Source of the DNA: Alkalispirillum mobile
Lineage (GTDB): Bacteria > Pseudomonadota > Gammaproteobacteria > Nitrococcales > Halorhodospiraceae
Direction: 5' to 3'
DNA length: 64,000 nt
NCBI RefSeq assembly: GCF_003664325.1
Contig: NZ_RCDA01000001.1
Location: 1,054,001-1,118,000, forward strand
The position numbers were made by a program, and so were the translations under genes. Below the pieces are notes generated by a model. The model had not been told where the DNA came from. It saw only the letters and a list, made by a program, of their open reading frames with translations, and made no database searches. Shown one piece after another: positions 1 through 64,000 of the stretch (its first letter is position 1; each line of letters opens with the position of its first letter).

Positions 1-1176
1 GGCAACCCCCGCCGCCACCAGCAGTCGGATGATGTGCCCCTTGAGCTTGCCCTTGGCGGCCTCCTCGGCCTTGTCGCCGATGGCGATCAGGGCCGGCTCG
101 GCCATGGTGGTGGCGAAACCGATGCTGAAGGCGAACAGGTAGAGCCAGAAGAAGCCTTCCAGGGCGATCAACTGCTCGGCCATGCGCTCGCCGATGGGGA
201 ACAGGCCCAGCTTGAGGCCCACCACGAAGGCGTACAGGCCGACGATGACCAGCAGGAAGCCCACCATCACCTTGTGCAGGTGGGCGATGCGCTTGCGGAT
301 CACCAGGTACTGGAAGATCAGGATGACCCCGATGATAGGCAGCACGTCGCGCACCATCATCCCCAGATCCTTGAGCATGCCGAGCAGGACACTGCCCGCC
401 ACCGGGTCGGTCACCCCCTCGGTCTCGGCCTCCACCTGCAGGCCGTTGGCGGCCACATCGCCGGCCTCGCCGAAGGTGTACACCATGATCCCGTAGAGCT
501 GGACAGTGATCATGGGCACCATCACCGCCAACGCCACCAGCCCGAAGCCGTGGGTGAGCGCATTACGGCCCCGGATGGAGACCGCCAGGCCGATACCCAA
601 GGCGGCGATCAGCGGGACGGTGACGATATTGGTGGTCACCCCGCCGGAGTCGTAGGCCAGGCCGACGATCTCCTCGGGCGAGAAGAAGGTGACGATGACC
701 ACGGTGATGTAACCGATGATCATGTACCAGTGCAGACTGTGGCCGAGGATAATCCGCACTACGCCGAGGGCCACCACCGCCCCGACGGAGCCGGCTACCA
801 ACAGGCGCAGGGTGAAGGCGTTGACCCGCCCTTCACTGATCACCTCGGCCTGCTCGGCCACGGCAATCAGCGCCGGCTCGGCGATCACGGCGGCGAAGCC
901 AAGACAGAAGCCGAACACCATCAACAGGGGTAACGAACCGCGCTTGGCGAACTCGTTGGAGATATTCTTGCCGATGGGGAAGATGCCCAGCTCCAGGCCC
1001 TGCAGGAAGAGCGCCACGCCCAGCACGACGATGCCCAGGCCCATGACCATGGACATCATGCCCTCGGGCACCTCCTGCATCACCACGAACTGGAAGAACG
1101 CCACCACCGCGATGATGGGCAGCAGGTTGCGGAAGGCGTGCTTGAGTATCCCGTAGAATTCCTTGAGCTGATTCAC
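1..1176 (-). CDS. DUF1538 (UmpAB-type) cation/proton antiporter, partial
   Basis: An open frame on the minus strand runs off the left edge, so the C-terminus is missing. The start is a GTG at 1176, reading VNQLKEFYGILK. Two internal repeats are visible: GFAAVIAEPALIAVAEQAE near 841-900 and GFATTMAEPALIAIGDKAE near 61-120. DUF1538 proteins of Halomonas (UmpA and UmpB) work as a two-subunit Na+(K+)/H+ antiporter in the inner membrane. Here both homologous halves lie in one polypeptide. A P-II-like gene ends 51 bp upstream in the same direction and may sense metabolites or nucleotides for it. Family assignment is good; ion specificity is not shown. Confidence 0.75.
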   Translation of the reverse strand, partial: MNQLKEFYGILKHAFRNLLPIIAVVAFFQFVVMQEVPEGMMSMVMGLGIVVLGVALFLQGLELGIFPIGKNISNEFAKRGSLPLLMVFGFCLGFAAVIAEPALIAVAEQAEVISEGRVNAFTLRLLVAGSVGAVVALGVVRIILGHSLHWYMIIGYITVVIVTFFSPEEIVGLAYDSGGVTTNIVTVPLIAALGIGLAVSIRGRNALTHGFGLVALAVMVPMITVQLYGIMVYTFGEAGDVAANGLQVEAETEGVTDPVAGSVLLGMLKDLGMMVRDVLPIIGVILIFQYLVIRKRIAHLHKVMVGFLLVIVGLYAFVVGLKLGLFPIGERMAEQLIALEGFFWLYLFAFSIGFATTMAEPALIAIGDKAEEAAKGKLKGHIIRLLVAAGVA

Positions 1177-1227
1177 TGATTCGTTTTCTTGGTCGCTCGT
1201 GATGGGATGGGGTGGTCGCCTTTACGA

Positions 1228-1578
1228 TCAGTCGTTGGCCCGCATGCCAGCGGCGATTTCCCGGCGGATTGCCTCAACATCAACACCGCCGGTCTCGCTT
1301 ACCGGCAGGACGAAGGCCAGCCCCTGGTCCGGCCGGAGCAGGTCCAGCTCCCGGTTGAGCCGCTCGGCAATGAGGTCGGCGGCCGCCTCGGGGAGCACCC
1401 ACAGCAAAATCTTGGTAAGCCCCCGGTAGGTAAGACCGAAGAAGGTGATCCGCTCGGGAAAGCCGATACCGCGCCCCGAGAGGATCGTGACCCCCCGGGC
1501 ACCCTCCTCTCGCGCGATCTTGATAGCACGCTCTTCCAGTTCATCGGCGATGACCGCCACCAGGAGTTTTGCCGTCAC
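1228..1578 (-). CDS. P-II family nitrogen-regulator-like protein
   Basis: A 116-residue protein close to the usual P-II length (about 112). It starts MTAKLLVAVIADELEER and has the compact alpha/beta pattern of the GlnB/GlnK/DUF3240-type trimer, with a possible nucleotide loop around GARGVTILSGRGIG. The start is GTG at 1578, set by an AGGGGAGG ribosome site just upstream. It directly precedes the DUF1538 antiporter gene. Small P-II-like proteins often bind and gate a transporter encoded beside them, so a regulatory role for that antiporter is the natural inference. No typical uridylylation tyrosine is obvious. Confidence 0.75.
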   Translation of the reverse strand: MTAKLLVAVIADELEERAIKIAREEGARGVTILSGRGIGFPERITFFGLTYRGLTKILLWVLPEAAADLIAERLNRELDLLRPDQGLAFVLPVSETGGVDVEAIRREIAAGMRAND

Positions 1579-1623
1579 ATCAGCCTCCCCTTATGGTTAT
1601 GACGCCGAGCTTAGCATGGAAGC

Positions 1624-4422
<2,799 letters not shown>

Positions 4423-4492
4423 GTCGGGGCGCCCCCTTCTCAAGTGTGATCGTTCTCACTATATCGTGACGAGGCGCTTTGACACAGTAAGG

Positions 4493-5764
4493 CTAGCGCA
4501 CGTGCGCCACCTCCTGGCCCAGCATCTCCGCGGTCACCAGGACCACACCTTTGGGGGTGACGAAGAAGCGCCGCCGGTCCTCTGCCAGATCCTCGCCAAT
4601 CACCGTGCCGGCCGGGATGCGACAACCCTCGTCGATCACCGCCTTGCGAATGCGGCAGCCCTCGCCCACCTGCACGTCGGGCAGGATAACCGCCTCGTGC
4701 ACCTCCGCGCCGGGGCGCACCACCACCTGGGAGAAGAGCAGCGAGTCGCGCACCTCCGCCCCGTGGATGATGTCCCCGCCGGAGACCATGGAGTTGATGG
4801 CCATGCCCCGCTTGCCCTCGCGGTCGTGGATGAACTTGGCCGGAGGGAGCTGCGCCTGGTAGGTCCAGATGGGCCACTCCTCGTCGTAGAGGTTCAGCTC
4901 CGGGTCCTCGCCGATCAGCTCCATGTTGGCCTGGAAGAAGGCATCCACCGTGCCTACATCGCGCCAGTAGGCCTGCCGGCCGGAGACCGGGTCGCTGAAA
5001 GGATAGGCCTGTACCTTGTGGTTGGCGATGGCCATGGGGATGACATCCTTGCCGAAGTCGCGGGAAGAGTCGAAGTTCTCCGCATCCTCACGCAGCAGCT
5101 GAAACAGGTACTCGCGGTCGAAGACGTAGATGCCCATGGAGACCAGGGCCCGATCCGGGTTACCGGGCATGGGTGTGGGGTCCCCGGGCTTTTCGTTGAA
5201 GGCCAGCACCTGGCGCGCCTCGTTCACGCTCATCACCCCGAAGGAAGAGGCACGCTTGCGCGGCACCTCCACGCAGCCCACGGTCATGGCCGCCCCGGAC
5301 TCGGCGTGGCGGGCGATCATGCCGCCGTAGTCCATCTTGTAGACGTGGTCACCGGCCAGCACCAGCACGTAGCTGGGGTTATGCGCCTTGATGATGTCGA
5401 TGTTCTGGTAGACCGCGTCGGCCGTGCCGGCGTACCACAGCGGCTTGTCCATGCGCTGCTGGGCCGGCACCAGCTCCACGAATTCGCCGAACTCACCGCG
5501 CAGAAAACCCCACCCCCGCTGGATGTGCTGGATCAGCGAGTGGGCCTTGTACTGGGTGAGCACCTCGATACGGCGAATGCCGGAGTTGATGCAGTTGGAC
5601 AGCGGAAAGTCGATGAGCCGGAACTTGCCGCCAAAGGGCACCGCCGGCTTGGTGCGCCAGTCGGTGAGGTTGGACAACCGGCCCCCGCGCCCCCCGGCCA
5701 TGATCAGCGCCAGCGTGTCCCGGGTGAGGCGACTGACGAAACGGGGGTTACATTCCAGGAACAT
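4493..5764 (-). CDS. glgC: Glucose-1-phosphate adenylyltransferase
   Basis: This enzyme makes ADP-glucose from ATP and glucose-1-phosphate, the committed step of bacterial glycogen synthesis. The 423 residues match the family length. The N-terminal nucleotidyltransferase shows [39 protein letters not shown], the GTADAV and [11 protein letters not shown] segments and [12 protein letters not shown] left-handed beta-helix follows (repeats around [16 protein letters not shown]). It begins 13 bp after the trkH stop, so the two are likely co-transcribed. No other glycogen gene is in the window. Confidence 0.97.
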
Positions 5765-5777
5765 GGGTCACCTCGTT

Positions 5778-7223
5778 TCAGTTGCGCCAGAAGGCGAAGG
5801 TGAACAGGATCAGCAGGGTGAACACCTCCAGCCGCCCCATGAGCATGGCAAAGCTGGCCATCCACTTCACCGGGTCGGACTGATGCGCGAAGGTAGTCGC
5901 CACCTCCCCCAGCCCCGGACCCAGCAGGTTGAGCGAGGCGATGGTCGCACCAAAGGCGCTCTCCATGTCCAGCCCCATGGCCATGTTCAGCCCCGTGAGC
6001 ACCAGCGCCGCCAGGATGTACACGGTGTAAAAGCCCCACACCGCCTGCACCACCTGCTCCGGCACGGCCCGGTCGCCCAGTTTCACCCGGTAGACAGCAT
6101 GAGGGTGGATGGTGGCGTTCACCTCACGCGCACCCTGCTTGAACAGCAGCATGATGCGCACCACTTTCATGCCGCCGGCGGTGGACCCGGCGCAACCACC
6201 GATGAAGGAGAGACTGGCCAATACCAGCGGGATGTAAAGCGGCCACTCGGCAAAGGTTGCCGTGCCATAGCCCGTGGTGGTTAGAACCGCAACGGTCTGG
6301 AACGCGGCGTAGCGCAGCGACTCCAGCACGGAGTCATAGGTGCCGACGAAGGCCAACCCGCCGGCGATCGCCATCGTCGCGGCCAGGAAGAGCCCGAGAA
6401 ACACCCGCGCCTCGGGCGTCCGCAGGTAAACCCTCACATCGCGCGAGCGCCAGACCAGGAAGTGCAGCGCAAAGTTGATCCCGCCGAGCAGCATGAACAC
6501 GATGGCGATGAGCTCGATGGCCACGCTGTCGAAATAGCCCATGCTGGCGTCATGGGTGGAATAGCCTGCCGTGGCCACCGTCGTGTAGGCGTGGCCGATG
6601 GCGTCGAAGGGCGTCATGCCCGCCAGCCAGTAGGCCAGGGCACAGGCGATGGTCAGCGTCAGGTAGATCGCCCACAGGGCGCGGGCGGTGTGCATCAGCC
6701 GGGGGGTCAGCTTGTCATCCGCGGTCACCCGCGAGACCTCCGCCTTGTACAACTGCATGCCACCAATGCCCAGCATGGGCAGGATGGCCACGGCCAGCAC
6801 GACCACCCCCATGCCGCCCAGCCATTGCAGCTGCTGGCGGTAATACAGGATGGAGCGCGGCAGTTCATCCAGGCCCAGGATGACCGTGGCGCCGGTGGTG
6901 GTGAACCCGGAGATGGACTCGAACACCGCATCGGTGGCGGTCATGCCCAGCCCGAACATGAAGGGCAGCGAGCCCACCAGGCCGAGCACCGTCCAGAAAA
7001 GCGCAACCACCAGGAAGCCGTCCCGGACCATCAACTCCTTGCGGTCCCCCCGCACCGGCAGCCAGAACAGCACGCCGATCACGGCCACGATCAGCCAGCT
7101 CAACCCGAACGTGCCCCAGTGACCATCGCCGTAAAACAGCGACACGCCGAGCGGCGGGATGAAGTTGAAGCTGAAGATAACCACCAGCAGGCTGGTGATA
7201 CGCAGGATGGTCTTCCAGTGCAC
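5778..7223 (-). CDS. trkH: TrkH-family potassium uptake protein
   Basis: An inner-membrane K+ translocating subunit of 481 residues, the usual length. All four selectivity-filter loops can be found: SGFTTTGATVI, TTVATAGYSTH, TVAVLTTTGYG and GGCAGSTAGGMK. The last carries the conserved glycine and the KVVR helix. Such proteins form dimers gated by the cytosolic NAD/ATP-binding protein TrkA, which is not in the window. K+ uptake fits a halophile. The gene heads a leftward run with glgC and faces the efflux operon across a 231-bp divergent promoter region. Confidence 0.95.
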   Translation of the reverse strand: MHWKTILRITSLLVVIFSFNFIPPLGVSLFYGDGHWGTFGLSWLIVAVIGVLFWLPVRGDRKELMVRDGFLVVALFWTVLGLVGSLPFMFGLGMTATDAVFESISGFTTTGATVILGLDELPRSILYYRQQLQWLGGMGVVVLAVAILPMLGIGGMQLYKAEVSRVTADDKLTPRLMHTARALWAIYLTLTIACALAYWLAGMTPFDAIGHAYTTVATAGYSTHDASMGYFDSVAIELIAIVFMLLGGINFALHFLVWRSRDVRVYLRTPEARVFLGLFLAATMAIAGGLAFVGTYDSVLESLRYAAFQTVAVLTTTGYGTATFAEWPLYIPLVLASLSFIGGCAGSTAGGMKVVRIMLLFKQGAREVNATIHPHAVYRVKLGDRAVPEQVVQAVWGFYTVYILAALVLTGLNMAMGLDMESAFGATIASLNLLGPGLGEVATTFAHQSDPVKWMASFAMLMGRLEVFTLLILFTFAFWRN

Positions 7224-7367
7224 GGGTCACTCCCTGGCCAACCCGGGATCGTTGCAGTGCGGCATTGTACCCGCTCCCAGCCGGAGTACCACCCGCCGTA
7301 GGGGAACCCCACGGCTCCAACGGCATCCAATCGGGGGATGCCTGCGACGAACGCGCTGTCACACCCC

Positions 7368-7404
7368 GTTACAATCCGGGCCGATCGTGTAACAGTGGTG
7401 TTAC
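7368..7404. promoter_or_regulatory. Possible operator with three GTTAC half-sites
   Basis: The 231-bp region between trkH and the efflux operon contains GTTAC at 7368, GTAAC at 7389 and GTTAC at 7400. The last two form an inverted repeat with a 6-nt spacer, and the first two form another with a 16-nt spacer. This would suit a dimeric repressor controlling the efflux operon, whose start lies 50 bp downstream. No regulator gene adjoins. The assignment rests on symmetry alone. Confidence 0.3.
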
Positions 7405-7454
7405 CCGCCGCTGCTCTCATGGCGGGGTGCGCACTCATGGAATCGGACTAACCC

Positions 7455-8684
7455 ATGACCTCCAAGCTGATCAAAGCCCTCCGCTGGTGGCTGCCCGCCG
7501 TGCTAATCACCGGCATCGGCCTCTATGTCCTGCAACAGACCGGCCCCGACCTGGGCGCCCCGGGCATGGGCGGAGAACGCCAGCCCCGGCCGGTGGCGGT
7601 GGAGACCGCCAGCCTCACCCGCGGCCCGCTGCAGGATGTGCGCCGCTTTACCGGCAGCCTGGAGGCGGCCAATGAGTTCGACCTGGCCGCCCGCACCGGC
7701 GGCCGGCTGCGCCAGCTGATGGTGGATATCGGCGATACCGTAGAGCGGGGCCAGCTGATCGCCCGGCTGGACAGCGAGGAGCAGGAGCAGGCCGTGGCCG
7801 AGGCGAAAGCCGCCCGTGACGTGGCCCGCGCCCAGCTGGCCGAAACCCGCGCCGCGCTGGCCTCCGCCCGCAAGGAACTGGACCGCACCCGCGCGCTGCG
7901 GGAACGCCGGGTCGCCTCCCAGGCCGAACTGGAGGCGGCCGAGGCGCGGGTGGCCGCAGAGCAGAGCCGGGAGCAGTTGGCCACGGCGCAGATCGCCCAG
8001 CGCGAGGCGGCGCTGGCCGCCGCCCGGGTGCGCCTCTCCTGGACCGAGATCCGTGCCGATTGGGAGGGTGACGGCGACACCCGGGTGGTCGGCGAGCGCT
8101 ACCGCGACGAGGGCGCCTCGCTGAACGCCGGCGACCCGGTGGTCTCTTTGATGGACACGCGCACCCTGCGCGCGGTGGGCTTCGTCACCGAACGGGACTA
8201 CGCCCACCTGCATCCGGGCCAGAGCGCCCGTCTGGCCGTCGATGTCTATCCGGGGGAGCCCTTCCCCGCCACGGTGGCCCGCCTGGCTCCGCGGTTCAGT
8301 CCCGGCAGCCGCCAGGCACGCCTGGAACTGGCCGTACCCAACCCGAACGACCGCCTGCGCCCGGGCCTGTTCGCCCGCATGGCGATCACCGTGGGCGAGG
8401 CAGAGGATGCCCTCTGGGTCCCCCGCGACGCCCTGGTCCGGCGCGGTGACGAGACCGGTATCTACCTGGTGGACGACGACGTGGACGAGGGCGAGCCGCC
8501 CCGCGCCCGCTACCAGGTGGTGGTCACTGGCGTCCGCGACGGCGACCGGGTCCAGATCCGCGAGCCGGATCTACGCGGCGACGTGGTCACCCTCGGCCAG
8601 CACCTGATCCAGGATGGCAGCCCGCTGCGCCCGGAGCGGCTCACCGACGTCCTGGCCCGCCATGACGAGGATCAGGAAGGGTGA
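7455..8684 (+). CDS. RND efflux periplasmic adaptor (membrane fusion protein)
   Basis: A 409-residue adaptor that bridges an inner-membrane RND pump and an outer-membrane TolC channel. An N-terminal hydrophobic segment (residues 10-27) anchors it. It is followed by the biotinyl-lipoyl half-motif (ARTGGRLRQLMVDIGDTVERGQ), a long alanine/glutamate-rich coiled-coil hairpin (about 100-185), the second lipoyl half and a beta-barrel (PGLFARMAITVG). Its stop overlaps the RND start (GTGA), so adaptor, pump and channel form one operon. Substrates cannot be inferred; a drug or metabolite exporter is likely. Confidence 0.93.
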   Translation: MTSKLIKALRWWLPAVLITGIGLYVLQQTGPDLGAPGMGGERQPRPVAVETASLTRGPLQDVRRFTGSLEAANEFDLAARTGGRLRQLMVDIGDTVERGQLIARLDSEEQEQAVAEAKAARDVARAQLAETRAALASARKELDRTRALRERRVASQAELEAAEARVAAEQSREQLATAQIAQREAALAAARVRLSWTEIRADWEGDGDTRVVGERYRDEGASLNAGDPVVSLMDTRTLRAVGFVTERDYAHLHPGQSARLAVDVYPGEPFPATVARLAPRFSPGSRQARLELAVPNPNDRLRPGLFARMAITVGEAEDALWVPRDALVRRGDETGIYLVDDDVDEGEPPRARYQVVVTGVRDGDRVQIREPDLRGDVVTLGQHLIQDGSPLRPERLTDVLARHDEDQEG

Positions 8685-11600
8685 AGCTCGCCGCCTTCTG
8701 CGCCCAGCGCCCCGTCTTCACGGTGATGGTCACCCTCATCGCCGTGGTCCTCGGGCTGACCTCGCTGACCCGGCTGCCGGTGGACCTGCTGCCGGACGTG
8801 GCCTACCCCACCTTGACCGTCTCCACCAGCTACGCCGACGCCTCGCCCCGGGAGGTGGAGCAGCAGATCACCCGCCGGGTGGAGGACGCCGTGGCCGCCG
8901 TGCCGGGGGTGGAGCGGATCAACTCCGTGTCCGGTGAGGGCCAATCCGACGTCACGCTGAACTTCGCCTGGGGCACCAACCTGGAGCAGGCCGCCAACGA
9001 CCTGCGCGACCGCCTGGACCGGGTGGTTCCCAACCTGCCCGATGAGGCGGATCGCCCCAGGGTGCGCCAGGTGGACCTGGGCGATACGCCGATCATGATC
9101 ATCGGTGCCTCCGGCCCGCTGGATCCCATCGAACTGCGCCGCCTGGTGGACGACCAGATGGCCTACCGCCTGGAGCGGCTGCCCGGCGTGGGCGCCATCG
9201 ACATCTGGGGCGGCCTGGAACGGGAAATCGAGGTCGGCGTGGACCCGGGGCGGCTGCAATCGCTGGGGCTGACCCTGGATGGCGTGCGCGATGCCCTGAT
9301 GGAGGCAGACTTCGAGGTGGCCGCCGGCGGCCTTGAGGAGGGCCGCTACGAGCGCGCCCTGCGCATCCCCGGCCGCTTCACCGAGCTGGACGCCCTGCAC
9401 GAGATCACCCTGGCCCGAGCCGATGGCGCCTTCGTGCGCCTGGGCCAGCTGGCGGACATCCGCGACACCCACCAGCGCGAGACCCGGCGCATCCTGATCA
9501 ACGGCGAGCCGGGTATCCGGCTGGCGGTGCGCAAGCAGTCCGAGGCCAACACCGTCGCCACCGCCCGGGAGCTGCGCCGCGAGCTGGCGCGCATGAATCT
9601 GGACTACCCGGCCATCCAGCTCCAGCCGATCACGGATTCCGCCCGCTACATCGAGCGGGCCATGCGCAACCTGGGTCAGTCCATCGTACTGGGCGGCAGC
9701 CTGGCCATCCTGGTGCTGCTGTTCTTTCTGCGCGACGTGCGGGCCACCGCCGTGGCGGCCGTGGCCATCCCCATCTCGCTGGTCACCAGCTTCGCACTGA
9801 TCTACGGCGGCGGCTTCACTCTCAACCTTATGACCCTCGGGGGGCTGGCCCTGGGCGTGGGGCTGATGGTGGACAACGCCATCGTGGTGTTGGAGTCGGT
9901 GATTGCCCGGCGGGAACGCGGGGCGACGCCCTTTGAGGCCGCCGTCCAGGGCACTGGCGAAGTGGCCCCGGCGGTCATCGCCAGCACCCTGACCACCCTG
10001 GCCATCTTTCTGCCGCTGGTCTTCCTGGAGGGGCTGGCCGGGGAGCTGTTCCAGCCGCTGGCCTGGGTGGTGGCCTTCAGCCTCTTCTGCTCCCTGCTGG
10101 TGGCACTGACCCTGGTGCCGATGCTCACGGCGCTGATTCCGCAACGGGCGCGCCGCCAGTTGACTCGCGCCGGTGCGAGCGATGTCCGCCCGGTCGAGGC
10201 CGCGGAAGCCCCCCGACAGGGTGCCGGCCACCCGCTGCGGCGGATCAAAAGACGCGTTGAGCGCCTGCTCACCGGGCTCGATCACGGCTACCGCCGGCTG
10301 CTGGCCGCCACCCTGCGCAACCGCCATGCCGCCCTGGCCCTGGGCACGACGGCCTTCGTGCTGGCATTGGCCCTGCTGCCCCGGTTGGGCACCGAGCTGA
10401 TGCCCGCCACCGACGAGGGCGACGTACGCATCACCATCACCTACGAGCCGGGCACCGGGCTGGAGTTCATGGATGAGCGGATGCGGGAGATCGAAGCCCG
10501 GGTGCTGGAGTGGGTACCGGAGACCCAGGCGTGGGTGACCCGGGCCGGGAGCGGCGGCTTCCGCGCCGGTGGTGGTGCCCGCGGCAACCTGCAACTGGCC
10601 CTGGGCAGCGTCACCGAACGGGACCGCTCCAGCGAAGCCGTCGCCCAGGAACTCCGCCAGGCGCTGGCCGACATCCCCGGCGCCGATGTCCGCATCCGCG
10701 CCCGTTCCGGCATGCTGTTCCGGGGCGGCTTCGGCGGCGAGGGTGAACAACTGGCCATCGAGATCCGCGGCTTCGACCTGGACACCCTCGACCGTCTGGC
10801 CGAGGCCACCATCGAGCGGCTTGACGGCGTGCCGGGCATCACCGACCTGCGCCGCTCCCGCGACGACGGCATCCCCGAGAACCGGCTGATGATCGACCGC
10901 GCCCGGGCCGCCGACCTGGACGTCTCCCCCAGCCAGGTGGCCCGCACCCTGGAGACCGCTGTCGCCGGCACCCGGGCCGGGCTTTTCCAGGACAACGGCG
11001 AGGAAGTGGATATCCGAGTACGCCTGGCCAACGCCCGCGCCCTCGACCTGGAGGACCTGCTCGACCTCACCGTGCGCAACCGCGAGGGTGAGGCCATCGC
11101 CCTGCGCAACCTGGTCAGTCGCGAGGCGGGCACCAGCCCGCTGCGCATCGACCGGCGCGACCGCCAGCGCATCGCCCTGGTCTACGCCAACATCGCCGAC
11201 CGCGACCTGGGCTCGGTGGTGGCCGACGTGCGCGAGCGGCTGGCCGAGCAACCCCTGCCCCGGGATTACAGCTACCACCTGGGCGGCGACTACGAGGAGC
11301 AGGCCGAGGCCTTCAGCGCCCTGACGCTCACGCTGGTGCTGGCGGTGGTGCTGGTCTACATGGTGATGGCCTCACTCTATGAATCGCTGCGCGACCCACT
11401 GGTGGTGATGTTCACCGTGCCCATGGCCGCCATCGGGGTCATCCTGGCCCTGTGGCTCACCGGCACCACCCTGAACGCCCAGTCCTTTATCGGCACCATC
11501 CTGCTGGCCGGCATTGTGGTCAACAACGGCATCCTGATCGTGGACCGCGCCACCCGCTACCGGCGCGCCGGCCTGCCGCCACGGGCTGCCGCACTGCAGG

Positions 11601-11815
11601 CGGGCCGGCGCCGGCTGCGTCCGGTGCTGATGACCTCGGCCACCACCATGCTCGCCCTGCTGCCCCTGGCCCTGGGTTGGGGCGAGGGTGCCGAGGCCCA
11701 GGCCCCCATGGCCCGGGCGGTGCTCGGCGGCCTGACCAGCGCCACGGTGATCACCCTGCTGCTGATCCCGGTGGTCTACACCCTCTTCCACCCGGTAAGG
11801 AAACGCGCGACATGA
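8681..11815 (+). CDS. RND-family efflux transporter (AcrB/HAE1-like)
   Basis: A 1044-residue proton-driven pump of the usual RND size with 12 predicted membrane helices and two large periplasmic loops. The start is the GTG overlapping the adaptor stop. The TM4 relay reads [12 protein letters not shown], so the first of the two AcrB aspartates is kept and the second is Asn. The TM10 equivalent reads [12 protein letters not shown], without the AcrB lysine. Both variants are common in hydrophobe/amphiphile RND branches outside AcrB. The heavy-metal signature of CusA is absent, which argues for an organic substrate. It ends overlapping the outer-membrane gene (ATGA). Confidence 0.95.
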
Positions 11816-13299
11816 CCCGGATGAATGGCCTGCTGATCGGATTGGCCGCACTGCTGGCCAGCGGTGGTGTCCAGGCGGAGTCCCTCACCCTGGAGGAGGC
11901 GGTGCTGCGGGCGCTGGAGTCCAACGCGGCCCTGCGCTCCGAGCGCCTGGAACCGGAGATCGCCGCCACCTTTCAGGAGATCGAGCGGGCGGTCTTTGAT
12001 CCGGAGATCTTTGCCGAACTGCGCGTGCGCCGTGACCGGGAAGACCGGCTGGACGACCGGCTCGGCGACCGCTTCGCCGTGGAGACTGAGCGCGAGGACG
12101 TTCAAGCCGGCATCCGCCAGCAGTTCGCCCCGGGCACCGAGGTGGAGCTGGGCGTCACCCAGGACCGCCGACTGAGCGAGAGCGACGCGCCCGGCGCCGC
12201 CGACAGCAGCGCCCTGCACCGCTCCCGGCTCAACCTTACGCTCAACCAGCCGTTGCTCCGGGGCAGCGGGCGCGCTGTCAACCTGGTTCGCATCCAGCAG
12301 GCAGAGCTGGACACGCTGCGCTCGGAGTACGAGCTGCGCGGTTTCACCGAGGCCCTGGTGGCGGACGTGGAAACCACCTACTGGGACCTGGTACAGGCTG
12401 AGCGGGAGATTGAGCTGTTCGAGGCCTCGCTGGCCCTGGCCGAGGAGCAGATCGAGCGCACCGAGGAACGTGTCCGGCTCGGGGACCTTTCGGAGACCGA
12501 GCTGGCCCCGCTGGAGGCGGAGGCCGCCCTGCGCCGACAGGAGCTGATCGATGCCCGCAACCGCCGCGACGTGGCGCGCCTGGAGCTGCTGCAACTGACC
12601 GGTACCGATTACGCCCCCGGCGAGGCACCTGAGCTGACCCCGGAGACCGCGCCCACCCTGCCCGAGGACGCGGAGCCGGACCCGGTGGCCACCCACCTGC
12701 TGCTGGCCCTGGAGCACCGGGCGGAACTGCGCGAGGCCCGGCTGCTGCTGCAGCGCAACGAACTGGAACTGGTTCGCACCCGCAACGGGCTCCTTCCGCG
12801 GCTGGACCTGTTCGTCACCCTGGGCAAGAGCGGCTATGCCGACAGCTTTGGCTCCGCCGTGGAAGAGCTGGATGGCCGAAGCTACGACGCCGTTGTGGGC
12901 CTCCGGGTGGAACAGCCGCTGGGGCGCCGCGCCGGTCAGGCGGAGCACCGCCAGGCCGGGCTGCAGCGGGAGCAGGCCCTGCTTGGCATCGACAACCTGA
13001 CCCGGCTGGTGCAGGTGGATGTACAGAGCGCGTGGCTGGAGGTGGCGCGCAGCCAGGCCCAGATCGAAGCCACCGCCGCCACCCGGGCCGCCCAGGAGGA
13101 GAGGCTACGCGCCGAGGAGGCGCGCTTCGAGGTGGGCCAGACCACCGCCTTCGCCCTCTCGCAGGCGCAGCGCGATCTGTTGCAGGCCCAGGTGGACCAG
13201 CAGGCCGCTCAGATAGGCTACCGCCAGGCGCTGGTCGACCTCTACCGGCTGGACGGCTCACTGCTGGAGCGGCGCGGCATCCAGGCCCGGGGATATTGA
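11812..13299 (+). CDS. TolC-family outer-membrane efflux channel
   Basis: A 495-residue outer-membrane factor. An ATG at 11812 overlapping the RND stop is the natural start, although the frame is open further upstream. [20 protein letters not shown] with a cleavage near VQAE is a signal peptide. Two OEP repeats follow, each rich in helix with TYWDLVQAEREIEL-type and ARFEVGQTTAFALSQAQ-type motifs typical of the periplasmic barrel. It is the third gene of the tripartite operon and would give the exit duct. Confidence 0.92.
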   Translation: MTRMNGLLIGLAALLASGGVQAESLTLEEAVLRALESNAALRSERLEPEIAATFQEIERAVFDPEIFAELRVRRDREDRLDDRLGDRFAVETEREDVQAGIRQQFAPGTEVELGVTQDRRLSESDAPGAADSSALHRSRLNLTLNQPLLRGSGRAVNLVRIQQAELDTLRSEYELRGFTEALVADVETTYWDLVQAEREIELFEASLALAEEQIERTEERVRLGDLSETELAPLEAEAALRRQELIDARNRRDVARLELLQLTGTDYAPGEAPELTPETAPTLPEDAEPDPVATHLLLALEHRAELREARLLLQRNELELVRTRNGLLPRLDLFVTLGKSGYADSFGSAVEELDGRSYDAVVGLRVEQPLGRRAGQAEHRQAGLQREQALLGIDNLTRLVQVDVQSAWLEVARSQAQIEATAATRAAQEERLRAEEARFEVGQTTAFALSQAQRDLLQAQVDQQAAQIGYRQALVDLYRLDGSLLERRGIQARGY

Positions 13300-13474
13300 A
13301 GCCCCTGAGCGCGACCCGCACGCACATGTGCCGCAAGGGCACAGGCGCGCCTGCCCCGTATGTCTCGTAAGGCACTGTTTTTAAAGACATCACTGTTTGG
13401 CATCACCCCTGCAACGGTACGCACACGGCACACCCGGTGGTGAGCCGACCGAACACTTCTAGCGGAGGTGCACC

Positions 13475-13876
13475 ATGCGAGTAACCACCCGCCACATTCC
13501 GGCATTCCTCGTCTCCCTCGGCCTGGCCCTGGCCCCGGCCGGCGTGGCGTGGGCCGCCAACGACAAGGACCTGTACGAGAGCGAGGTGGCCAGCGAGGCG
13601 GAACTGAGCGCCGACGAGGTGGAGGATGAGCAGCTCGGCAACTTCCTGGAGGCCGCCGAGGCCATCCAGAACGTCCGTGAGGATTACGCGGACCAGATCC
13701 GCGAGGCGGAGGGCGAGGACGCCCTGGCCCTGCAGGAAGAGGCCCGCGAGGCCATGACCACCGCGGTTGAGGATACCGGGCTGGATGTTCACACTTATCG
13801 CGAGATCGGTTACCTGCTGCAGGAGCGCAGTGAATTGATGGACCGGGCCAACGCCGTGGCCGCCGAGCGCGGCTGA
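13475..13876 (+). CDS. Small secreted DUF4168 protein
   Basis: A 133-residue protein with a clear signal peptide (hydrophobic residues 10-22, cleavage near AWAAND). The mature part is very acidic and helical: NFLEAAEAIQNVREDYADQI, then EEAREAMTTAVEDTGLDVHT and YREIGYLL. This matches the DUF4168 pattern seen in periplasmic proteins of unknown function. The high acidity fits a salt-adapted exported protein. GGAGG lies 6 nt before the ATG. A strong terminator follows, and the 175 bp before it show no other gene. Confidence 0.75.
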   Translation: MRVTTRHIPAFLVSLGLALAPAGVAWAANDKDLYESEVASEAELSADEVEDEQLGNFLEAAEAIQNVREDYADQIREAEGEDALALQEEAREAMTTAVEDTGLDVHTYREIGYLLQERSELMDRANAVAAERG

Positions 13877-13904
13877 CCCGGAGGCGCTTCTTCATGGGGA
13901 ATCG

Positions 13905-13944
13905 AGCCCGGCTCCGGGACTGTCCGGGGCCGGGCTCTTTATTC
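13905..13944 (+). terminator. Intrinsic terminator after DUF4168 gene
   Basis: A 9-bp stem (GAGCCCGGC / GCCGGGCTC) with a T-rich tail (TTTATT) directly after the DUF4168 gene and 34 bp before the tRNA. Confidence 0.85.
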
Positions 13945-13978
13945 TTGCCAACGGCGGTGCTAGGATACGCGTTGTTTC

Positions 13979-14054
13979 GGGGCCGTAGCTCAGTTGGGAG
14001 AGCGCAGCAATCGCACTGCTGAGGTCAGGGGTTCGACTCCCCTCGGCTCCACCA
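13979..14054 (+). tRNA. tRNA-Ala (anticodon CGC)
   Basis: A full cloverleaf of 76 nt with the CCA end encoded. The acceptor stem GGGGCCG/CGGCTCC includes the G3:U70 pair that identifies alanine tRNAs. The D arm is GCTC...GAGC, the anticodon loop ATCGCAC gives CGC, and the T loop is TTCGACT. Confidence 0.97.
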
Positions 14055-14102
14055 GACACCACCCGGCAGGCCGCCTGATTCAGGCCGGGCCTGCCCCCAA
14101 AG

Positions 14103-14128
14103 GGCCGCCCCGCCAGGCGGCCTTTTTT
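14103..14128 (+). terminator. Intrinsic terminator after tRNA-Ala
   Basis: A 7-bp stem (GGCCGCC / GGCGGCC) with a 6-nt loop and six T residues, placed between tRNA-Ala and the AEC permease gene. Confidence 0.85.
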
Positions 14129-14147
14129 CGTTTGAGACCAGGCCACC

Positions 14148-15077
14148 ATGGATGTCGTCCTCGCCGTTGCCCTGCCCTTCTTCGCCCTGATCTTCACCGG
14201 CATGGCCGCCGCCCGCACCCGGCTGCTGGCCGGCGAGAACACCCGCCTGCTGAACACCTTCGTCTTCTACTTCGCCCTGCCCGCCCTGCTGCTCAGCGGC
14301 ACGGCGGAGATGGACGCCGCCGACATCCTGCGCCCGGCGCTGTTCCTCTCCTGGCTGCTGCCCGCGTTCGTGCTCTTCTTTGCTACCTGGCTGGGGATAA
14401 AGGCGCTGTACGGCCGCGGTGCCGGCACCCGCGCCATCCAGGCACTGACCGCCACCTTCGGCAACGTGGGTTTTGTCGGGCTACCGCTGGTGGTCACCGC
14501 AATGGGGGCCCACGTGCTGCCGGCAGCCATGGTGGTGATCATCGTCGACAGCGCCATCATGATCGGCGTGGCCACGGTGATCATCGAACTGGAGAAGGAC
14601 CAGGGCAAGGGCTTCTGGCGGGCGGTGCGTACCGCCTCACTGGGGGTGGCGCGCAACCCACTGATTATTGCCAGCGTCGTCGGCGTCACGCTGGCATTGC
14701 TGTCCATCAACCTGCCGGCGCCGGCGGTGCGCTACCTGGAGCTGCTGGGCGCCTCCGCCGGGCCGACGGCCCTCTTTGCGCTGGGCATCACCCTGGCGCA
14801 GCAGTCGGTGCGCTCGGCCAACAGCGAGACGCTGCTGCTGGTGGCCATCAAGCTGCTGGTGCACCCGCCGCTGATCTGGGGCGCCACCACGCTGCTCGGG
14901 CTGGACGGGCCGCTGCAGACCGCGCTGATCATCCTGGCCACCCTGCCGGTGGCCGCCAACGTCTACGTGCTGGCCCAGCGCTACGGGATCCACGCGGGCC
15001 CCACCTCCACGGCCATCCTGGTCTCCACGGTGCTGTCCATACTGACCGTGTCGGTGGCGCTCTCCCTGCTGCTTTAG
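14148..15077 (+). CDS. AEC-family permease
   Basis: A 309-residue inner-membrane protein with about ten hydrophobic segments, of the auxin efflux carrier family. NTFVFYFALPALLLSG and TATFGNVGFVGLPLV are typical of the N-terminal half, and IKLLVHPPLIWG and LATLPVAANVYVLAQRYG of the C-terminal half. Bacterial members move dicarboxylates such as malate or malonate, or amino acids; the substrate here is unknown. It stands alone between a tRNA and a convergent molybdoenzyme operon. Confidence 0.88.
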   Translation: MDVVLAVALPFFALIFTGMAAARTRLLAGENTRLLNTFVFYFALPALLLSGTAEMDAADILRPALFLSWLLPAFVLFFATWLGIKALYGRGAGTRAIQALTATFGNVGFVGLPLVVTAMGAHVLPAAMVVIIVDSAIMIGVATVIIELEKDQGKGFWRAVRTASLGVARNPLIIASVVGVTLALLSINLPAPAVRYLELLGASAGPTALFALGITLAQQSVRSANSETLLLVAIKLLVHPPLIWGATTLLGLDGPLQTALIILATLPVAANVYVLAQRYGIHAGPTSTAILVSTVLSILTVSVALSLLL

Positions 15078-15087
15078 GGACGCTCGC

Positions 15088-15816
15088 TCAACGCAGTTTG
15101 CCCTCGCGCTTCAGCTCCTCGTACCAGAGCGGGTTATGGTGCTTGATGAAGTCCACCTCGGCGTAGCCGCTCTTCATGGTCTCCAGCGACTCCCGCTCCT
15201 CGACGATCGCAAAGTAGATGTGCGGCACCAGCCCGATCAGCACCAGGAACACCGCGGCGGCGTGCACCACCAGCGCCCAGCGGAACGCCGCGCCGTACAG
15301 GGCGCTGTCCGGGAAGTGGAAGACCATCGGCCCGAAGTAGAGGTACAACCCGCTGAAGGCGATGGCCAGCGAGGCGAACACGATCATGGTGCCCAGCAGC
15401 CGCTGGGCGCCGTTGTACCGCCCCTGCGGCGGGATGGGCACGCGCTTCATCAGGCCGAAAAGCCGCGCCATGGTGATGACCAGGGTGCGCAGGTCACGCC
15501 AGAGCGCGCCGGGGGTCAGCACCATCACGTTGCGCAGGAAGGGCACCACCACGCTGCGCCAGCGCAGCAGGATGAACAGCCCGATACCCACCATCCAGAC
15601 CACGCCCAGCACCACGTGGAAGAGGATGAGGTTCTGGTTGCCACCGAACAGGGTCTGCAGGAACTGCGGCCACCAGGCGGGGGCCAGGCGGAGACTCTCG
15701 CCGCTGATAATACCCAGGCCGGTGGGCACCAGCAGCGCCCAGCAAAGGGCGTTGAACCAGTGCAGCCGGATGGTCCAGCGGTCGCGGACCTTGATCTTCT
15801 CTGCCTCTGCCATCAC
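15088..15816 (-). CDS. phsC: Cytochrome b membrane subunit, FdnI/PhsC-like
   Basis: The membrane anchor and quinol-oxidising subunit of the molybdoenzyme. Its 242 residues carry four main hydrophobic helices: LHWFNALCWALLVPTG, LILFHVVLGVVWMVG, a third near RLLGTMIVFASLAIAF and WALVVHAAAVFLVLIGL. Histidines H19, H65 and H188 are candidate haem b ligands. PhsC of Salmonella (about 255 residues) and FdnI share this layout, unlike the eight-helix NrfD anchors of Psr or Arx enzymes. It overlaps the FeS gene by 4 bp. Confidence 0.82.
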   Translation of the reverse strand: MMAEAEKIKVRDRWTIRLHWFNALCWALLVPTGLGIISGESLRLAPAWWPQFLQTLFGGNQNLILFHVVLGVVWMVGIGLFILLRWRSVVVPFLRNVMVLTPGALWRDLRTLVITMARLFGLMKRVPIPPQGRYNGAQRLLGTMIVFASLAIAFSGLYLYFGPMVFHFPDSALYGAAFRWALVVHAAAVFLVLIGLVPHIYFAIVEERESLETMKSGYAEVDFIKHHNPLWYEELKREGKLR

Positions 15817-16577
15817 TGCTCCTCCCGCCCGTGCTCTGCCGGACGCTCATCACCGCTCAGCTCGTTGCGCCGGTCGATCAGCTTCTTGAGCCCCGCGCCG
15901 GCAAAGGTGGCCACCATGGCCCCCAGACCGATCTTCGCGGTGGGGTTGACCACGTCGCTGATCGCCTTTTCCTGGATCGACTGCTGCACCGGTCGGGGCA
16001 GCACCTCTTTGGGCAGCGGCTTGCCGCCGGTGTAGTAGTAGTGGTTGGTGGAGGCGGGCACCGCCTCGGTGGTCAGCTGCACCCACTCCTTCTCCGCCAG
16101 CAGCTTGCTGACCTCGGAGTCCGGGTCGTTGGCATCGCCGAAGTGCAGTGCACCACCCACGCAGGTCTCCACGCAGGCCGGCTGCAGCCCCTCGTCCACC
16201 CGGGGCTGGCAGAAAGTGCACTTGCTGATCGTGCCGGTCTCCGGGTTGAGCCAGCGGGCATCGTAGGGGCAGGCGGGCACGCAGAGCTCGCAACCGGAGC
16301 AGAGCGGGTCGTCCACCAGCACGATGCCGTCGTCCCGCTGCCAGGCCGCGCCCGTGGGGCAGGCGCTGACACAGGGGGCGTTTTCGCAGTGCTGACAGCG
16401 GCCGGGGAAGAAGTCCAGCACCGGCATGCCGTTGTCGTCGGTGTCCTCCACCTCGGCCACCCAGTCGCGGGAATGGCCCAGCGGGGTATCCCACTCGGCG
16501 CGGCAGGCCACCACGCAGGCCTTGCAGTTGATGCAGCGGGTAACGTCCGCCAGCATTACGTACCGTTTCTCGCTCAT
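15813..16577 (-). CDS. phsB: 4Fe-4S ferredoxin subunit (PhsB/PsrB-like)
   Basis: An electron-transfer subunit of 254 residues with sixteen cysteines in four cluster motifs: CINCKACVVAC, CQHCENAPCVSAC, CSGCELCVPAC and CTFC...CVETC. It would pass electrons from the cytochrome b to the catalytic subunit. A C-terminal extension (about residues 210-254) contains a hydrophobic helix, KIGLGAMVATFAGAG, which recalls the membrane helix of FdnH and is longer than the roughly 190 residues of PhsB. It overlaps both neighbours by 4 bp. Confidence 0.88.
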   Translation of the reverse strand: MSEKRYVMLADVTRCINCKACVVACRAEWDTPLGHSRDWVAEVEDTDDNGMPVLDFFPGRCQHCENAPCVSACPTGAAWQRDDGIVLVDDPLCSGCELCVPACPYDARWLNPETGTISKCTFCQPRVDEGLQPACVETCVGGALHFGDANDPDSEVSKLLAEKEWVQLTTEAVPASTNHYYYTGGKPLPKEVLPRPVQQSIQEKAISDVVNPTAKIGLGAMVATFAGAGLKKLIDRRNELSGDERPAEHGREEQ

Positions 16578-18859
16578 GCCTCACCCCCGCTCGCTTTCTC
16601 CACCCGGACCAGCCCCCGGTCGAGGGCGGCCGACCCGAGGTAGGGGTCCACGTCGTTGGAAACCAGGTTGGATGTCGCACCGCCCCGCCCGTAGGCCTGC
16701 TGGCGGCGCGGGTCGAAGCCGCCGAAGCCGTGCACCATGAAGACCGTGTCCTTGCGGATGCGCCGGGTCACCTTCGCGCGCAGGGTCTCGCTACGGCCCT
16801 TGCGGTCGGTGACGCGCAGGGGGTCACCGTCCTCGATGCCCCGCTCGGCTGCGGCATCGGGGTGGACCCAGAGACGGTTCTCGGCCATGAACTCGGTCAG
16901 CCAGGGGTTGTTCTGGGTGCGGGTGTGGGTATGCACGCCGGTGCGGCCGAAGGCCAGGTGAAACTCGTCGGGCTCACGCGCCACCTGCGGGCGGTAGTCG
17001 AGGGCCTCCTCGTAGCCCATCGCCTTGAGGCGGCTGGGCACCAGCTCCAGCTTGCCGCTGGGGGTGGGGAACTCGGAGCGCCGGCCATGTTCCCGGGGGA
17101 AGTTGACCGCCGGGTCGGCCGGTATCTTGGCCACACCCTTGCGCTCCAGTTCCTCGCGGCTGAGGCCCACCTTGCGCAGGCGCTCGTCCACCAGATCCGC
17201 CACCGATTCGTGGGGGAAGTACTGCCCCAGGTCCAGCCGCTCGGCGATCTGCTTGCAGATGGTCCAGGCATCCCGGCTCTCGTGCAGCGGCTCCATGGCG
17301 GGGCTGCGCAGGGCGACGTAGCCCTCGCGCTGACCGCCGGTCTGCAGGTCGTCGTAGCGCTCCAGGTAACTGGCCTCCGGCAGCAGGATGTCCGCGTACC
17401 TGTTCATCTCGTTGGGCATCACGTCGCAGGCCACGAAGAACTCCAGGTTCTCAATCGCCTTGTGGACCAGCTCGTAATCGGGCCCGCTGAGGAAGCCGTT
17501 GCCGCCAGCGGCGATGAAGGCCTTGATGGGATAGGGCTCCTCGGTCGCCATGACGCGCCAGAGCTGGTTGGCCAGCCCCCGGTCATCGCCCCAGGCCAGC
17601 GGGAAGGCCCCGTCGACCCCGGCGCCATCGGCGCGCAGCGGCCGGCCCTCCTCGTCCACCCACTCTTCGGGCAGGTTGTCCGCCCGCGGGTATTCGTAGG
17701 GGGGCAGGTCCGGCTCCGGGATGTCGAAGGTCTGGGGGGTAAAGATACCGCCGTAGCGGTCCCAGACCCCCAGCAGGGCGTTGAGCTGGGCGATGGCCAG
17801 GAGGGTGCCCAGCTGGTTGGTGGTGCGGGTGACCCGGCGCGGGGAGTAGACCAGCGCCCGGGGTGCGGCCTCGGCCATCTCGCGGGCGATGCGGCGAATG
17901 GTGTCGGCCGGGATCTCGGTCTCGCCCTCGGCCCACTCCGGGGTATAGGGCTGGACGCGCTGGCGCAGCTCGTCCAGGCCGGTGGTGTACTCGGCGACAA
18001 AGGCCTGGTCGTAGAGCTGTTCTTCAATAACGACGTGGATCAGTGCCAGCAGCAGCGCGTGGTCGCTCAGCGGACGGATGGGCAGCCACTCCTGGGACTT
18101 CGAGGCGGTGATGTTGAACCGCGGGTCCACGTAGACCGACTTGGCGCCCTCGGCCACGGCGTCCATCCAGCCGCGCACCTCGCCGTTGTGCAGGGCCTCG
18201 GTGATGTTCCGGCCGAGCATCAGGAAGTAGCGGCAATTTTCCAGGTCCAGGGTCTCGTTGCCGGTCAGGGTGCGCCCGGCCACCAGGTCGTTGGCCACCA
18301 GGCGCGGGCCGCAGCAGAACCCGAAGGCGGGGCTGCAGATGTTGGGGGAGCCGAAGGCCCGGCCCAGGCGGGTGTAGGGCTTCATCCAGGTGCCGTGGCC
18401 GATCACGGTCAGCGCCTGCGGCCCGTACTGCTCCTTGACCCGTGCCAGCCCGGCCGCCACCTCGTCCAGCGCCTCGTCCCAGCTGATCCGCTCCCATTTG
18501 CCCTCGCCGCGCTTGCCGACACGGCGCATGGGGTACTTGAGGCGGTCTGGGTCGTAGGCCCACATGGGGCCGGCATTGCCCTTGGCGCAGACGATGCCGT
18601 AGTTGTGGGGGTGTTCCGGGTTGCCGTCGATCTTGACGACCCGGCCATCCCGGGAGCGGACCTTGATGCCGCAGCGCCAGAAGCACATGTCGCAGAAGCC
18701 GTAGGTCTCGGTGGTCGGCTTAAGCTTCTCCAGTTGGTGCGGTGCCTGGATCCGGCCCAGGGCCCGGGTGGTCACCCCGGCCACGGCCAGGCCGGCACCG
18801 GCCGCGCTACCGGTCAGAAAGGCCCGACGACCGGGGTTGAATGCTTGTTTGGAACTCAT
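16574..18859 (-). CDS. phsA: Molybdopterin oxidoreductase, thiosulfate/polysulfide reductase-like
   Basis: The catalytic subunit, 761 residues, almost the length of PhsA (758). A twin-arginine signal (PGRRAFLTG, R11-R12) sends the folded enzyme across the membrane. The N-terminal FS0 cluster motif is C56-x2-C59-x3-C63-x27-C91. A Cys-rich segment, SPNICSPAFGFCCGPR (C175, C182, C183), lies where sulfur-reducing members carry the Cys ligand of Mo. The C-terminal molydopterin-dinucleotide domain begins near HLAFGRTGVHTHTRTQNNPW. Partner subunits favour thiosulfate or polysulfide reduction from quinol. Tetrathionate, arsenate or another oxyanion cannot be excluded. Confidence 0.8.
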   Translation of the reverse strand: MSSKQAFNPGRRAFLTGSAAGAGLAVAGVTTRALGRIQAPHQLEKLKPTTETYGFCDMCFWRCGIKVRSRDGRVVKIDGNPEHPHNYGIVCAKGNAGPMWAYDPDRLKYPMRRVGKRGEGKWERISWDEALDEVAAGLARVKEQYGPQALTVIGHGTWMKPYTRLGRAFGSPNICSPAFGFCCGPRLVANDLVAGRTLTGNETLDLENCRYFLMLGRNITEALHNGEVRGWMDAVAEGAKSVYVDPRFNITASKSQEWLPIRPLSDHALLLALIHVVIEEQLYDQAFVAEYTTGLDELRQRVQPYTPEWAEGETEIPADTIRRIAREMAEAAPRALVYSPRRVTRTTNQLGTLLAIAQLNALLGVWDRYGGIFTPQTFDIPEPDLPPYEYPRADNLPEEWVDEEGRPLRADGAGVDGAFPLAWGDDRGLANQLWRVMATEEPYPIKAFIAAGGNGFLSGPDYELVHKAIENLEFFVACDVMPNEMNRYADILLPEASYLERYDDLQTGGQREGYVALRSPAMEPLHESRDAWTICKQIAERLDLGQYFPHESVADLVDERLRKVGLSREELERKGVAKIPADPAVNFPREHGRRSEFPTPSGKLELVPSRLKAMGYEEALDYRPQVAREPDEFHLAFGRTGVHTHTRTQNNPWLTEFMAENRLWVHPDAAAERGIEDGDPLRVTDRKGRSETLRAKVTRRIRKDTVFMVHGFGGFDPRRQQAYGRGGATSNLVSNDVDPYLGSAALDRGLVRVEKASGGEA

Positions 18860-18882
18860 CCGGTACCTCGACAGGGGCTTGT

Positions 18883-19488
18883 TCAGATGGACAGGGCGGC
18901 GGGGGCGTGCTGCCGGTACACCGGGTCACCCGGCCAGGGGCGGTGCTCGGTCAGCAGCAGGTCGAGCAGGTCGGCCGCTGCAGCGTAGAGCGGATGGGGG
19001 GCCGGATCGGCCCGGCGCAGCGCCCGGGTGAACAGCGGCACCCAGCGCACCAGGTGTTGATCGTTGAAGGCCTCCAGCGCATCGCGCGCCGCGGGGGTTT
19101 CCAGATCGGAAAGCAGGGCCAGGAACTCCAGCTCCGCCACGATATGATCGGGCAGCAGGCCGCTGGCGCGATCCACCCCGAAACCGAAGGCCTCCATGTG
19201 GCGGGCCACGTTGACCGTGCACTCCCCCATCAACTGCCCCTCCAGCCAGTAGGCGGCATAGGGTTGTGCCGCCACGTCGGGGTTGCCGAGTACGAACAGG
19301 CGGCTGTGCTCGCAGGCCAGTTGGGGGGTCAGGGTGAGTTCAGAATCGATCCGCTCGACAATGGCGGCGTGGCCGGCAGGCAGGTCCTGCGCGCGCAGGG
19401 CCGTGGTCAAAGAGCGGGCGGCCTCGAAACGGCCTGGGGAGGGCGCATCGAAGATGATGGCACCCAGCAGGTACAGATAGTTGCGCAT
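18883..19488 (-). CDS. TorD/DmsD-family molybdoenzyme chaperone
   Basis: A helical cytosolic protein of 201 residues, the usual size for chaperones that guide cofactor loading and Tat export of molybdoenzymes. MGECTVNVARHMEAFGF and PDHIVAELEFLALL resemble the conserved core of the family (E-x-P-D-H-x(3)-ELEFL). It is the first gene of the operon, 23 bp before the catalytic subunit whose Tat leader it likely binds. Confidence 0.85.
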   Translation of the reverse strand: MRNYLYLLGAIIFDAPSPGRFEAARSLTTALRAQDLPAGHAAIVERIDSELTLTPQLACEHSRLFVLGNPDVAAQPYAAYWLEGQLMGECTVNVARHMEAFGFGVDRASGLLPDHIVAELEFLALLSDLETPAARDALEAFNDQHLVRWVPLFTRALRRADPAPHPLYAAAADLLDLLLTEHRPWPGDPVYRQHAPAALSI

Positions 19489-19563
19489 CTTTCCATCCTC
19501 CGCTGCAGAGCAAGTGACTCCGCAAGTCGGGAGGATGGTAATGAGGCAAGAAACCGCACCGCA

Positions 19564-19577
19564 TTGAAAATCGTCAA
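19564..19577. promoter_or_regulatory. FNR/CRP-type box upstream of the molybdoenzyme operon
   Basis: TTGAAAATCGTCAA fits the FNR pattern TTGA-N6-TCAA exactly in core bases and spacing. It lies 76 bp upstream of the TorD start, where a class I or II activator could act. The regulator just upstream carries the E..SR recognition-helix residues of FNR, which read TTGA half-sites. Confidence 0.7.
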
Positions 19578-19586
19578 TCGGCGGCG

Positions 19587-19600
19587 ATGAAATTTCTCAA
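19587..19600. promoter_or_regulatory. Second, weaker FNR-type box
   Basis: ATGAAATTTCTCAA has one mismatch to TTGA-N6-TCAA and is centred 23 bp from the better box. It overlaps the stop codon of the regulator gene. Confidence 0.4.
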
Positions 19601-20289
19601 TCGGTAACGCGCTGCGCTAACGCCTCGCGGTCGCACCAGAACCCCCGAGCGTCCTCGCCCAACAAACCGGCACGCTTCAGCTCGGCCACGGCACGGCTGG
19701 CCGACTCGGTGGTGACCCCCAGCATGGCACCCATGTCCTTGCGGCTGAACAATGGCGCACTACCCCGCCCCTGTTCATCGGACAACCGCAGCACCAGGCG
19801 GATTACCCGGTGCCGGGCCGACCCGGTAGACAACTCCGTCAGCCAGGCCTCAGCCTCGCTAAGCGCGGACTGCCAGCGGCGCATCAACTCCTGGTGCAGA
19901 GCGGGATTGCGGGCGTTCAGCTCGTCCAGCACCTCGATGGGAATGCGACAGGCCAGCCCGGCCTGCACCACGATGGCATCGTGCTGGTAGGGCTGGCGCA
20001 GGGTGGCCTCCAGGCCCAGCACGTCGCTGGAACGGGCAATACGCACGATGCGGTGATCGCCGTTGGGCAGGTACTGCACCAGTTTGACGAGCCCGCCACG
20101 CACGGTGAACACCGAGTCGGCGGACTGGCCACCGCGGTACAGCCAGTGCCCGGGGCGCAGCGGGATCTCCTCAATGGCGCCGTGCACCACGGCCAGATCC
20201 GCCTCCCGCAATCCGGAGAACAGGGCCGAGTCTCGGATGGTGCAGGCAAAACAGTCGCTGAGGTCACACCAGGCGGCTTTGCGGGGCAT
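19597..20289 (-). CDS. Crp/Fnr-family transcription regulator with FNR-like cysteines
   Basis: A 230-residue regulator: cyclic-nucleotide-like beta-roll (about 22-130), dimer helix, then a winged HTH with FSRKDMGAMLGVTTESASRA. Recognition residues E195, S198 and R199 match E209, S212 and R213 of E. coli FNR. Cysteines C8, C13 and C16 near the N-terminus plus C114 in LACRIPIEVLDEL, which aligns with FNR C122, could hold an oxygen-labile 4Fe-4S cluster, though the N-terminal spacing (x4, x2) differs from E. coli (x2, x5). It probably activates the adjacent molybdoenzyme operon without oxygen. Confidence 0.88.
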   Translation of the reverse strand: MPRKAAWCDLSDCFACTIRDSALFSGLREADLAVVHGAIEEIPLRPGHWLYRGGQSADSVFTVRGGLVKLVQYLPNGDHRIVRIARSSDVLGLEATLRQPYQHDAIVVQAGLACRIPIEVLDELNARNPALHQELMRRWQSALSEAEAWLTELSTGSARHRVIRLVLRLSDEQGRGSAPLFSRKDMGAMLGVTTESASRAVAELKRAGLLGEDARGFWCDREALAQRVTD

Positions 20290-20341
20290 GGGGCTCCGTG
20301 GGTCTGAGAGGGGTTCGTGCTATCATACGCACCGATGCCCT

Positions 20342-20418
20342 GCCCCGGTAGCTCAGCAGGATAGAGCAGCCGCCTCCTAAGCGGCAGGTCGCAGGTTCGA
20401 ATCCTGCCCGGGGCGCCA
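20342..20418 (+). tRNA. tRNA-Arg (anticodon CCT)
   Basis: A 77-nt cloverleaf with encoded GCCA end: acceptor GCCCCGG/CCGGGGC, D arm GCTC...GAGC, anticodon stem GCCGC/GCGGC with loop CTCCTAA (anticodon CCT), T arm GCAGG-TTCGAAT-CCTGC. It sits at the left edge of the accessory island, though I find no copy of its 3' end at the far edge. Confidence 0.97.
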
Positions 20419-20529
20419 TACTCGCCTAAGAATCAACCTCCCAACCGACAGTGACCCAAGAGCCGGCGGGAAGATCCACCTAAATAGAAGAGGGGACCAA
20501 TTCACCGGGACAAGGTTAGAAAGCCCGCC

Positions 20530-20578
20530 CGGCACAGGCCCGGCCAGGGCCGGAGCGAACTCGAGCGACTGGTTATGC
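20530..20578 (-). repeat. Decayed terminal attC of the HigBA cassette
   Basis: GCATAAC at the higA stop differs by one base from the GTATAAC expected from this cassette's 5' core (GTTATAC). The adjacent arm CAGTCGCTCGAGTTCGCTCC looks like attC left arms, but no matching right arm or GTTRRRY follows. The site seems eroded or cut at the array end. Confidence 0.45.
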
Positions 20579-20866
20579 AGCGGTAAGCTCAACTTTATGG
20601 ACCTTATCCAATTTGATGGTCTTACCCGCGTGCCATAGGTCATAAGCATCCTGCATTGCGAGCCAACTTTGCGGTGTACGGCCTAGCGCCTTGGACAGCC
20701 GCAACGCCATTTCCGGGCTAACACCGCTCTGCTGTTTCAAAATCCGGCTCAAGGTAGATGGCGACACATCCAGCTGCTCGGCCAAATAGCGGCAGCTCAG
20801 ACCGTGAGGCTCCATGTAGGTTGCCAGAATGAACTCACCAGGATGTGGGGGGTTGTGCATAGTCAT
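20573..20866 (-). CDS. higA: HigA-family antitoxin
   Basis: A 97-residue HTH antitoxin: PHPGEFILATYMEPHGLSCRYLAEQLDVS, then a recognition helix in STLSRILKQQSGV and the tail MALRLSKALGRTPQSWLAMQ typical of HigA (VapA/VapI). It would bind HigB and repress its own promoter. It follows higB with start and stop overlapping, the toxin-first order typical of higBA. Its stop codon lies inside the decayed attC core. Toxin-antitoxin cassettes are known to stabilise large arrays. Confidence 0.92.
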   Translation of the reverse strand: MTMHNPPHPGEFILATYMEPHGLSCRYLAEQLDVSPSTLSRILKQQSGVSPEMALRLSKALGRTPQSWLAMQDAYDLWHAGKTIKLDKVHKVELTAA

Positions 20867-21144
20867 CAGTGATGATCCTCATAATCAATCAGATACGCAT
20901 TGCCGTCTGAGAACTGGAAGGTGAGCCGCCAATTTCCGCTTAAGGTAATGGCCCATATGCCCTTTCGGTTCCCTTTGAGCGGATGCAACCCGTACCCAGG
21001 AATATCCAGGTCAGCAATTTCAACTGCGGTATCGAGGGCTGCCAGCTGCATTTTTAGCCGTTTGGCGTGCTTCGCCTGGATGCCGCGTGTGCTCCCTGTC
21101 TCGTAGTAACGGCGCAATCCCTTGTGCTTGAACGACTTGATCAT
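20866..21144 (-). CDS. higB: HigB-family toxin (RelE-like mRNA interferase)
   Basis: A 92-residue RelE/ParE-fold protein: MIKSFKHKGLRRYYETG, the central KLMLAAL-type helix (RLKMQLAALDTAVEIADL), GYGLHPLKGNRKGIWAITLSGNWRL and the end FQFSDGNAYLIDYEDHH. This is the pattern of HigB toxins that cut mRNA on the ribosome. First gene of the leftmost cassette, followed immediately by its antitoxin. Confidence 0.92.
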   Translation of the reverse strand: MIKSFKHKGLRRYYETGSTRGIQAKHAKRLKMQLAALDTAVEIADLDIPGYGLHPLKGNRKGIWAITLSGNWRLTFQFSDGNAYLIDYEDHH

Positions 21145-21182
21145 GAGCTACATTGTAGCGTGTTGCGCAACGGTGTAAAGCT

Positions 21183-21243
21183 GTATAACGCCTAGCTTCA
21201 GCGGCGCCCGCTTTACGGCGTCCGTTGCAAGCTATTGTTGGGC
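21183..21243 (-). repeat. attC site 1 (61 bp)
   Basis: Cassette-strand cores GCCCAAC and GTTATAC enclose imperfect inverted arms (AGCTTGCAACGGACGCC against GGCGCCGCTGAAGCT). It belongs to the DUF2971 cassette; GCCCAAC complements that cassette's 5' core GTTGGGC. Confidence 0.9.
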
Positions 21244-21302
21244 TTGGCGGAATGTATTTCCAGATGAAATAGCCCCTCTTGGTTGTGTCGCACTTTAATC
21301 AA

Positions 21303-22220
21303 CTATATTCGGAGTTTGCTGTCGTACATATGGACCGCTGCCTTAGCATGCCCGGTCTTCACCTTGAGAAGTTCGAGTGCACGCCTATGGTCCGGGTATA
21401 GTGCGCTTTGGGCACAGAATATTTCCTCCAACGGGAGTGGTTGCTTTTCTTGAGCCACAGCAATCGCTGGAACTATCGCCGCCTCCTTAGTTCGAAATCG
21501 CAACGCTTGATGGTCACTTTCCGTCTCGAAATGCGCAAATTGAAACAATCGCCACTCTCGTTCATCTTGGAATGAAGGATGCTTGAAGAGCATGGCCGCT
21601 GCGAGCAAATGGACGGCGTAAACATCCAATGCCTCATCTGGATGCTTTTCATCAACATATTTTACCGCCCGCCCAAGCGAGCCAATAATTGTATCAACAA
21701 GCCCTTCAGCTATCGCAATCTGCTCACCCGGGTCATATGAAACTTTTCCAAGCGCCCCCGAGTTTTTAAAAAAGCAATTGATCACATCAGAATTCGTGGC
21801 CAATAGCCCCTGCACCTCAAACCCTAGGCACACGCCCTTTTCGAGAGAAAACATTCTCCAAAGCGAAAGAACATCAGGAGTCTCAGAAAAACAAATAATA
21901 AACGGATCATAGGTTTCCAGCTTCTCACGAGCGTAGACTTGCAAAGTCTTCAATATTTCCGATTGATTTGACTCCTGCAAGGCCGCTACACGTCGATTAA
22001 TAACACCCTCTACTACATCCAGACCGTAATCCAATTCGCTTACATCTAGTGAAAACCGTGCGTGGCTTAGCCACAACTCGGATGATTGAAGAATGGAGAA
22101 GACAGATTCTGTCGTAGTGTAGTGATACAAGAAAGCAGGATCTGCGCTCAACGGAAGCACGTCTCCAGCCGCCTCGCAAAATTCGACACAAGCTTTGTGT
22201 GGCAAAAACAAGTTTCTCAT
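21303..22220 (-). CDS. DUF2971 family cassette protein
   Basis: A 305-residue cytosolic protein with the DUF2971 landmarks in order: LYHYTTTESVFSILQSSELWLSHARF, IICFSETPDVLSLWRMFSLEKGVCLGF, GKVSYDP and KHPSFQDEREWRLFQF. The function of DUF2971 is unknown; members are frequent in integrons and defence islands. It is alone in its cassette, which ends with attC 1. Codon use is more AT-rich than in the chromosomal flanks. Confidence 0.8.
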   Translation of the reverse strand: MRNLFLPHKACVEFCEAAGDVLPLSADPAFLYHYTTTESVFSILQSSELWLSHARFSLDVSELDYGLDVVEGVINRRVAALQESNQSEILKTLQVYAREKLETYDPFIICFSETPDVLSLWRMFSLEKGVCLGFEVQGLLATNSDVINCFFKNSGALGKVSYDPGEQIAIAEGLVDTIIGSLGRAVKYVDEKHPDEALDVYAVHLLAAAMLFKHPSFQDEREWRLFQFAHFETESDHQALRFRTKEAAIVPAIAVAQEKQPLPLEEIFCAQSALYPDHRRALELLKVKTGHAKAAVHMYDSKLRI

Positions 22221-22283
22221 TTCTCGTCACTATCTACTTGACATTCGGTGGTGGCAAAGGTCAGGCCGGCTCTCTTAGAGCCC

Positions 22284-22343
22284 GCCCAACGTCGTCCATC
22301 AGCCGCGCCGCTTTTTGGCGTCGGCTGGATGGGCTTGTTCGGC
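22284..22343 (-). repeat. attC site 2 (60 bp)
   Basis: Cores GCCGAAC and GTTGGGC with matched arms CATCCAGCC and GGCTGATGG around a short A-rich loop. It ends the GGCT-like cassette, whose 5' core is GTTCGGC. Translated in one frame it gives the NKPIQPTPKSG string often annotated as a protein in cassette-rich genomes. Confidence 0.92.
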
Positions 22344-22355
22344 CGCAATCTGCTA

Positions 22356-22913
22356 TTACTGTACTGCATCGCGTGCAGTCCACTGGAGCGCCGCCTCGAT
22401 GCGGCGACGGTAACCCGTATCAATCTGCTTCGGTGCAGAACGAACGTAGCGTTCTGCCACTTCTCGTTGGGCGCCTGTAAGGCTGGCCAGATACTTCACA
22501 ATCTGTTCGGCAGAAGGTGTGGTTTCTTCACCGTTGAACTTTGGCGGTAGGTTGGTCCAGACTACATGAGCTATGCCGTGGCCTACGGCCCATTCGGCGA
22601 GACCGGGGATCAGCGCAGGAGATGGATCCCCAACTGACCAAGCACCGATATGCTTTTCTTCGTTTTTCTCAGGAATTCCCTCACGCTTACGGAGCTCCCT
22701 TTTTGCAGAGGCAAGGTCGGCCGCATCCATAACCGCCCACAAGGAGCGGACAGGGCTTTCTGTCTGGACTAGGACCAGCGTTATCCGTCCATCTTGGGAC
22801 TGCCTCACGAACTCAACATGAATTAGCGGTCCATCATCGTACCACTGGCGCTGAATCGCGAGTTCTCGCGGGTCCCAGACGAGGGAGCCCCAACCAAGAC
22901 AGGCTATGGTCAT
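22356..22913 (-). CDS. Gamma-glutamylcyclotransferase-like cassette protein
   Basis: A 185-residue protein starting MTIACLGWGSLVWDPREL. The GWGSL turn after the first strand recalls the YGSN/YGSL phosphate-binding loop of the GGCT (BtrG/AIG2) fold, and LVLVQTESPVRSLWAVMD would be the next strands. Whether it has the catalytic glutamate is unclear. ATG 22913 is chosen because AAGGAGA precedes it and because the earlier in-frame ATG at 22946 lies inside attC 3, outside the usual coding part of a cassette. Confidence 0.6.
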   Translation of the reverse strand: MTIACLGWGSLVWDPRELAIQRQWYDDGPLIHVEFVRQSQDGRITLVLVQTESPVRSLWAVMDAADLASAKRELRKREGIPEKNEEKHIGAWSVGDPSPALIPGLAEWAVGHGIAHVVWTNLPPKFNGEETTPSAEQIVKYLASLTGAQREVAERYVRSAPKQIDTGYRRRIEAALQWTARDAVQ

Positions 22914-22928
22914 CAGTGCGTCTCCTTT

Positions 22929-23006
22929 GCCGAACGCAGAGCGCACCGGTGGCCTTTACAGAGCGAAGCGGCGTAAAGGGCATCCGCGTGACGCGAATTG
23001 TTAGAT
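22929..23006 (-). repeat. attC site 3 (78 bp)
   Basis: Cores ATCTAAC and GTTCGGC with arms AATTCGCG...CGCTCTGCG and an inner CCTTTACGCC hairpin. It ends the two-gene cassette, whose 5' core is GTTAGAT. Confidence 0.9.
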
Positions 23007-23677
23007 TATTCACCAAGTCCCTCACCAAATTCGACTGCCTCATCCCTAGCTTCTTTTTCCAATATTATCCGCGGTAACACTTGGGATGTGTACTTCGCAA
23101 ATGCAAACCATTGAGCTGCCAAAAATATCAATAAACAAATGATAGCTGAAAAGTAGTTGACTAAGTCTGGACTCAAAAGAAAAGGCATGGTTGCTATGAA
23201 ACCCGAGATCGAAAGGAGTCCAAGGCCACTTAACGTCGATACCTGCCGCATATGTTTTTTATTATCACTCGCCGCTTCCTTTGCAATATAAATCCTCATT
23301 GCTTGGCCACTTTTTACGACATCACTATGCTTCTTCTTCAGTCTATCAACATAGGCGTTCATATCCCTTATTGTCGCAAGAAAGTCATATATTTTTGACT
23401 GAAAATACCGATATAGTGTTATTGTGGCCAGCAGTGATATTAAAGAAATTATGTATTCAAGAATGTTGGCGTTTTTAAATATAGAGGAGTCGCCAACCGC
23501 TAAGTCATGTAGCCCTGAACTTAAGAGCTGATGCCAAGCCCGTCCGGTGCCATTTTCAAACAAGAAGTTCACAAAAAATAAATATAAAGAAAAAGTCGCA
23601 AACCCAAAGAAACTGAAAGACCAACCAGTTTCTTCTGCGTACTTTTCTTTGAGAGATGCGATTAGATCAACCATCAT
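23006..23677 (-). CDS. Four-helix membrane protein of the two-gene cassette
   Basis: A 223-residue protein with four hydrophobic segments at about 20-42 (FSFFGFATFSLYLFFVNF), 72-92 (ILEYIISLISLLATITLY), 150-168 (LSGLGLLSISGFIATMPF) and 172-195 (YFSAIICLLIFLAAQWF). A charged helical cytosolic stretch (NAYVDRLKKKHSDVVKSGQA) lies between the pairs. Its start overlaps the stop of the 285-residue partner, so both are translated together. I do not recognise the family. A membrane effector paired with a soluble sensor is one possible reading. Confidence 0.75.
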   Translation of the reverse strand: MMVDLIASLKEKYAEETGWSFSFFGFATFSLYLFFVNFLFENGTGRAWHQLLSSGLHDLAVGDSSIFKNANILEYIISLISLLATITLYRYFQSKIYDFLATIRDMNAYVDRLKKKHSDVVKSGQAMRIYIAKEAASDNKKHMRQVSTLSGLGLLSISGFIATMPFLLSPDLVNYFSAIICLLIFLAAQWFAFAKYTSQVLPRIILEKEARDEAVEFGEGLGE

Positions 23678-24534
23678 TACCCTACGAGGTCGATAAAATA
23701 GATATCGCCAGCATTCGGATCGAAAGCACCATATTCAATGATAGGCGCTCCGATAAAAACCATTTCGTCATTGTTTCCTAAATATGGGTGAGCTTTTACA
23801 AAATCAGAGTCGTCTGCAAACCTAATCGTTAATGTTTTGTCATTTTCTTGGTTGACTATTTTACCATTTAGCAGTTGTCGATCTAGCTGCCTGACTCTGG
23901 CTACATAAACCACAGGCTCGCCAACCTGCCTTTTTGATATGATAGAATGGAATCGTTCGCTCCTGAACCGATTAAATTGATAATTTTCAGTTTTACTACC
24001 CTCCGTAGTTATTTCAAGAACACTCTCACCAGAGTTTCTCGATCGAATCATTGATAGAACTTGATCAATTTCCCTATTAATTGAGCGATCCGCATAACTC
24101 CTAACAACATGCTGCCCGGGGTTATCCACAATATATTGAAATGAGGAGGGTTCTATAATCCCCTTTTCAATTTGATTTTTCCTATTGCTAACCTGTTGCT
24201 GAAGCGAATCGGAAACCTCATCCCCTTCTTGAAGAACCCTATCCATTGCCGGGCCAAGCGCAGAAGAAATACGATCAACTATCACTTTACCAGAATCCGA
24301 TAACAACTTCTGAACGAAACCACCTTCTTCAGGGTATAGCGCTATAAAGTCAGCGGCGTGATAGTCATCGGCCTTCATCCTCGCATGTTTCCAGAGATTC
24401 CCGTATTTAAGATCGAGGAACGCTCTATCTACCGCATTCTGTGTGTGAACGAGCGACCTTCCCAATGTACGAGCGGAAACAAAATGATTCGAAACGATAT
24501 CTCCATCAAAGTGGAGGGTCAGGCTTGAGCTCAT
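23677..24534 (-). CDS. Soluble partner of the two-gene cassette, unknown function
   Basis: A 285-residue protein without signal or membrane segment. It opens with a beta-strand-like LTLHFDGDIVSNHFVSARTL and a helix GRSLVHTQNAVDRAFLDL. An amphipathic stretch with Q/N-rich turn follows (DSLQQQVSNRKNQIEKG), then a beta-rich C-terminal half from ESVLEITTEGSKTENYQFNRF to GDIYFIDLVG. The FDGD...A..LGRSL start recalls a family of roughly 250-300 residue proteins (DUF7946-like) found near membrane partners; that link is from memory and unproven. Confidence 0.7.
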   Translation of the reverse strand: MSSSLTLHFDGDIVSNHFVSARTLGRSLVHTQNAVDRAFLDLKYGNLWKHARMKADDYHAADFIALYPEEGGFVQKLLSDSGKVIVDRISSALGPAMDRVLQEGDEVSDSLQQQVSNRKNQIEKGIIEPSSFQYIVDNPGQHVVRSYADRSINREIDQVLSMIRSRNSGESVLEITTEGSKTENYQFNRFRSERFHSIISKRQVGEPVVYVARVRQLDRQLLNGKIVNQENDKTLTIRFADDSDFVKAHPYLGNNDEMVFIGAPIIEYGAFDPNAGDIYFIDLVG

Positions 24535-24553
24535 AGCTATCCCATTTTTTTAA

Positions 24554-24637
24554 ATCTAACGCCGCCAGCACGTGCGGCTTTGTAGTGAAGGCGAAGCCGT
24601 AACGGAAAAGCCGTCACTGTGACTGGCTTTGTTAGGG
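24554..24637 (-). repeat. attC site 4 (84 bp)
   Basis: Cores CCCTAAC and GTTAGAT with arms AAAGCCAGTC...GGCTTTG. The first core contains the stop codon of the 275-residue gene. CCCTAAC complements that cassette's 5' core GTTAGGG. Confidence 0.9.
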
Positions 24638-25459
24638 CTCGCCACTCTCGGCCTCGGCCTGGAATTCGATTTTAGGCGGTAGCTCGCTCATTGCATAATG
24701 AACAAACTGTTGACCTAGCCCGGTCAGCTCATAGCCTTCGTTTTCGTCAAATGCCGAAACTGGCGGTTTTGGACCACTTCCCTTGGGTCTTCGTTGCGAA
24801 GGCTTTGGTACGAAGTTACCGAACCGGTCTACCTCCCGGTGCTGACGGATGATGCTGCCCGTACTTAAATCACGAAATAGCAGCTTGTACAAATCAGCAT
24901 CAGCTGAATCTTCACGTACAGGCCCCTTACCAATTTTTCGCCAAATTTCACCGCGGGTTATGCCACCGCTGTTATAGATTGCTCCAATAACTTGGAAGTG
25001 CATTTCCGAATATTGGCTGATCCAATCAATGTACATACGCACTACATCATCGCTGGAAACTGTAGTGGCAGCCGCGTTCGACAGAATGTTACGGATATAG
25101 ATGCGCTTTTCTTCGCTTTCAGCACCAGCCCACTCACGGAATGTCTTCTTTACTAACGACTGGTATTCCTTGCTTTCAACTCGTTCCGCGATGGACTCAT
25201 CCTGAAGGTCAAGGCGAGCCATAATCTCGATAATGGTTTCTTCCTTTTCCTTCAGCTCATCCTGAAGCATTCGTATCCAGTGCTCAAAAAATCGATTTAC
25301 CCTATCCTGCTCCGCTTCGGACCAAGCGCCTGCAATAGCTGAGAACACACCACCGGCGAAAGGAATAGCACCTCCGATCGCCTGAAGCGCCCCACGTGAA
25401 TATTTCGCGACTCTCTTTCCTTTTGGGACTTCATCTTCGGAGTTATTTTCATCTGTCAT
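24632..25459 (-). CDS. Cassette protein of unknown function with glycine-rich hydrophobic helix
   Basis: A 275-residue protein. A charged N-terminus leads into a hydrophobic, glycine/alanine-rich segment at about 24-45 (ALQAIGGAIPFAGGVFSAIAG). A long amphipathic helix with a Glu/Lys-rich end follows (FFEHWIRMLQDELKEKEET). A middle helical part (KTFREWAGAESEEKRIYIRNILSNA) precedes a C-terminal winged-helix-like part (IGAIYNSGGITRGEIWRKIG). The pore-like N-terminal helix suggests membrane insertion, but I do not recognise the family. AGGAGCAC precedes the ATG. Alone in its cassette. Confidence 0.7.
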   Translation of the reverse strand: MTDENNSEDEVPKGKRVAKYSRGALQAIGGAIPFAGGVFSAIAGAWSEAEQDRVNRFFEHWIRMLQDELKEKEETIIEIMARLDLQDESIAERVESKEYQSLVKKTFREWAGAESEEKRIYIRNILSNAAATTVSSDDVVRMYIDWISQYSEMHFQVIGAIYNSGGITRGEIWRKIGKGPVREDSADADLYKLLFRDLSTGSIIRQHREVDRFGNFVPKPSQRRPKGSGPKPPVSAFDENEGYELTGLGQQFVHYAMSELPPKIEFQAEAESGEP

Positions 25460-25475
25460 ATTGTGCTCCTTGGGT

Positions 25476-25592
25476 CCCTAACGCCCGCTTCAGCTGCGCC
25501 GAAACCGAAGCGCTTTTGTGTTATTGTTTGAGCGCAGCGAGTAACACAAAAGCGCGTGGGTTTTGGCGTCAGTCTGGAAGCGCTTGTTAGCT
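25476..25592 (-). repeat. attC site 5 (117 bp)
   Basis: Cores AGCTAAC and GTTAGGG. Between the arms is a long extra hairpin built from TTTTGTGTTA and TAACACAAAA around GAGCGCAGCGAG. A near copy of this hairpin is in attC 7 and a shorter one in attC 10. Confidence 0.88.
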
Positions 25593-26894
25593 GCCGTCAT
25601 CATCTTGCCGCCGGTGTCGGTCATCAAGCTCCTCATTTACAGCGATAACAGCAGCCCTACCAGATTCTAAAGTGCTTCGAATAACATCTCTAAGAATGGA
25701 AGATTGATGGATATTTGTTCCGACCCAACCACCGGAAGCTATATTGATAAATTCAGTATTTCCAAAGTATCGGCGTACATTTTTATACGAAAGCCTTTTT
25801 CCACCCTTTGGCCCTACAGTATCTGGATGCATAGATATTAGTTTCCAATAATCTAGTGGTAAATACATTCCTACTGAAAGTCCAATATTGTCTGGATTAA
25901 AAACAAGTCGAGGACATATTTTTAGGAAAAATGGGTTTTCAGACAATCTAAAGCCATCAGCTTCTGTATTTGAATTCGCGGCACCCAATTGTGTTAGTAG
26001 GGCATCCATTCTTCGAATTTCTTCCGTCAATTGTGAGTTAGGGAATCTAAATACCGCCTCTCCATTTTCATGCTCCATAGCCTTGTATTGAACCATCAAG
26101 AAACACTGAAATGTTTCATTATAGTAAATAAGATCTGTTCCAGTTTGTTCTTCGAGAGGGAGTCTATTAGCCAGAATCACGGTAAGTCTGCTTTGGGTAT
26201 TCTCAAAAACAGTAGAGCCGTGAACATACGACTGAACTTCTTCATGCCCTGGGAATTCTTTTAGGTCATTTGCAACCATCTGGTCTTCTCGGAGCCTTAC
26301 TTTAGGGAGACCAGCAATAAATGATACCGGCCCAGACTCCACTGAATAATCCCAACCAGAAATTTCATTTCGATCTATCCCGGCAATTCCTAAAGCTGTT
26401 CCAACAGCTTCCTTTTGCTCCGCCAATGAATGCAATATTTCACCGGGCAGTGTAGCTATTCTGGTTCGGCGCTCTTCGCGATATTTAGCTAGAATTGGTG
26501 CTGATTCCGGAGACAAATCACTTACAGCTGATATAACTTCCTCAAATGCTTTTGGTGATAAAAGCCCTCCATAACTTAAGCGCGCTTCGACTCTAGATTT
26601 GCTTCTATTTGAAACACGGGAGATTATTTTGTTGGCAGGAATGGGAGGTTTTACGGTGAAAAAACTGCCCATGTTTAATCGTCTAAGATCGGTGCCGGCA
26701 AGCCGACCTCGGGAGCCAAGGCAAATATGCGTTAAATTGCCTTCCCTTGAGACAACGAAACATACAAGAGGCACATTTCGGCTATGCTCAAACTCAGGAA
26801 CAGCCTCGGCAAATTTTCCCTCATCAAATCTATCGTCAAAGACTTGCTGCCGTTCGGCTGAAAATCTGAGAATGTACCCGGCTGATTTTTTCAT
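25587..26894 (-). CDS. Large cassette protein, possible PD-(D/E)xK nuclease
   Basis: A 435-residue protein unrelated to its neighbours. An N-terminal region (YILRFSAERQQVFDDRFDEG) and a helical middle are followed near residues 245-275 by GTDLIYYNETFQCFLMVQYKAM. An acidic residue, then a beta-hairpin and a strand ending QYK, is what the core of Mrr/PD-(D/E)xK nucleases looks like. No ATPase or methylase accompanies it. If correct it could be a stand-alone DNA-cutting effector; the match is by eye only. The stop codon lies within attC 5. Confidence 0.65.
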   Translation of the reverse strand: MKKSAGYILRFSAERQQVFDDRFDEGKFAEAVPEFEHSRNVPLVCFVVSREGNLTHICLGSRGRLAGTDLRRLNMGSFFTVKPPIPANKIISRVSNRSKSRVEARLSYGGLLSPKAFEEVISAVSDLSPESAPILAKYREERRTRIATLPGEILHSLAEQKEAVGTALGIAGIDRNEISGWDYSVESGPVSFIAGLPKVRLREDQMVANDLKEFPGHEEVQSYVHGSTVFENTQSRLTVILANRLPLEEQTGTDLIYYNETFQCFLMVQYKAMEHENGEAVFRFPNSQLTEEIRRMDALLTQLGAANSNTEADGFRLSENPFFLKICPRLVFNPDNIGLSVGMYLPLDYWKLISMHPDTVGPKGGKRLSYKNVRRYFGNTEFINIASGGWVGTNIHQSSILRDVIRSTLESGRAAVIAVNEELDDRHRRQDDDGS

Positions 26895-26919
26895 TATTCT
26901 CTCTGTGCTGCAAAAAGGC

Positions 26920-26997
26920 AGCTAACGCCCGGCTCACGCGCTGATTTTGAGCCGCGAAACGGCGAAAAATCGGTCGCCGTGCAGCCGATTGTTAGGT
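26920..26997 (-). repeat. attC site 6 (78 bp)
   Basis: Cores ACCTAAC and GTTAGCT with arms AATCGGCTGCACGGCGACC and GCGTGAGCCGGGCGTT. It holds the stop codon of the cyclase-like gene; ACCTAAC complements that cassette's 5' core GTTAGGT. Confidence 0.9.
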
Positions 26998-27729
26998 ATG
27001 AATGATGAAGGCATTCCGCTTAACTTCGCTCTCAAGGTACTCTTTAAACCACCACCACTTGTACCTGACTGGCTCTGGATGATTGGCCCCCAAATTGGCT
27101 TCAATGATACGAGAGTAATTTTCAAAGGCCCGCTCCGCCGCACCATGGGATTTGTCTTGTATGTAGTAGTCATGCAACACGTTGACTATGAAGTGGTTCA
27201 TGTACTCAAGGCACATCGTGTTGGAACTACCCTCAGTGCTAACCCAATGGTTTTTGGCATTCGGTGACAACTCGACCCGGGGAACAAGGGTTTTTGTCTC
27301 TATCTGATATACCTCCTGATAAGCAGGGCCTACGATGTTTGAATCGGTGTGCCAAACGCCGCCGACGGATATTCCTCCTCGGAGCAAGTATCCTCTAGAC
27401 AGCAAAATATGACTTATCTGAATAACGCGCATTACCAGAATCGACAATCCGCGGTAACTGGGCATTTGGCTTGAGGTCAGCGGAGCACTCAGAATGATGC
27501 TGTCTGATATGTAGAGGTGCTTTGGAATTAAGTCCTTGGGCACCGTGTGATCTACCGTCCCATCCAGCTTTGGAACAGCACTCTCCAACACGTCAATTAA
27601 TGACTCTAGTTCCGTATGCTCTTGCCCGCCTTGGCCTGCCGCGTCGACGACCTGCTTAAAGCCAAGGACGTCAATGAAAGCTACGGCTCGATCCTCAAAT
27701 TTGATCTTCGGCACTGACTCTCCCTTCAT
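26992..27729 (-). CDS. Class III nucleotidyl-cyclase-like cassette protein
   Basis: A 245-residue protein with a cyclase-fold pattern. AVAFIDVLGFKQVV (D20) matches the first metal-binding strand of class III cyclases (F-x-D-I-x-G-F). YISDSIILSAP (D76) sits at the second metal aspartate. LLRGGISVGGVWH and NIVGPAYQEVYQIE recall the G-I-x-x-G and N-A-x-R-L-E parts. Class III-like cyclases make the signal in Pycsar defence, but many of these short relatives are uncharacterised. The ATG directly follows the attC 7 core without a ribosome site; a GTG at 27714 (residue 6) has GGGAG five bases upstream and may be the true start. Confidence 0.7.
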   Translation of the reverse strand: MKGESVPKIKFEDRAVAFIDVLGFKQVVDAAGQGGQEHTELESLIDVLESAVPKLDGTVDHTVPKDLIPKHLYISDSIILSAPLTSSQMPSYRGLSILVMRVIQISHILLSRGYLLRGGISVGGVWHTDSNIVGPAYQEVYQIETKTLVPRVELSPNAKNHWVSTEGSSNTMCLEYMNHFIVNVLHDYYIQDKSHGAAERAFENYSRIIEANLGANHPEPVRYKWWWFKEYLESEVKRNAFIIHT

Positions 27730-27847
27730 ACCTAACGCCCGGCACAGCGGTAGCCGTAACGTAGCGATTTTGTGTTAATGTTTAAGCGACAGCGAGTAAC
27801 ACAAAACCGCGCAGTGTAGGCTATCCGCCTGCTGCCGTTTGTTAGAA
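27730..27847 (-). repeat. attC site 7 (118 bp)
   Basis: Cores TTCTAAC and GTTAGGT. It contains the same kind of extra hairpin as attC 5 (TTTTGTGTTA/TAACACAAAA). It ends the HEPN cassette, whose 5' core is GTTAGAA. Confidence 0.9.
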
Positions 27848-27852
27848 GCATG

Positions 27853-28344
27853 TTACACATTCGGATAATCCTGTATCCATCTGTCGGAGCATCCTCTTTG
27901 CTTGTATAACGCAACTGTTTTCTTAATGAAAGTATCAGCAACGCCAAGCAATGCTCCAGTTGCCCCGCCCCGTGCATTCGGTTCGTACATGTATCTATCC
28001 TTTACGAACGTATACCTGTAGGCCTCTAAAATGTCGATGGTATAATTGCTTTCAAATTGCCTTTTTACATCAGCAGGAAGGGCATTGAACAACGCTATTA
28101 AATCATGCTTATTCGCACCCTTCGGAAGAGCACTGTCGTTAAAATTGTACTTCTCGTTCAGCAATCCAGAATTCGCAGAGACTCTGGCATTAAAGCTCTT
28201 CAATATAATTTCAACAGAGAGAGCTGCATTGACTACGGACACACTGAAATTCTGGCTCCAAAGAGACTCCGCAGCCTTGAGGTAGCCATGTGCAGTCTCA
28301 ACCATATACGCTGCCATAACCCACTGTTCGCTATTGGTATTCAT
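27853..28344 (-). CDS. HEPN-like cassette protein
   Basis: A 163-residue, all-helical protein. YLKAAESLWSQNFSVSVVNAALSVEIILKSF is the helix pair typical of HEPN domains, followed by HDLIALFNALP. The segment EAYRYTFVKDRYMYEPN resembles the conserved R..F..RY turn that precedes the last helix. HEPN proteins include RNases of toxin-antitoxin and abortive-infection systems, but the catalytic R-x4-6-H is not evident here. An MNT-type antitoxin partner is absent. The next cassette downstream carries the cyclase-like gene. Confidence 0.7.
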   Translation of the reverse strand: MNTNSEQWVMAAYMVETAHGYLKAAESLWSQNFSVSVVNAALSVEIILKSFNARVSANSGLLNEKYNFNDSALPKGANKHDLIALFNALPADVKRQFESNYTIDILEAYRYTFVKDRYMYEPNARGGATGALLGVADTFIKKTVALYKQRGCSDRWIQDYPNV

Positions 28345-28362
28345 AGACCTCTATAGCCTGCC

Positions 28363-28422
28363 TTCTAACGTTAGCTCTCAGCCGCGTGCCTTTTGCACGT
28401 CGGCTGAAGAGCTTTGTTGGGC
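28363..28422 (-). repeat. attC site 8 (60 bp)
   Basis: Cores GCCCAAC and GTTAGAA with nearly perfect arms (AAAGCTCTTCAGCCGACGTGC against GCACGCGGCTGAGAGCTAAC) around an AAAA loop. It ends the secreted-protein cassette. Confidence 0.93.
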
Positions 28423-28424
28423 GC

Positions 28425-28925
28425 CTACTTGTAGAATTCGGAAAAACGCACTTCCGTGATGTCGGCTTCTTCCGCCCCAGAGCGCCAAAGCGCGCTCGTT
28501 ATGATTGGCGACTCGAGATCAAGACAGTCGCCTTCGAAACCGGTGCGTAAGAGCAACTTGTTTTCCTTGTGGAACGTAACCCATGCTGACATATGAGCAC
28601 CGCAGCGGCCTTGAATGTTGCGATTGCCTGGCGAGGGTCCGATTTCCACGACATAGGATCCATCGCTCAGTTCGCATTCCCTTCGCACAGTGTTCTCTGT
28701 AGTGATTCTGTCGCCGGTCACTTCAACAAGTTCCCAAGGGTTGATTCCATCCTTCCCCAATCGCTGCATCAGTTCCTCACCCTCCTCGTTGTACGCACCG
28801 AGGTAGTAGACGGCGACAAAATCCTCTGCTTTTTTGCAATCGTACTGGACAGCAACGTGGAAGGAATCTGCGTAAACTGAAAGCGACAGCATGACCGAAG
28901 CCATTACCACTGCTGATCGAAGCAT
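28425..28925 (-). CDS. Secreted cassette protein of unknown function
   Basis: A 166-residue protein with a signal peptide (LRSAVVMASVMLSLSVYA, cleavage near YADSF). The mature part has several cysteines (YDCKKAED, RRECELSD, QGRCGAHM, GDCLDLE) that could form disulfides in the periplasm. The ATG at 28925 follows AAGGAGAAG; a TTG codon one triplet upstream is less likely. No family recognised. It is one of two genes in the array with a clear export or C-terminal membrane signal. Confidence 0.7.
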   Translation of the reverse strand: MLRSAVVMASVMLSLSVYADSFHVAVQYDCKKAEDFVAVYYLGAYNEEGEELMQRLGKDGINPWELVEVTGDRITTENTVRRECELSDGSYVVEIGPSPGNRNIQGRCGAHMSAWVTFHKENKLLLRTGFEGDCLDLESPIITSALWRSGAEEADITEVRFSEFYK

Positions 28926-28941
28926 CAATCTTCTCCTTTAC

Positions 28942-29014
28942 GCCCAACGCCCAAGCTCACTTGCCGCTATGGAGCGGGAGCGGAATAGCGGTCAAGTGGA
29001 GCGCCTTGTTGGGC
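28942..29014 (-). repeat. attC site 9 (73 bp)
   Basis: Cores GCCCAAC and GTTGGGC, with arms AAGGCGCTCCACTTGACCGC and GCGGCAAGTGAGCTTGGGCG. It ends the OLD-nuclease cassette. Confidence 0.92.
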
Positions 29015-29020
29015 GCTTTT

Positions 29021-30682
29021 CTACTGTGAAACGAGCGCATTAATCTTCGCAGCAAGAGGATTCAGATCAATACCGTTCTGTGCCACCTGAAGCATCACAT
29101 GCTGGGGTTTTCGGTGAGGACGCCCTGCCGGTGCGATACCAATAAACCTCTCCAAGTCTTCAGGAAACGTATCTATACCTCCGGTAAACTCATTGGATGC
29201 TGCCTGAATCGTCTGGTCTATTGGCGCATGTCTTCCATTATCGAAGTCGTAAAGCACATAATGCCTGATGCCAAAAGACTGAAATAACCGCATAAACCGG
29301 TGAATGTTATATTTGCCAATAGTGTCGAGAACAAATACACCCTTACAATCCGGCAACAATCCGTGGTCAAACATATAAGTTAAGAGAGCTGTTTCGGTTG
29401 GGCCCTCGACTAACAGCACCTTTTCGGCGAAGAATGCTGAACTTCGTTTTTGGTCCAACCAAAGCGCGTATTTTACGGCCTCCATGTCAGTCTGGAGATC
29501 GTCTTGGTCAATGGGGATGCCTGCAGCCTGCCACGCCTGGGCATCCTGTTGATTCACTGTTAGAACCCTGTCTAGCTCGTCACTCGATACTTGGTAGCTT
29601 CTTGTTCTGCAATCTTCTCTCTGCAACCTGCAGATTGCCGTGATATTGCGGATACTGTGAGTAGCGAATTGCGGGTTGTGAGTAGACAGAAGCACCTGCG
29701 AGCCTAAACTTTCTGACAAAGACCTCAGATCTGAGTTCAATGAGCTTACCTGAGTTGGATGTAGAAATGCTTCTGGCTCTTCAAACAATATCCATGTCAG
29801 CTCAGGCGAAAATTCCTTCTTTTTTGGGGACTTCTTTTTGGGACCGTACCTCGCCGCTACACGAATCAAAGTATAGATAACGCTTCTTTGAAATCCTTGG
29901 CCGTACGCCGAAATTGGTTGAGCTTTGTCCATTGACTGATCAATGATCTCGTGGTTAACAAGGCCTTTTATAATGTCATCTACGCCAACTGGGCTTATAT
30001 TTAGCCTAAATCCCGCCCCCCAATCAGACAGTTCCTCCGAAATGTCAGTTTCAATACTTTGAAGCGAATAACCCTCCGCAGTAGATTCAGTCTTGATCGC
30101 GCCCTCAAACTCACTGAATGACTCACTTAATGCCTGGTAGGCACCTGACTCTTCCATTACCCTTGAGAGAACCGTATTTACAAGGTCTCTGAGTGCCGAG
30201 GGGCCTGTTAATTTTGTGTGCTCGTCAATCTTAGAAACTGCCGGAATATAGATGATCTCGCCAAATTTACCCTGCCCCACGTTTTTGAAGCCGTAAAATC
30301 TTTCTTCGGATAATTCACCATTCACATAGGCATATGGGCCAGAACGCTCTTTTCCTTCCTTGTCTTTTTGATCTGAGGAGAGATAACTTCTTACTCTAAA
30401 CGTATCGTTTTCCGACCGGTACTCATCTTTTAATGTACCGATCTCCTCAGCAGAAGGCTTAAACTCAATCTCAACCCATGACTCATTATCTTCCGCACCT
30501 TTGTGAGGGAAGTCACGACTCTTATCAAACTTGACCCCTTTTCCATAGAAGGCCCGGATCGCATCAATGACTGTTGTTTTCCCTGCGTTATTGACGCCCA
30601 CAAGAATTCCGTATTCCGCTAGCGTTATCGACGCATCGCAGATTGAACGGAAGTTGTGGATTTTAATTTCGACAGCTTTCAT
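29021..30682 (-). CDS. OLD-family ATPase/TOPRIM nuclease
   Basis: A 553-residue fusion of an ABC-type ATPase and a TOPRIM nuclease. Walker A is GVNNAGKTT near residues 29-37, Walker B is WILFEEPEAFLHP with an H-loop near STHNPQF, and the TOPRIM has VLLVEGPTETALL with the metal aspartates in YDFDNG. No UvrD-like GajB partner is encoded beside it, so it looks like a class 1 OLD protein rather than Gabija. P2 OLD excludes phage lambda. The ATG at 30682 has AAGGGAG upstream; an earlier start at 30718 falls inside attC 10 and is rejected. Confidence 0.9.
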   Translation of the reverse strand: MKAVEIKIHNFRSICDASITLAEYGILVGVNNAGKTTVIDAIRAFYGKGVKFDKSRDFPHKGAEDNESWVEIEFKPSAEEIGTLKDEYRSENDTFRVRSYLSSDQKDKEGKERSGPYAYVNGELSEERFYGFKNVGQGKFGEIIYIPAVSKIDEHTKLTGPSALRDLVNTVLSRVMEESGAYQALSESFSEFEGAIKTESTAEGYSLQSIETDISEELSDWGAGFRLNISPVGVDDIIKGLVNHEIIDQSMDKAQPISAYGQGFQRSVIYTLIRVAARYGPKKKSPKKKEFSPELTWILFEEPEAFLHPTQVSSLNSDLRSLSESLGSQVLLSTHNPQFATHSIRNITAICRLQREDCRTRSYQVSSDELDRVLTVNQQDAQAWQAAGIPIDQDDLQTDMEAVKYALWLDQKRSSAFFAEKVLLVEGPTETALLTYMFDHGLLPDCKGVFVLDTIGKYNIHRFMRLFQSFGIRHYVLYDFDNGRHAPIDQTIQAASNEFTGGIDTFPEDLERFIGIAPAGRPHRKPQHVMLQVAQNGIDLNPLAAKINALVSQ

Positions 30683-30700
30683 AGTGCTCCCTTGCTTGGC

Positions 30701-30772
30701 GCCCAACGCTTTGCTCACCGGTAAATTAGGAGCGCAGCGAGTAATTTATCCGCGTGCAGCAACTTGTTATGC
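30701..30772 (-). repeat. attC site 10 (72 bp)
   Basis: Cores GCATAAC and GTTGGGC; inside is GATAAATTACTCGCTGCGCTCC, related to the extra hairpins of attC 5 and 7. It holds the stop codon of the rightmost cassette gene. GCATAAC predicts a 5' core GTTATGC, found at 31549-31555. Confidence 0.9.
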
Positions 30773-31552
30773 CCCGTTGCTTGAAAGCACTCCATAAACC
30801 TGAAGCGCAGCCAAGAGCACCAAGACAAATGTAAGCCAGTTTAGTGCGCGCTTTTGCTTTACGTTGTCACGATGCTTTCGCTCCTGCTCCTCATACTGCG
30901 CCAATGTTTCCAACGCCTTTGGCGATACACTGTAACAACTCCCGTCAGACTTTAGGTCGCCACTTTGGGCCAAGGAATCGAGTGCAAGCTTATAGTATTC
31001 CAGTACGCCGCTCTTTGAGGGATGATGCACCCAACGGTTTGTATAGATTTCACTCATCACACCGATATGGCTTATCTTGAACTGTGGGTTTTTAATCGTA
31101 TGCTCCACAAGATCTCGTAATAGAGTTATTCGCTCATTCCGAACAAGCCTTTTACGGTTAAACAGAGCCTGCTGTATAACATCAAAAGCAACCACGAAAA
31201 CTGGAAAATGAAGGAGGTCCCGCACAATGAATCGTAATGCAGATGAATAGTTGAAATTCCATAACCCGTAATAATGCTGTATCTCGGGTACGAAATGCCT
31301 AAGGTTGTATGTGGGAATAGAAGTCTGAAGCTCAAAAGTACCTTCATGAAGAGCTCTACCCTGTACAACACGGCCATCAAACTCGTCTACCAGCACGTGC
31401 AAATCTCCATGTTCCGCCCGCAGATAGACTACGTAGCCATCAACGGCAGCCCCAGCCTCGCCACTTCTAGGTATGGGATTCGGGGCAGGTTTACGTAGTG
31501 CTCGTTTCAGTGCGTACTCAAGGAATCTCATGGATAAATATTCATCCGGCAT
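30767..31552 (-). CDS. Cassette protein with C-terminal membrane anchor
   Basis: A 261-residue protein of unknown function. The C-terminal end holds one hydrophobic helix (LNWLTFVLVLLAALQVYGVL) after a basic stretch. A central region (RNERITLLRDLVEHTIKNPQFKI...GVLEYYKLALDSL) looks like a winged-helix fold. The frame is open up to an ATG at 31603, but the cassette's predicted 5' core GTTATGC (31549-31555) lies inside it, so the 17 upstream codons come from outside the cassette. ATG 31552, within that core, or ATG 31531 is the likely original start. Neither has a strong ribosome site. Confidence 0.65.
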   Translation of the reverse strand: MPDEYLSMRFLEYALKRALRKPAPNPIPRSGEAGAAVDGYVVYLRAEHGDLHVLVDEFDGRVVQGRALHEGTFELQTSIPTYNLRHFVPEIQHYYGLWNFNYSSALRFIVRDLLHFPVFVVAFDVIQQALFNRKRLVRNERITLLRDLVEHTIKNPQFKISHIGVMSEIYTNRWVHHPSKSGVLEYYKLALDSLAQSGDLKSDGSCYSVSPKALETLAQYEEQERKHRDNVKQKRALNWLTFVLVLLAALQVYGVLSSNGA

Positions 31553-31555
31553 AAC

Positions 31556-32128
31556 AGTTGATTCTACTGCGTCTGTATAAGTCATAATATGCTGCAGCCG
31601 CATATCACCAGAGGGGTTTTCGTCGCGGGCAAATCCATACCAAAAAAAACACGTACACCGTCAGTCACTTGTGCCCCAGCAAACCTCAAATCAACGTCAA
31701 CTCCACCCAGTGCTATACAGACACCGAACCCGACCCCCCACCACAGCCAATCAGCGCCCGCTCCATCACACCCACTCGCCCTTGCTGCCTGAGTCCCATC
31801 GAGCCCTCATGTCCTGCACCTTGACCCGCACCCGGCGACACGGCGCTTAGGTCGACCAGCCGTTTGAAGATCTGCCCCTTCAGCTGTTCCGGGCCGGCCA
31901 AACTGCCCTCCGGGGGTGAGCGATGTTGATATATGCAGAATAGCAAGGTCGTGCGCGACGTCACATCGGTTGCGTCGTCGCAGGCCTCCCGGAAGCATCA
32001 CTGTCCGTCATCCGAACACCTCTAACTGTCCGAAATACGGTCACTACAACCGCATCAGCAGTCCTGCATTAGGCAACAGACCTTCATATCTTCTTGTTTT
32101 TGCGTAAAAACCTCTGCGCACCAGAATA
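31556..32128. other. Non-coding stretch between array edge and acx promoter
   Basis: About 570 bp where attI and intI would be expected (upstream of the first cassette). I see no integrase, no second cassette core and no convincing gene. Short frames at 31713-31964 and 31807-32001 (minus) are low-complexity and unsupported. Composition rises back to the chromosomal level near 31800. The right end contains the upstream elements of the acx operon. Confidence 0.5.
32002..32043 (+). promoter_or_regulatory. Tandem dyads, likely activator sites of the acx operon
   Basis: Two imperfect inverted repeats share one format: TGTCCG-N5-CGAACA at 32002-32018 and TGTCCG-N5-CGGTCA at 32027-32043. Their centres are 25 bp apart. 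They lie about 100-140 bp before the sigma-54 promoter, the normal distance for enhancer-binding activators, so AcxR is the obvious candidate. Confidence 0.55.
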
Positions 32129-32143
32129 TGGCACACCGCTTGC
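32129..32143 (+). promoter_or_regulatory. Sigma-54 promoter of acxABC
   Basis: TGGCACACCGCTTGC is a perfect match to the -24/-12 consensus TGGCAC-N5-TTGC. It is 60 bp upstream of the acxA start, and a sigma-54 activator gene follows the operon. Confidence 0.88.
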
Positions 32144-32203
32144 GCTCTTCAGGCTGCGCCCCAAAAAAAGGCGCCAAAAAAAGACAGCTAGGAGGAGACC
32201 ATC

Positions 32204-34357
32204 GTGAGCGCAGTCCAACCCGTATCAAGAGATGTTCAGGTCCTGGGCATTGATGCCGGCGGCACTATGACCGACACGTTCTTCGTGGACGGCCAGGGTG
32301 AGTTCGTGGTCGGTAAAGCTCAAAGCACTCCCGACGACGAGTCTGTCGGCCTGCTCTACTCAAGCGAAGATGCCCTGGCACTGTGGGATATCCCCTTGGA
32401 GGAGGCCCTGCCCCAACTCCAGACCGGGGTGTATTCCGGCACAGCCCTGCTCAACCGCGTAGTGCAGCGGAAGGGCTTGCGCTGCGGGCTGATCGTCAAC
32501 CAGGGCATGGAGGACTTCCACCGCATGGGCCGAGCCATCCAGGCGTACCTCGGCTTTGCCTATGAGGATCGGATTCACATCAACACCCACTACTACGACG
32601 AGCCACTGGTCCCGCGCCAGCGCACACGCGGCGTAGTAGAACGCGTTGACATGTTCGGCAATGTGGTTATCCCACTCCGGGAGGAGACAGCACGCCAGGC
32701 GGCACGCGAGGTGATCTCCACCAACGTGGACAGCATCGTCATCAGCCTGCTGCACTCCTACAAGAACCCGGACCACGAGCGGCGGGTGCGGGATATCGTG
32801 CGTGAGGAGGTCAAGAAGTCGGGGAAAAACATTCCCGTTTTCGCCTCGGTGGATTATTACCCCGTGCGCAAAGAGTCTCACCGTACCAACACCACCATTC
32901 TCGAGGCCTACGCGGCAGAGCCCTCCAGAGAGACACTGAAAAAGATCTCCCAGTCCTTTCAAAAGAAAGGGACGAAGTTCGACTTCCGCGTCATGGCCAC
33001 GCATGGCGGCACCATTAGCTGGCAGGCGAAGGAGCTGGCTCGGACCATCTCATCTGGTCCTATCGGGGGCGTGATTGGCGCCAAGTACCTGGGTGAAACG
33101 CTGGGCTACAAAAACATTGCCTGCTCCGATATCGGGGGCACGTCATTCGACGTGGCACTCATCACCCAGAACGAGCTGACCATTCGCACCGACCCGGATA
33201 TGGCTCGCTTGGTGCTCTCGCTTCCGCTGGTGGCCATGGACTCGGTGGGCGCGGGTGCCGGCAGCTTTGTCCGGCTGGACCCTTACACCCACGCAATCAA
33301 GCTGGGACCGGACTCTGCGGGTTACCGCGTTGGCGTCTGCTGGGCCGAGAGCGGTATCGAGACGGTCTCCATCACCGATTGCCACATGGTGCTGGGCTAT
33401 CTCAACCCCGATAACTTCCTGGGTGGCGCTATCAAGCTGGACCCGCAACGGGCACACGACGCCATCAAGGAACAGCTCGCTGACCCGCTGGGCCTGTCGG
33501 TCGAGGAAGCGGCGGCCGGCGTGATCGAACTGCTCGACTCGGAGTTGCACGATTACATCCGTTCCATGATCTCCGCCAAAGGTTACGACCCCCGAAGCTT
33601 CGTCTGCTTCTCCTATGGGGGTGCTGGACCAGTGCATACCTACGGCTACACCCGCGGGCTGGGTTTTGAGGATGTGATCGTACCGGCCTGGGCGGCGGGC
33701 TTTTCCGCCTTCGGCTGTGCGGCTGCCGACTTCGAGTACCGCTACGACAAGAGCCTGGATATCAACCTCGATCAGCACGCACCGGGCGACCAGCGCCAGG
33801 CGGCCGCGAAGACCCTGCAGGAGGCCTGGAGCGAACTGACCCAGAATGTTCTGGAGGAATTCCGGGTCAACGGCTACAGCGCCGACCAGGTCCGGCTGCA
33901 GCCGGCTTACCGCATGCAGTACCGCGGCCAACTGAATGACCTGGAGATCGATTCACCGCTGCCGGAAGTGGCGTCTGAGGACGACTGGGTGAAGCTGGAG
34001 GAGGCCTTCAACGAGACTTACGGCCGCGTCTATGCCGAGTCAGCTCGCTCCCCGGAACTCGGTTACTCGGTCACCGGCGCAATCATGCGCGGCTCCGTGC
34101 CCATCCCCAAACCGCGCATTCCAAAAGAACCCCTCGCCGACAAGGAACCGATCGCAGAGGCGCGACTGGGCACACGCCAGTTCTACCACCAGCGCCGTTG
34201 GGTTCAGGCAGAGCTTTATCACATGGAAGCGCTGCTACCCGGAAACGAGATCGAGGGCCCGGCCATCATCGAATCCGACGCCACCACATTCGTGGTGCCC
34301 GACGGCTTCCGCACCTGGTTGGACGAGCACCGGCTGTTCCACCTGAAAGAGCTGTAG
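32204..34357 (+). CDS. acxA: Acetone carboxylase beta subunit (HyuA-like)
   Basis: One of three subunits of the enzyme that carboxylates acetone with bicarbonate and ATP to acetoacetate in the cytosol. The 717 residues equal the known length of AcxA. GIDAGGTMTDTFFVD is the N-terminal phosphate-binding motif of the hydantoinase/oxoprolinase A family, ACSDIGGTSFDVA the second, and FSYGGAGPVHTYGY the adenosine-side motif. The start is GTG at 32204 with AGGAGGAG eight bases upstream. It leads the acxABC operon under a sigma-54 promoter. Confidence 0.93.
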   Translation: MSAVQPVSRDVQVLGIDAGGTMTDTFFVDGQGEFVVGKAQSTPDDESVGLLYSSEDALALWDIPLEEALPQLQTGVYSGTALLNRVVQRKGLRCGLIVNQGMEDFHRMGRAIQAYLGFAYEDRIHINTHYYDEPLVPRQRTRGVVERVDMFGNVVIPLREETARQAAREVISTNVDSIVISLLHSYKNPDHERRVRDIVREEVKKSGKNIPVFASVDYYPVRKESHRTNTTILEAYAAEPSRETLKKISQSFQKKGTKFDFRVMATHGGTISWQAKELARTISSGPIGGVIGAKYLGETLGYKNIACSDIGGTSFDVALITQNELTIRTDPDMARLVLSLPLVAMDSVGAGAGSFVRLDPYTHAIKLGPDSAGYRVGVCWAESGIETVSITDCHMVLGYLNPDNFLGGAIKLDPQRAHDAIKEQLADPLGLSVEEAAAGVIELLDSELHDYIRSMISAKGYDPRSFVCFSYGGAGPVHTYGYTRGLGFEDVIVPAWAAGFSAFGCAAADFEYRYDKSLDINLDQHAPGDQRQAAAKTLQEAWSELTQNVLEEFRVNGYSADQVRLQPAYRMQYRGQLNDLEIDSPLPEVASEDDWVKLEEAFNETYGRVYAESARSPELGYSVTGAIMRGSVPIPKPRIPKEPLADKEPIAEARLGTRQFYHQRRWVQAELYHMEALLPGNEIEGPAIIESDATTFVVPDGFRTWLDEHRLFHLKEL

Positions 34358-34417
34358 GCCAAAAGCGCCCTAATTACGCCTTTGAGCCAGACCGAATGAG
34401 AACCTGGAGAGACGACC

Positions 34418-36757
34418 ATGTCATACGAGCGCATTGAGCCCCAGTCCGCAGGGGCCACTATACCGACCACTGGCATCGTGCGCGGAGGCCAAACGCTTAA
34501 GCAGCACCGCGACGGCGTACTGGACGCTACCCGCAACACGGGCAGCTACGCAGGCCTGACCGAGCTCAGCCTGCGGGATGAAGAGCCCATCCGCTACAAC
34601 AAGATGTTTTCCCGACTCCGCGCGGGTGTGGTGGATGCCCGCGAAACTGCCAAACGCATTGCCGCCTCGCCGATCGTAGAGCAAGAGGGGGAACTCTGTT
34701 TCACCCTCTATAACGCCGCCGGCGACGCCATTGTCACGTCCACGGGCATCATCATCCACGTGGGCACCATGGGCGCTGCGATTAAATACATGATCGAGAA
34801 CGACTGGGAGCATAACCCTGGCGTTCAGGACAAAGACATCTTCTGCAACAACGATTCGTTAATCGGCAACGTGCACCCATGCGACATCCACACCATCGTA
34901 CCCATCTTCTGGGAGGGACGACTGGTGGGCTGGGTAGGCGGCGTCACCCACGTTATCGACACCGGTGCGGTGGGTCCGGGCTCCATGGCCACCGGCCAGA
35001 TCCAGCGCTTCGGCGACGGTTACTCGGTCACCTGCCGGAAGATCGGCGCCAACGACACCCTCTTCCGGGACTGGCTGCACGAAAGCCAGCGCATGGTGCG
35101 CACGACCCGGTACTGGATGCTGGACGAGCGCACCCGTGTTGCCGGCTGCCACATGATCCGGGACATGGTGGAGGAACTGATCCGCGATGAAGGCATCGAT
35201 GCCTACTGGCGCTTCTGCTACGAGTCGGTAGAGCATGGCCGGCGGGGCCTGCAGAACCGCATCAAGGCCATGACCATCCCCGGGAAGTACCGCCAGGTCG
35301 GGTTCGTGGATGTCCCCTACAAGCACGAGGACGTGCGGGTACCCTCCGACTTCGCCAAGGTGGATACCATCATGCACACCCCGTCGGAGATCGAAATACG
35401 GGGGGACGGCACCTGGAAGCTGGACTTTGATGGGGCCACACGCTGGGGTTGGCATACCTACAACGCCCACCAGGTGAGCTTCACCTCCGGCATCTGGGTG
35501 ATGATGACCCAGACCCTCATCCCCACCGAGATGATCAACGACGGGGCCGCCTACGGTACCGAGTTCCGGCTACCGAAAGGGACCTGGATGAACCCCGATG
35601 ACCGGCGGGTGGCCTTCTCCTACTCCTGGCACTTCCTGGTCTCCAGTTGGACCGCCTTGTGGCGGGGGCTTAGCCGGTCCTACTTCGGCCGCGGCTACCT
35701 GGAGGAGGTCAACGCCGGCAACGCCAACACCTCCAACTGGCTACAGGGCGGGGGCTTCAACCAGTACGACGAGATCCACGCGGTCAACAGCTTCGAGTGC
35801 GCCGCCAACGGTGTCGGTGCCTCAGCCTTCGGGGATGGCATCAGCCATGCCGCCGCTATCTGGAACCCGGAAGGCGACATGGGCGATATGGAGATCTGGG
35901 AGCTGGCGGAGCCGTTGGTCTACCTGGGCAGGCAGATCAAGGCCAGTTCCGGTGGCTCTGGCAAGTACCGTGGCGGCAGCGGCTGGGAAAGCCTGCGCAT
36001 GGTCTGGAACGCCAAAGACTGGACCATGTTCTTCATGGGCAACGGGCACATCAGTTCTGACTGGGGCCTGATGGGCGGCTTCCCCGCAGCATCCGGCTAC
36101 CGCTTCGCCGCGCACGACACCGGGATCAAGGAGCTTATCGAGGCCGGCAAACCCATCCCGTTGGGAGGCGATGTCGACCCCGGCGAGCGCAGCTACGAAA
36201 AACTGATTCCCAATGCTCAGGTCAAGCGGGACAAGCAGGCCATCACCACGGAGGAGATGTTCAAGGACTACGACCTCTATCTCAACACAATGAAGGGTGG
36301 CCCTGGTTTCGGTGACCCGCTGGAGCGCGACCCGGCGATGGTAGCGAACGACCTGGAAAACGGACACATCCTGCCACGCTTCGCCGAGAGGATTTACGGC
36401 GTGGTGGTCCGCGAAACCGATACTGGTTACCAGGTCGACAGCAAGGCCACCAGCGAGCGCCGCCAGGCCCTGCGCAAGGCGCGCTTGGCCCGAGCCATGC
36501 CTACCCGTGAGTGGATGAAACAGGAGCGCGAGCGAATCCTGAAGAAGGACGCCAGCACCCAAGTGCAGCAGATGTTCGCCTCCTCCTTCAAGCTCAGCCC
36601 CCGGTTCCTTGCCGAGTTCAAGGCCTTCTGGGACCTGCCCGAAAGCTGGGAGCTGCGCGAGGAGGAACTCGGTATCCCGCACTACGGCTCGCACTACCAC
36701 ATGGATCTGTCCGAGCTGCCCGACGTCCGCACCGTCAAGCTGGTGGAAGAGGAATAG
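34418..36757 (+). CDS. acxB: Acetone carboxylase alpha subunit (HyuB-like)
   Basis: The large subunit, 779 residues, of the hydantoinase B/oxoprolinase family; known alpha subunits are about 85 kDa. It carries the Mn site where acetone enolate is carboxylated. Family segments include DNDPFIGN-like NNDSLIGNVHPCDIHTIVPIFWEGRLVGWVGGVTH written here in shortened form as NNDSLIGNVHPCDIH, plus SGGSGKYRGGSG near the middle. It begins 60 bp after acxA with GGAGAGACG upstream of the ATG. A stem-loop separates it from acxC. Confidence 0.93.
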   Translation: MSYERIEPQSAGATIPTTGIVRGGQTLKQHRDGVLDATRNTGSYAGLTELSLRDEEPIRYNKMFSRLRAGVVDARETAKRIAASPIVEQEGELCFTLYNAAGDAIVTSTGIIIHVGTMGAAIKYMIENDWEHNPGVQDKDIFCNNDSLIGNVHPCDIHTIVPIFWEGRLVGWVGGVTHVIDTGAVGPGSMATGQIQRFGDGYSVTCRKIGANDTLFRDWLHESQRMVRTTRYWMLDERTRVAGCHMIRDMVEELIRDEGIDAYWRFCYESVEHGRRGLQNRIKAMTIPGKYRQVGFVDVPYKHEDVRVPSDFAKVDTIMHTPSEIEIRGDGTWKLDFDGATRWGWHTYNAHQVSFTSGIWVMMTQTLIPTEMINDGAAYGTEFRLPKGTWMNPDDRRVAFSYSWHFLVSSWTALWRGLSRSYFGRGYLEEVNAGNANTSNWLQGGGFNQYDEIHAVNSFECAANGVGASAFGDGISHAAAIWNPEGDMGDMEIWELAEPLVYLGRQIKASSGGSGKYRGGSGWESLRMVWNAKDWTMFFMGNGHISSDWGLMGGFPAASGYRFAAHDTGIKELIEAGKPIPLGGDVDPGERSYEKLIPNAQVKRDKQAITTEEMFKDYDLYLNTMKGGPGFGDPLERDPAMVANDLENGHILPRFAERIYGVVVRETDTGYQVDSKATSERRQALRKARLARAMPTREWMKQERERILKKDASTQVQQMFASSFKLSPRFLAEFKAFWDLPESWELREEELGIPHYGSHYHMDLSELPDVRTVKLVEEE

Positions 36758-36764
36758 AGGCCGT

Positions 36765-36794
36765 GGCCCGGTAGCCGACCGCGGGCACCGGGCC
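36765..36794 (+). other. Intercistronic stem-loop between acxB and acxC
   Basis: GGCCCGGT pairs with ACCGGGCC across a 14-nt loop. There is no T tract, so it more likely protects mRNA or tunes subunit levels than ends transcription. Confidence 0.6.
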
Positions 36795-36827
36795 AGCCCT
36801 GCCCGACTCAGAACAGGAGCATGCAAG

Positions 36828-37334
36828 ATGGCTTACGAACGCAACAAGATCGCCGACCTTATTGACGGCACAATCGATCCGGACACCCTTCACAAGATGC
36901 TCTCCACACCGAAGGATGAGGGGCGCTTTGAAACCTACCTCAGCATCCTTCAAGAGCGGGTGCCATGGGATGACCGCATCATCCTGCCGTTGGGCCCCAA
37001 ACTCTACATCGTTCAGGAAAAGGACACCCATCGCTGGGTAGTGAAGTCGGAGGCCGGCCACGTCTTCTGCGACTACCGGGAGAACTGGAAGCTGCACGCC
37101 ATGGTTTACGTGCGCGAAAGCCAGGAGGAGTTGAATGAGATCTACCCGGAACTGATGGCGCCATCCTCAGGCTGGCAGACCATCCGGGAGTACTACTGCC
37201 CACTGAGCGGCGACCTTCTGGATGTTGAGGCACCCACTGCCTGGTACCCGGTCATCCATGATTTCGAGCCGGATATCGAGACCTTCTACAAGGACTGGTT
37301 AGGCCTCGAAGTACCTGAACGAGCAGATAGCTAA
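36828..37334 (+). CDS. acxC: Acetone carboxylase gamma subunit
   Basis: The small subunit, exactly 168 residues as in known AcxC (about 19.6 kDa). MAYERNKIADLIDGTIDPD opens it. Cys/His groups in AGHVFCDYRENWKLHAM and REYYCPLSGDLLDVE could hold the structural zinc. ATG 36828 is chosen because CAGGAGC precedes it, though the frame is open upstream. Last gene of the operon, followed by a terminator. Confidence 0.93.
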   Translation: MAYERNKIADLIDGTIDPDTLHKMLSTPKDEGRFETYLSILQERVPWDDRIILPLGPKLYIVQEKDTHRWVVKSEAGHVFCDYRENWKLHAMVYVRESQEELNEIYPELMAPSSGWQTIREYYCPLSGDLLDVEAPTAWYPVIHDFEPDIETFYKDWLGLEVPERADS

Positions 37335-37350
37335 TAGAGGTAATTAAAAC

Positions 37351-37388
37351 GCCGGGAGGGCACCGCCGCAGGTACTCTCCCGGCTTTT
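37351..37388 (+). terminator. Intrinsic terminator of acxABC
   Basis: GCCGGGAG pairs with CTCCCGGC, followed by TTTT, 17 bp after acxC and before the regulator gene. Confidence 0.85.
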
Positions 37389-37557
37389 CCGCAAATGGGG
37401 CATGGACACCCGACGAACCCATCACCGTCGAGAGGGTACCCTCGCGGGCACTGTATTGCCGCGGCTGCAGGCTCCGGAGGCGAGTGCTATAAATAAGAGT
37501 ATAAAAAAATAATCCAATGCACCCGGCAGGCGCAAAGCCTGCGTGGGAGGAGACAGA

Positions 37558-39510
37558 ATGAAGGATCGAAAGATCCACCGCGCTTGGGAGACCTTTCTCA
37601 GCCGAGGAGAGGCTCCGGAGGATGTCCGTCGTGAGGTATTGGCATCCCGGAAGCGTTCTCTCGACAACAATGTACCCATTGATCGACCCCACACCCTTGC
37701 GCTGAGCGAAGGGGAATTGCTGCGGATCCGACAACAGAGCGGAGGCTTTCTCGCGGCCGCCCGACCAGCACTGGAGCAAGGTCGACAATTTCTCCATGAT
37801 GCACGGGCCATGGTGATGCTCAGCAATGCTCACGGCACCGTGCTGGAAACCGTGGGGGACCGCCGCGTCATCGAGCTCGGGTACGATATCGGGCTGCGTC
37901 GTGGGGGGCTCTGGGATGAGGGCCACATCGGGACCAACGCGATCGGCACGGCTCTGGCGAGCCAGCAACCCGTGCAGATCCACGGCCATGAGCACTACTG
38001 CTGTCGTGTTCAGCGTTGGACATGTGCTGCGGCACCAGTATTCAGCCCAACCACACGCCGTATCCTGGGGGTTGTGGACTTGTCTGGCCCCGCAGAGACC
38101 TTCAACCCCCAAAGCTTGGCTTACGTGGTTGCAGTAGCGCGCCAGATCGAGGGCGAGTTGATGCAAAGCGCCGAAGCAGACCATCGCCGACTGATGGAGC
38201 GCTTTCTCGCCAAAAGCCAGCGCTGGAACCAGCGAGATGTAATGGTCGTCAGCCGGAACGGCGTGGTGGTCCACGGCAATGAGGCGGTACAGAACCAGCT
38301 TACCCGGGCCTCTCGGAACCTTTTTTACGAGGGCGATATCCCGCTGATACGTGACACGCCCCCGGAAGAATGGTGCGACAAGCTGCACACAGAGTTGCCC
38401 ACTGCCAGCACGGAGCCGATCAAGGAGGGCGATGAATACCTTGGGGTTATCATTGCACCGCGCCAGAATCGCCACACACCAGGCATCCGGCCGGCCGTTA
38501 CCAAATCCAGCAAAGCGGACGAAAGCGGTTCCATCTCCCTGGACAGCCTTATCGGCGACAGCCCCGCCATGCGGGCGGCTTGCGAGCGAGCTCATCGCCT
38601 GGCAGCGACTGACGCACCAATCCTGATCGAAGGCGAGACGGGTGTTGGAAAAGAGTTGTTCGCCCGCGGTGTGCATGCCCTGAGCACCCAGTCGGGACCT
38701 TTTATTCCAGTCAACTGCGGGGCCTTGCCGAAGGATCTCATTGGTGGGGAGATGTTCGGTTATGTCGGCGGGGCATTCACAGGTGCGAGTCAGGAGGGGC
38801 GTCCGGGCAAACTGGAGGCGGCAGACGGCGGCACCCTCTGCTTGGATGAAGTCAGCGAAATGCCGCTGGATCTGCAACCCACACTGCTGCGGATTCTGGA
38901 AGATGGCGTGGTTTACCGCATCGGAAGCCACCAGCCGCGTAGGGTGCAGGCCCGCCTGATCTCGATGACCAACCGAAACCTACCGGAAGAAGTCGACGCC
39001 GGTCGCTTCCGCCAAGATCTGTTCTACCGCATCGCCGCGCTCCGCCTGAAGATTCCTCCCCTGAGGGAACGTGGCGATGATATCGCCCTGCTTTCGGAGT
39101 ATTACCTTCACCAGCAGGCCCAGCAGAGCGGCGGCCCCACGCCACGCCTCACAAGGGCCGCAATGGACGCGCTACTGGCTTACCACTGGCCTGGCAATGT
39201 CCGTCAGCTAAAGAATGTCATCACCACCACGGCGGCGCTCAGTGATGCACCTTGGATTGACGTTGACGACTTGCCGGATGAGGTATTGAGCCCAATCCAC
39301 AGCAGAGAGGTGAGGACGGAGGCGTCAACCCCAAACGGCTGCAAGGACCTGGCCTCGCTTCAGCGCTGTGCCATCGAACAAGCACTGAGAGCCTGCAACG
39401 GGAATGTCTCCAAAGCCGCAAACCAACTGGGCATTGCGCGCTCCACCCTTTACTGCCGTATCCGCGAGCAGCAGATCCCCATTCCCCGACGCCGCCGGAT
39501 GGCGACCTGA
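37558..39510 (+). CDS. acxR: Sigma-54-dependent activator, AcoR/AcxR type
   Basis: A 650-residue enhancer-binding protein. An N-terminal AcoR-like region with a GAF domain (about 60-200) likely senses acetone or a related ligand. The AAA+ domain has Walker A GETGVGKE, the sigma-54 contact loop GGAFTGAS, Walker B GTLCLDEV and the sensor FRQDLFYR. A Fis-type HTH ends the protein (NVSKAANQLGIARSTLYCRI). ATG 37558 follows GGGAGGAGACAG. In Xanthobacter the regulator is divergent from acxABC; here it lies downstream after a terminator, so it has its own promoter in 37389-37550. Confidence 0.93.
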   Translation: MKDRKIHRAWETFLSRGEAPEDVRREVLASRKRSLDNNVPIDRPHTLALSEGELLRIRQQSGGFLAAARPALEQGRQFLHDARAMVMLSNAHGTVLETVGDRRVIELGYDIGLRRGGLWDEGHIGTNAIGTALASQQPVQIHGHEHYCCRVQRWTCAAAPVFSPTTRRILGVVDLSGPAETFNPQSLAYVVAVARQIEGELMQSAEADHRRLMERFLAKSQRWNQRDVMVVSRNGVVVHGNEAVQNQLTRASRNLFYEGDIPLIRDTPPEEWCDKLHTELPTASTEPIKEGDEYLGVIIAPRQNRHTPGIRPAVTKSSKADESGSISLDSLIGDSPAMRAACERAHRLAATDAPILIEGETGVGKELFARGVHALSTQSGPFIPVNCGALPKDLIGGEMFGYVGGAFTGASQEGRPGKLEAADGGTLCLDEVSEMPLDLQPTLLRILEDGVVYRIGSHQPRRVQARLISMTNRNLPEEVDAGRFRQDLFYRIAALRLKIPPLRERGDDIALLSEYYLHQQAQQSGGPTPRLTRAAMDALLAYHWPGNVRQLKNVITTTAALSDAPWIDVDDLPDEVLSPIHSREVRTEASTPNGCKDLASLQRCAIEQALRACNGNVSKAANQLGIARSTLYCRIREQQIPIPRRRRMAT

Positions 39511-39740
39511 CCACACCCCTGCGATCTGTATTCTCCTCCAACCCTGCTCGTGCCCTGAGGGGGCAGGGCCATTCCGCGCGCCCATCTCGCCCGAACCGAA
39601 ATCTTCGACTACATCGAGGTCCTCTACAATCGAACGTGGGGGAAGTCCATACGCCAAGGCGTACCTTCAGCGCCGGATGCCTTCCACCGCAACCCGTGCC
39701 ATCCTAAGCACCTCACAACGGAACCAGAAGGCGCATCACC

Positions 39741-40232
39741 TTGGCCCGTCTCTACACGATCAATCGCTTCATCGCCCCTGACTTCAGCCTGCTGGTGCCC
39801 AACTGGACCTTCGGGGCGGCGGTGGATGACTTTTGTGCGGCCAGTTACAGCTACCGCGGGCCGTTATACCTCCTGCTGACACCGGACGATGCCATCGTGC
39901 TGATCAACATCAGCCCGGAGCGGGAGCGGGATGCACTGGCACTCATCTGCCGGCTGCCCCACGACCAGCGCATCGACCCGGCCCCGAGCGGCCCGCTGCG
40001 CGAGGCCCGGACCGGCGAGGCAATGAGCGCACGCTCACGGCTGGGTGAGGAGCCGGGCGTGACCGCCGGGGCGCTGGCCGAGGCCGGAAGCATCTGGGTG
40101 GCCGGCGACACCGGCATCTGCCTGCATGGCGAACCACACCGAATCTCCCTGTTCCGCTTCCGCGGCGGACACTGCGTGGACATGGTCCACGCCACGGACC
40201 GGCACCGCATCGAACCGATCGGCGAGGAGTAA
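39741..40232 (+). CDS. Hypothetical protein
   Basis: A 163-residue protein with no family I recognise. Beta-rich segments (SYRGPLYLLLTPDDAIVLINIS and HRISLFRFRGGHCVDMVHA) suggest a small alpha/beta fold. The start would be TTG at 39741, with AGAAGG upstream; no ATG occurs until residue 95. The 230 bp before it after acxR hold no clear gene. Codon use matches the GC-rich core. Confidence 0.5.
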   Translation: MARLYTINRFIAPDFSLLVPNWTFGAAVDDFCAASYSYRGPLYLLLTPDDAIVLINISPERERDALALICRLPHDQRIDPAPSGPLREARTGEAMSARSRLGEEPGVTAGALAEAGSIWVAGDTGICLHGEPHRISLFRFRGGHCVDMVHATDRHRIEPIGEE

Positions 40233-40319
40233 CGGCAACGCCCTCGCCCCACCCCCATTTACAGAACCGATCGCTCCCGGGAAACTGGTAGGCGACGAGT
40301 CGACGAGTGAAGTGCCCCT

Positions 40320-40634
40320 ATGGGACAGCAGACCATGCAAATTGAAATCCCCAACGACCTGGCGTTCTCGGACCTGCACCTGACCCGGGAACCGGACGGG
40401 TCGGTGAGCTTCGACTGGAACGTGATCGAGCAGATTTGCGAGGCCAACGACATCGCCCCGGAGACCTTCATGGACGCACCGGAGGAGAACGTGGCCAATC
40501 TGCTCATGGGCTGGTACTACCGACATCGTGCGCTCGGCGGCGAGAGCGACCCGGTGGCCGAGAGCCTGGCCACGGAGGTGGCCATGGAAGAGCTCTCCGG
40601 CCGCACCATCAGTCACCCGCCAGGCCACGCCTGA
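40320..40634 (+). CDS. Hypothetical small acidic protein
   Basis: A 104-residue acidic cytosolic protein (MQIEIPNDLAFSDLHLTREP ... FDWNVIEQICEANDIAP). No known domain. It may start at ATG 40335 (MQIEIP) rather than 40320; neither has a strong ribosome site. It lies 36 bp before the M42 peptidase gene and could be co-transcribed with it. Confidence 0.55.
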   Translation: MGQQTMQIEIPNDLAFSDLHLTREPDGSVSFDWNVIEQICEANDIAPETFMDAPEENVANLLMGWYYRHRALGGESDPVAESLATEVAMEELSGRTISHPPGHA

Positions 40635-40669
40635 GCGCACGCCCTATTCCACCTGACAGAGAGAGTGCT

Positions 40670-41931
40670 ATGAGCGAAACCCCGTGGACCGATCCCATGC
40701 CCGAAGCGCAGTTCGACCTGATGCGGCGCATTCTTGCGGCACCCAGCCCGGTGGGGCTGGAGGGCGCCATGACCTACGGCGTACTCAAACCCCACTTCGA
40801 GCAGTTCGCGCCGACCAACTGGCACCTGCACCAGTTCAAGGGGCATGCCGGGGTGGTGCTGGATACCCATCCGGGGCGGGATGACCTGTTCAAGGTCATG
40901 GTGATCGGCCACGCGGACAAGATCCGCATGCAGGTCCGCTCCATCGGCGATGACGGCAAGATCTGGATCAACACCGACGCCTTTCTGCCCAATGTGCTGG
41001 TGGGCCACGAGGTCACGCTCTTCAGCGAAGACCCGGAGGCGCCGGGCCAGTACCGGCGCATCGAGGGCGGCACGGTGGAGGCGCTGGGCGCCATCCACTT
41101 CTCCGACCCGAAGCAGCGCACCGGCGAACAGGGCATAAAGAAAGAGCAGATCTACCTGGACCTGCAAATCCACGGCGAGAACAAAAAGCAGCAGGTGGAG
41201 AACCTGGGCGTCCGGCCGGGCGATTCGATCCTCTTCAACCGGCCCATTCGCCACGGCTTCAGCCCGGATACCTTCTACGGCGCCTATCTGGACAACGGCC
41301 TGGGCTGCTTTGTTACCGCCGAGGTCGCCCGGCTGATCGCCGAGGCGGGTGGCACGGAGAAAGTCCGCGTGATGTTCGCCATCGCCAGCTACGAGGAGAT
41401 CGGCCGCTTCGGCAGCCGCGTACTGGCCGGCGAGCTCAAGCCGGATGCGATCATCGCCGTGGACGTGAACCACGACTACGTGGCCGCGCCCGGCATCGGC
41501 GACCGCCGCATGCAGCCGCTGGAGATGGGCAAGGGCTTCACCCTCTCGGTGGGTTCCGTGGCCAGCGAGCAGCTCAACCGGGTCATCGAGCACACCGCCA
41601 GGGAGAAAGGGATCCCGGTACAGCGGGATGTGGTGGGCAATGACACCGGCACCGATGGCATGGCCGGCGTGCTGGCCTCCGTAGACTGTGTGGCCACCTC
41701 TGTCGGCTTTCCGATCCGCAACATGCACACCATCTCGGAGACCGCCAACACCCGCGACGTGGTAGCGGCCATTCACGCCATCACCGACAGCCTGCAGGCG
41801 CTGGATGCCCTGGACGACCCGCACCGGGAGTTCCTGGACAACCACCCGCGGCTGGACGAGGCAGACGCTCTGGGCCACCAGGGCGACAAGAAACCCGAGG
41901 GCAAAACGGGCGAAACCGGGTCGGGCGAGTC

Positions 41932-41935
<4 letters not shown>
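40670..41935 (+). CDS. M42-family metallopeptidase
   Basis: A 421-residue dinuclear-metal aminopeptidase of the glutamyl aminopeptidase/TET/FrvX type. Likely metal ligands are in IGHADKIRMQV (H-x-D), AYLDNGLGCF (bridging Asp), IASYEEIGRFGS (catalytic and ligand Glu), VDVNHDY and NMHTISETAN (His). These match the usual HxD, DDxxG, EEVG and MHSxxE motifs with small changes. A Gly/Lys-rich tail follows residue 395. Its stop overlaps the photolyase-like start. Confidence 0.85.
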
Positions 41936-43191
<1,256 letters not shown>

Positions 43192-43288
43192 CTCCGCCGC
43201 GCTGGAGTGCCCGACGGCTTCGACACATTGCAGGGGGCGCATTAAACTGACCGTCGGTTCATTGCGGCCCAGGCCGGAGCACAGCAAT

Positions 43289-44056
43289 ATGTCGAGCAAT
43301 CACGCCGAGCAGGATCGGACGGTCGACCCGGAAGAGGTGGCCCGCTACCGCGGGCTGGCCGAGATGTGGTGGCAACCGGATGGCAAACTGTGGCCCCTGC
43401 ACGTGCTCAACGCCCTGCGCACCGACTACATCCGGGACCAGCTCTGCCGCTCACTGGGCCGTGACGCGGCGGTTGATCAACCGCTCGCTGGCCTGCGGAT
43501 GCTGGATATCGGCTGTGGTGGCGGGCTCTTGAGCGAAGCGATGGCCCGACTCGGGGCCGACGTGCTCGGTGTGGACGTGGTGGACAGCAATATCGCCGTG
43601 GCCCGCCTGCACGCCCGCGAACAGGGGCTGGCGATCGACTACGAGCTGAACAGCGCCGAGGCCCTGGCCGACCGGGGTGAGCAGTTCGACGTGGTGCTCA
43701 ACATGGAGGTGGTGGAGCACGTGGCGGACCTGCCGGCATTCATGCGGAGCGTCAACCGTATGGTACGCCCGGGCGGGCACACCTTTGTCTCGACCATAAA
43801 CCGCAACCCGATCTCGTTCATCGTGGCCATTCTGGGTGCGGAGTACGTCTTCAATATCCTGCCGAAGGGCACCCACCAGTGGAAACGGTTTGTCACCCCG
43901 ACCGAGACCCGGGATCTGCTGGCCGAGGACGACCTGACCGTGATTGAGCAGACGGGGGTCAAGGTGAACCCGCTGAACCGGAAGATGTGGTTGTCACCCT
44001 CGATGAGTGTCAATTACATGGTGCTGGCCCGAAAAGGCCATCCCTCGGCGACCTGA
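43289..44056 (+). CDS. ubiG: Ubiquinone biosynthesis O-methyltransferase
   Basis: A SAM-dependent methyltransferase, 255 residues, that does both O-methylations in ubiquinone synthesis. AEMWWQPDGKLWPLHVLNALR is the UbiG substrate signature, LDIGCGGGLLSE is SAM motif I, VVLNMEVVEHV is motif II and STINRNPISF is the family's post-II segment. The ATG at 43289 follows CCGGAGC; an upstream TTG at 43262 is less likely. A ubiquinone pathway supports a proteobacterial host. Confidence 0.96.
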   Translation: MSSNHAEQDRTVDPEEVARYRGLAEMWWQPDGKLWPLHVLNALRTDYIRDQLCRSLGRDAAVDQPLAGLRMLDIGCGGGLLSEAMARLGADVLGVDVVDSNIAVARLHAREQGLAIDYELNSAEALADRGEQFDVVLNMEVVEHVADLPAFMRSVNRMVRPGGHTFVSTINRNPISFIVAILGAEYVFNILPKGTHQWKRFVTPTETRDLLAEDDLTVIEQTGVKVNPLNRKMWLSPSMSVNYMVLARKGHPSAT

Positions 44057-44059
44057 TGA

Positions 44060-44095
44060 CCCCCGAGTGACCCGCGCCCCGGGGTCGCTCGGGGG
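44060..44095. terminator. Stem-loop between ubiG and the LOV gene
   Basis: CCCCCGAG and CTCGGGGG, extended by ACCC/GGGT pairs, form a strong hairpin between convergent genes. No T tract follows on either side. Confidence 0.5.
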
Positions 44096-44115
44096 ACTGT
44101 GAGTGGCGGTGGCGG

Positions 44116-44574
44116 TCAGGCCTCGCTACCCCCCTGGTCCAGAAGCGCGCGCAGTCTCTCGTTCTCTGCCTCCGCCTCGACCTGGGCCGTGATGTCGTAC
44201 TGCACCCCCAGGTAATAGATGAGCCGGCCACGGGGGTCCCGCAGCGGCGTCAACGACAAGCGGTTGTAGAACAGCGTCCCGTCCTTGCGGTAATTCCGTA
44301 ATGTCACCGTGATCGACTGCTCGGCGGCAATCGCGTCGCGCAAGGCCGCCACCTCCGGCTGATCCGTATCCTCCCCCTGCAAAAACCGGCAGTTATGGCC
44401 GATGGTCTCGTCCTGGCCATAGCCAGTCATCCGCTCGAACACCGCATTGGCGTAAACCAGCGGCATGTCCGGCTCGTCCGGGTCCGCAAGGGTGATCCCC
44501 GTGACGCAATTGTCGAGCATTTCGGTCAACACCGCCGGGATGACGCCCGGGTCTTTCTCTACGACGAAGGTCAT
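44116..44574 (-). CDS. Short LOV-domain blue-light photoreceptor
   Basis: A 152-residue single-domain protein. GHNCRFLQGEDTD has the photoactive Cys (C62) that forms the flavin adduct. NYRKDGTLFYNRLSLTP (N94, N104) and GVQYDIT (Q125) provide the other flavin contacts. The usual GRNCRFLQG reads GHNCRFLQG, a conservative change. A C-terminal Jalpha-like helix (QVEAEAENERLRALL) could dimerise; no output domain is attached, as in short LOV proteins of Pseudomonas putida. It is preceded by an SRPBCC gene in the same direction. Confidence 0.9.
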   Translation of the reverse strand: MTFVVEKDPGVIPAVLTEMLDNCVTGITLADPDEPDMPLVYANAVFERMTGYGQDETIGHNCRFLQGEDTDQPEVAALRDAIAAEQSITVTLRNYRKDGTLFYNRLSLTPLRDPRGRLIYYLGVQYDITAQVEAEAENERLRALLDQGGSEA

Positions 44575-44595
44575 GGCAGTGCCCTCATGCAGGGG

Positions 44596-45075
44596 TCAGG
44601 GGTCGGGCGCGTGGCCACCCTCTTCGATTAGACCCTTGAGATTGTGAACGGTGCGCTCCGCACCCTCTTGAACAGAGACCTGGACCAGCTTTCGGAAGGG
44701 CCTAAGGCGCAACTCAAGGCGCGGGAATTCAAAGCGAAAGAGGAGCAGCGATTCATCCTGCCCCGAACCCGTGCGATCGAGACGGTAAGTGCAGATGAAA
44801 TCGGAGGAGACGCCAACGAACACAAGCTCCAGCGGGCGCTGGAAGCGCGACACGCGGAAGGTGGAGACCGTCTTGTGCCCCTGGTCGATGCGTGTCTGCC
44901 GGGCAAACCAGTCCTCGTCCATGGCGCCCGCGCTTAGCACCTGGAGCTGCTGGACCTCCGGCGACCAACGGGGGTAATTCCGCTCGAAGTCATCGGCGAT
45001 AAAGCTGAAAACCGACTCCACGGGCCGGCGGATACGAATATCACACTCACCGACAACAGCCTGGCTTCCGAACAC
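44596..45075 (-). CDS. SRPBCC (START-like) family protein
   Basis: A 159-residue protein with the hydrophobic-pocket SRPBCC fold: GECDIRIRRPVESVFSFIADDFERNYPRWSPEV at the N-terminus, alternating strands, and a long C-terminal helix (FRKLVQVSVQEGAERTVHNLKGLIEEG). Such proteins bind lipids or aromatic ligands. It ends 21 bp before the LOV gene, so the two are likely co-transcribed. Its ligand is unknown. Confidence 0.78.
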   Translation of the reverse strand: MFGSQAVVGECDIRIRRPVESVFSFIADDFERNYPRWSPEVQQLQVLSAGAMDEDWFARQTRIDQGHKTVSTFRVSRFQRPLELVFVGVSSDFICTYRLDRTGSGQDESLLLFRFEFPRLELRLRPFRKLVQVSVQEGAERTVHNLKGLIEEGGHAPDP

Positions 45076-45301
45076 GGCACCCCCTGCTCCAACGGCAAGT
45101 CACCCGGGCGCGTCACCCGTGAGCCTAAAGCATGGCCCCGTATCCCTGATCGATCAACTGTCGCCTGCGTCACAAATGGCAGCATTCCCCGCTCCTGTAA
45201 CAACGGCTTCAAAAGAACGTCATACGCCGCGGGCATAGTTCGCACCCGTTACCACTCACCCGCAGCAGACGTTTTCGGGGCCCATCCCGCAGGAGCTTTG
45301 A

Positions 45302-46387
45302 ATGATGAAAAAGCAGCGCACGACTCTCGCCAGCCTGGCAGCGGCAGCCGCCACCGGCCTGCTGATCCACGCCACCGCCCACGCCGGCCAGACCATCGAT
45401 GCCGACGATGTGGATGCCGGCCAGGTGCAACTGTCCGATGACGTGCTCACCGTCTACCTGCACGACCACGGCAGTGCTATCGCCGAGCGTTTCACCGAGG
45501 ACACCGGCATCGAGGTTCAGATCGTCGACATGAGTGGCGGCGAGATCCTGGCCCGCATCGAGGCCGAGCGTGCCAACCCGCAGTGGGACGTGGTGTACGT
45601 GATGGGCCATGGCAGCGTGCACCGGCTGTACAGCGAAGGCCAGTTGCTGGACGACGGCTGGCAGCCGGAAGCAGCCCAGAACTACACCGACATGGCCAAC
45701 GAGATCTACCAGCAGCACCCGGAAGCTGCCTGGTGGCCGGTCACCATCAGCGCCCCGGCCCTGCTGGTCTACAACCCCTCCTGCGAGGGCACCGAGGACA
45801 TCACCGGCTGGGACGCCCTGCGCGACCCGCAGTTCGAGGGCCGCGTGGGCATGCCTGATCCGGCCATCTCCGGCCCGGCCTACCCCTACGTCTCCTGGTT
45901 CTTCGAGGAAAACATGGAGGACGGCTACGCCTTCTGGCAGGACGTGTTCGACAACGGGGTGCGCATGTACCGCTCCAACAGCCCGGTGGCCGAGGCCCTG
46001 GCGGCGGGCGAGATCTGCGTGGCCGGCCTGGAAGAGCCCAACACCTACGGTGAGGTGGAAAAGGGCGAGGACATCGGCATCGTCTACCCCGAGGAAGGCA
46101 CCCCCGGCTCCGCCCGCGGCGTCGGCATCTCCGCCGACACCTCCGTGCCCGAGGACGCCAAGGCCTTCATCGAATGGCTGCTCAGCGCCGAAACCCAGGC
46201 GTACCTGACGCAGATCGAGCACCGCAACAAGTACTTCGTGCCGGTCATCGAGGGTGTCAGCCCCAACGACCTGCTGCCGCCCAACGACTTCCTGGGTGAA
46301 GTGACCCCCTACATCTTCTCCGACTACGTCTGGGCCGGTGAGAAGGAGCACGAGATCAAGCGCTGGTTCAGCGACCAGAGCATGTGA
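45302..46387 (+). CDS. ABC transporter periplasmic binding protein (Fe3+/AfuA type)
   Basis: A 361-residue exported binding protein. Signal peptide to about residue 28 (HATAHAGQ). The fold is the family-1 two-lobed type: VLTVYLHDHGSAIAERFTEDTGIEVQIVD, then QWDVVYVMGHGSVH and ARGVGISADTSVPEDAKAFIEWL. Relatives bind Fe3+, 2-aminoethylphosphonate, polyamines or thiamine. The tyrosine pair that binds iron in FbpA is not clear, so the substrate stays open. AGGAGC precedes the ATG. First of three overlapping genes. Confidence 0.85.
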   Translation: MMKKQRTTLASLAAAAATGLLIHATAHAGQTIDADDVDAGQVQLSDDVLTVYLHDHGSAIAERFTEDTGIEVQIVDMSGGEILARIEAERANPQWDVVYVMGHGSVHRLYSEGQLLDDGWQPEAAQNYTDMANEIYQQHPEAAWWPVTISAPALLVYNPSCEGTEDITGWDALRDPQFEGRVGMPDPAISGPAYPYVSWFFEENMEDGYAFWQDVFDNGVRMYRSNSPVAEALAAGEICVAGLEEPNTYGEVEKGEDIGIVYPEEGTPGSARGVGISADTSVPEDAKAFIEWLLSAETQAYLTQIEHRNKYFVPVIEGVSPNDLLPPNDFLGEVTPYIFSDYVWAGEKEHEIKRWFSDQSM

Positions 46388-48177
46388 TGTCCGATCAGAC
46401 TGCTGATATGACCACAACCGCAACCCCCGGGGCGCGCCCAGCGCACCCCGGGGCTTCTTCGTTTGGCTGGCGGCGTTTTCTGCCCGGTTCCGAGGGAGTG
46501 CTGGGCTGGCTGGTGACGCTGGCCATGATCGTTCTGGTAGCCCTGCCCCTGACGGCCATGCTGCTGCACCTGGCCTTCCCCCGGCTTTACCTCGGGGACT
46601 TCAGCCTGGGCGAGTTCCAGCTCTTCCGCGACCTGTGGGAGCGCCGGCTCTGGCGTACCGCCGTCACCAACTCGGTGATGCTGGCCGGCGGCACCATGGT
46701 GCTGGGGACGCTGATTGGCGCCGGACTGGCCTGGGTGCGCCACAACTACCGGTTCCCCACCGCAGGCCTGATCGACTTCTCGGCCTGGTTCGTGCTGGTG
46801 ATGCCCTCGTTCATCATCGCCCAGGGCTGGGTGCTGTTCTCCCGCAGCGGCGGCACCGCCGCGCAATTGGGCATGCCGTGGCTGGGCGATATGATCTTCT
46901 CCCTGCCGGGGCTGATCCTGGTAATGAGCCTGACCAACTTTCCGCTGGCCTACCTGGCCATGAGCGCCGCCCTGCAGTGGGATGTCCGGCGCTATGGTGA
47001 GGCCGCGCGGCTGTGCGGCGCTTCCGCCTGGCGCACCTTCCTGGCGATTCGTCTGCCGCTCCTGCTGCCCGCGCTGCTGGCCGCGTCCCTGCTCGTGTTC
47101 GTAGACAGCATCGGGGACTTCGGCCTGCCCGCCGCCTTCCTGTCGGTGTTCCGCTTCCCGTTGATCCCCTACACCATCCGGGCGGAGGTGCAGACCGTAC
47201 CGGTCTCCTTCGAGGGGGCGGCGGTGCTCGCCTTCGTGCTCTGCTCGCTGGTGGCGCTGGCCATTGCGCTGCAGCTCTGGGCCCTGCGCGGCCGGGGGTC
47301 GGACTTCCTGACGGCGGCGGCCGCGCCCCGCGAGCGGCCGCGCCCGCGCTTCTGGCCGGTGTTGATGGTGCTCAATGTCACCTTCCTGAGCCTGGCCATC
47401 TTCGCCCCGCTGGGCACCAGCCTGTCGGTCTCCTTCATGGACCGGTACAGCCTGGGCCTGACCTGGAGCAACCTGACCCTGGACAACTACCGGGCCGTGC
47501 TCGGCGAGGGATCCGCCCTGCTGCCGGCGTTGCGCAACTCCTTCAGTATCGCCTTCGGGGCGGCGGCCATTGCCATGGTCGTGGGCTTCTTCGCGGCCTA
47601 CCTGCTCGCCTACAGCCAGCACCGGATGCGCCGCTTCATTGATGTGGCCTCCATGGTGACCCTGGCCGTGCCCGGGATCGTGCTGGCGGTGGGCTACATC
47701 TTCTGGTGGAACCAGCGCTGGCTGGCCGATATCGGCATCCAGGTTTACGGCAGCGGCTGGGTGATCGTGCTCTGCTCGGCGGCGGCCTCGGTACCCATCG
47801 CGGTCCGCGTCATGCTCGGTGCCATCACCCAGACCCCCCGCTCCTTCCTGGCCAGCGCGGCCCTGCAGGGCGCGGGGCTGTTCACCCGCATGCGGGTCAT
47901 CCTCATCCCCATGGTGCTGGCCGGTCTGTTGTCGGCCACCCTGGCGGTGTTCGCCACCAGCGTCTTCGACCTGGCCATCACCACCATGCTCCAGCCCCCC
48001 GGGTTCCCGACCATCCCGGTGGTGATCGACGAGCGCTTCCGCACCGTGGAGTACGGCTGGGCGACGGCCGCCACCGTGGTGGTCTGTCTGATCACCGCCG
48101 CCATCATCGTGGCCACGCGCTGGTCGGTGCGTTGGGCCTTCCGCAGCTACTTTGACGCCGAGGTCAGCCACAAATGA
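46387..48177 (+). CDS. ABC transporter permease, fused two-domain (FbpB type)
   Basis: A 596-residue inner-membrane protein with two copies of a six-helix permease domain. Each copy has an EAA-type loop for the ATPase: EAARLCGASAWRTFLAIRLPLLLP in the first and ASAALQGAGLFTRMRVILIP in the second. Fused duplicate permeases are typical of the iron(III)/AfuB-type group. The ATG at 46387 overlaps the stop of the binding-protein gene. Confidence 0.9.
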   Translation: MSDQTADMTTTATPGARPAHPGASSFGWRRFLPGSEGVLGWLVTLAMIVLVALPLTAMLLHLAFPRLYLGDFSLGEFQLFRDLWERRLWRTAVTNSVMLAGGTMVLGTLIGAGLAWVRHNYRFPTAGLIDFSAWFVLVMPSFIIAQGWVLFSRSGGTAAQLGMPWLGDMIFSLPGLILVMSLTNFPLAYLAMSAALQWDVRRYGEAARLCGASAWRTFLAIRLPLLLPALLAASLLVFVDSIGDFGLPAAFLSVFRFPLIPYTIRAEVQTVPVSFEGAAVLAFVLCSLVALAIALQLWALRGRGSDFLTAAAAPRERPRPRFWPVLMVLNVTFLSLAIFAPLGTSLSVSFMDRYSLGLTWSNLTLDNYRAVLGEGSALLPALRNSFSIAFGAAAIAMVVGFFAAYLLAYSQHRMRRFIDVASMVTLAVPGIVLAVGYIFWWNQRWLADIGIQVYGSGWVIVLCSAAASVPIAVRVMLGAITQTPRSFLASAALQGAGLFTRMRVILIPMVLAGLLSATLAVFATSVFDLAITTMLQPPGFPTIPVVIDERFRTVEYGWATAATVVVCLITAAIIVATRWSVRWAFRSYFDAEVSHK

Positions 48178-49280
48178 CACAGCAGCAAACTCAGAAGACT
48201 CAACCGGAGGTGCAGGTCCGCGACCTGTGCCGCCGGATCGGCGACAACACCATTCTCGACAACGTCTCCCTGACCATGCAGCCGGGCGAGATCATCGCCG
48301 TGCTGGGGCCCTCCGGGTGCGGCAAGTCCACCCTGCTGCGCCAGATCGCCGGGCTGGACCAGCCCGACGGCGGTACCATCCACATCGGCGGTGCCCGGAT
48401 GGCCGATGACCGACACGCCCTGCCGCCGGAGAAACGGCCGGTGAACATGGTGTTCCAGGATTTTGCCCTCTGGCCTCACATGAGTGTGGCCCGCATCATC
48501 CAGTTCGGCATGCGCCACCGGCGACTGCCCAGGGCGCAGTGGGCGGAAAAGACCCGGGAGCTGCTGGCCTTGCTGGAACTGGATGGGCTGGGGGATCGCT
48601 ACCCCCGCCAGCTCTCCGGCGGCCAGCAGCAGCGGGTGGCCATCGCCCGCGCCCTGGCCACCGCGCCACGGCTGTTGCTGCTGGACGAGCCCCTGTCCAA
48701 CCTGGATGCCCGCCTGCGCCTGCAGATGCGTGATGAGCTGGCCGCCCTGCTCCGCCGCATCGGCACCACGGCCATCTACGTGACCCACGATCTACAGGAG
48801 GCCCTGACCCTGGGCGACCGGCTGATGATCATGCGCGATGGCCAGGTGGAACAGGCCGGCCCCAGTGGCGAGCTGTTCCGGCGCCCGGCCAGCACCTGGG
48901 TGGCGGGCCTGCTGGGGTTCACCAACCGGCTGGAGGGAGAACTGGAACAGGTGGACGGGGAGCACGTGGTGGTCCGCAACGGCGACCTGCGCCTGCGCGG
49001 CCGCTGGGGGAACGGTGGTGGCCGCCCCGGAGAGCAGGTGGTGCTCATGGCCCAGCCCCACGCCCTGAAGGTCGCCAACGGCGACAGCACCACCCCGCCC
49101 GAGGAGCTATTGAGGGCCCGGGTGAGTCACTGCCACTACGAAGGCGTGGGCTGGCGCATCTGCTGTGAATGGAACGAGCGGCCGATCCTGCTGCACGGCG
49201 ATGCGCCTCTACCTGTGGGGAGTGAGACCGCGATTCAGGTGCCGGCCGATCATGTCCGGGTGTATCCGTTGACGGCCTGA
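48174..49280 (+). CDS. ABC transporter ATP-binding protein (FbpC/PotA type)
   Basis: A 368-residue ATPase. Walker [11 protein letters not shown]-loop [12 protein letters not shown], signature [15 protein letters not shown], Walker [13 protein letters not shown] and H-loop VTHD are all present. A C-terminal TOBE domain follows ([20 protein letters not shown]). It overlaps the permease gene by 4 bp and powers the same importer. Confidence 0.93.
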
Positions 49281-49303
49281 TAGCCACACCAGGCACTCAG
49301 TCG

Positions 49304-49339
49304 CCTCCTTGCCTCCCAAACCCTCCTTGCCTCCCAAAC
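49304..49339 (+). repeat. Two tandem 18-bp units
   Basis: CCTCCTTGCCTCCCAAAC occurs twice back to back between the ATPase stop and the terminator. Confidence 0.8.
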
Positions 49340-49343
49340 GAAG

Positions 49344-49370
49344 AGCGGCCCCGGGTGGGGCCGCTTTAAT
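49344..49370 (+). terminator. Intrinsic terminator of the FbpABC-type operon
   Basis: AGCGGCCCC pairs with GGGGCCGCT across a 4-nt loop, followed by TTTAATT. Confidence 0.85.
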
Positions 49371-49411
49371 TACCGCTTTTTATTACTATGGGTCACAGGC
49401 CCGAAGCTTGA

Positions 49412-50740
49412 TCAGAACTCGTACTGGAACCGCGCAGCATAAACCATGCTGTCCCAGGTCTTGCGTCCCTCACCAATGCCCCGCTCTCCCCGCTCCGCGT
49501 CGACATACATGGCGTTGAGCTTAAGAACAATGTCGTTCTCGGGATACCAGTTCAGCCCGATGGTCCAGTGATCCAGCTTCTGGCGATCGTCCGGCTCGTG
49601 ATGCTCGTAGGAATCAGCCCGGGCAAAGCGTGCGAGCAGTTCAACGCCGCCGCGCCCCCCGGCGCTGAGTGGCCGCAGGATCTCGGTCGCACCGAAGTCC
49701 CCGCTGAACGCACGATAGTTCCGCTGCTCCCCGGTCAGGAAGTAGCTGGCCTGAATGTAGAACCCATCATGCTCCATCTTGGTGACATCCGGGTCATCAA
49801 AGCCGCGGGAATCCTCGTCCCTGTTGAGTTCCTGTCGGATATACTCACCCTGCAAAGAGAACGGGCCGACGCCGAAAGCGCCCTCCAGGGCGTAGGTCGT
49901 CCAGTCGCTGACCGCCTCCATGTCATTCTCGCCGATCATCCGACCATCCACTGCGCGGGTACCCAGGCGGGTGCGCATGCGGACGTCCTCGTACTCACGC
50001 TCCCTGCCCCGGGATTTCTCGTATTCGTAGGCGTTCTCGCGGTAGTTGAAGGACGCGCCCAGGTGGCTCCAGACACCCCGCTGGCTGTCCAGGACCGGCG
50101 CGAACGAGGCTCGGGCGGCCAGGGTAAAGGCCTCCGCCTGGTCGTGGGTGACGTAGAGCGCCGTCACGCCGGTCTTCCGGATAAGCGCACTGATCTCCAC
50201 TTTCAGCTCGTCCCGCAGCTTGGCATCCAGGGCAGATAGCGGCTCGTCGAGCAGGAGCAGGCGGGGCCGGACGGCGATGGCCCGGGCAATCGCCACCCGC
50301 TGTGCCTGACCACCGGACAGGGTGTTGGGCTTGCGGTCTGCCAGCTCGTCCATCTGCACCTGCTCAAGCGCGTCGGCCACCCGCTTGCGCCGCTCGGCCC
50401 CGCGAACGCCCTGGACCCTGAGCCCGAAGGCCACATTGTCGGCCACGGTCATGTGCGGCCAGAGACTGAAGTCCTGGAAAACCATCGCGAAGCCGCGCTT
50501 CTTCATGGGGCGGTGGACGGCGCGAGCCGACGAGTCCAGAAGTTGGCCGTCACACCACAACTCGCCGCCATCCGCCTGCAGCATGCCGGTGACGATGTTC
50601 AGCAATGTGCTCTTGCCGCAACCGCTGGGGCCCAGCAGTACCAGACACTGGCCGGCGGGCAACTCGAAGGAAATATCGCGCAGTACAGCCCGGCCATCGA
50701 AGGATTTACGCAACGAGTCGCTCGAGATCGCAGCCGTCAT
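49412..50740 (-). CDS. Chimera: ABC ATPase N-half fused to OprO/P porin C-half
   Basis: One intact 442-codon frame with two unrelated parts. Residues 1-205 are a full ABC ATPase core: Walker [10 protein letters not shown] (37-45), Q-loop VFQD, signature LSGGQ (141-145), Walker B LLLLDEP, H-loop THD (198-200). From about residue 205-210 (EAFTLAARASFAPVLD) the rest is the C-terminal beta-barrel part of a phosphate-selective porin, ending WDSMVYAARFQYEF with the terminal Phe needed for barrel insertion. No signal peptide exists, so the barrel cannot reach the outer membrane. The TOBE domain and porin N-half are missing. GGAGG precedes the ATG. Best read as a deletion scar, or less likely an assembly error. 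Confidence 0.85.
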   Translation of the reverse strand: MTAAISSDSLRKSFDGRAVLRDISFELPAGQCLVLLGPSGCGKSTLLNIVTGMLQADGGELWCDGQLLDSSARAVHRPMKKRGFAMVFQDFSLWPHMTVADNVAFGLRVQGVRGAERRKRVADALEQVQMDELADRKPNTLSGGQAQRVAIARAIAVRPRLLLLDEPLSALDAKLRDELKVEISALIRKTGVTALYVTHDQAEAFTLAARASFAPVLDSQRGVWSHLGASFNYRENAYEYEKSRGREREYEDVRMRTRLGTRAVDGRMIGENDMEAVSDWTTYALEGAFGVGPFSLQGEYIRQELNRDEDSRGFDDPDVTKMEHDGFYIQASYFLTGEQRNYRAFSGDFGATEILRPLSAGGRGGVELLARFARADSYEHHEPDDRQKLDHWTIGLNWYPENDIVLKLNAMYVDAERGERGIGEGRKTWDSMVYAARFQYEF

Positions 50741-50924
50741 TCCGTTTGCCTCCGGAGAAACGAGAGGCGGAGCCTAACGACTGCCTGTGACCATTTAATG
50801 AACCCACCGTGACAGCGGAGCAGCAACAAAAGGCTCATCTTGACGTCACGATCACGCTTTATCTTGGCGGGACAACCCAACGGAATTCGCCTGGTACCGC
50901 GACACAGGCGGGGAGTCAGCCCTG

Positions 50925-51191
50925 ATGAAGACCCATACTCTCCTCAACCGCCTGGACGATCTTCTCCGCCAGAACGGGCGCAGCAAGACGTGGGATGAGA
51001 TGCAGGCGCTCCGCAAGGTCCTGCGCGACCTGCGTGGCAAGCAGCGGAAGCTGGAGAGCAAGCTGCGGACCGATATCACGCCCTCGGAGCAGGACGAAAT
51101 ACACGCTAAACTGCGAGTGATCCGCGAGCAGCGCCGCAAAGGGGTGGCGCGGCTCCGCACCGTTTTCCGCGACTGGGTAGAGCACTCATGA
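50925..51191 (+). CDS. Small charged helical protein of unknown function
   Basis: An 88-residue, Arg/Lys/Glu-rich helical protein (LNRLDDLLRQNGRSKTWDEM, LRDLRGKQRKLESKLR), likely a coiled coil. GGGGAG lies ten bases before the ATG. It ends just before the chrA start, so it may be translated with it. No family recognised. Confidence 0.5.
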   Translation: MKTHTLLNRLDDLLRQNGRSKTWDEMQALRKVLRDLRGKQRKLESKLRTDITPSEQDEIHAKLRVIREQRRKGVARLRTVFRDWVEHS

Positions 51192-51192
51192 T

Positions 51193-52392
51193 ATGCCGCA
51201 CGCCGCCGGACCGGTCGGACGCGTAAGAGAAGTCTTCACCGCGTTCCTGTTACTCGGGCTCACCTCCTTCGGCGGCCCAATAGCCCACCTGGGCTACTTC
51301 CGCACGGAGTTCGTGCTCCGCAGGCGCTGGCTCTCGGAGCAGGCCTACGCCGATCTGGTGGCGCTCTGCCAATTCCTGCCAGGACCGGCCAGCAGCCAGG
51401 TCGGCTTCGCATTGGGGCTGATGCGGGGCGGGGCGTGGGGTGCCGTGGCTGCCTGGACCGCCTTCACACTCCCCTCGGCTATCGTACTGGTCCTGTTCGC
51501 GCTGGGCGCCTCGACCCTGGAGGGCCCGGTCAGTCTCGGCATCATCCACGGACTGAAGGTCACCGCCGTGGCGATCGTGGCCCATGCGGTCTGGGGCATG
51601 GCGCGCAACCTCTGTCCGGACGGCCGCCGGGCGGGCATCGCCCTTGCCGCCGTTTTCACTGTGGTGTTGATGAGCGGGCCCTTGGGCCAGGTCTCGGCGA
51701 TCGCCCTGGGCGGCCTGGCCGGACTGCTGCTGTGTCGCGATCAGGCCGGGGGTGACGGCGGCCGGTTGTCGGTACCGGTATCCCCACGCGCCGGCAACCT
51801 CGCCGGGCTGGTCTTCGTCGCGCTGCTGGTCGGTCTGCCGCTGCTGGTCTGGGCCCTGCCGGTGCCGACCCTGGCGGTCATCGATGCCTTTTACCGCGCC
51901 GGCGCACTGGTGTTCGGCGGCGGCCACGTGGTGCTGCCCTTGCTGGAGGCCGAGGTGGTCCAGTCCGGCTGGGTGACGGCGGATGAATTCCTCGCCGGTT
52001 ATGGTGCGGCGCAGGCCGTGCCGGGGCCGCTGTTCACCTTCGCCGCCTACCTGGGCGCGCTGATCTCGCCGGTGCCCTCGGCATGGCTCGGCGCCCTCCT
52101 GGCGTTGGTCGTGATCTTCATTCCGGGGCTGCTGCTCCTGGTGGCGGTGCTGCCCCACTGGGACCGGTTTCGCCAATGGCACCACGCCCGATCCCTGATG
52201 CGGGGGGCCAATGCCGCGGTGGTGGGCATCCTGGGGGCAGCGCTTTACGACCCGGTCTGGACCGGCGCCATCCTCGGGCCCCACGAGTCCGCGCTGGCCC
52301 TGGCGGGGTTTCTGCTGCTCACCGTCTGGAAGCTACCGGCCTGGGGAGTCGTGATCCTGCTCGCCGGCGGCGGGGTGTTGATCACCCTGTAG
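51193..52392 (+). CDS. chrA: Chromate transporter (CHR family)
   Basis: A 399-residue inner-membrane protein made of two homologous CHR halves. The first half has FLLLGLTSFGGPIAHLGYF and LCQFLPGPASSQVGFALG; the second has GALVFGGGHVVLPLLEAEVV and YGAAQAVPGPLFTFAAYLG. These are the paired FGGP and PGP signatures. ChrA exports chromate and may carry other oxyanions such as sulfate. It stands alone except for the small gene in front. Confidence 0.93.
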   Translation: MPHAAGPVGRVREVFTAFLLLGLTSFGGPIAHLGYFRTEFVLRRRWLSEQAYADLVALCQFLPGPASSQVGFALGLMRGGAWGAVAAWTAFTLPSAIVLVLFALGASTLEGPVSLGIIHGLKVTAVAIVAHAVWGMARNLCPDGRRAGIALAAVFTVVLMSGPLGQVSAIALGGLAGLLLCRDQAGGDGGRLSVPVSPRAGNLAGLVFVALLVGLPLLVWALPVPTLAVIDAFYRAGALVFGGGHVVLPLLEAEVVQSGWVTADEFLAGYGAAQAVPGPLFTFAAYLGALISPVPSAWLGALLALVVIFIPGLLLLVAVLPHWDRFRQWHHARSLMRGANAAVVGILGAALYDPVWTGAILGPHESALALAGFLLLTVWKLPAWGVVILLAGGGVLITL

Positions 52393-52446
52393 CGTGGCAA
52401 CGGGAAACACCCCGGCGGGCGTACCGTGAATGCGAGGCCCACATAG

Positions 52447-52479
52447 AAAACCGCCGGCAGGGCTAAGCCCCGCCGGCGG
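52447..52479 (-). terminator. Intrinsic terminator of the porin gene
   Basis: On the minus strand CCGCCGGC pairs with GCCGGCGG and is followed by TTTT, 36 bp after the porin stop. Confidence 0.8.
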
Positions 52480-52514
52480 AATGGTGCCGCTGGTTCTGAG
52501 GTCAACCAGGCCGA

Positions 52515-53672
52515 TCAGAAGTTGTACTGCATCCGTGCCAGGAAGATGTTGGGGCTGTCCTCGTCGGAGGCCCCGTCCGTCAGGCTCTCGACCTGTGCAC
52601 TGTCGTCCACGTCCACCATGATGTAGTTGGCCATGAAGCGCAGGTTGTCGTTGACGTAGTAGTTCAGCGCCAAGGTCACGTTCTTCTGCTCGCCGCCCCG
52701 GACGTCCCGGTCATTGAGGTCGACGGAGCTGTAGCGGGCCGCAATCTCCCAGGCGCCGGCGGAGCTCGCCGGACTGATGGTACGGAAGCCGGTGGGTCGG
52801 TAGCCCCGCGTCTCGCCGGTCAGAACATAACCGGCCTGCACGTGCCAGCCATCGAAAGTGAGATCGCGCTGATCGCCGTCGCCATTGATGTCGGCCCGCA
52901 GGTATTCGGCGCTCATGTGGAAGGGACCGCTCAGGAAGCCCAGCTCCAGGCCACCCTTGGTGGTGGACTTGGCATCGATGCCCCCGGTGTCGATCAGACG
53001 AGTGCCCTCGGTGGGGCGGGATTCCGGCCGGTCGCGGAAGCGCACCGCACCCTCACGGGTATCACTGTCCAGCCGCTCATGGGACAGGGAAGCGCCCAGG
53101 TGCAGGGTCTGGTTGCCGGTGATCGGGTTGAAGGTGGCGCGGCCGGCAGCCCCCAGCGGCGCATCGCCGTCGGGGTCATCACCGATCGCGTGGCTGTAAC
53201 CCATCAGGGCGAAATGGTAGTTGTCGCCGGACTGATCGTACCCCACACCAATGCGGCGGGAGTCGGTGAACGCCTGGGAAGAGGCCCGCTCGATGAAGGT
53301 CATCCGGTTGGAGCTGGTCAGGGTCTCCATCCCCTGGGGCACCTTGAACTGGCCGATCTGCAGGGTGCCGGCACCCAGGGCGCGGCTGATCTTCAGGTCG
53401 TTGTAGCTGAAGCTGTCGCCGTCACCGCCAAAGTCGAACTCCAGCTGATAGTCCCAGCCACTCCCCAGAGAGCCGCTACCACCCAGCCGGGCACGACGGA
53501 CGAGAAACCCGTCCTGGAACTCATCTTCCACGTTATCCGTGTTGTGTGCGGCTGCGTCCAGATGCAGGCGGCCGCGCGGGTCAAAGGTGACATCAGCGGC
53601 GGCGGGCAGGCTGACCGCCAGGCCCAGCCCCAGGGCCACGGCGATACGACTGGTGTAGGTCACGGGTTTCAT
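52515..53672 (-). CDS. Phosphate-selective porin O/P family
   Basis: A 385-residue outer-membrane barrel. Signal peptide with cleavage near PAAADV. The mature protein opens FDPRGRLHLDAAAH, and RRARLGGSGSLGSGWDYQLEFDFG and ISRALGAGTLQIGQFKVPQGMETLTSSN are hallmarks of the OprO/OprP family. It ends FLARMQYNF with a terminal Phe. Such trimeric porins pass phosphate or polyphosphate. It is divergent from the phnDCE operon across a 317-bp region with a Pho-box-like repeat. Its C-half resembles the porin part of the nearby chimera. Confidence 0.9.
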   Translation of the reverse strand: MKPVTYTSRIAVALGLGLAVSLPAAADVTFDPRGRLHLDAAAHNTDNVEDEFQDGFLVRRARLGGSGSLGSGWDYQLEFDFGGDGDSFSYNDLKISRALGAGTLQIGQFKVPQGMETLTSSNRMTFIERASSQAFTDSRRIGVGYDQSGDNYHFALMGYSHAIGDDPDGDAPLGAAGRATFNPITGNQTLHLGASLSHERLDSDTREGAVRFRDRPESRPTEGTRLIDTGGIDAKSTTKGGLELGFLSGPFHMSAEYLRADINGDGDQRDLTFDGWHVQAGYVLTGETRGYRPTGFRTISPASSAGAWEIAARYSSVDLNDRDVRGGEQKNVTLALNYYVNDNLRFMANYIMVDVDDSAQVESLTDGASDEDSPNIFLARMQYNF

Positions 53673-53868
53673 TAACCCCTCCTCAATTGATCATCTTGTG
53701 GCATCGAGCCAACGGCAGAGTGCTCGGGAGAGCCGTGCCGTCGACAGGCCGGGACGATAAGGAAGGGGCATTACGGATCCGTGACGAAGCGGTGGCTATT
53801 CCATGACTCGTTGCCTTCCCGCGACGCCCTGTTGCATCGGGACACCAAGCAGACCACATAACCGCGCC

Positions 53869-53886
53869 CCGTCATGGTTCCGTCAT
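53869..53886 (+). promoter_or_regulatory. Pho-box-like direct repeat
   Basis: CCGTCAT-GGTT-CCGTCAT is an 11-bp-period direct repeat, one base per unit from the PhoB unit CTGTCAT-N4. It sits 104 bp before phnD and 197 bp before the divergent porin. The rest of this 317-bp interval shows no gene. Confidence 0.6.
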
Positions 53887-53989
53887 CGAAGGGACACGGA
53901 ATGGTCACCCGGGCTTGCGAGGGTTTGCCCCGCCTGAGCAGACAGGCCGGGCACGCAAACCGAAACCCCAAGTTACCGGTAGGACTGAA

Positions 53990-54847
53990 ATGAAAAAGAC
54001 CATCCTGAGCACTGCACTGGCCCTGACGGCCGGCTTCACCACCACGGCCACCTGGGCGGGCCCCTGCCCGGACACCCTGCGCTTCGCGGACACCGGCATC
54101 GAGGGCATGGAAGAGATGGTCCGCGCCTTCGGCCCCTTTGGTGATGCGTTGGGCGAGGCGGTTGGATCGGAGATTGAATTCTTTCCGGTGAGCGACCGCA
54201 CGGCCGCCGTGAACGCCCTGCAATTCGACCAGGTGGACATCATCCTGGCCGGCCCGTCGGAGTACGCGGTGATGCGTGCCCGGCAGGACGTCCAGATGAT
54301 GGTGGGCATCGAGCGGGCCGAGTACGGCACCGCGTTCGTCGTCCACGCCGATAGCGACATCCACAGCCTGGATGACCTGCGCGGCAAGGAGGTGGCCCTG
54401 AAGGATCCGGGCTCCACCACCGGTCACATCGTGCCCTCCTGGATGCTGGTGGAGGCCGGGTTGGATCTGGACCGTGATCTGAACACGCACCTGCTGGACG
54501 GCGCCCGCTTCGAGGCCCTGATCAACCGGGACGTGGACGCCATGGGCAGTGGCGTGCGGGACGTGGCCCGACTCAAAGAGCGCGACCCGGAGGGTGCTTA
54601 CCGCGTGATCGCCGAGAGCGACACCATGCCCCGGGACATCTTCGTCGCCCGCGGCGGTCTGGACGAAGCCTGCGTGGCACACGTCAACGAGCAGATCATG
54701 GCTGACGCGGAATCGCTGATGGACGCGATCCTCGGGCCGGGCGAGCGGGACAAGTACACCGAGGCCCGCTTCGTCAACGACCTGACCGAGGCCGAGTTCG
54801 ACATGATCACCGAGGCCTACGACCTGGTGGGTCTGCCCCTCGACTGA
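53990..54847 (+). CDS. phnD: Phosphate/phosphite/phosphonate-binding protein (PhnD family)
   Basis: A 285-residue periplasmic binding protein with a signal peptide (cleavage near TWAGP). DTLRFADTGIEGMEEMVRAFGPF and VNALQFDQVDIILAGPSEYAVM are the PhnD-type N-lobe; LRGKEVALKDPGSTTGHIVPSWML is the ligand-loop segment with STTGH. It delivers a phosphorus compound to the PhnCE importer encoded next. The ATG at 53990 is chosen for its signal peptide. A Pho-box-like repeat precedes it. Confidence 0.9.
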   Translation: MKKTILSTALALTAGFTTTATWAGPCPDTLRFADTGIEGMEEMVRAFGPFGDALGEAVGSEIEFFPVSDRTAAVNALQFDQVDIILAGPSEYAVMRARQDVQMMVGIERAEYGTAFVVHADSDIHSLDDLRGKEVALKDPGSTTGHIVPSWMLVEAGLDLDRDLNTHLLDGARFEALINRDVDAMGSGVRDVARLKERDPEGAYRVIAESDTMPRDIFVARGGLDEACVAHVNEQIMADAESLMDAILGPGERDKYTEARFVNDLTEAEFDMITEAYDLVGLPLD

Positions 54848-54868
54848 TACCGCATTGGTGAGAACCCG

Positions 54869-54895
54869 GGCCCGGGCACTGTCCCCGGGCCTTTT
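54869..54895 (+). terminator. Intercistronic terminator/attenuator phnD-phnC
   Basis: GGCCCGGG pairs with CCCGGGCC and is followed by TTTT, between phnD and phnC. It would keep binding-protein output above that of the importer. Confidence 0.75.
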
Positions 54896-54943
54896 CCATT
54901 CCGCCCCGAGGACAACGGTCGAGGGGCCTGGAGGTATTCAACG

Positions 54944-55765
54944 ATGAATCCGATTGAGGTCCGGGGGCTGCAGAAACACTTCGGCAAGGTGCATGTGCTC
55001 CGCGGGCTGGATTTCAACGTACCCGCCGGCGAAGGGGCGATCCTGCTCGGGGCCAATGGCTGCGGCAAGTCCACGCTGATGCGCTGCCTGATCGGTCTGA
55101 CCCGGCCGGATGCCGGGCAAATCCGGATGGTTGAGACGGACGTGCGCCAGGCCGGCCGCCGGGAAATGAAACAGATGCGCCGTCGGGTAGGCATGGTGTT
55201 CCAGCGATTCAACCTGGTGGGCAACTGCAGTGTGCTGCAGAACGTGCTCTACGGCGCATTGGGCCGACACCGGCTCGGGATCCTGCGCGTGGCTCAACCC
55301 CTTGCCCCGGCCGAGGAGCGCGACCGGGCCATACACTGCCTGGATCGGGTGGGGCTCGCGGACAGAGCGGGGCAACGAGCCGATACCCTCTCCGGCGGAC
55401 AGCAACAGCGGGTGGCCATCGCGCGAATGCTGATGCAGGGCCCCGAGGTGGTGCTGGCCGATGAGCCCATCGCCAGTCTGGACCCCCGCGCCGGCCGCGA
55501 GGTCATGGACCTGCTCTGGGAGGTCATCCGCGAGGAGGGCATGACGGTGATCTGCACCCTGCACCAGCTGGATGTGGCGCTGGCCTACGGCGATCGGGTG
55601 ATCGGCATGAAGGCCGGACGGGTCGAACTGGACGGCCCCGCATCCGGCTTTTCCGCCGATGAGCTAGAAACCCTGTACCACGGCGAGGTTCGCGTGGACG
55701 GCCAGCCGGGCGAGCCCGGCGGCTCCGGCACCCCGCAGCGCGAGCCAATCGCCGTCGCCTCCTGA
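54944..55765 (+). CDS. phnC: Phosphonate-type ABC transporter ATPase (PhnC)
   Basis: A 273-residue ATPase: Walker A LGANGCGKST, Q-loop MVFQRFNLVGNCSVLQNVLYGALG (typical of PhnC), signature [13 protein letters not shown], Walker B VVLADEPIASLDP and H-loop CTLHQ. The FQRFNLV/LGR pattern separates it from other importers. It energises PhnE. Confidence 0.92.
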   Translation: MNPIEVRGLQKHFGKVHVLRGLDFNVPAGEGAILLGANGCGKSTLMRCLIGLTRPDAGQIRMVETDVRQAGRREMKQMRRRVGMVFQRFNLVGNCSVLQNVLYGALGRHRLGILRVAQPLAPAEERDRAIHCLDRVGLADRAGQRADTLSGGQQQRVAIARMLMQGPEVVLADEPIASLDPRAGREVMDLLWEVIREEGMTVICTLHQLDVALAYGDRVIGMKAGRVELDGPASGFSADELETLYHGEVRVDGQPGEPGGSGTPQREPIAVAS

Positions 55766-55789
55766 TTCAACCAACTCCGGGTATTCCGC

Positions 55790-56596
55790 ATGTCTACGGT
55801 AGATCAACGCGTCGCGGCACTGGCACCGCCGCGCTTCACCTCCCCTTCGGTGTTCAGCTGGGTGATCCTGGTCGGCTTTGCCGCGTTTTTCATCCAGGGG
55901 TTTTTATCCGCCGATGTCACCCTGGCCCGCATGGTTCAGGGGTTCGGCAACCTGGGCACCTTTTTCGCGCAGGCCTGGCCGCCGGACACCAGCCGCCTGA
56001 CCCCCATTGCCAAGGCGATGCTGGAGACGGTGAACATGGCGCTAGTCGGGGTGACCTTCGGTGTCATATTGAGCCTGCCCATCGCCCTGCTCTGTTCGTC
56101 CAACACCTCGCCCAACGGCTTTGTCCGGTGGCTCAGCCGGATGGTCGTTGCCACCCTGCGCACCGTACCGGAGCTGGTCTGGGCGCTGATCTTCGTGGTG
56201 GCCGTGGGCCTCGGGCCGCTGGCCGGCATTCTGGCCATCATCATGGACACCATCGGTTTCTGCGCCCGCTTTTTCTCCGAACGGATCGAAGAGATCAGTC
56301 CCGGGCCGTCGGAGGCGTTGTCCTCCACCGGCAGCGGCCGCCTCTCGGTGATTTTTGGCGCAATCATTCCGGAATCCATGGCGTCGCTGACGGCCACCAG
56401 CCTTTACGGCGTGGAGAAGGCCATCCGTTCCGCAGTCGTTCTCGGGCTGGTGGGCGCAGGCGGCATCGGCGTGGAGCTGTCCACCGCGATGCGCATGTTC
56501 CGCTACGACCAGGCGCTCACGATCATCCTGGTCATCCTGGTGGTGGTCATCGGGTTCGAGCAGGTGTCCTCGGCAATCCGGCGTCGGGTCTTGTAA
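55790..56596 (+). CDS. phnE: Phosphonate-type ABC transporter permease (PhnE)
   Basis: A 268-residue inner-membrane permease with about six helices. LSRMVVATLRTVPELVWALIF and GPSEALSSTGSGRLSVIFGAIIPE form the family EAA region; GLVGAGGIGVELSTAMRMFRY is the conserved PhnE end. Last gene of phnDCE. No C-P lyase genes are nearby, so phosphate, phosphite or intact phosphonate uptake are all possible. Confidence 0.9.
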   Translation: MSTVDQRVAALAPPRFTSPSVFSWVILVGFAAFFIQGFLSADVTLARMVQGFGNLGTFFAQAWPPDTSRLTPIAKAMLETVNMALVGVTFGVILSLPIALLCSSNTSPNGFVRWLSRMVVATLRTVPELVWALIFVVAVGLGPLAGILAIIMDTIGFCARFFSERIEEISPGPSEALSSTGSGRLSVIFGAIIPESMASLTATSLYGVEKAIRSAVVLGLVGAGGIGVELSTAMRMFRYDQALTIILVILVVVIGFEQVSSAIRRRVL

Positions 56597-56728
56597 GCTC
56601 AGACCGCTACTGGGAGAGGGTGCGCGCGCCATTACCTCACCTGATGAGCAGGACTTGCGTGCGACACTTGGCAGATGGGTGCAAACTACTGCATCCTTGG
56701 CCGGGTCGGCACAGATCAGGACGGGATA

Positions 56729-57388
56729 ATGGACGCCAAACCCCCGGCGGAAAGCGCCAGCGAAGACGGCTCACGCCTGGCGATCGAACTCGGCAACAGC
56801 CTGCAGATCACCGGGCCCAACAGCGGCATGCGGATCAAGGCCAAGCTGGCCGGCATGGTCAAGGATCGCTGCCTGATCGTGCAGGCTGTCGGCTTGGAAG
56901 GCTCCGGACGGCTGAGGCGGCTCTTCTCCTATGGCGACCCGCTGCTCGTGCGCTACCTGCACGACGGGGTCATCTTCGGGTTCCGGACCTTCGTCAGCGG
57001 TACCGTGGTGGAGCCGCTGCCGCTGGTTTTCCTGAACTGGCCGGAGCGTGTTGAAGCCCACAGCGTCCGCCAGTCGCGGCGACTGGACACGTTCATCCCT
57101 TGCCATCTCAAGTTGCAGGGCACAGGACATGATGCAAGCATCATCGATATCAGCGCCGGGGGCTGTCAGGTGGTGCTGGTGCGCTCGGCCGGTGTAGCCG
57201 CACCGGATCCTGAACACGCCCCGCAGGTAGAACTGCGCATTCCCACCACCGACGAAGAAACCCCTCGGCAGATCGAGGGCGTGGTCCGCCGCTGTCACGC
57301 TGATCAGTCCCGAATCGAACTGGGCATTCAATTTCAAACCGAACAGGTGGCGCTTTACGAGAAGTTGACCGCCTTGCTGCCGTCCTGA
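56729..57388 (+). CDS. PilZ-domain c-di-GMP-binding protein (YcgR-like)
   Basis: A 219-residue protein with an N-terminal YcgR-like barrel (GNSLQITGPNSGMRIKAKLAG) and a C-terminal PilZ domain. The c-di-GMP motifs RxxxR (RQSRR) and DxSxxG (DISAGG) are both kept. YcgR proteins act as flagellar brakes, but no motility gene is in the window. The ATG at 56729 is preferred; the frame is open from 56675. It follows phnE by 132 bp and is probably separate. Confidence 0.85.
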   Translation: MDAKPPAESASEDGSRLAIELGNSLQITGPNSGMRIKAKLAGMVKDRCLIVQAVGLEGSGRLRRLFSYGDPLLVRYLHDGVIFGFRTFVSGTVVEPLPLVFLNWPERVEAHSVRQSRRLDTFIPCHLKLQGTGHDASIIDISAGGCQVVLVRSAGVAAPDPEHAPQVELRIPTTDEETPRQIEGVVRRCHADQSRIELGIQFQTEQVALYEKLTALLPS

Positions 57389-57416
57389 CGGTCGCCGGCT
57401 GCGGGCCCGGCCGTCG

Positions 57417-57458
57417 CGGCGCCCGGTCGAGGTATTGATCTTCGCTGACCGGGCGCCG
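57417..57458. terminator. Long stem-loop between convergent genes
   Basis: CGGCGCCCGGTC pairs perfectly with GACCGGGCGCCG (12 bp) between the PilZ and GMC genes. No T tract is present on either strand. Confidence 0.55.
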
Positions 57459-57480
57459 GATTCACGCACGCTGCGCTGAC

Positions 57481-59118
57481 TCAGGCGGATGCAGCCTGGT
57501 TGCACACCGCTTCGGCGGCATCCTCCAGAATCATATCGGATGCCTTCTCGCCGATCATGATGCAGGCGGCGTTGGTGTTGCCCGAGACAATCGTCGGCAT
57601 GATCGAGGCATCCGCCACCCGCAGCCCCTCGAGGCCGTGGACCCGGAGCCGGGCATCCACTACCGACATGTCATCCTCGGCGCGGCCCATCCTGCATGTG
57701 CCGGTGGGATGGAAAATGGTGGTGGCGTCCCGGCGGAGGTAATCAAGGATCTCATCGTCGCTCTGAATGTCCCGCCCGGGCGAGTGCTCCTCCGCCACGA
57801 ACGGCTGCATCGCCGGCTTCTCCAGGATACGGCGGGACAGCCGGAAGCCGGCGATCATAACCTCACAGTCCTTCTCCTCGGACAGATAGTTCGGGTGAAT
57901 GCGCGGGTACTCGTACGGGTCGTTGGATGCGACGTGCACCTCACCCCGGCTCTCGGGACGAAGCTGGCACGAAGACAGGGTGAAACCGGGGAACTCGTGC
58001 ACCGGCGCCCCGGGCTTGTCGGAACTCAGCGTGCCGAAGTGGAACTGGATATCCGGACGGCTATCCGCGTCGTTGGTTTTGACAAAGCCGCCGGCCTGGT
58101 TGATGCCAACCGCAAGGGGCCCCCTGCGGAACAACAGGTACTTCAGACCGATCCGCGCCTTGCGCACCATGCTCGCCAGGTCATCGTTGGTGGTGATCGA
58201 CTGGGTGCAGCGACTGATGATTCGCGCCTGGAGGTGGTCCTGCAGGTTACGACCCACACCCTTCATCGGGTGCACCACCGGCAACCCGGCCTCCTTGAGG
58301 ATTTCGGGGTCTCCGATCCCCGAGAGCTCCATGATCTGAGGCGAATTGATGGCGCCGGCAGACAGAACCACCTCCCGGCGCGCATGCACCGTGAAGTCGG
58401 TGTCCTCCTTCCGGTACCTGACACCCAGCACCCGGTTACCCTCAATCACGAGACCGTTGGTCTGGGCATTCGTCTCCACCGTGAGATTGGAGCGTTGCCT
58501 GGCCGGGCGTAGAAAGGCCTTGGCGGAGCTGCACCGGCGACCATTTTTAGTCGTCAGCTGGAAGTAGCCGACACCCTCCTGGCTCGCACCATTAAAGTCC
58601 TCGGACCTGGGAAAGCCGGCCTGCTCGCCCGCGCTGATGAACGCCTCCACCAGCGGGTGATTCTCATGGACAGACGACACCGCAAGGGGCCCTCCGGCAC
58701 CATGATAGGCATCCTCTCCTCGCTCCTGGTCCTCCGACCGACGGAAGTATGGCAGCACCTGGTCCCACCCCCATCCGGGGTTGCCCATCGCTGCCCAGTC
58801 ATCGAAGTCCTCGGCCTGACCGCGGACATAGATCAGCCCGTTGATTGAACTGGAACCACCCAGCACCTTGCCGCGGGGCCAGTACATCCGCCGGCCGGCG
58901 ATGCCCTCGTCAGGCTCCGTGGTGTAGCCCCAGTTCAGCGTGGGGTGGAACATCGTCTTCCCGTAACCAATGGGGACGTGAATCCACGGATAGTTATCGA
59001 CGGGCCCGGCCTCCAGCAACAGCACGGAGTACCGACCATCCTCGCTGAGGCGATTGGCCAGAACGCAACCCGCAGAACCCGCTCCGACAACGACAAAGTC
59101 GTATTGCTTGCTCTCCAT
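57481..59118 (-). CDS. GMC-family FAD alcohol/choline dehydrogenase
   Basis: A 545-residue flavoprotein. The FAD motif VVGAGSAGCVLANRLSED opens it; WPRGKVLGGSSSINGLIYVRG and VVLSAGAINSPQIMELSGIG are the two GMC signatures. The catalytic His is likely in IFHPTGTCRMG and the partner Asn/His in PTIVSGNTNAACIMIGEKA. Members oxidise choline, alkanols, polyols or sugar alcohols. The ATG at 59118 follows GGGGGAGAGG. It is divergent from a TRAP operon with an IclR regulator, so it may oxidise the imported substrate. Confidence 0.9.
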   Translation of the reverse strand: MESKQYDFVVVGAGSAGCVLANRLSEDGRYSVLLLEAGPVDNYPWIHVPIGYGKTMFHPTLNWGYTTEPDEGIAGRRMYWPRGKVLGGSSSINGLIYVRGQAEDFDDWAAMGNPGWGWDQVLPYFRRSEDQERGEDAYHGAGGPLAVSSVHENHPLVEAFISAGEQAGFPRSEDFNGASQEGVGYFQLTTKNGRRCSSAKAFLRPARQRSNLTVETNAQTNGLVIEGNRVLGVRYRKEDTDFTVHARREVVLSAGAINSPQIMELSGIGDPEILKEAGLPVVHPMKGVGRNLQDHLQARIISRCTQSITTNDDLASMVRKARIGLKYLLFRRGPLAVGINQAGGFVKTNDADSRPDIQFHFGTLSSDKPGAPVHEFPGFTLSSCQLRPESRGEVHVASNDPYEYPRIHPNYLSEEKDCEVMIAGFRLSRRILEKPAMQPFVAEEHSPGRDIQSDDEILDYLRRDATTIFHPTGTCRMGRAEDDMSVVDARLRVHGLEGLRVADASIMPTIVSGNTNAACIMIGEKASDMILEDAAEAVCNQAASA

Positions 59119-59193
59119 ACCCTCTCCCCCTTCGTGGTCAGCCGCCCGGGCAGTGTGTGACCCACTGCCCCAAGAGGTCTTTTGCTTGTTTTT

Positions 59194-59210
59194 TGAGACA
59201 CTGTGTTTCA
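59194..59210. promoter_or_regulatory. Palindrome in the GMC-dctP divergent promoter region
   Basis: TGAGACACTGTGTTTCA is an 8-bp inverted repeat with a 1-nt centre and one mismatch, 76 bp before the GMC start. An AT-rich part with TTGACA at 59309 lies nearer dctP. The IclR-family protein of this locus is a plausible binder. The 302-bp region holds no gene. Confidence 0.4.
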
Positions 59211-59420
59211 CTGTAGAGCATGTCGGAGGCATTGCAAAGGCTGCAGTGCACTTCGGCGTGAGAGGCAATAACATCAATTTTCTTGCAACTTTTCCGCACA
59301 ATTTTTTGTTGACAAACGTCCTGAGTGTGCAAGAGTGAGATTGTCCGTTTCATTTTTGCGGGCAATACAACTACTAGACAAGGGCGCCCAAAGAGGCGTC
59401 AGAGGTTGGGAGGAGAACCC

Positions 59421-60650
59421 ATGATCAACAAGCTGAAAGGCGTGTCTCGCCGGGACTTCCTGGGAATCGCTGGCCGCTACGGCCTGACGTCGACCTTGAT
59501 CGCTGCATCCGGTCTCACCGGCCTTGTCACAGCACCCCAGCTGGCAAAAGCTGCAGAGAAGACCAACGATAGACGCACTCGCAACTCTCCCGAGGTGACC
59601 TGGCGCTTTGGCGCATCCGGTTTCAACGAGGACAACCTTGACATCCAGAAATCCGGCCAGCTGTTCTGGGTACAGGATCTGGAGGAGCGGACTGAAGGCA
59701 AGATTCGGGTCGAGTTCATCGGCAGCAACCAGATCTGCAACCAGCTGGACTGCGTAAACAACACCCAGCAGGGTGTGGTGGACGTCTTCTCGGCATCTAC
59801 GCAGAACTCCGCAGACGGGGCCCCCTACTACAACGTGCTGGACTTCGCCTACATGTTCCCCAGCCGGGCCTCCCAGTACTACTTCTTCTACCACCCCAAA
59901 AGCGAGGAACTGCTCCGTGAGCCGCTGCGCCAGCGGCACAACCTGCACTTCCTCTTTACCCACTGTGAGCTCCGCGGCCTGATGATGGGCCGCACGTTCC
60001 GGGATGAGCCGACGGTCTCCAAACTCGAGGACATCCAGGGCACCCGCAACCGTGTCACGGGCACCCAGCTCGGGCGCATCGCCATGCAGCTGCTCGACCT
60101 GAACCCCCGTCCTGTCGCCTGGGAGGAGACGCTAGATGCCCTTCGCCAGGGTCTGATCGACGGTGCCGAGACCTGGATGGGTGCCGCCGCCTACTCCGGC
60201 CTGACGCCGGTACTCAGCCAGGCGGTGGATCTACGGTTCTTCTGTGGCACCGAACACACCGCCATGGACGTGCGCAAATTCGATTCTCTCTCCTCGGAGC
60301 TGCAGGACGCGGTCATGGAGTCTGCATACACCGCGCAGGTCCATGTCCAGGGCGTTCATGAATCGGCACTTACCGATATCGTGGGTGCTTACCCGGATCC
60401 CGAACCCCATACCCTGTTCGGCAAAAACGAAGTCAGGGTGGCACGACTCCCGGAAGAAGAGATCCGCAAAGCCGAGGAGCTATGCGCACCCGAGTATAAC
60501 CCCGAGCCGTGGGAGCGCTGGCGTGACCGCCTGAATGACTGGTCCGGCGGGCATGACGTGTACAAGGAAATACACGCTATCGCGAGGGAGATTCCCAGCG
60601 ATATGCCTGTCGCCAACGTCAAACCGCGGCGCTGGTGGAATAACGCGTAA
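59421..60650 (+). CDS. dctP: TRAP transporter solute-binding protein (DctP), Tat-exported
   Basis: A 409-residue periplasmic receptor. VSRRDFLGIAGRYGL is a twin-arginine signal, unusual but known for TRAP receptors. The mature domain has SGQLFWVQDLEERTEGKIRVEFIGSNQ and ETLDALRQGLIDGAETW, both DctP-type. It is longer than common DctP proteins (about 330), with an N-terminal Tat leader and extra loops. GGGAGGAGA precedes the ATG. First gene of dctPQM. The ligand is unknown; the TAXI type is excluded. Confidence 0.88.
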   Translation: MINKLKGVSRRDFLGIAGRYGLTSTLIAASGLTGLVTAPQLAKAAEKTNDRRTRNSPEVTWRFGASGFNEDNLDIQKSGQLFWVQDLEERTEGKIRVEFIGSNQICNQLDCVNNTQQGVVDVFSASTQNSADGAPYYNVLDFAYMFPSRASQYYFFYHPKSEELLREPLRQRHNLHFLFTHCELRGLMMGRTFRDEPTVSKLEDIQGTRNRVTGTQLGRIAMQLLDLNPRPVAWEETLDALRQGLIDGAETWMGAAAYSGLTPVLSQAVDLRFFCGTEHTAMDVRKFDSLSSELQDAVMESAYTAQVHVQGVHESALTDIVGAYPDPEPHTLFGKNEVRVARLPEEEIRKAEELCAPEYNPEPWERWRDRLNDWSGGHDVYKEIHAIAREIPSDMPVANVKPRRWWNNA

Positions 60651-60659
60651 CCCAAACCC

Positions 60660-60695
60660 GCTGCTGCGCGGACTGAGCTTAGTCCGCGCAGCAGC
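60660..60695 (+). other. Perfect 15-bp hairpin between dctP and dctQ
   Basis: GCTGCTGCGCGGACT and AGTCCGCGCAGCAGC pair fully around the 6-nt loop GAGCTT. There is no T tract. It probably stabilises the dctP transcript so that receptor outnumbers membrane subunits. Confidence 0.8.
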
Positions 60696-60769
60696 CCCTC
60701 ATGGTTTGCCATTGCGAGCGATGCCCGCAATGGAGTGTTGCGTATTACCCATCGGGTAAGGGTACTCTT

Positions 60770-61360
60770 ATGTCTCAGGATACTGATCGCAGCCAGGCTG
60801 TAATGGGCCAGACTGCCAAGCAGGGGTCATTGAAAAAAATGCTTTTTTACCCCTTGTTCTGGCTGGATAGAAACATTGAGAAATGCTTCATAATCGTTGC
60901 CTACGGCCTGATGGCCGGCATCATTTTCGTAGAGGTGGTTCGCCGATTCACAACGGGCGGATCGTTTGCCTGGAGCACCTCTGTTCCCGTTTACATGTTT
61001 CTCTGGCTGACCTGGCTGGGGGCAGCCTATAACGTCAAGAAACGGGCGCATCTCACATTTACGGAGGTTCGGGCGCGGCTGCCTCATTGGGGGCAATACG
61101 CCTCGTTCATGCTGGATGGAATCCTCTGGATCACCTTCAGCGTTATCGTTATTTATTGGTCCGGCCTGCAGGTTCATTCGTCATATATGAACTGGGCCAC
61201 CGTTTCCGGGACGGACAACTGGATGCAATGGTGGTTTTACCTTGCCACGCCAGTTGGCTTTGGATTGATCATCATTCGGTCAATACAAAACATGATTCAG
61301 GACACCATTACATTCCGTCGTGGTGAACCGTTCCGCGTACAACAATCATTGTTTGATTAA
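60770..61360 (+). CDS. dctQ: TRAP transporter small membrane subunit (DctQ)
   Basis: A 196-residue protein with four hydrophobic helices: CFIIVAYGLMAGIIFVEVVRR, VPVYMFLWLTWLGAAY, GILWITFSVIVIYWSGL and WFYLATPVGFGLIIIRSI. RAHLTFTEVRARLP matches the DctQ loop (R-x-H-x-x). It pairs with DctM in a Na+-driven importer. ATG 60770 sits about 120 bp after dctP. Confidence 0.9.
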   Translation: MSQDTDRSQAVMGQTAKQGSLKKMLFYPLFWLDRNIEKCFIIVAYGLMAGIIFVEVVRRFTTGGSFAWSTSVPVYMFLWLTWLGAAYNVKKRAHLTFTEVRARLPHWGQYASFMLDGILWITFSVIVIYWSGLQVHSSYMNWATVSGTDNWMQWWFYLATPVGFGLIIIRSIQNMIQDTITFRRGEPFRVQQSLFD

Positions 61361-61374
61361 CCGGAGTCGATCCA

Positions 61375-62661
61375 ATGAGTGACGGCACGCTTATTACATT
61401 GGTATCTCTGGGTGTGTTCACGCTGTTTATGCTGGGCGTGCCCATTTTCCTGGTCATTGGTTTCTGGATCATCGGTGTCAGCATCGTTATTGATTTTACG
61501 TTGGCCAACCTGGGCGGAACACTTTTCACCGGTCTGAGTTCATTCGCCTTGCTGGCGCTGCCGCTGTTTGTCCTGACCGGTGACTTGATCAAGGCAGGCG
61601 GTATTGCCAAGCGGCTGGCCGACTTCGCATACGCGCTGCTCGGCTGGATTCGCGGTGGTATGGGGATGGCAACCCTCGGGGCCTGCGGTATGTTCGCGGC
61701 GATCTCGGGTTCCAACTCGGCAACCACGGCGACCATCGGCTCCATAATGGATCCCGAAATGCGGAAAAACGGCTATGACGGTCGATTCTCGGCCGCCACG
61801 GCCGCGGCAGGCGGTGTGGTCGGGATCATCATCCCGCCCAGTATCATCTTCATCGTCTACGGCTTTTTGATGAACCTGTCGATTATCGACCTGTTCATCG
61901 CCGGCATGCTGCCCGGCATCCTGATGGTTGCCGCAATGCAGCTCGCCTGCTTCCTGGTGTCGTACAAGTTCTCCTGGGGCAAGATCATTCGCCTGGAGGG
62001 CAAGCGGGTGATGCGCACGGGTGCCAAGGCCTACCTGGGCTTCCTCGCCATCGGCATCGTTCTTTACGGGATTTATTCCGGCGCCTTTTCCCCGACCGAG
62101 GCGGCAGGGATGACCGTTGGCTTCTGCCTGTTGGCCGGCATGCTGGTCACCCGCGAGATTAAGATCACCAAGCTACCCGACGTGATGATGCGGTCGGGCC
62201 AGATTGCCGGCATGCTTTGCCCGCTGATCGCCGTGTCCGTGGTCATGCAGCAGTTGCTCTCCATCCTTGGAGCTGGCGCCGTGATCACCGACCTGCTGAC
62301 CGGTCTCGGTGGGTACTACACCATCCTGATCGCTTGCATGATCACGGTGCTGATCTTCGGGACGGTGCTGGAGAGCCTTCCGGTTACCATCATCCTGGCA
62401 CCCATCCTGGCACCCATCGCTGTCAGCATCGGGGTGGATCCCGCGCACTTCGCCGTGATCTTCCTGGTGGGGGCTGCCATTGGCTTCATCACCCCGCCCT
62501 ACGGGCTGAACCTGTACGTGGCCAGTGGCATTACTGGCATCTCGTATCTAAGGCTGGTGCCATTCATCATGCCCTACCTCGTAGTGCTGCTCATCGCCTG
62601 GATGATCATCGCGTTTTACCCGCCGCTGTCCACCTGGCTGATTCAATTTGGCGGACGATGA
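61375..62661 (+). CDS. dctM: TRAP transporter large permease (DctM)
   Basis: A 428-residue, roughly 12-helix ion-coupled transporter subunit. FALLALPLFVLTGDLIKAGG, MFAAISGSNSATTATIGSIM and GGVVGIIIPPSIIFIVYG are DctM hallmarks, as is the late GFITPPYGLNLYVASG. It follows dctQ by 14 bp. A terminator ends the operon before the IclR gene. Confidence 0.95.
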   Translation: MSDGTLITLVSLGVFTLFMLGVPIFLVIGFWIIGVSIVIDFTLANLGGTLFTGLSSFALLALPLFVLTGDLIKAGGIAKRLADFAYALLGWIRGGMGMATLGACGMFAAISGSNSATTATIGSIMDPEMRKNGYDGRFSAATAAAGGVVGIIIPPSIIFIVYGFLMNLSIIDLFIAGMLPGILMVAAMQLACFLVSYKFSWGKIIRLEGKRVMRTGAKAYLGFLAIGIVLYGIYSGAFSPTEAAGMTVGFCLLAGMLVTREIKITKLPDVMMRSGQIAGMLCPLIAVSVVMQQLLSILGAGAVITDLLTGLGGYYTILIACMITVLIFGTVLESLPVTIILAPILAPIAVSIGVDPAHFAVIFLVGAAIGFITPPYGLNLYVASGITGISYLRLVPFIMPYLVVLLIAWMIIAFYPPLSTWLIQFGGR

Positions 62662-62691
62662 AGGCGGCGGCACCCAATGCGACGCCTGAGA

Positions 62692-62724
62692 GGGATGCCC
62701 GTGACCATCGGGCGTCCCTTTTTT
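62692..62724 (+). terminator. Intrinsic terminator of dctPQM
   Basis: GGGATGCCCG pairs with CGGGCGTCCC (one G-T pair) across a 7-nt loop, then six T residues. Confidence 0.9.
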
Positions 62725-62823
62725 GCGTCGGGCACCGCCACCGCTCCGAGGCAGGCCATGTGGTATCTTCCTCGGGAAAATCAGGGAGCAAACGATGCGG
62801 GCTCATCCCGCCGGGGATCAGAA

Positions 62824-63615
62824 ATGGAGAAAAAGCAGAGAGCCAAAGGATCAACCGGTGAGCGGTTGTTGCGCATTCTGAGTGCTGTCGTGGAAGCGGA
62901 CGGGCCGGTGGATCTGCCCCTGGTCACCGAGACGGTGGACCTGCCCAAGCCCACGGCGCACCGCCTGCTGACCCTGCTGGAGCAGCAGGGTTACCTGGTC
63001 CGTGACACCGACGGCCGCAGCTTCACGCCGGGCCCGGTCCTGAACCGGGTGGCCTGCCGGGTGCTGCAGAGCAAGGCGGCAAAAGCCCCCCGCCATGCCA
63101 TCCTGGAGCGTATTGCGGCGACGGCGGGCGAGGCCTGTAACTTGGTGGTGATGGATGGCAACCACATCACCTACATCGACCGGATCGATTCCGCGTGGCC
63201 GTTGAGCATCCGGCTGGCCATCGGCTCCGAGGTCCCCCTGCACTGCACGGCAACCGGAAAACTCCTCACCAGCCTCCAACCCAAACGGGTGCGGCGCAGG
63301 CTGCTGTCGACGTTGCCACTGAGTTCCTGGACGCCGCATACCATCACGGACCCCACAGAACTTGAGGCGGAACTCGAGACCATTCGCAAGGCGCGGGTGG
63401 GCACCGACAACCAGGAGTTCATCGAGGGCATGGTCGCCGTTTCGGTCCCCATACCGCCACCGGCCGGCCCGCCAATTGCCGCCGTGTCCATCCATGCCCC
63501 GGTGTTCCGTAAATCGCTGGCCGACCTGAAAACGCATATCCCCCTGCTGCAGGAGTCCGCTGACAAACTGGCCACGATCATTCACGATCAGGAGGGCACA
63601 GCTTCCGCTAACTGA
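62824..63615 (+). CDS. IclR-family transcription regulator
   Basis: A 263-residue regulator. The N-terminal winged HTH (GERLLRILSAVVEADGPVDL...KPTAHRLLTLLEQQGYLVRD) is followed by the IclR effector domain with LHCTATGKLL and the end FIEGMVAVSVPI. Small-molecule control of the dctPQM and GMC genes is the likely role. The ATG at 62824 is chosen by homology; the frame is open upstream through the terminator. It ends overlapping, by 8 bp, the convergent TauE/SafE gene. Confidence 0.92.
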   Translation: MEKKQRAKGSTGERLLRILSAVVEADGPVDLPLVTETVDLPKPTAHRLLTLLEQQGYLVRDTDGRSFTPGPVLNRVACRVLQSKAAKAPRHAILERIAATAGEACNLVVMDGNHITYIDRIDSAWPLSIRLAIGSEVPLHCTATGKLLTSLQPKRVRRRLLSTLPLSSWTPHTITDPTELEAELETIRKARVGTDNQEFIEGMVAVSVPIPPPAGPPIAAVSIHAPVFRKSLADLKTHIPLLQESADKLATIIHDQEGTASAN

Positions 63616-64000
63616 GGATAGCCCGCGCCACCCCGGCCACGGAGAGCACCATCAACAGCACCAGCACAAACTGCTTGAAGCGGTCCGGGTTGGCCACGTT
63701 GAACAGCCGGTGCCCCACCTTGATACCGATGAACAGCGGCACCACCATGGCGCCAGCCACCAGCAACGTATAGGTGCTGACCAGCGCGTAGGCGCCGGCG
63801 ACCCCAATCGTCAGGATATCCTTCAGCAATAGAAAGGCGACCATCGTGGCCCGGACCACGACGATGGAGACGTTGGCCGACAGGAACATCACCACCACGA
63901 TCAGCCCGCCGACGCCCGCCGCCCCGGTCATGGCACCGGACACGATACCCGTGCCGAACACCAGGCCCCGGCCGGCCTCCGATCGAAACCGGAACCCCGT
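63608..64000 (-). CDS. TauE/SafE-family permease, partial
   Basis: The C-terminal part of a membrane protein cut by the right edge. GTGIVSGAMTGAAGVGGLIVVVMFL is the start of the second TauE/SafE half (written here in part as GAMTGAAGVGGL), followed by hydrophobic helices to the end ARAILS. The frame stays open to position 64000. Family members move sulfite, sulfoacetate or other small anions. Confidence 0.8.
   Translation of the reverse strand, partial: TGFRFRSEAGRGLVFGTGIVSGAMTGAAGVGGLIVVVMFLSANVSIVVVRATMVAFLLLKDILTIGVAGAYALVSTYTLLVAGAMVVPLFIGIKVGHRLFNVANPDRFKQFVLVLLMVLSVAGVARAILS

Follow-up and report, generated by a model that had tools for sequence, protein, structure and literature searches.

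A short LOV gene and an SRPBCC gene form a conserved pair in two classes of Pseudomonadota and may encode one blue-light module

We analyzed a 64,000-nucleotide stretch of the Alkalispirillum mobile genome, referred to here as the window. On its minus strand a gene for an SRPBCC protein is followed by a gene for a short LOV protein, and plus-strand genes flank this pair on both sides (Table 1). The initial annotation had given this gene order and the spacing, and we confirmed the coordinates and the strand. Elsewhere in the window, the G+C content falls to 46-55% at 20001-32000 (about 12 kb) versus 67% before and 60-66% after this segment, as in acquired DNA.

Table 1. Features around the gene pair in the window, and fatty acid hydroxylase genes found beside pairs in other genomes
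Feature	Coordinates	Strand	Remarks
SRPBCC gene (Polyketide_cyc2, START-like helix-grip)	45075..44596	minus	159 aa; GTG start; first gene of the pair
Spacer between SRPBCC and LOV genes	44575..44595	minus	21 bp
Short LOV gene	44574..44116	minus	152 aa; no output domain; Cys62 and flavin residues; second gene of the pair
Upstream region	45076..45301	minus	Common to the pair and the divergent substrate-binding protein gene; presumed promoter of the pair
ubiG	43262-44056	plus	TIGR01983, 267 bits; runs towards the pair
Photolyase-like gene	41932-43191	plus	PF03441; runs towards the pair
Substrate-binding protein gene	45302-46387	plus	Runs away from the pair
Fatty acid hydroxylase genes	L144:8983-9783, L145:6438-7259, L093:10994-11830		59-71% identical to the first

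The LOV protein contains the motif N61-C62-R63-F64-L65-Q66, which matches NCR(F)(L)(Q) and includes the adduct cysteine, and it carries the further flavin contacts R79, N94, N104 and Q125. It had been described as having the flavin residues and the adduct cysteine but no output domain. The residues are indeed present, and Pfam detected no second domain, with PAS-type matches only (residues 18-132). Its length, together with an N-cap and a C-terminal stretch that are conserved by alignment and presumably helical, is that of a short LOV protein. The best solved relative found in a sequence search of solved structures is 6hmj (E 4e-35). The model of the YtvA family, NF052652, scored 156.7 bits over residues 16-140, where the family cut-off is 250. 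Among the 26 LOV proteins of the same clade (defined below), C62 is kept in all and each of the four further flavin contacts in 24 to 26, and the position of Q66 is a histidine in the 12 members from genus g15 in the alignment. On the basis of these residues, the window LOV protein probably senses light through a flavin-cysteine adduct. A structure model of the LOV protein was built from two sequences, reached a pLDDT of 54 and was discarded.

The SRPBCC protein matches PF10604 with 34.5 bits (cut-off 27.4, E 3e-8). An AlphaFold2 model built from five sequences predicts a helix-grip fold with a long C-terminal helix at a pLDDT of 87.7; the other four models of the run had pLDDT values of 54.8-80.7. 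The nearest PDB matches to the model are PYL abscisic acid receptors, MSMEG_0129, TTHA0849 and TcmN/ZhuI (Z 16-18), with 138-151 residues aligned at 6-19% identity. When solved structures were searched with the sequence, nothing convincing was retrieved (best E 0.19), and a search of plasmids gave no match. A ligand pocket would be expected from the helix-grip fold, although the fold alone shows no function.

The initial annotation had made its reading depend in part on the co-occurrence of the two families in other genomes. We found the pair in 25 places in 23 genomes from two classes, the window included, always with the SRPBCC gene first and both genes on the same strand. Searching 54 genomes of the order for the SRPBCC protein gave matches in 17 others besides the window's own genome, and in 16 of these 17 (all but G025) the next gene downstream, on the same strand, is a LOV gene. 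The spacing over the 17 pairs of the order, own pair included, ranges from -4 to 75 bp, and in 5 of them the stop codon of the first gene overlaps the start codon of the second. In a sample of the class (369 genomes, own included; SRPBCC profile threshold E 1e-12), the SRPBCC profile matched 7 other genomes, and the pair was found in 5 other genomes (G394, G317, G374, G207 and G300). Genome G300 has two pairs in tandem, and the genes of the first are about 430 bp apart. A sample of the phylum (398 genomes), searched with the LOV profile only, added G589 from another class, which has three LOV proteins of the clade, two of them with an SRPBCC gene directly upstream. The class and phylum samples were drawn evenly, and the ten or nine best first-look candidates were scored per genome. 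The gene caller missed the SRPBCC gene in four loci (L078, L081, L085 and L011), where profile searches recovered it. L009 is the same record as L014 and was counted once.

We quantified the co-occurrence within the order and the class sample. In the order, the clade LOV is present in 17 of 54 genomes, the SRPBCC protein in 18 and both in 17 (Fisher p 4e-13; 1e-12 with the own genome left out). In the class sample, the corresponding counts are 6, 8 and 6 out of 369 genomes (Fisher p 8e-12; 4e-10 with the own genome left out). These p values overstate the association, as the species are related and not independent and the profiles were built from members. The pair had been called uncommon, and the presence of the clade LOV in 6 of 369 genomes, own included, agrees with this. 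The LOV profile separated the clade cleanly: in the order, 17 genomes scored ≥ 253 bits and are exactly the pair genomes, with the rest at ≤ 162 bits, and in the class sample the 6 genomes with ≥ 252 bits are again exactly the pair genomes, the next scoring 170. The protein distances of the LOV and SRPBCC members correlate over the 25 pairs with r 0.90, a value that 0 out of 2000 permutations reached; this correlation and the co-occurrence are also expected from plain co-inheritance of an operon. The dN/dS ratios of both genes are 0.03-0.11 in four close genome pairs, and both genes are under purifying selection. The conserved gene pair is thus confirmed as real.

We placed the pair LOVs in a tree of LOV and LOV-like domains. 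Of 63 domains found, 58 were kept after removing a duplicate (L123, identical to L060) and domains with <117 residues or <60 bits; the tree was built without the named Pseudomonas LOVs and without two Thiocapsa LOVs that were found later. Twenty-six domains fall in one clade (support 100/99), separate from the 32 others, and 25 of the 26 are paired with an SRPBCC gene. The remaining member, in G589 (L143:1492-2964, minus strand), is fused to the C-terminus of a regulator with DJ-1_PfpI and AraC helix-turn-helix domains, and no SRPBCC gene was seen in the 16 kb read around it. This fusion protein is possibly a light-dependent GlxA-type transcription factor. In the two Thiocapsa genomes, a clade LOV (248-249 bits) and an SRPBCC gene are both present and unlinked, with no SRPBCC gene in the 12 and 10 kb read around the LOV genes. 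Outside the clade, none of 25 LOV loci (24 different places, of which some are truncated at contig ends) had an SRPBCC gene within about 1.5 kb, and none was seen beside the non-clade LOV locus L141.

The SRPBCC gene also occurs without a LOV partner. It was found in four genomes where no clade LOV was detected (G025, G413, G315 and the Thiohalocapsa genome G798), and G317 and G207 have second copies without an adjacent LOV gene. The SRPBCC protein therefore has a role that does not need the LOV protein. The unpaired gene adjoins apparent ribosomal protein genes in Thiocapsa (L011 and L012) and an apparent HtrA-like protease gene in G317, G207 and G413 (L094-L096), as named by eye from the sequence. 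The unpaired copies, the unlinked genes of the two Thiocapsa genomes and the free change of flanking genes are what one would expect if the two genes were chance or hitch-hiking neighbors with no common function. We nevertheless consider this very improbable, given that the pair recurs 25 times in 23 genomes of two classes despite the changing flanks, that the 25 other LOV places have no SRPBCC gene and that dN/dS is low.

We compared the 26 clade LOVs with 34 other LOV or LOV-like domains (one place was represented twice, and 28 of the 34 have the cysteine) and identified residues specific to the clade. K7 and D8 are found in 26 of 26 clade members and in none of the five other domains reaching that far. 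I12 is likewise present in all clade members versus 0 of 13 others, T28 versus 1 of 33, P32 versus 1 of 32, and Y126 versus 1 of 34. L111 and L122 are each invariant in the clade and occur in 3 of the 34 others. F3 is also invariant among clade members, with no comparison outside the clade. By analogy with other LOV proteins, we take these residues to lie in the N-cap, just after the N-cap, and in the Hbeta and Ibeta strands. The N-cap and the beta-sheet are the parts thought to relay the signal of short LOV proteins to an unknown partner, according to the portion of PMC4335406 available to us.

Conservation in the SRPBCC protein is broader. At least 23 of the 25 paired members keep N33, Y34, R36, W37, P39, V41, R59, Q60, R62, D64, F115, E116, P126, F127 and more, and most of the residues conserved in the paired proteins are also conserved in eight unpaired copies. 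These residues thus mostly mark the fold or a ligand site. Two positions in the C-terminal helix differ between the groups: K129 is present in 25 of 25 paired versus 4 of 8 unpaired copies, and Q136 in 23 of 25 versus 3 of 8. The unpaired copies that keep both residues come from Thiocapsa, which has the clade LOV elsewhere in the genome, and from Thiohalocapsa (L010), in which none was found. K129 and Q136 are candidates for a contact with the LOV protein, although the difference may only follow the tree, since L010 keeps both residues in a genome where no clade LOV was detected.

We read the flanks of the pairs for genes that could extend the module, and no gene was constant beside the pair across genomes in these flanks. 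Lipid and redox enzymes recur near the pairs and point firmly to no pathway. In genus g15, an SDR-type cluster (one member scanned) is near the pair in 7 of 12 loci and a small-protein cluster in 12 of 12, with a DUF4864 match in one of its two members scanned. A cyclopropane-synthase-type methyltransferase gene is near the pair in G014, a pyridine-nucleotide oxidoreductase gene lies upstream of the pair in G374, and fatty acid hydroxylase genes (PF04116) are beside pairs in G300 and, twice, in G589, which belong to two different classes. We also observed a bacteriorhodopsin-like gene divergent from the pair in G317 (L090:9194-9952). In eight g15 loci (including L077:10580-10978), a gene 1.5-6.3 kb away from the pair's LOV gene encodes a small LOV-like PAS protein that lacks the adduct cysteine and has PGMLQG or PGVLQG in place of NCRFLQG.

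The direction of control within the pair might be the reverse of the one that we favor. The SRPBCC protein could act on the LOV protein by bringing or withholding a ligand or a membrane position, and so tune a LOV protein that works with a third, unlinked output protein. The pocket expected from the helix-grip fold and the position of the SRPBCC gene at the head of 25 of 25 pairs are compatible with such a role, and the clade LOV that is fused to an AraC-type regulator suggests a transcriptional output for the clade. However, the sequences show no direction of control, and the flanks read contain no constant third gene. We regard this alternative as improbable.

The initial annotation had also counted a photolyase-like gene within 2.5 kb as a member of a small blue-light locus. 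The distance is correct, but membership did not hold up: the gene is on the opposite strand, behind ubiG, and is adjacent to the pair nowhere else. In G394 and in 14 further pair genomes of the order, it is separated from the pair by hundreds of kb or lies on a different contig. Besides the own genome, 19 genomes of the order and 10 of the class sample have relatives with 41-64% identity. In the order, the gene is present in 15 of 17 pair genomes versus 5 of 37 others; without genus g15 the counts are 3 of 5 versus 3 of 35 (p 0.018). Among the genomes of the class sample, 2 of the 6 with the pair (the own genome and G394) carry it versus 9 of 363 others, and with the own genome left out it is found in 1 of 5 pair genomes (p 0.13). 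The photolyase-like gene is thus a genome-level correlate of the pair in the order and hardly outside it. In the encoded protein the PF03441 FAD-binding domain comes first (residues 88-214), and the last 190 residues have a weak match to PF00875 (DNA_photolyase) that is below the cut-off (E 0.077); the product is possibly a photolyase or cryptochrome with swapped domain order. In the order, 12 of 17 pair genomes have rhodopsin genes versus 3 of 37 others. Without genus g15 the counts are 1 of 5 versus 2 of 35 (p 0.34), and rhodopsin was rejected as a correlate of the pair.

We searched the upstream regions of 24 pair loci (the second pair of G300 was left out) for TGTAC direct repeats with 11-bp spacing. 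Such repeats lie 100-104 bp upstream of the pair in three loci (G006, G009 and G014; at most one mismatch). They are lacking in the other 21, including the presumed promoter of the window pair, and 10-, 12- and 13-bp spacings and an N12 form were not found upstream of any pair. CarH repeats are described as TnnACA in 11-bp steps (PMC9304148, seen in part), and the promoters of the three loci fit this form only partly. A genome-wide pattern derived from these three promoters, whose own hits are therefore not independent, gave 26 hits in five genomes versus 19 for a reversed-pattern control, and most hits are unannotated. No exact repeat was found at 23 photolyase-like loci. With repeats at 3 of 24 loci and genome hits hardly above control, LitR/CarH control of the pair is a lead only. 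As further observations, G015 has a one-mismatch repeat just before its rhodopsin gene and G006 has one near a lipocalin gene, and in genus g15 (L018-L029) a conserved block near GGGTTAAGGTG, often followed by TGTCCA, precedes the SRPBCC start.

These repeats bear on another explanation, namely that the two proteins are co-regulated and do not touch. They would then belong to one light or stress operon, with the LOV protein acting on another regulator and the SRPBCC protein serving as a lipid or pigment carrier in photoprotection. There is a precedent in PmSB-LOV, which acts through a LitR protein encoded nearby (PMC9758184, seen in part). TGTACA direct repeats in 11-bp steps, like CarH/LitR operators, also occur in the window's own genome at G000:C1:68125 and 158368 (L157 and L166), immediately before genes for a DUF1722/2-thiouracil desulfurase and for GTP cyclohydrolase I; FolE is given as a light-inducible, PplR-dependent gene in Pseudomonas putida in the part of PMC9758184 that we consulted. 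LitR-sized frames with B12-binding_2 were found in 2 of 10 pair genomes searched (G006, 385 aa; G300, 304 aa), and in G014 and G015 a MarR-family gene lies no more than about 2 kb from the pair. Yet the loci read have no single regulator gene in common beside the pair, and Pfam identified no MerR/LitR gene among the seven neighbors of the window LOV gene (37.5-46.4 kb). The only PF02607 match in the own genome is in a 1236-aa frame of MetH-like size, although a class II LitR may escape this model. The lack of the repeat at 21 of 24 loci, including that of the window's genome, further weakens the case for co-regulation, which would also leave unexplained why this LOV clade tracks the SRPBCC protein. 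We consider co-regulation without contact rather unlikely.

A LOV protein without an output domain that is found beside an SRPBCC gene in distant bacteria suggests that the SRPBCC protein is the missing partner. We therefore propose, with moderate confidence, that the two proteins form one blue-light module, with the SRPBCC protein as a separately encoded partner that replaces the missing output domain. For this module we infer physical contact between the two proteins, its dependence on light, the ligand and a link to membrane or pigment photoprotection. The LOV protein would sense blue light via the flavin-cysteine adduct, and light would alter the N-cap and the face of the beta-sheet. These changes would establish or disrupt contact between the LOV and SRPBCC proteins. 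This contact could switch the hold of the SRPBCC protein on a hydrophobic ligand (a lipid, isoprenoid, carotenoid or quinone), or alternatively its docking on a third protein. Ligand-bound PYL receptors, for instance, dock on phosphatases. A more specific form of this proposal, which we put forward only tentatively, is a split light-gated lipid receptor, in which the short LOV protein controls a START/PYL-like protein that holds, releases or presents a hydrophobic ligand. If so, the SRPBCC protein might be a START-type effector for a LOV sensor in at least two classes of Pseudomonadota, adjoining lipid-modifying enzymes in some genomes.

Short LOV proteins of bacteria lack an output domain, and few have a known partner. 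LitR is the one partner of a bacterial short LOV named in the papers that we consulted (PMC9758184). The SRPBCC protein is a conserved partner candidate that differs greatly in kind from LitR; it is small and probably soluble, and through it the question of what a short LOV protein acts on becomes testable. If the partner role is true, it would be a new way for light to control a cell, and if the SRPBCC protein is light-gated, it would offer a compact means of controlling ligand or lipid binding by light. In the PMC literature searched, which leaves subscription papers mostly outside, we found no papers joining a LOV domain with SRPBCC or polyketide cyclase and none joining light-inducible genes with SRPBCC. 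No earlier description of the pair was thus found there, and an earlier mention may exist.

We compared the pair to known systems. The window LOV protein has the LOV core in common with the blue-light photoreceptors of the YtvA family. That family has a STAS domain, whereas no STAS was found in the window LOV protein, and the NF052652 score is far below the family cut-off. The helix-grip fold of the SRPBCC protein is common to PYR/PYL receptors, the bacterial START proteins MSMEG_0129 and TTHA0849 and the TcmN/ZhuI aromatase-cyclases, at the identities given above. For the SRPBCC protein of the pair no hormone ligand or phosphatase is known. DsLOV from Dinoroseobacter shibae and RsLOV are, like the window protein, short LOVs whose N-cap is thought to relay the signal; the likeness is by description only, and no SRPBCC partner is described for them in the part of PMC4335406 available. 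The pair LOVs form a clade of their own in a tree that holds none of the named Pseudomonas LOVs. A parallel in arrangement, and the precedent for the proposed module, is PmSB-LOV of Pseudomonas mendocina, a short LOV without an output domain whose separately encoded partner, the class II LitR protein PmlR2, is encoded nearby. PmSB-LOV binds PmlR2 in the light only and thereby frees PmlR2 promoters (PMC9758184, seen in part). Its partner is a MerR/LitR DNA-binding repressor, whereas the candidate partner in the window pair is an SRPBCC protein.
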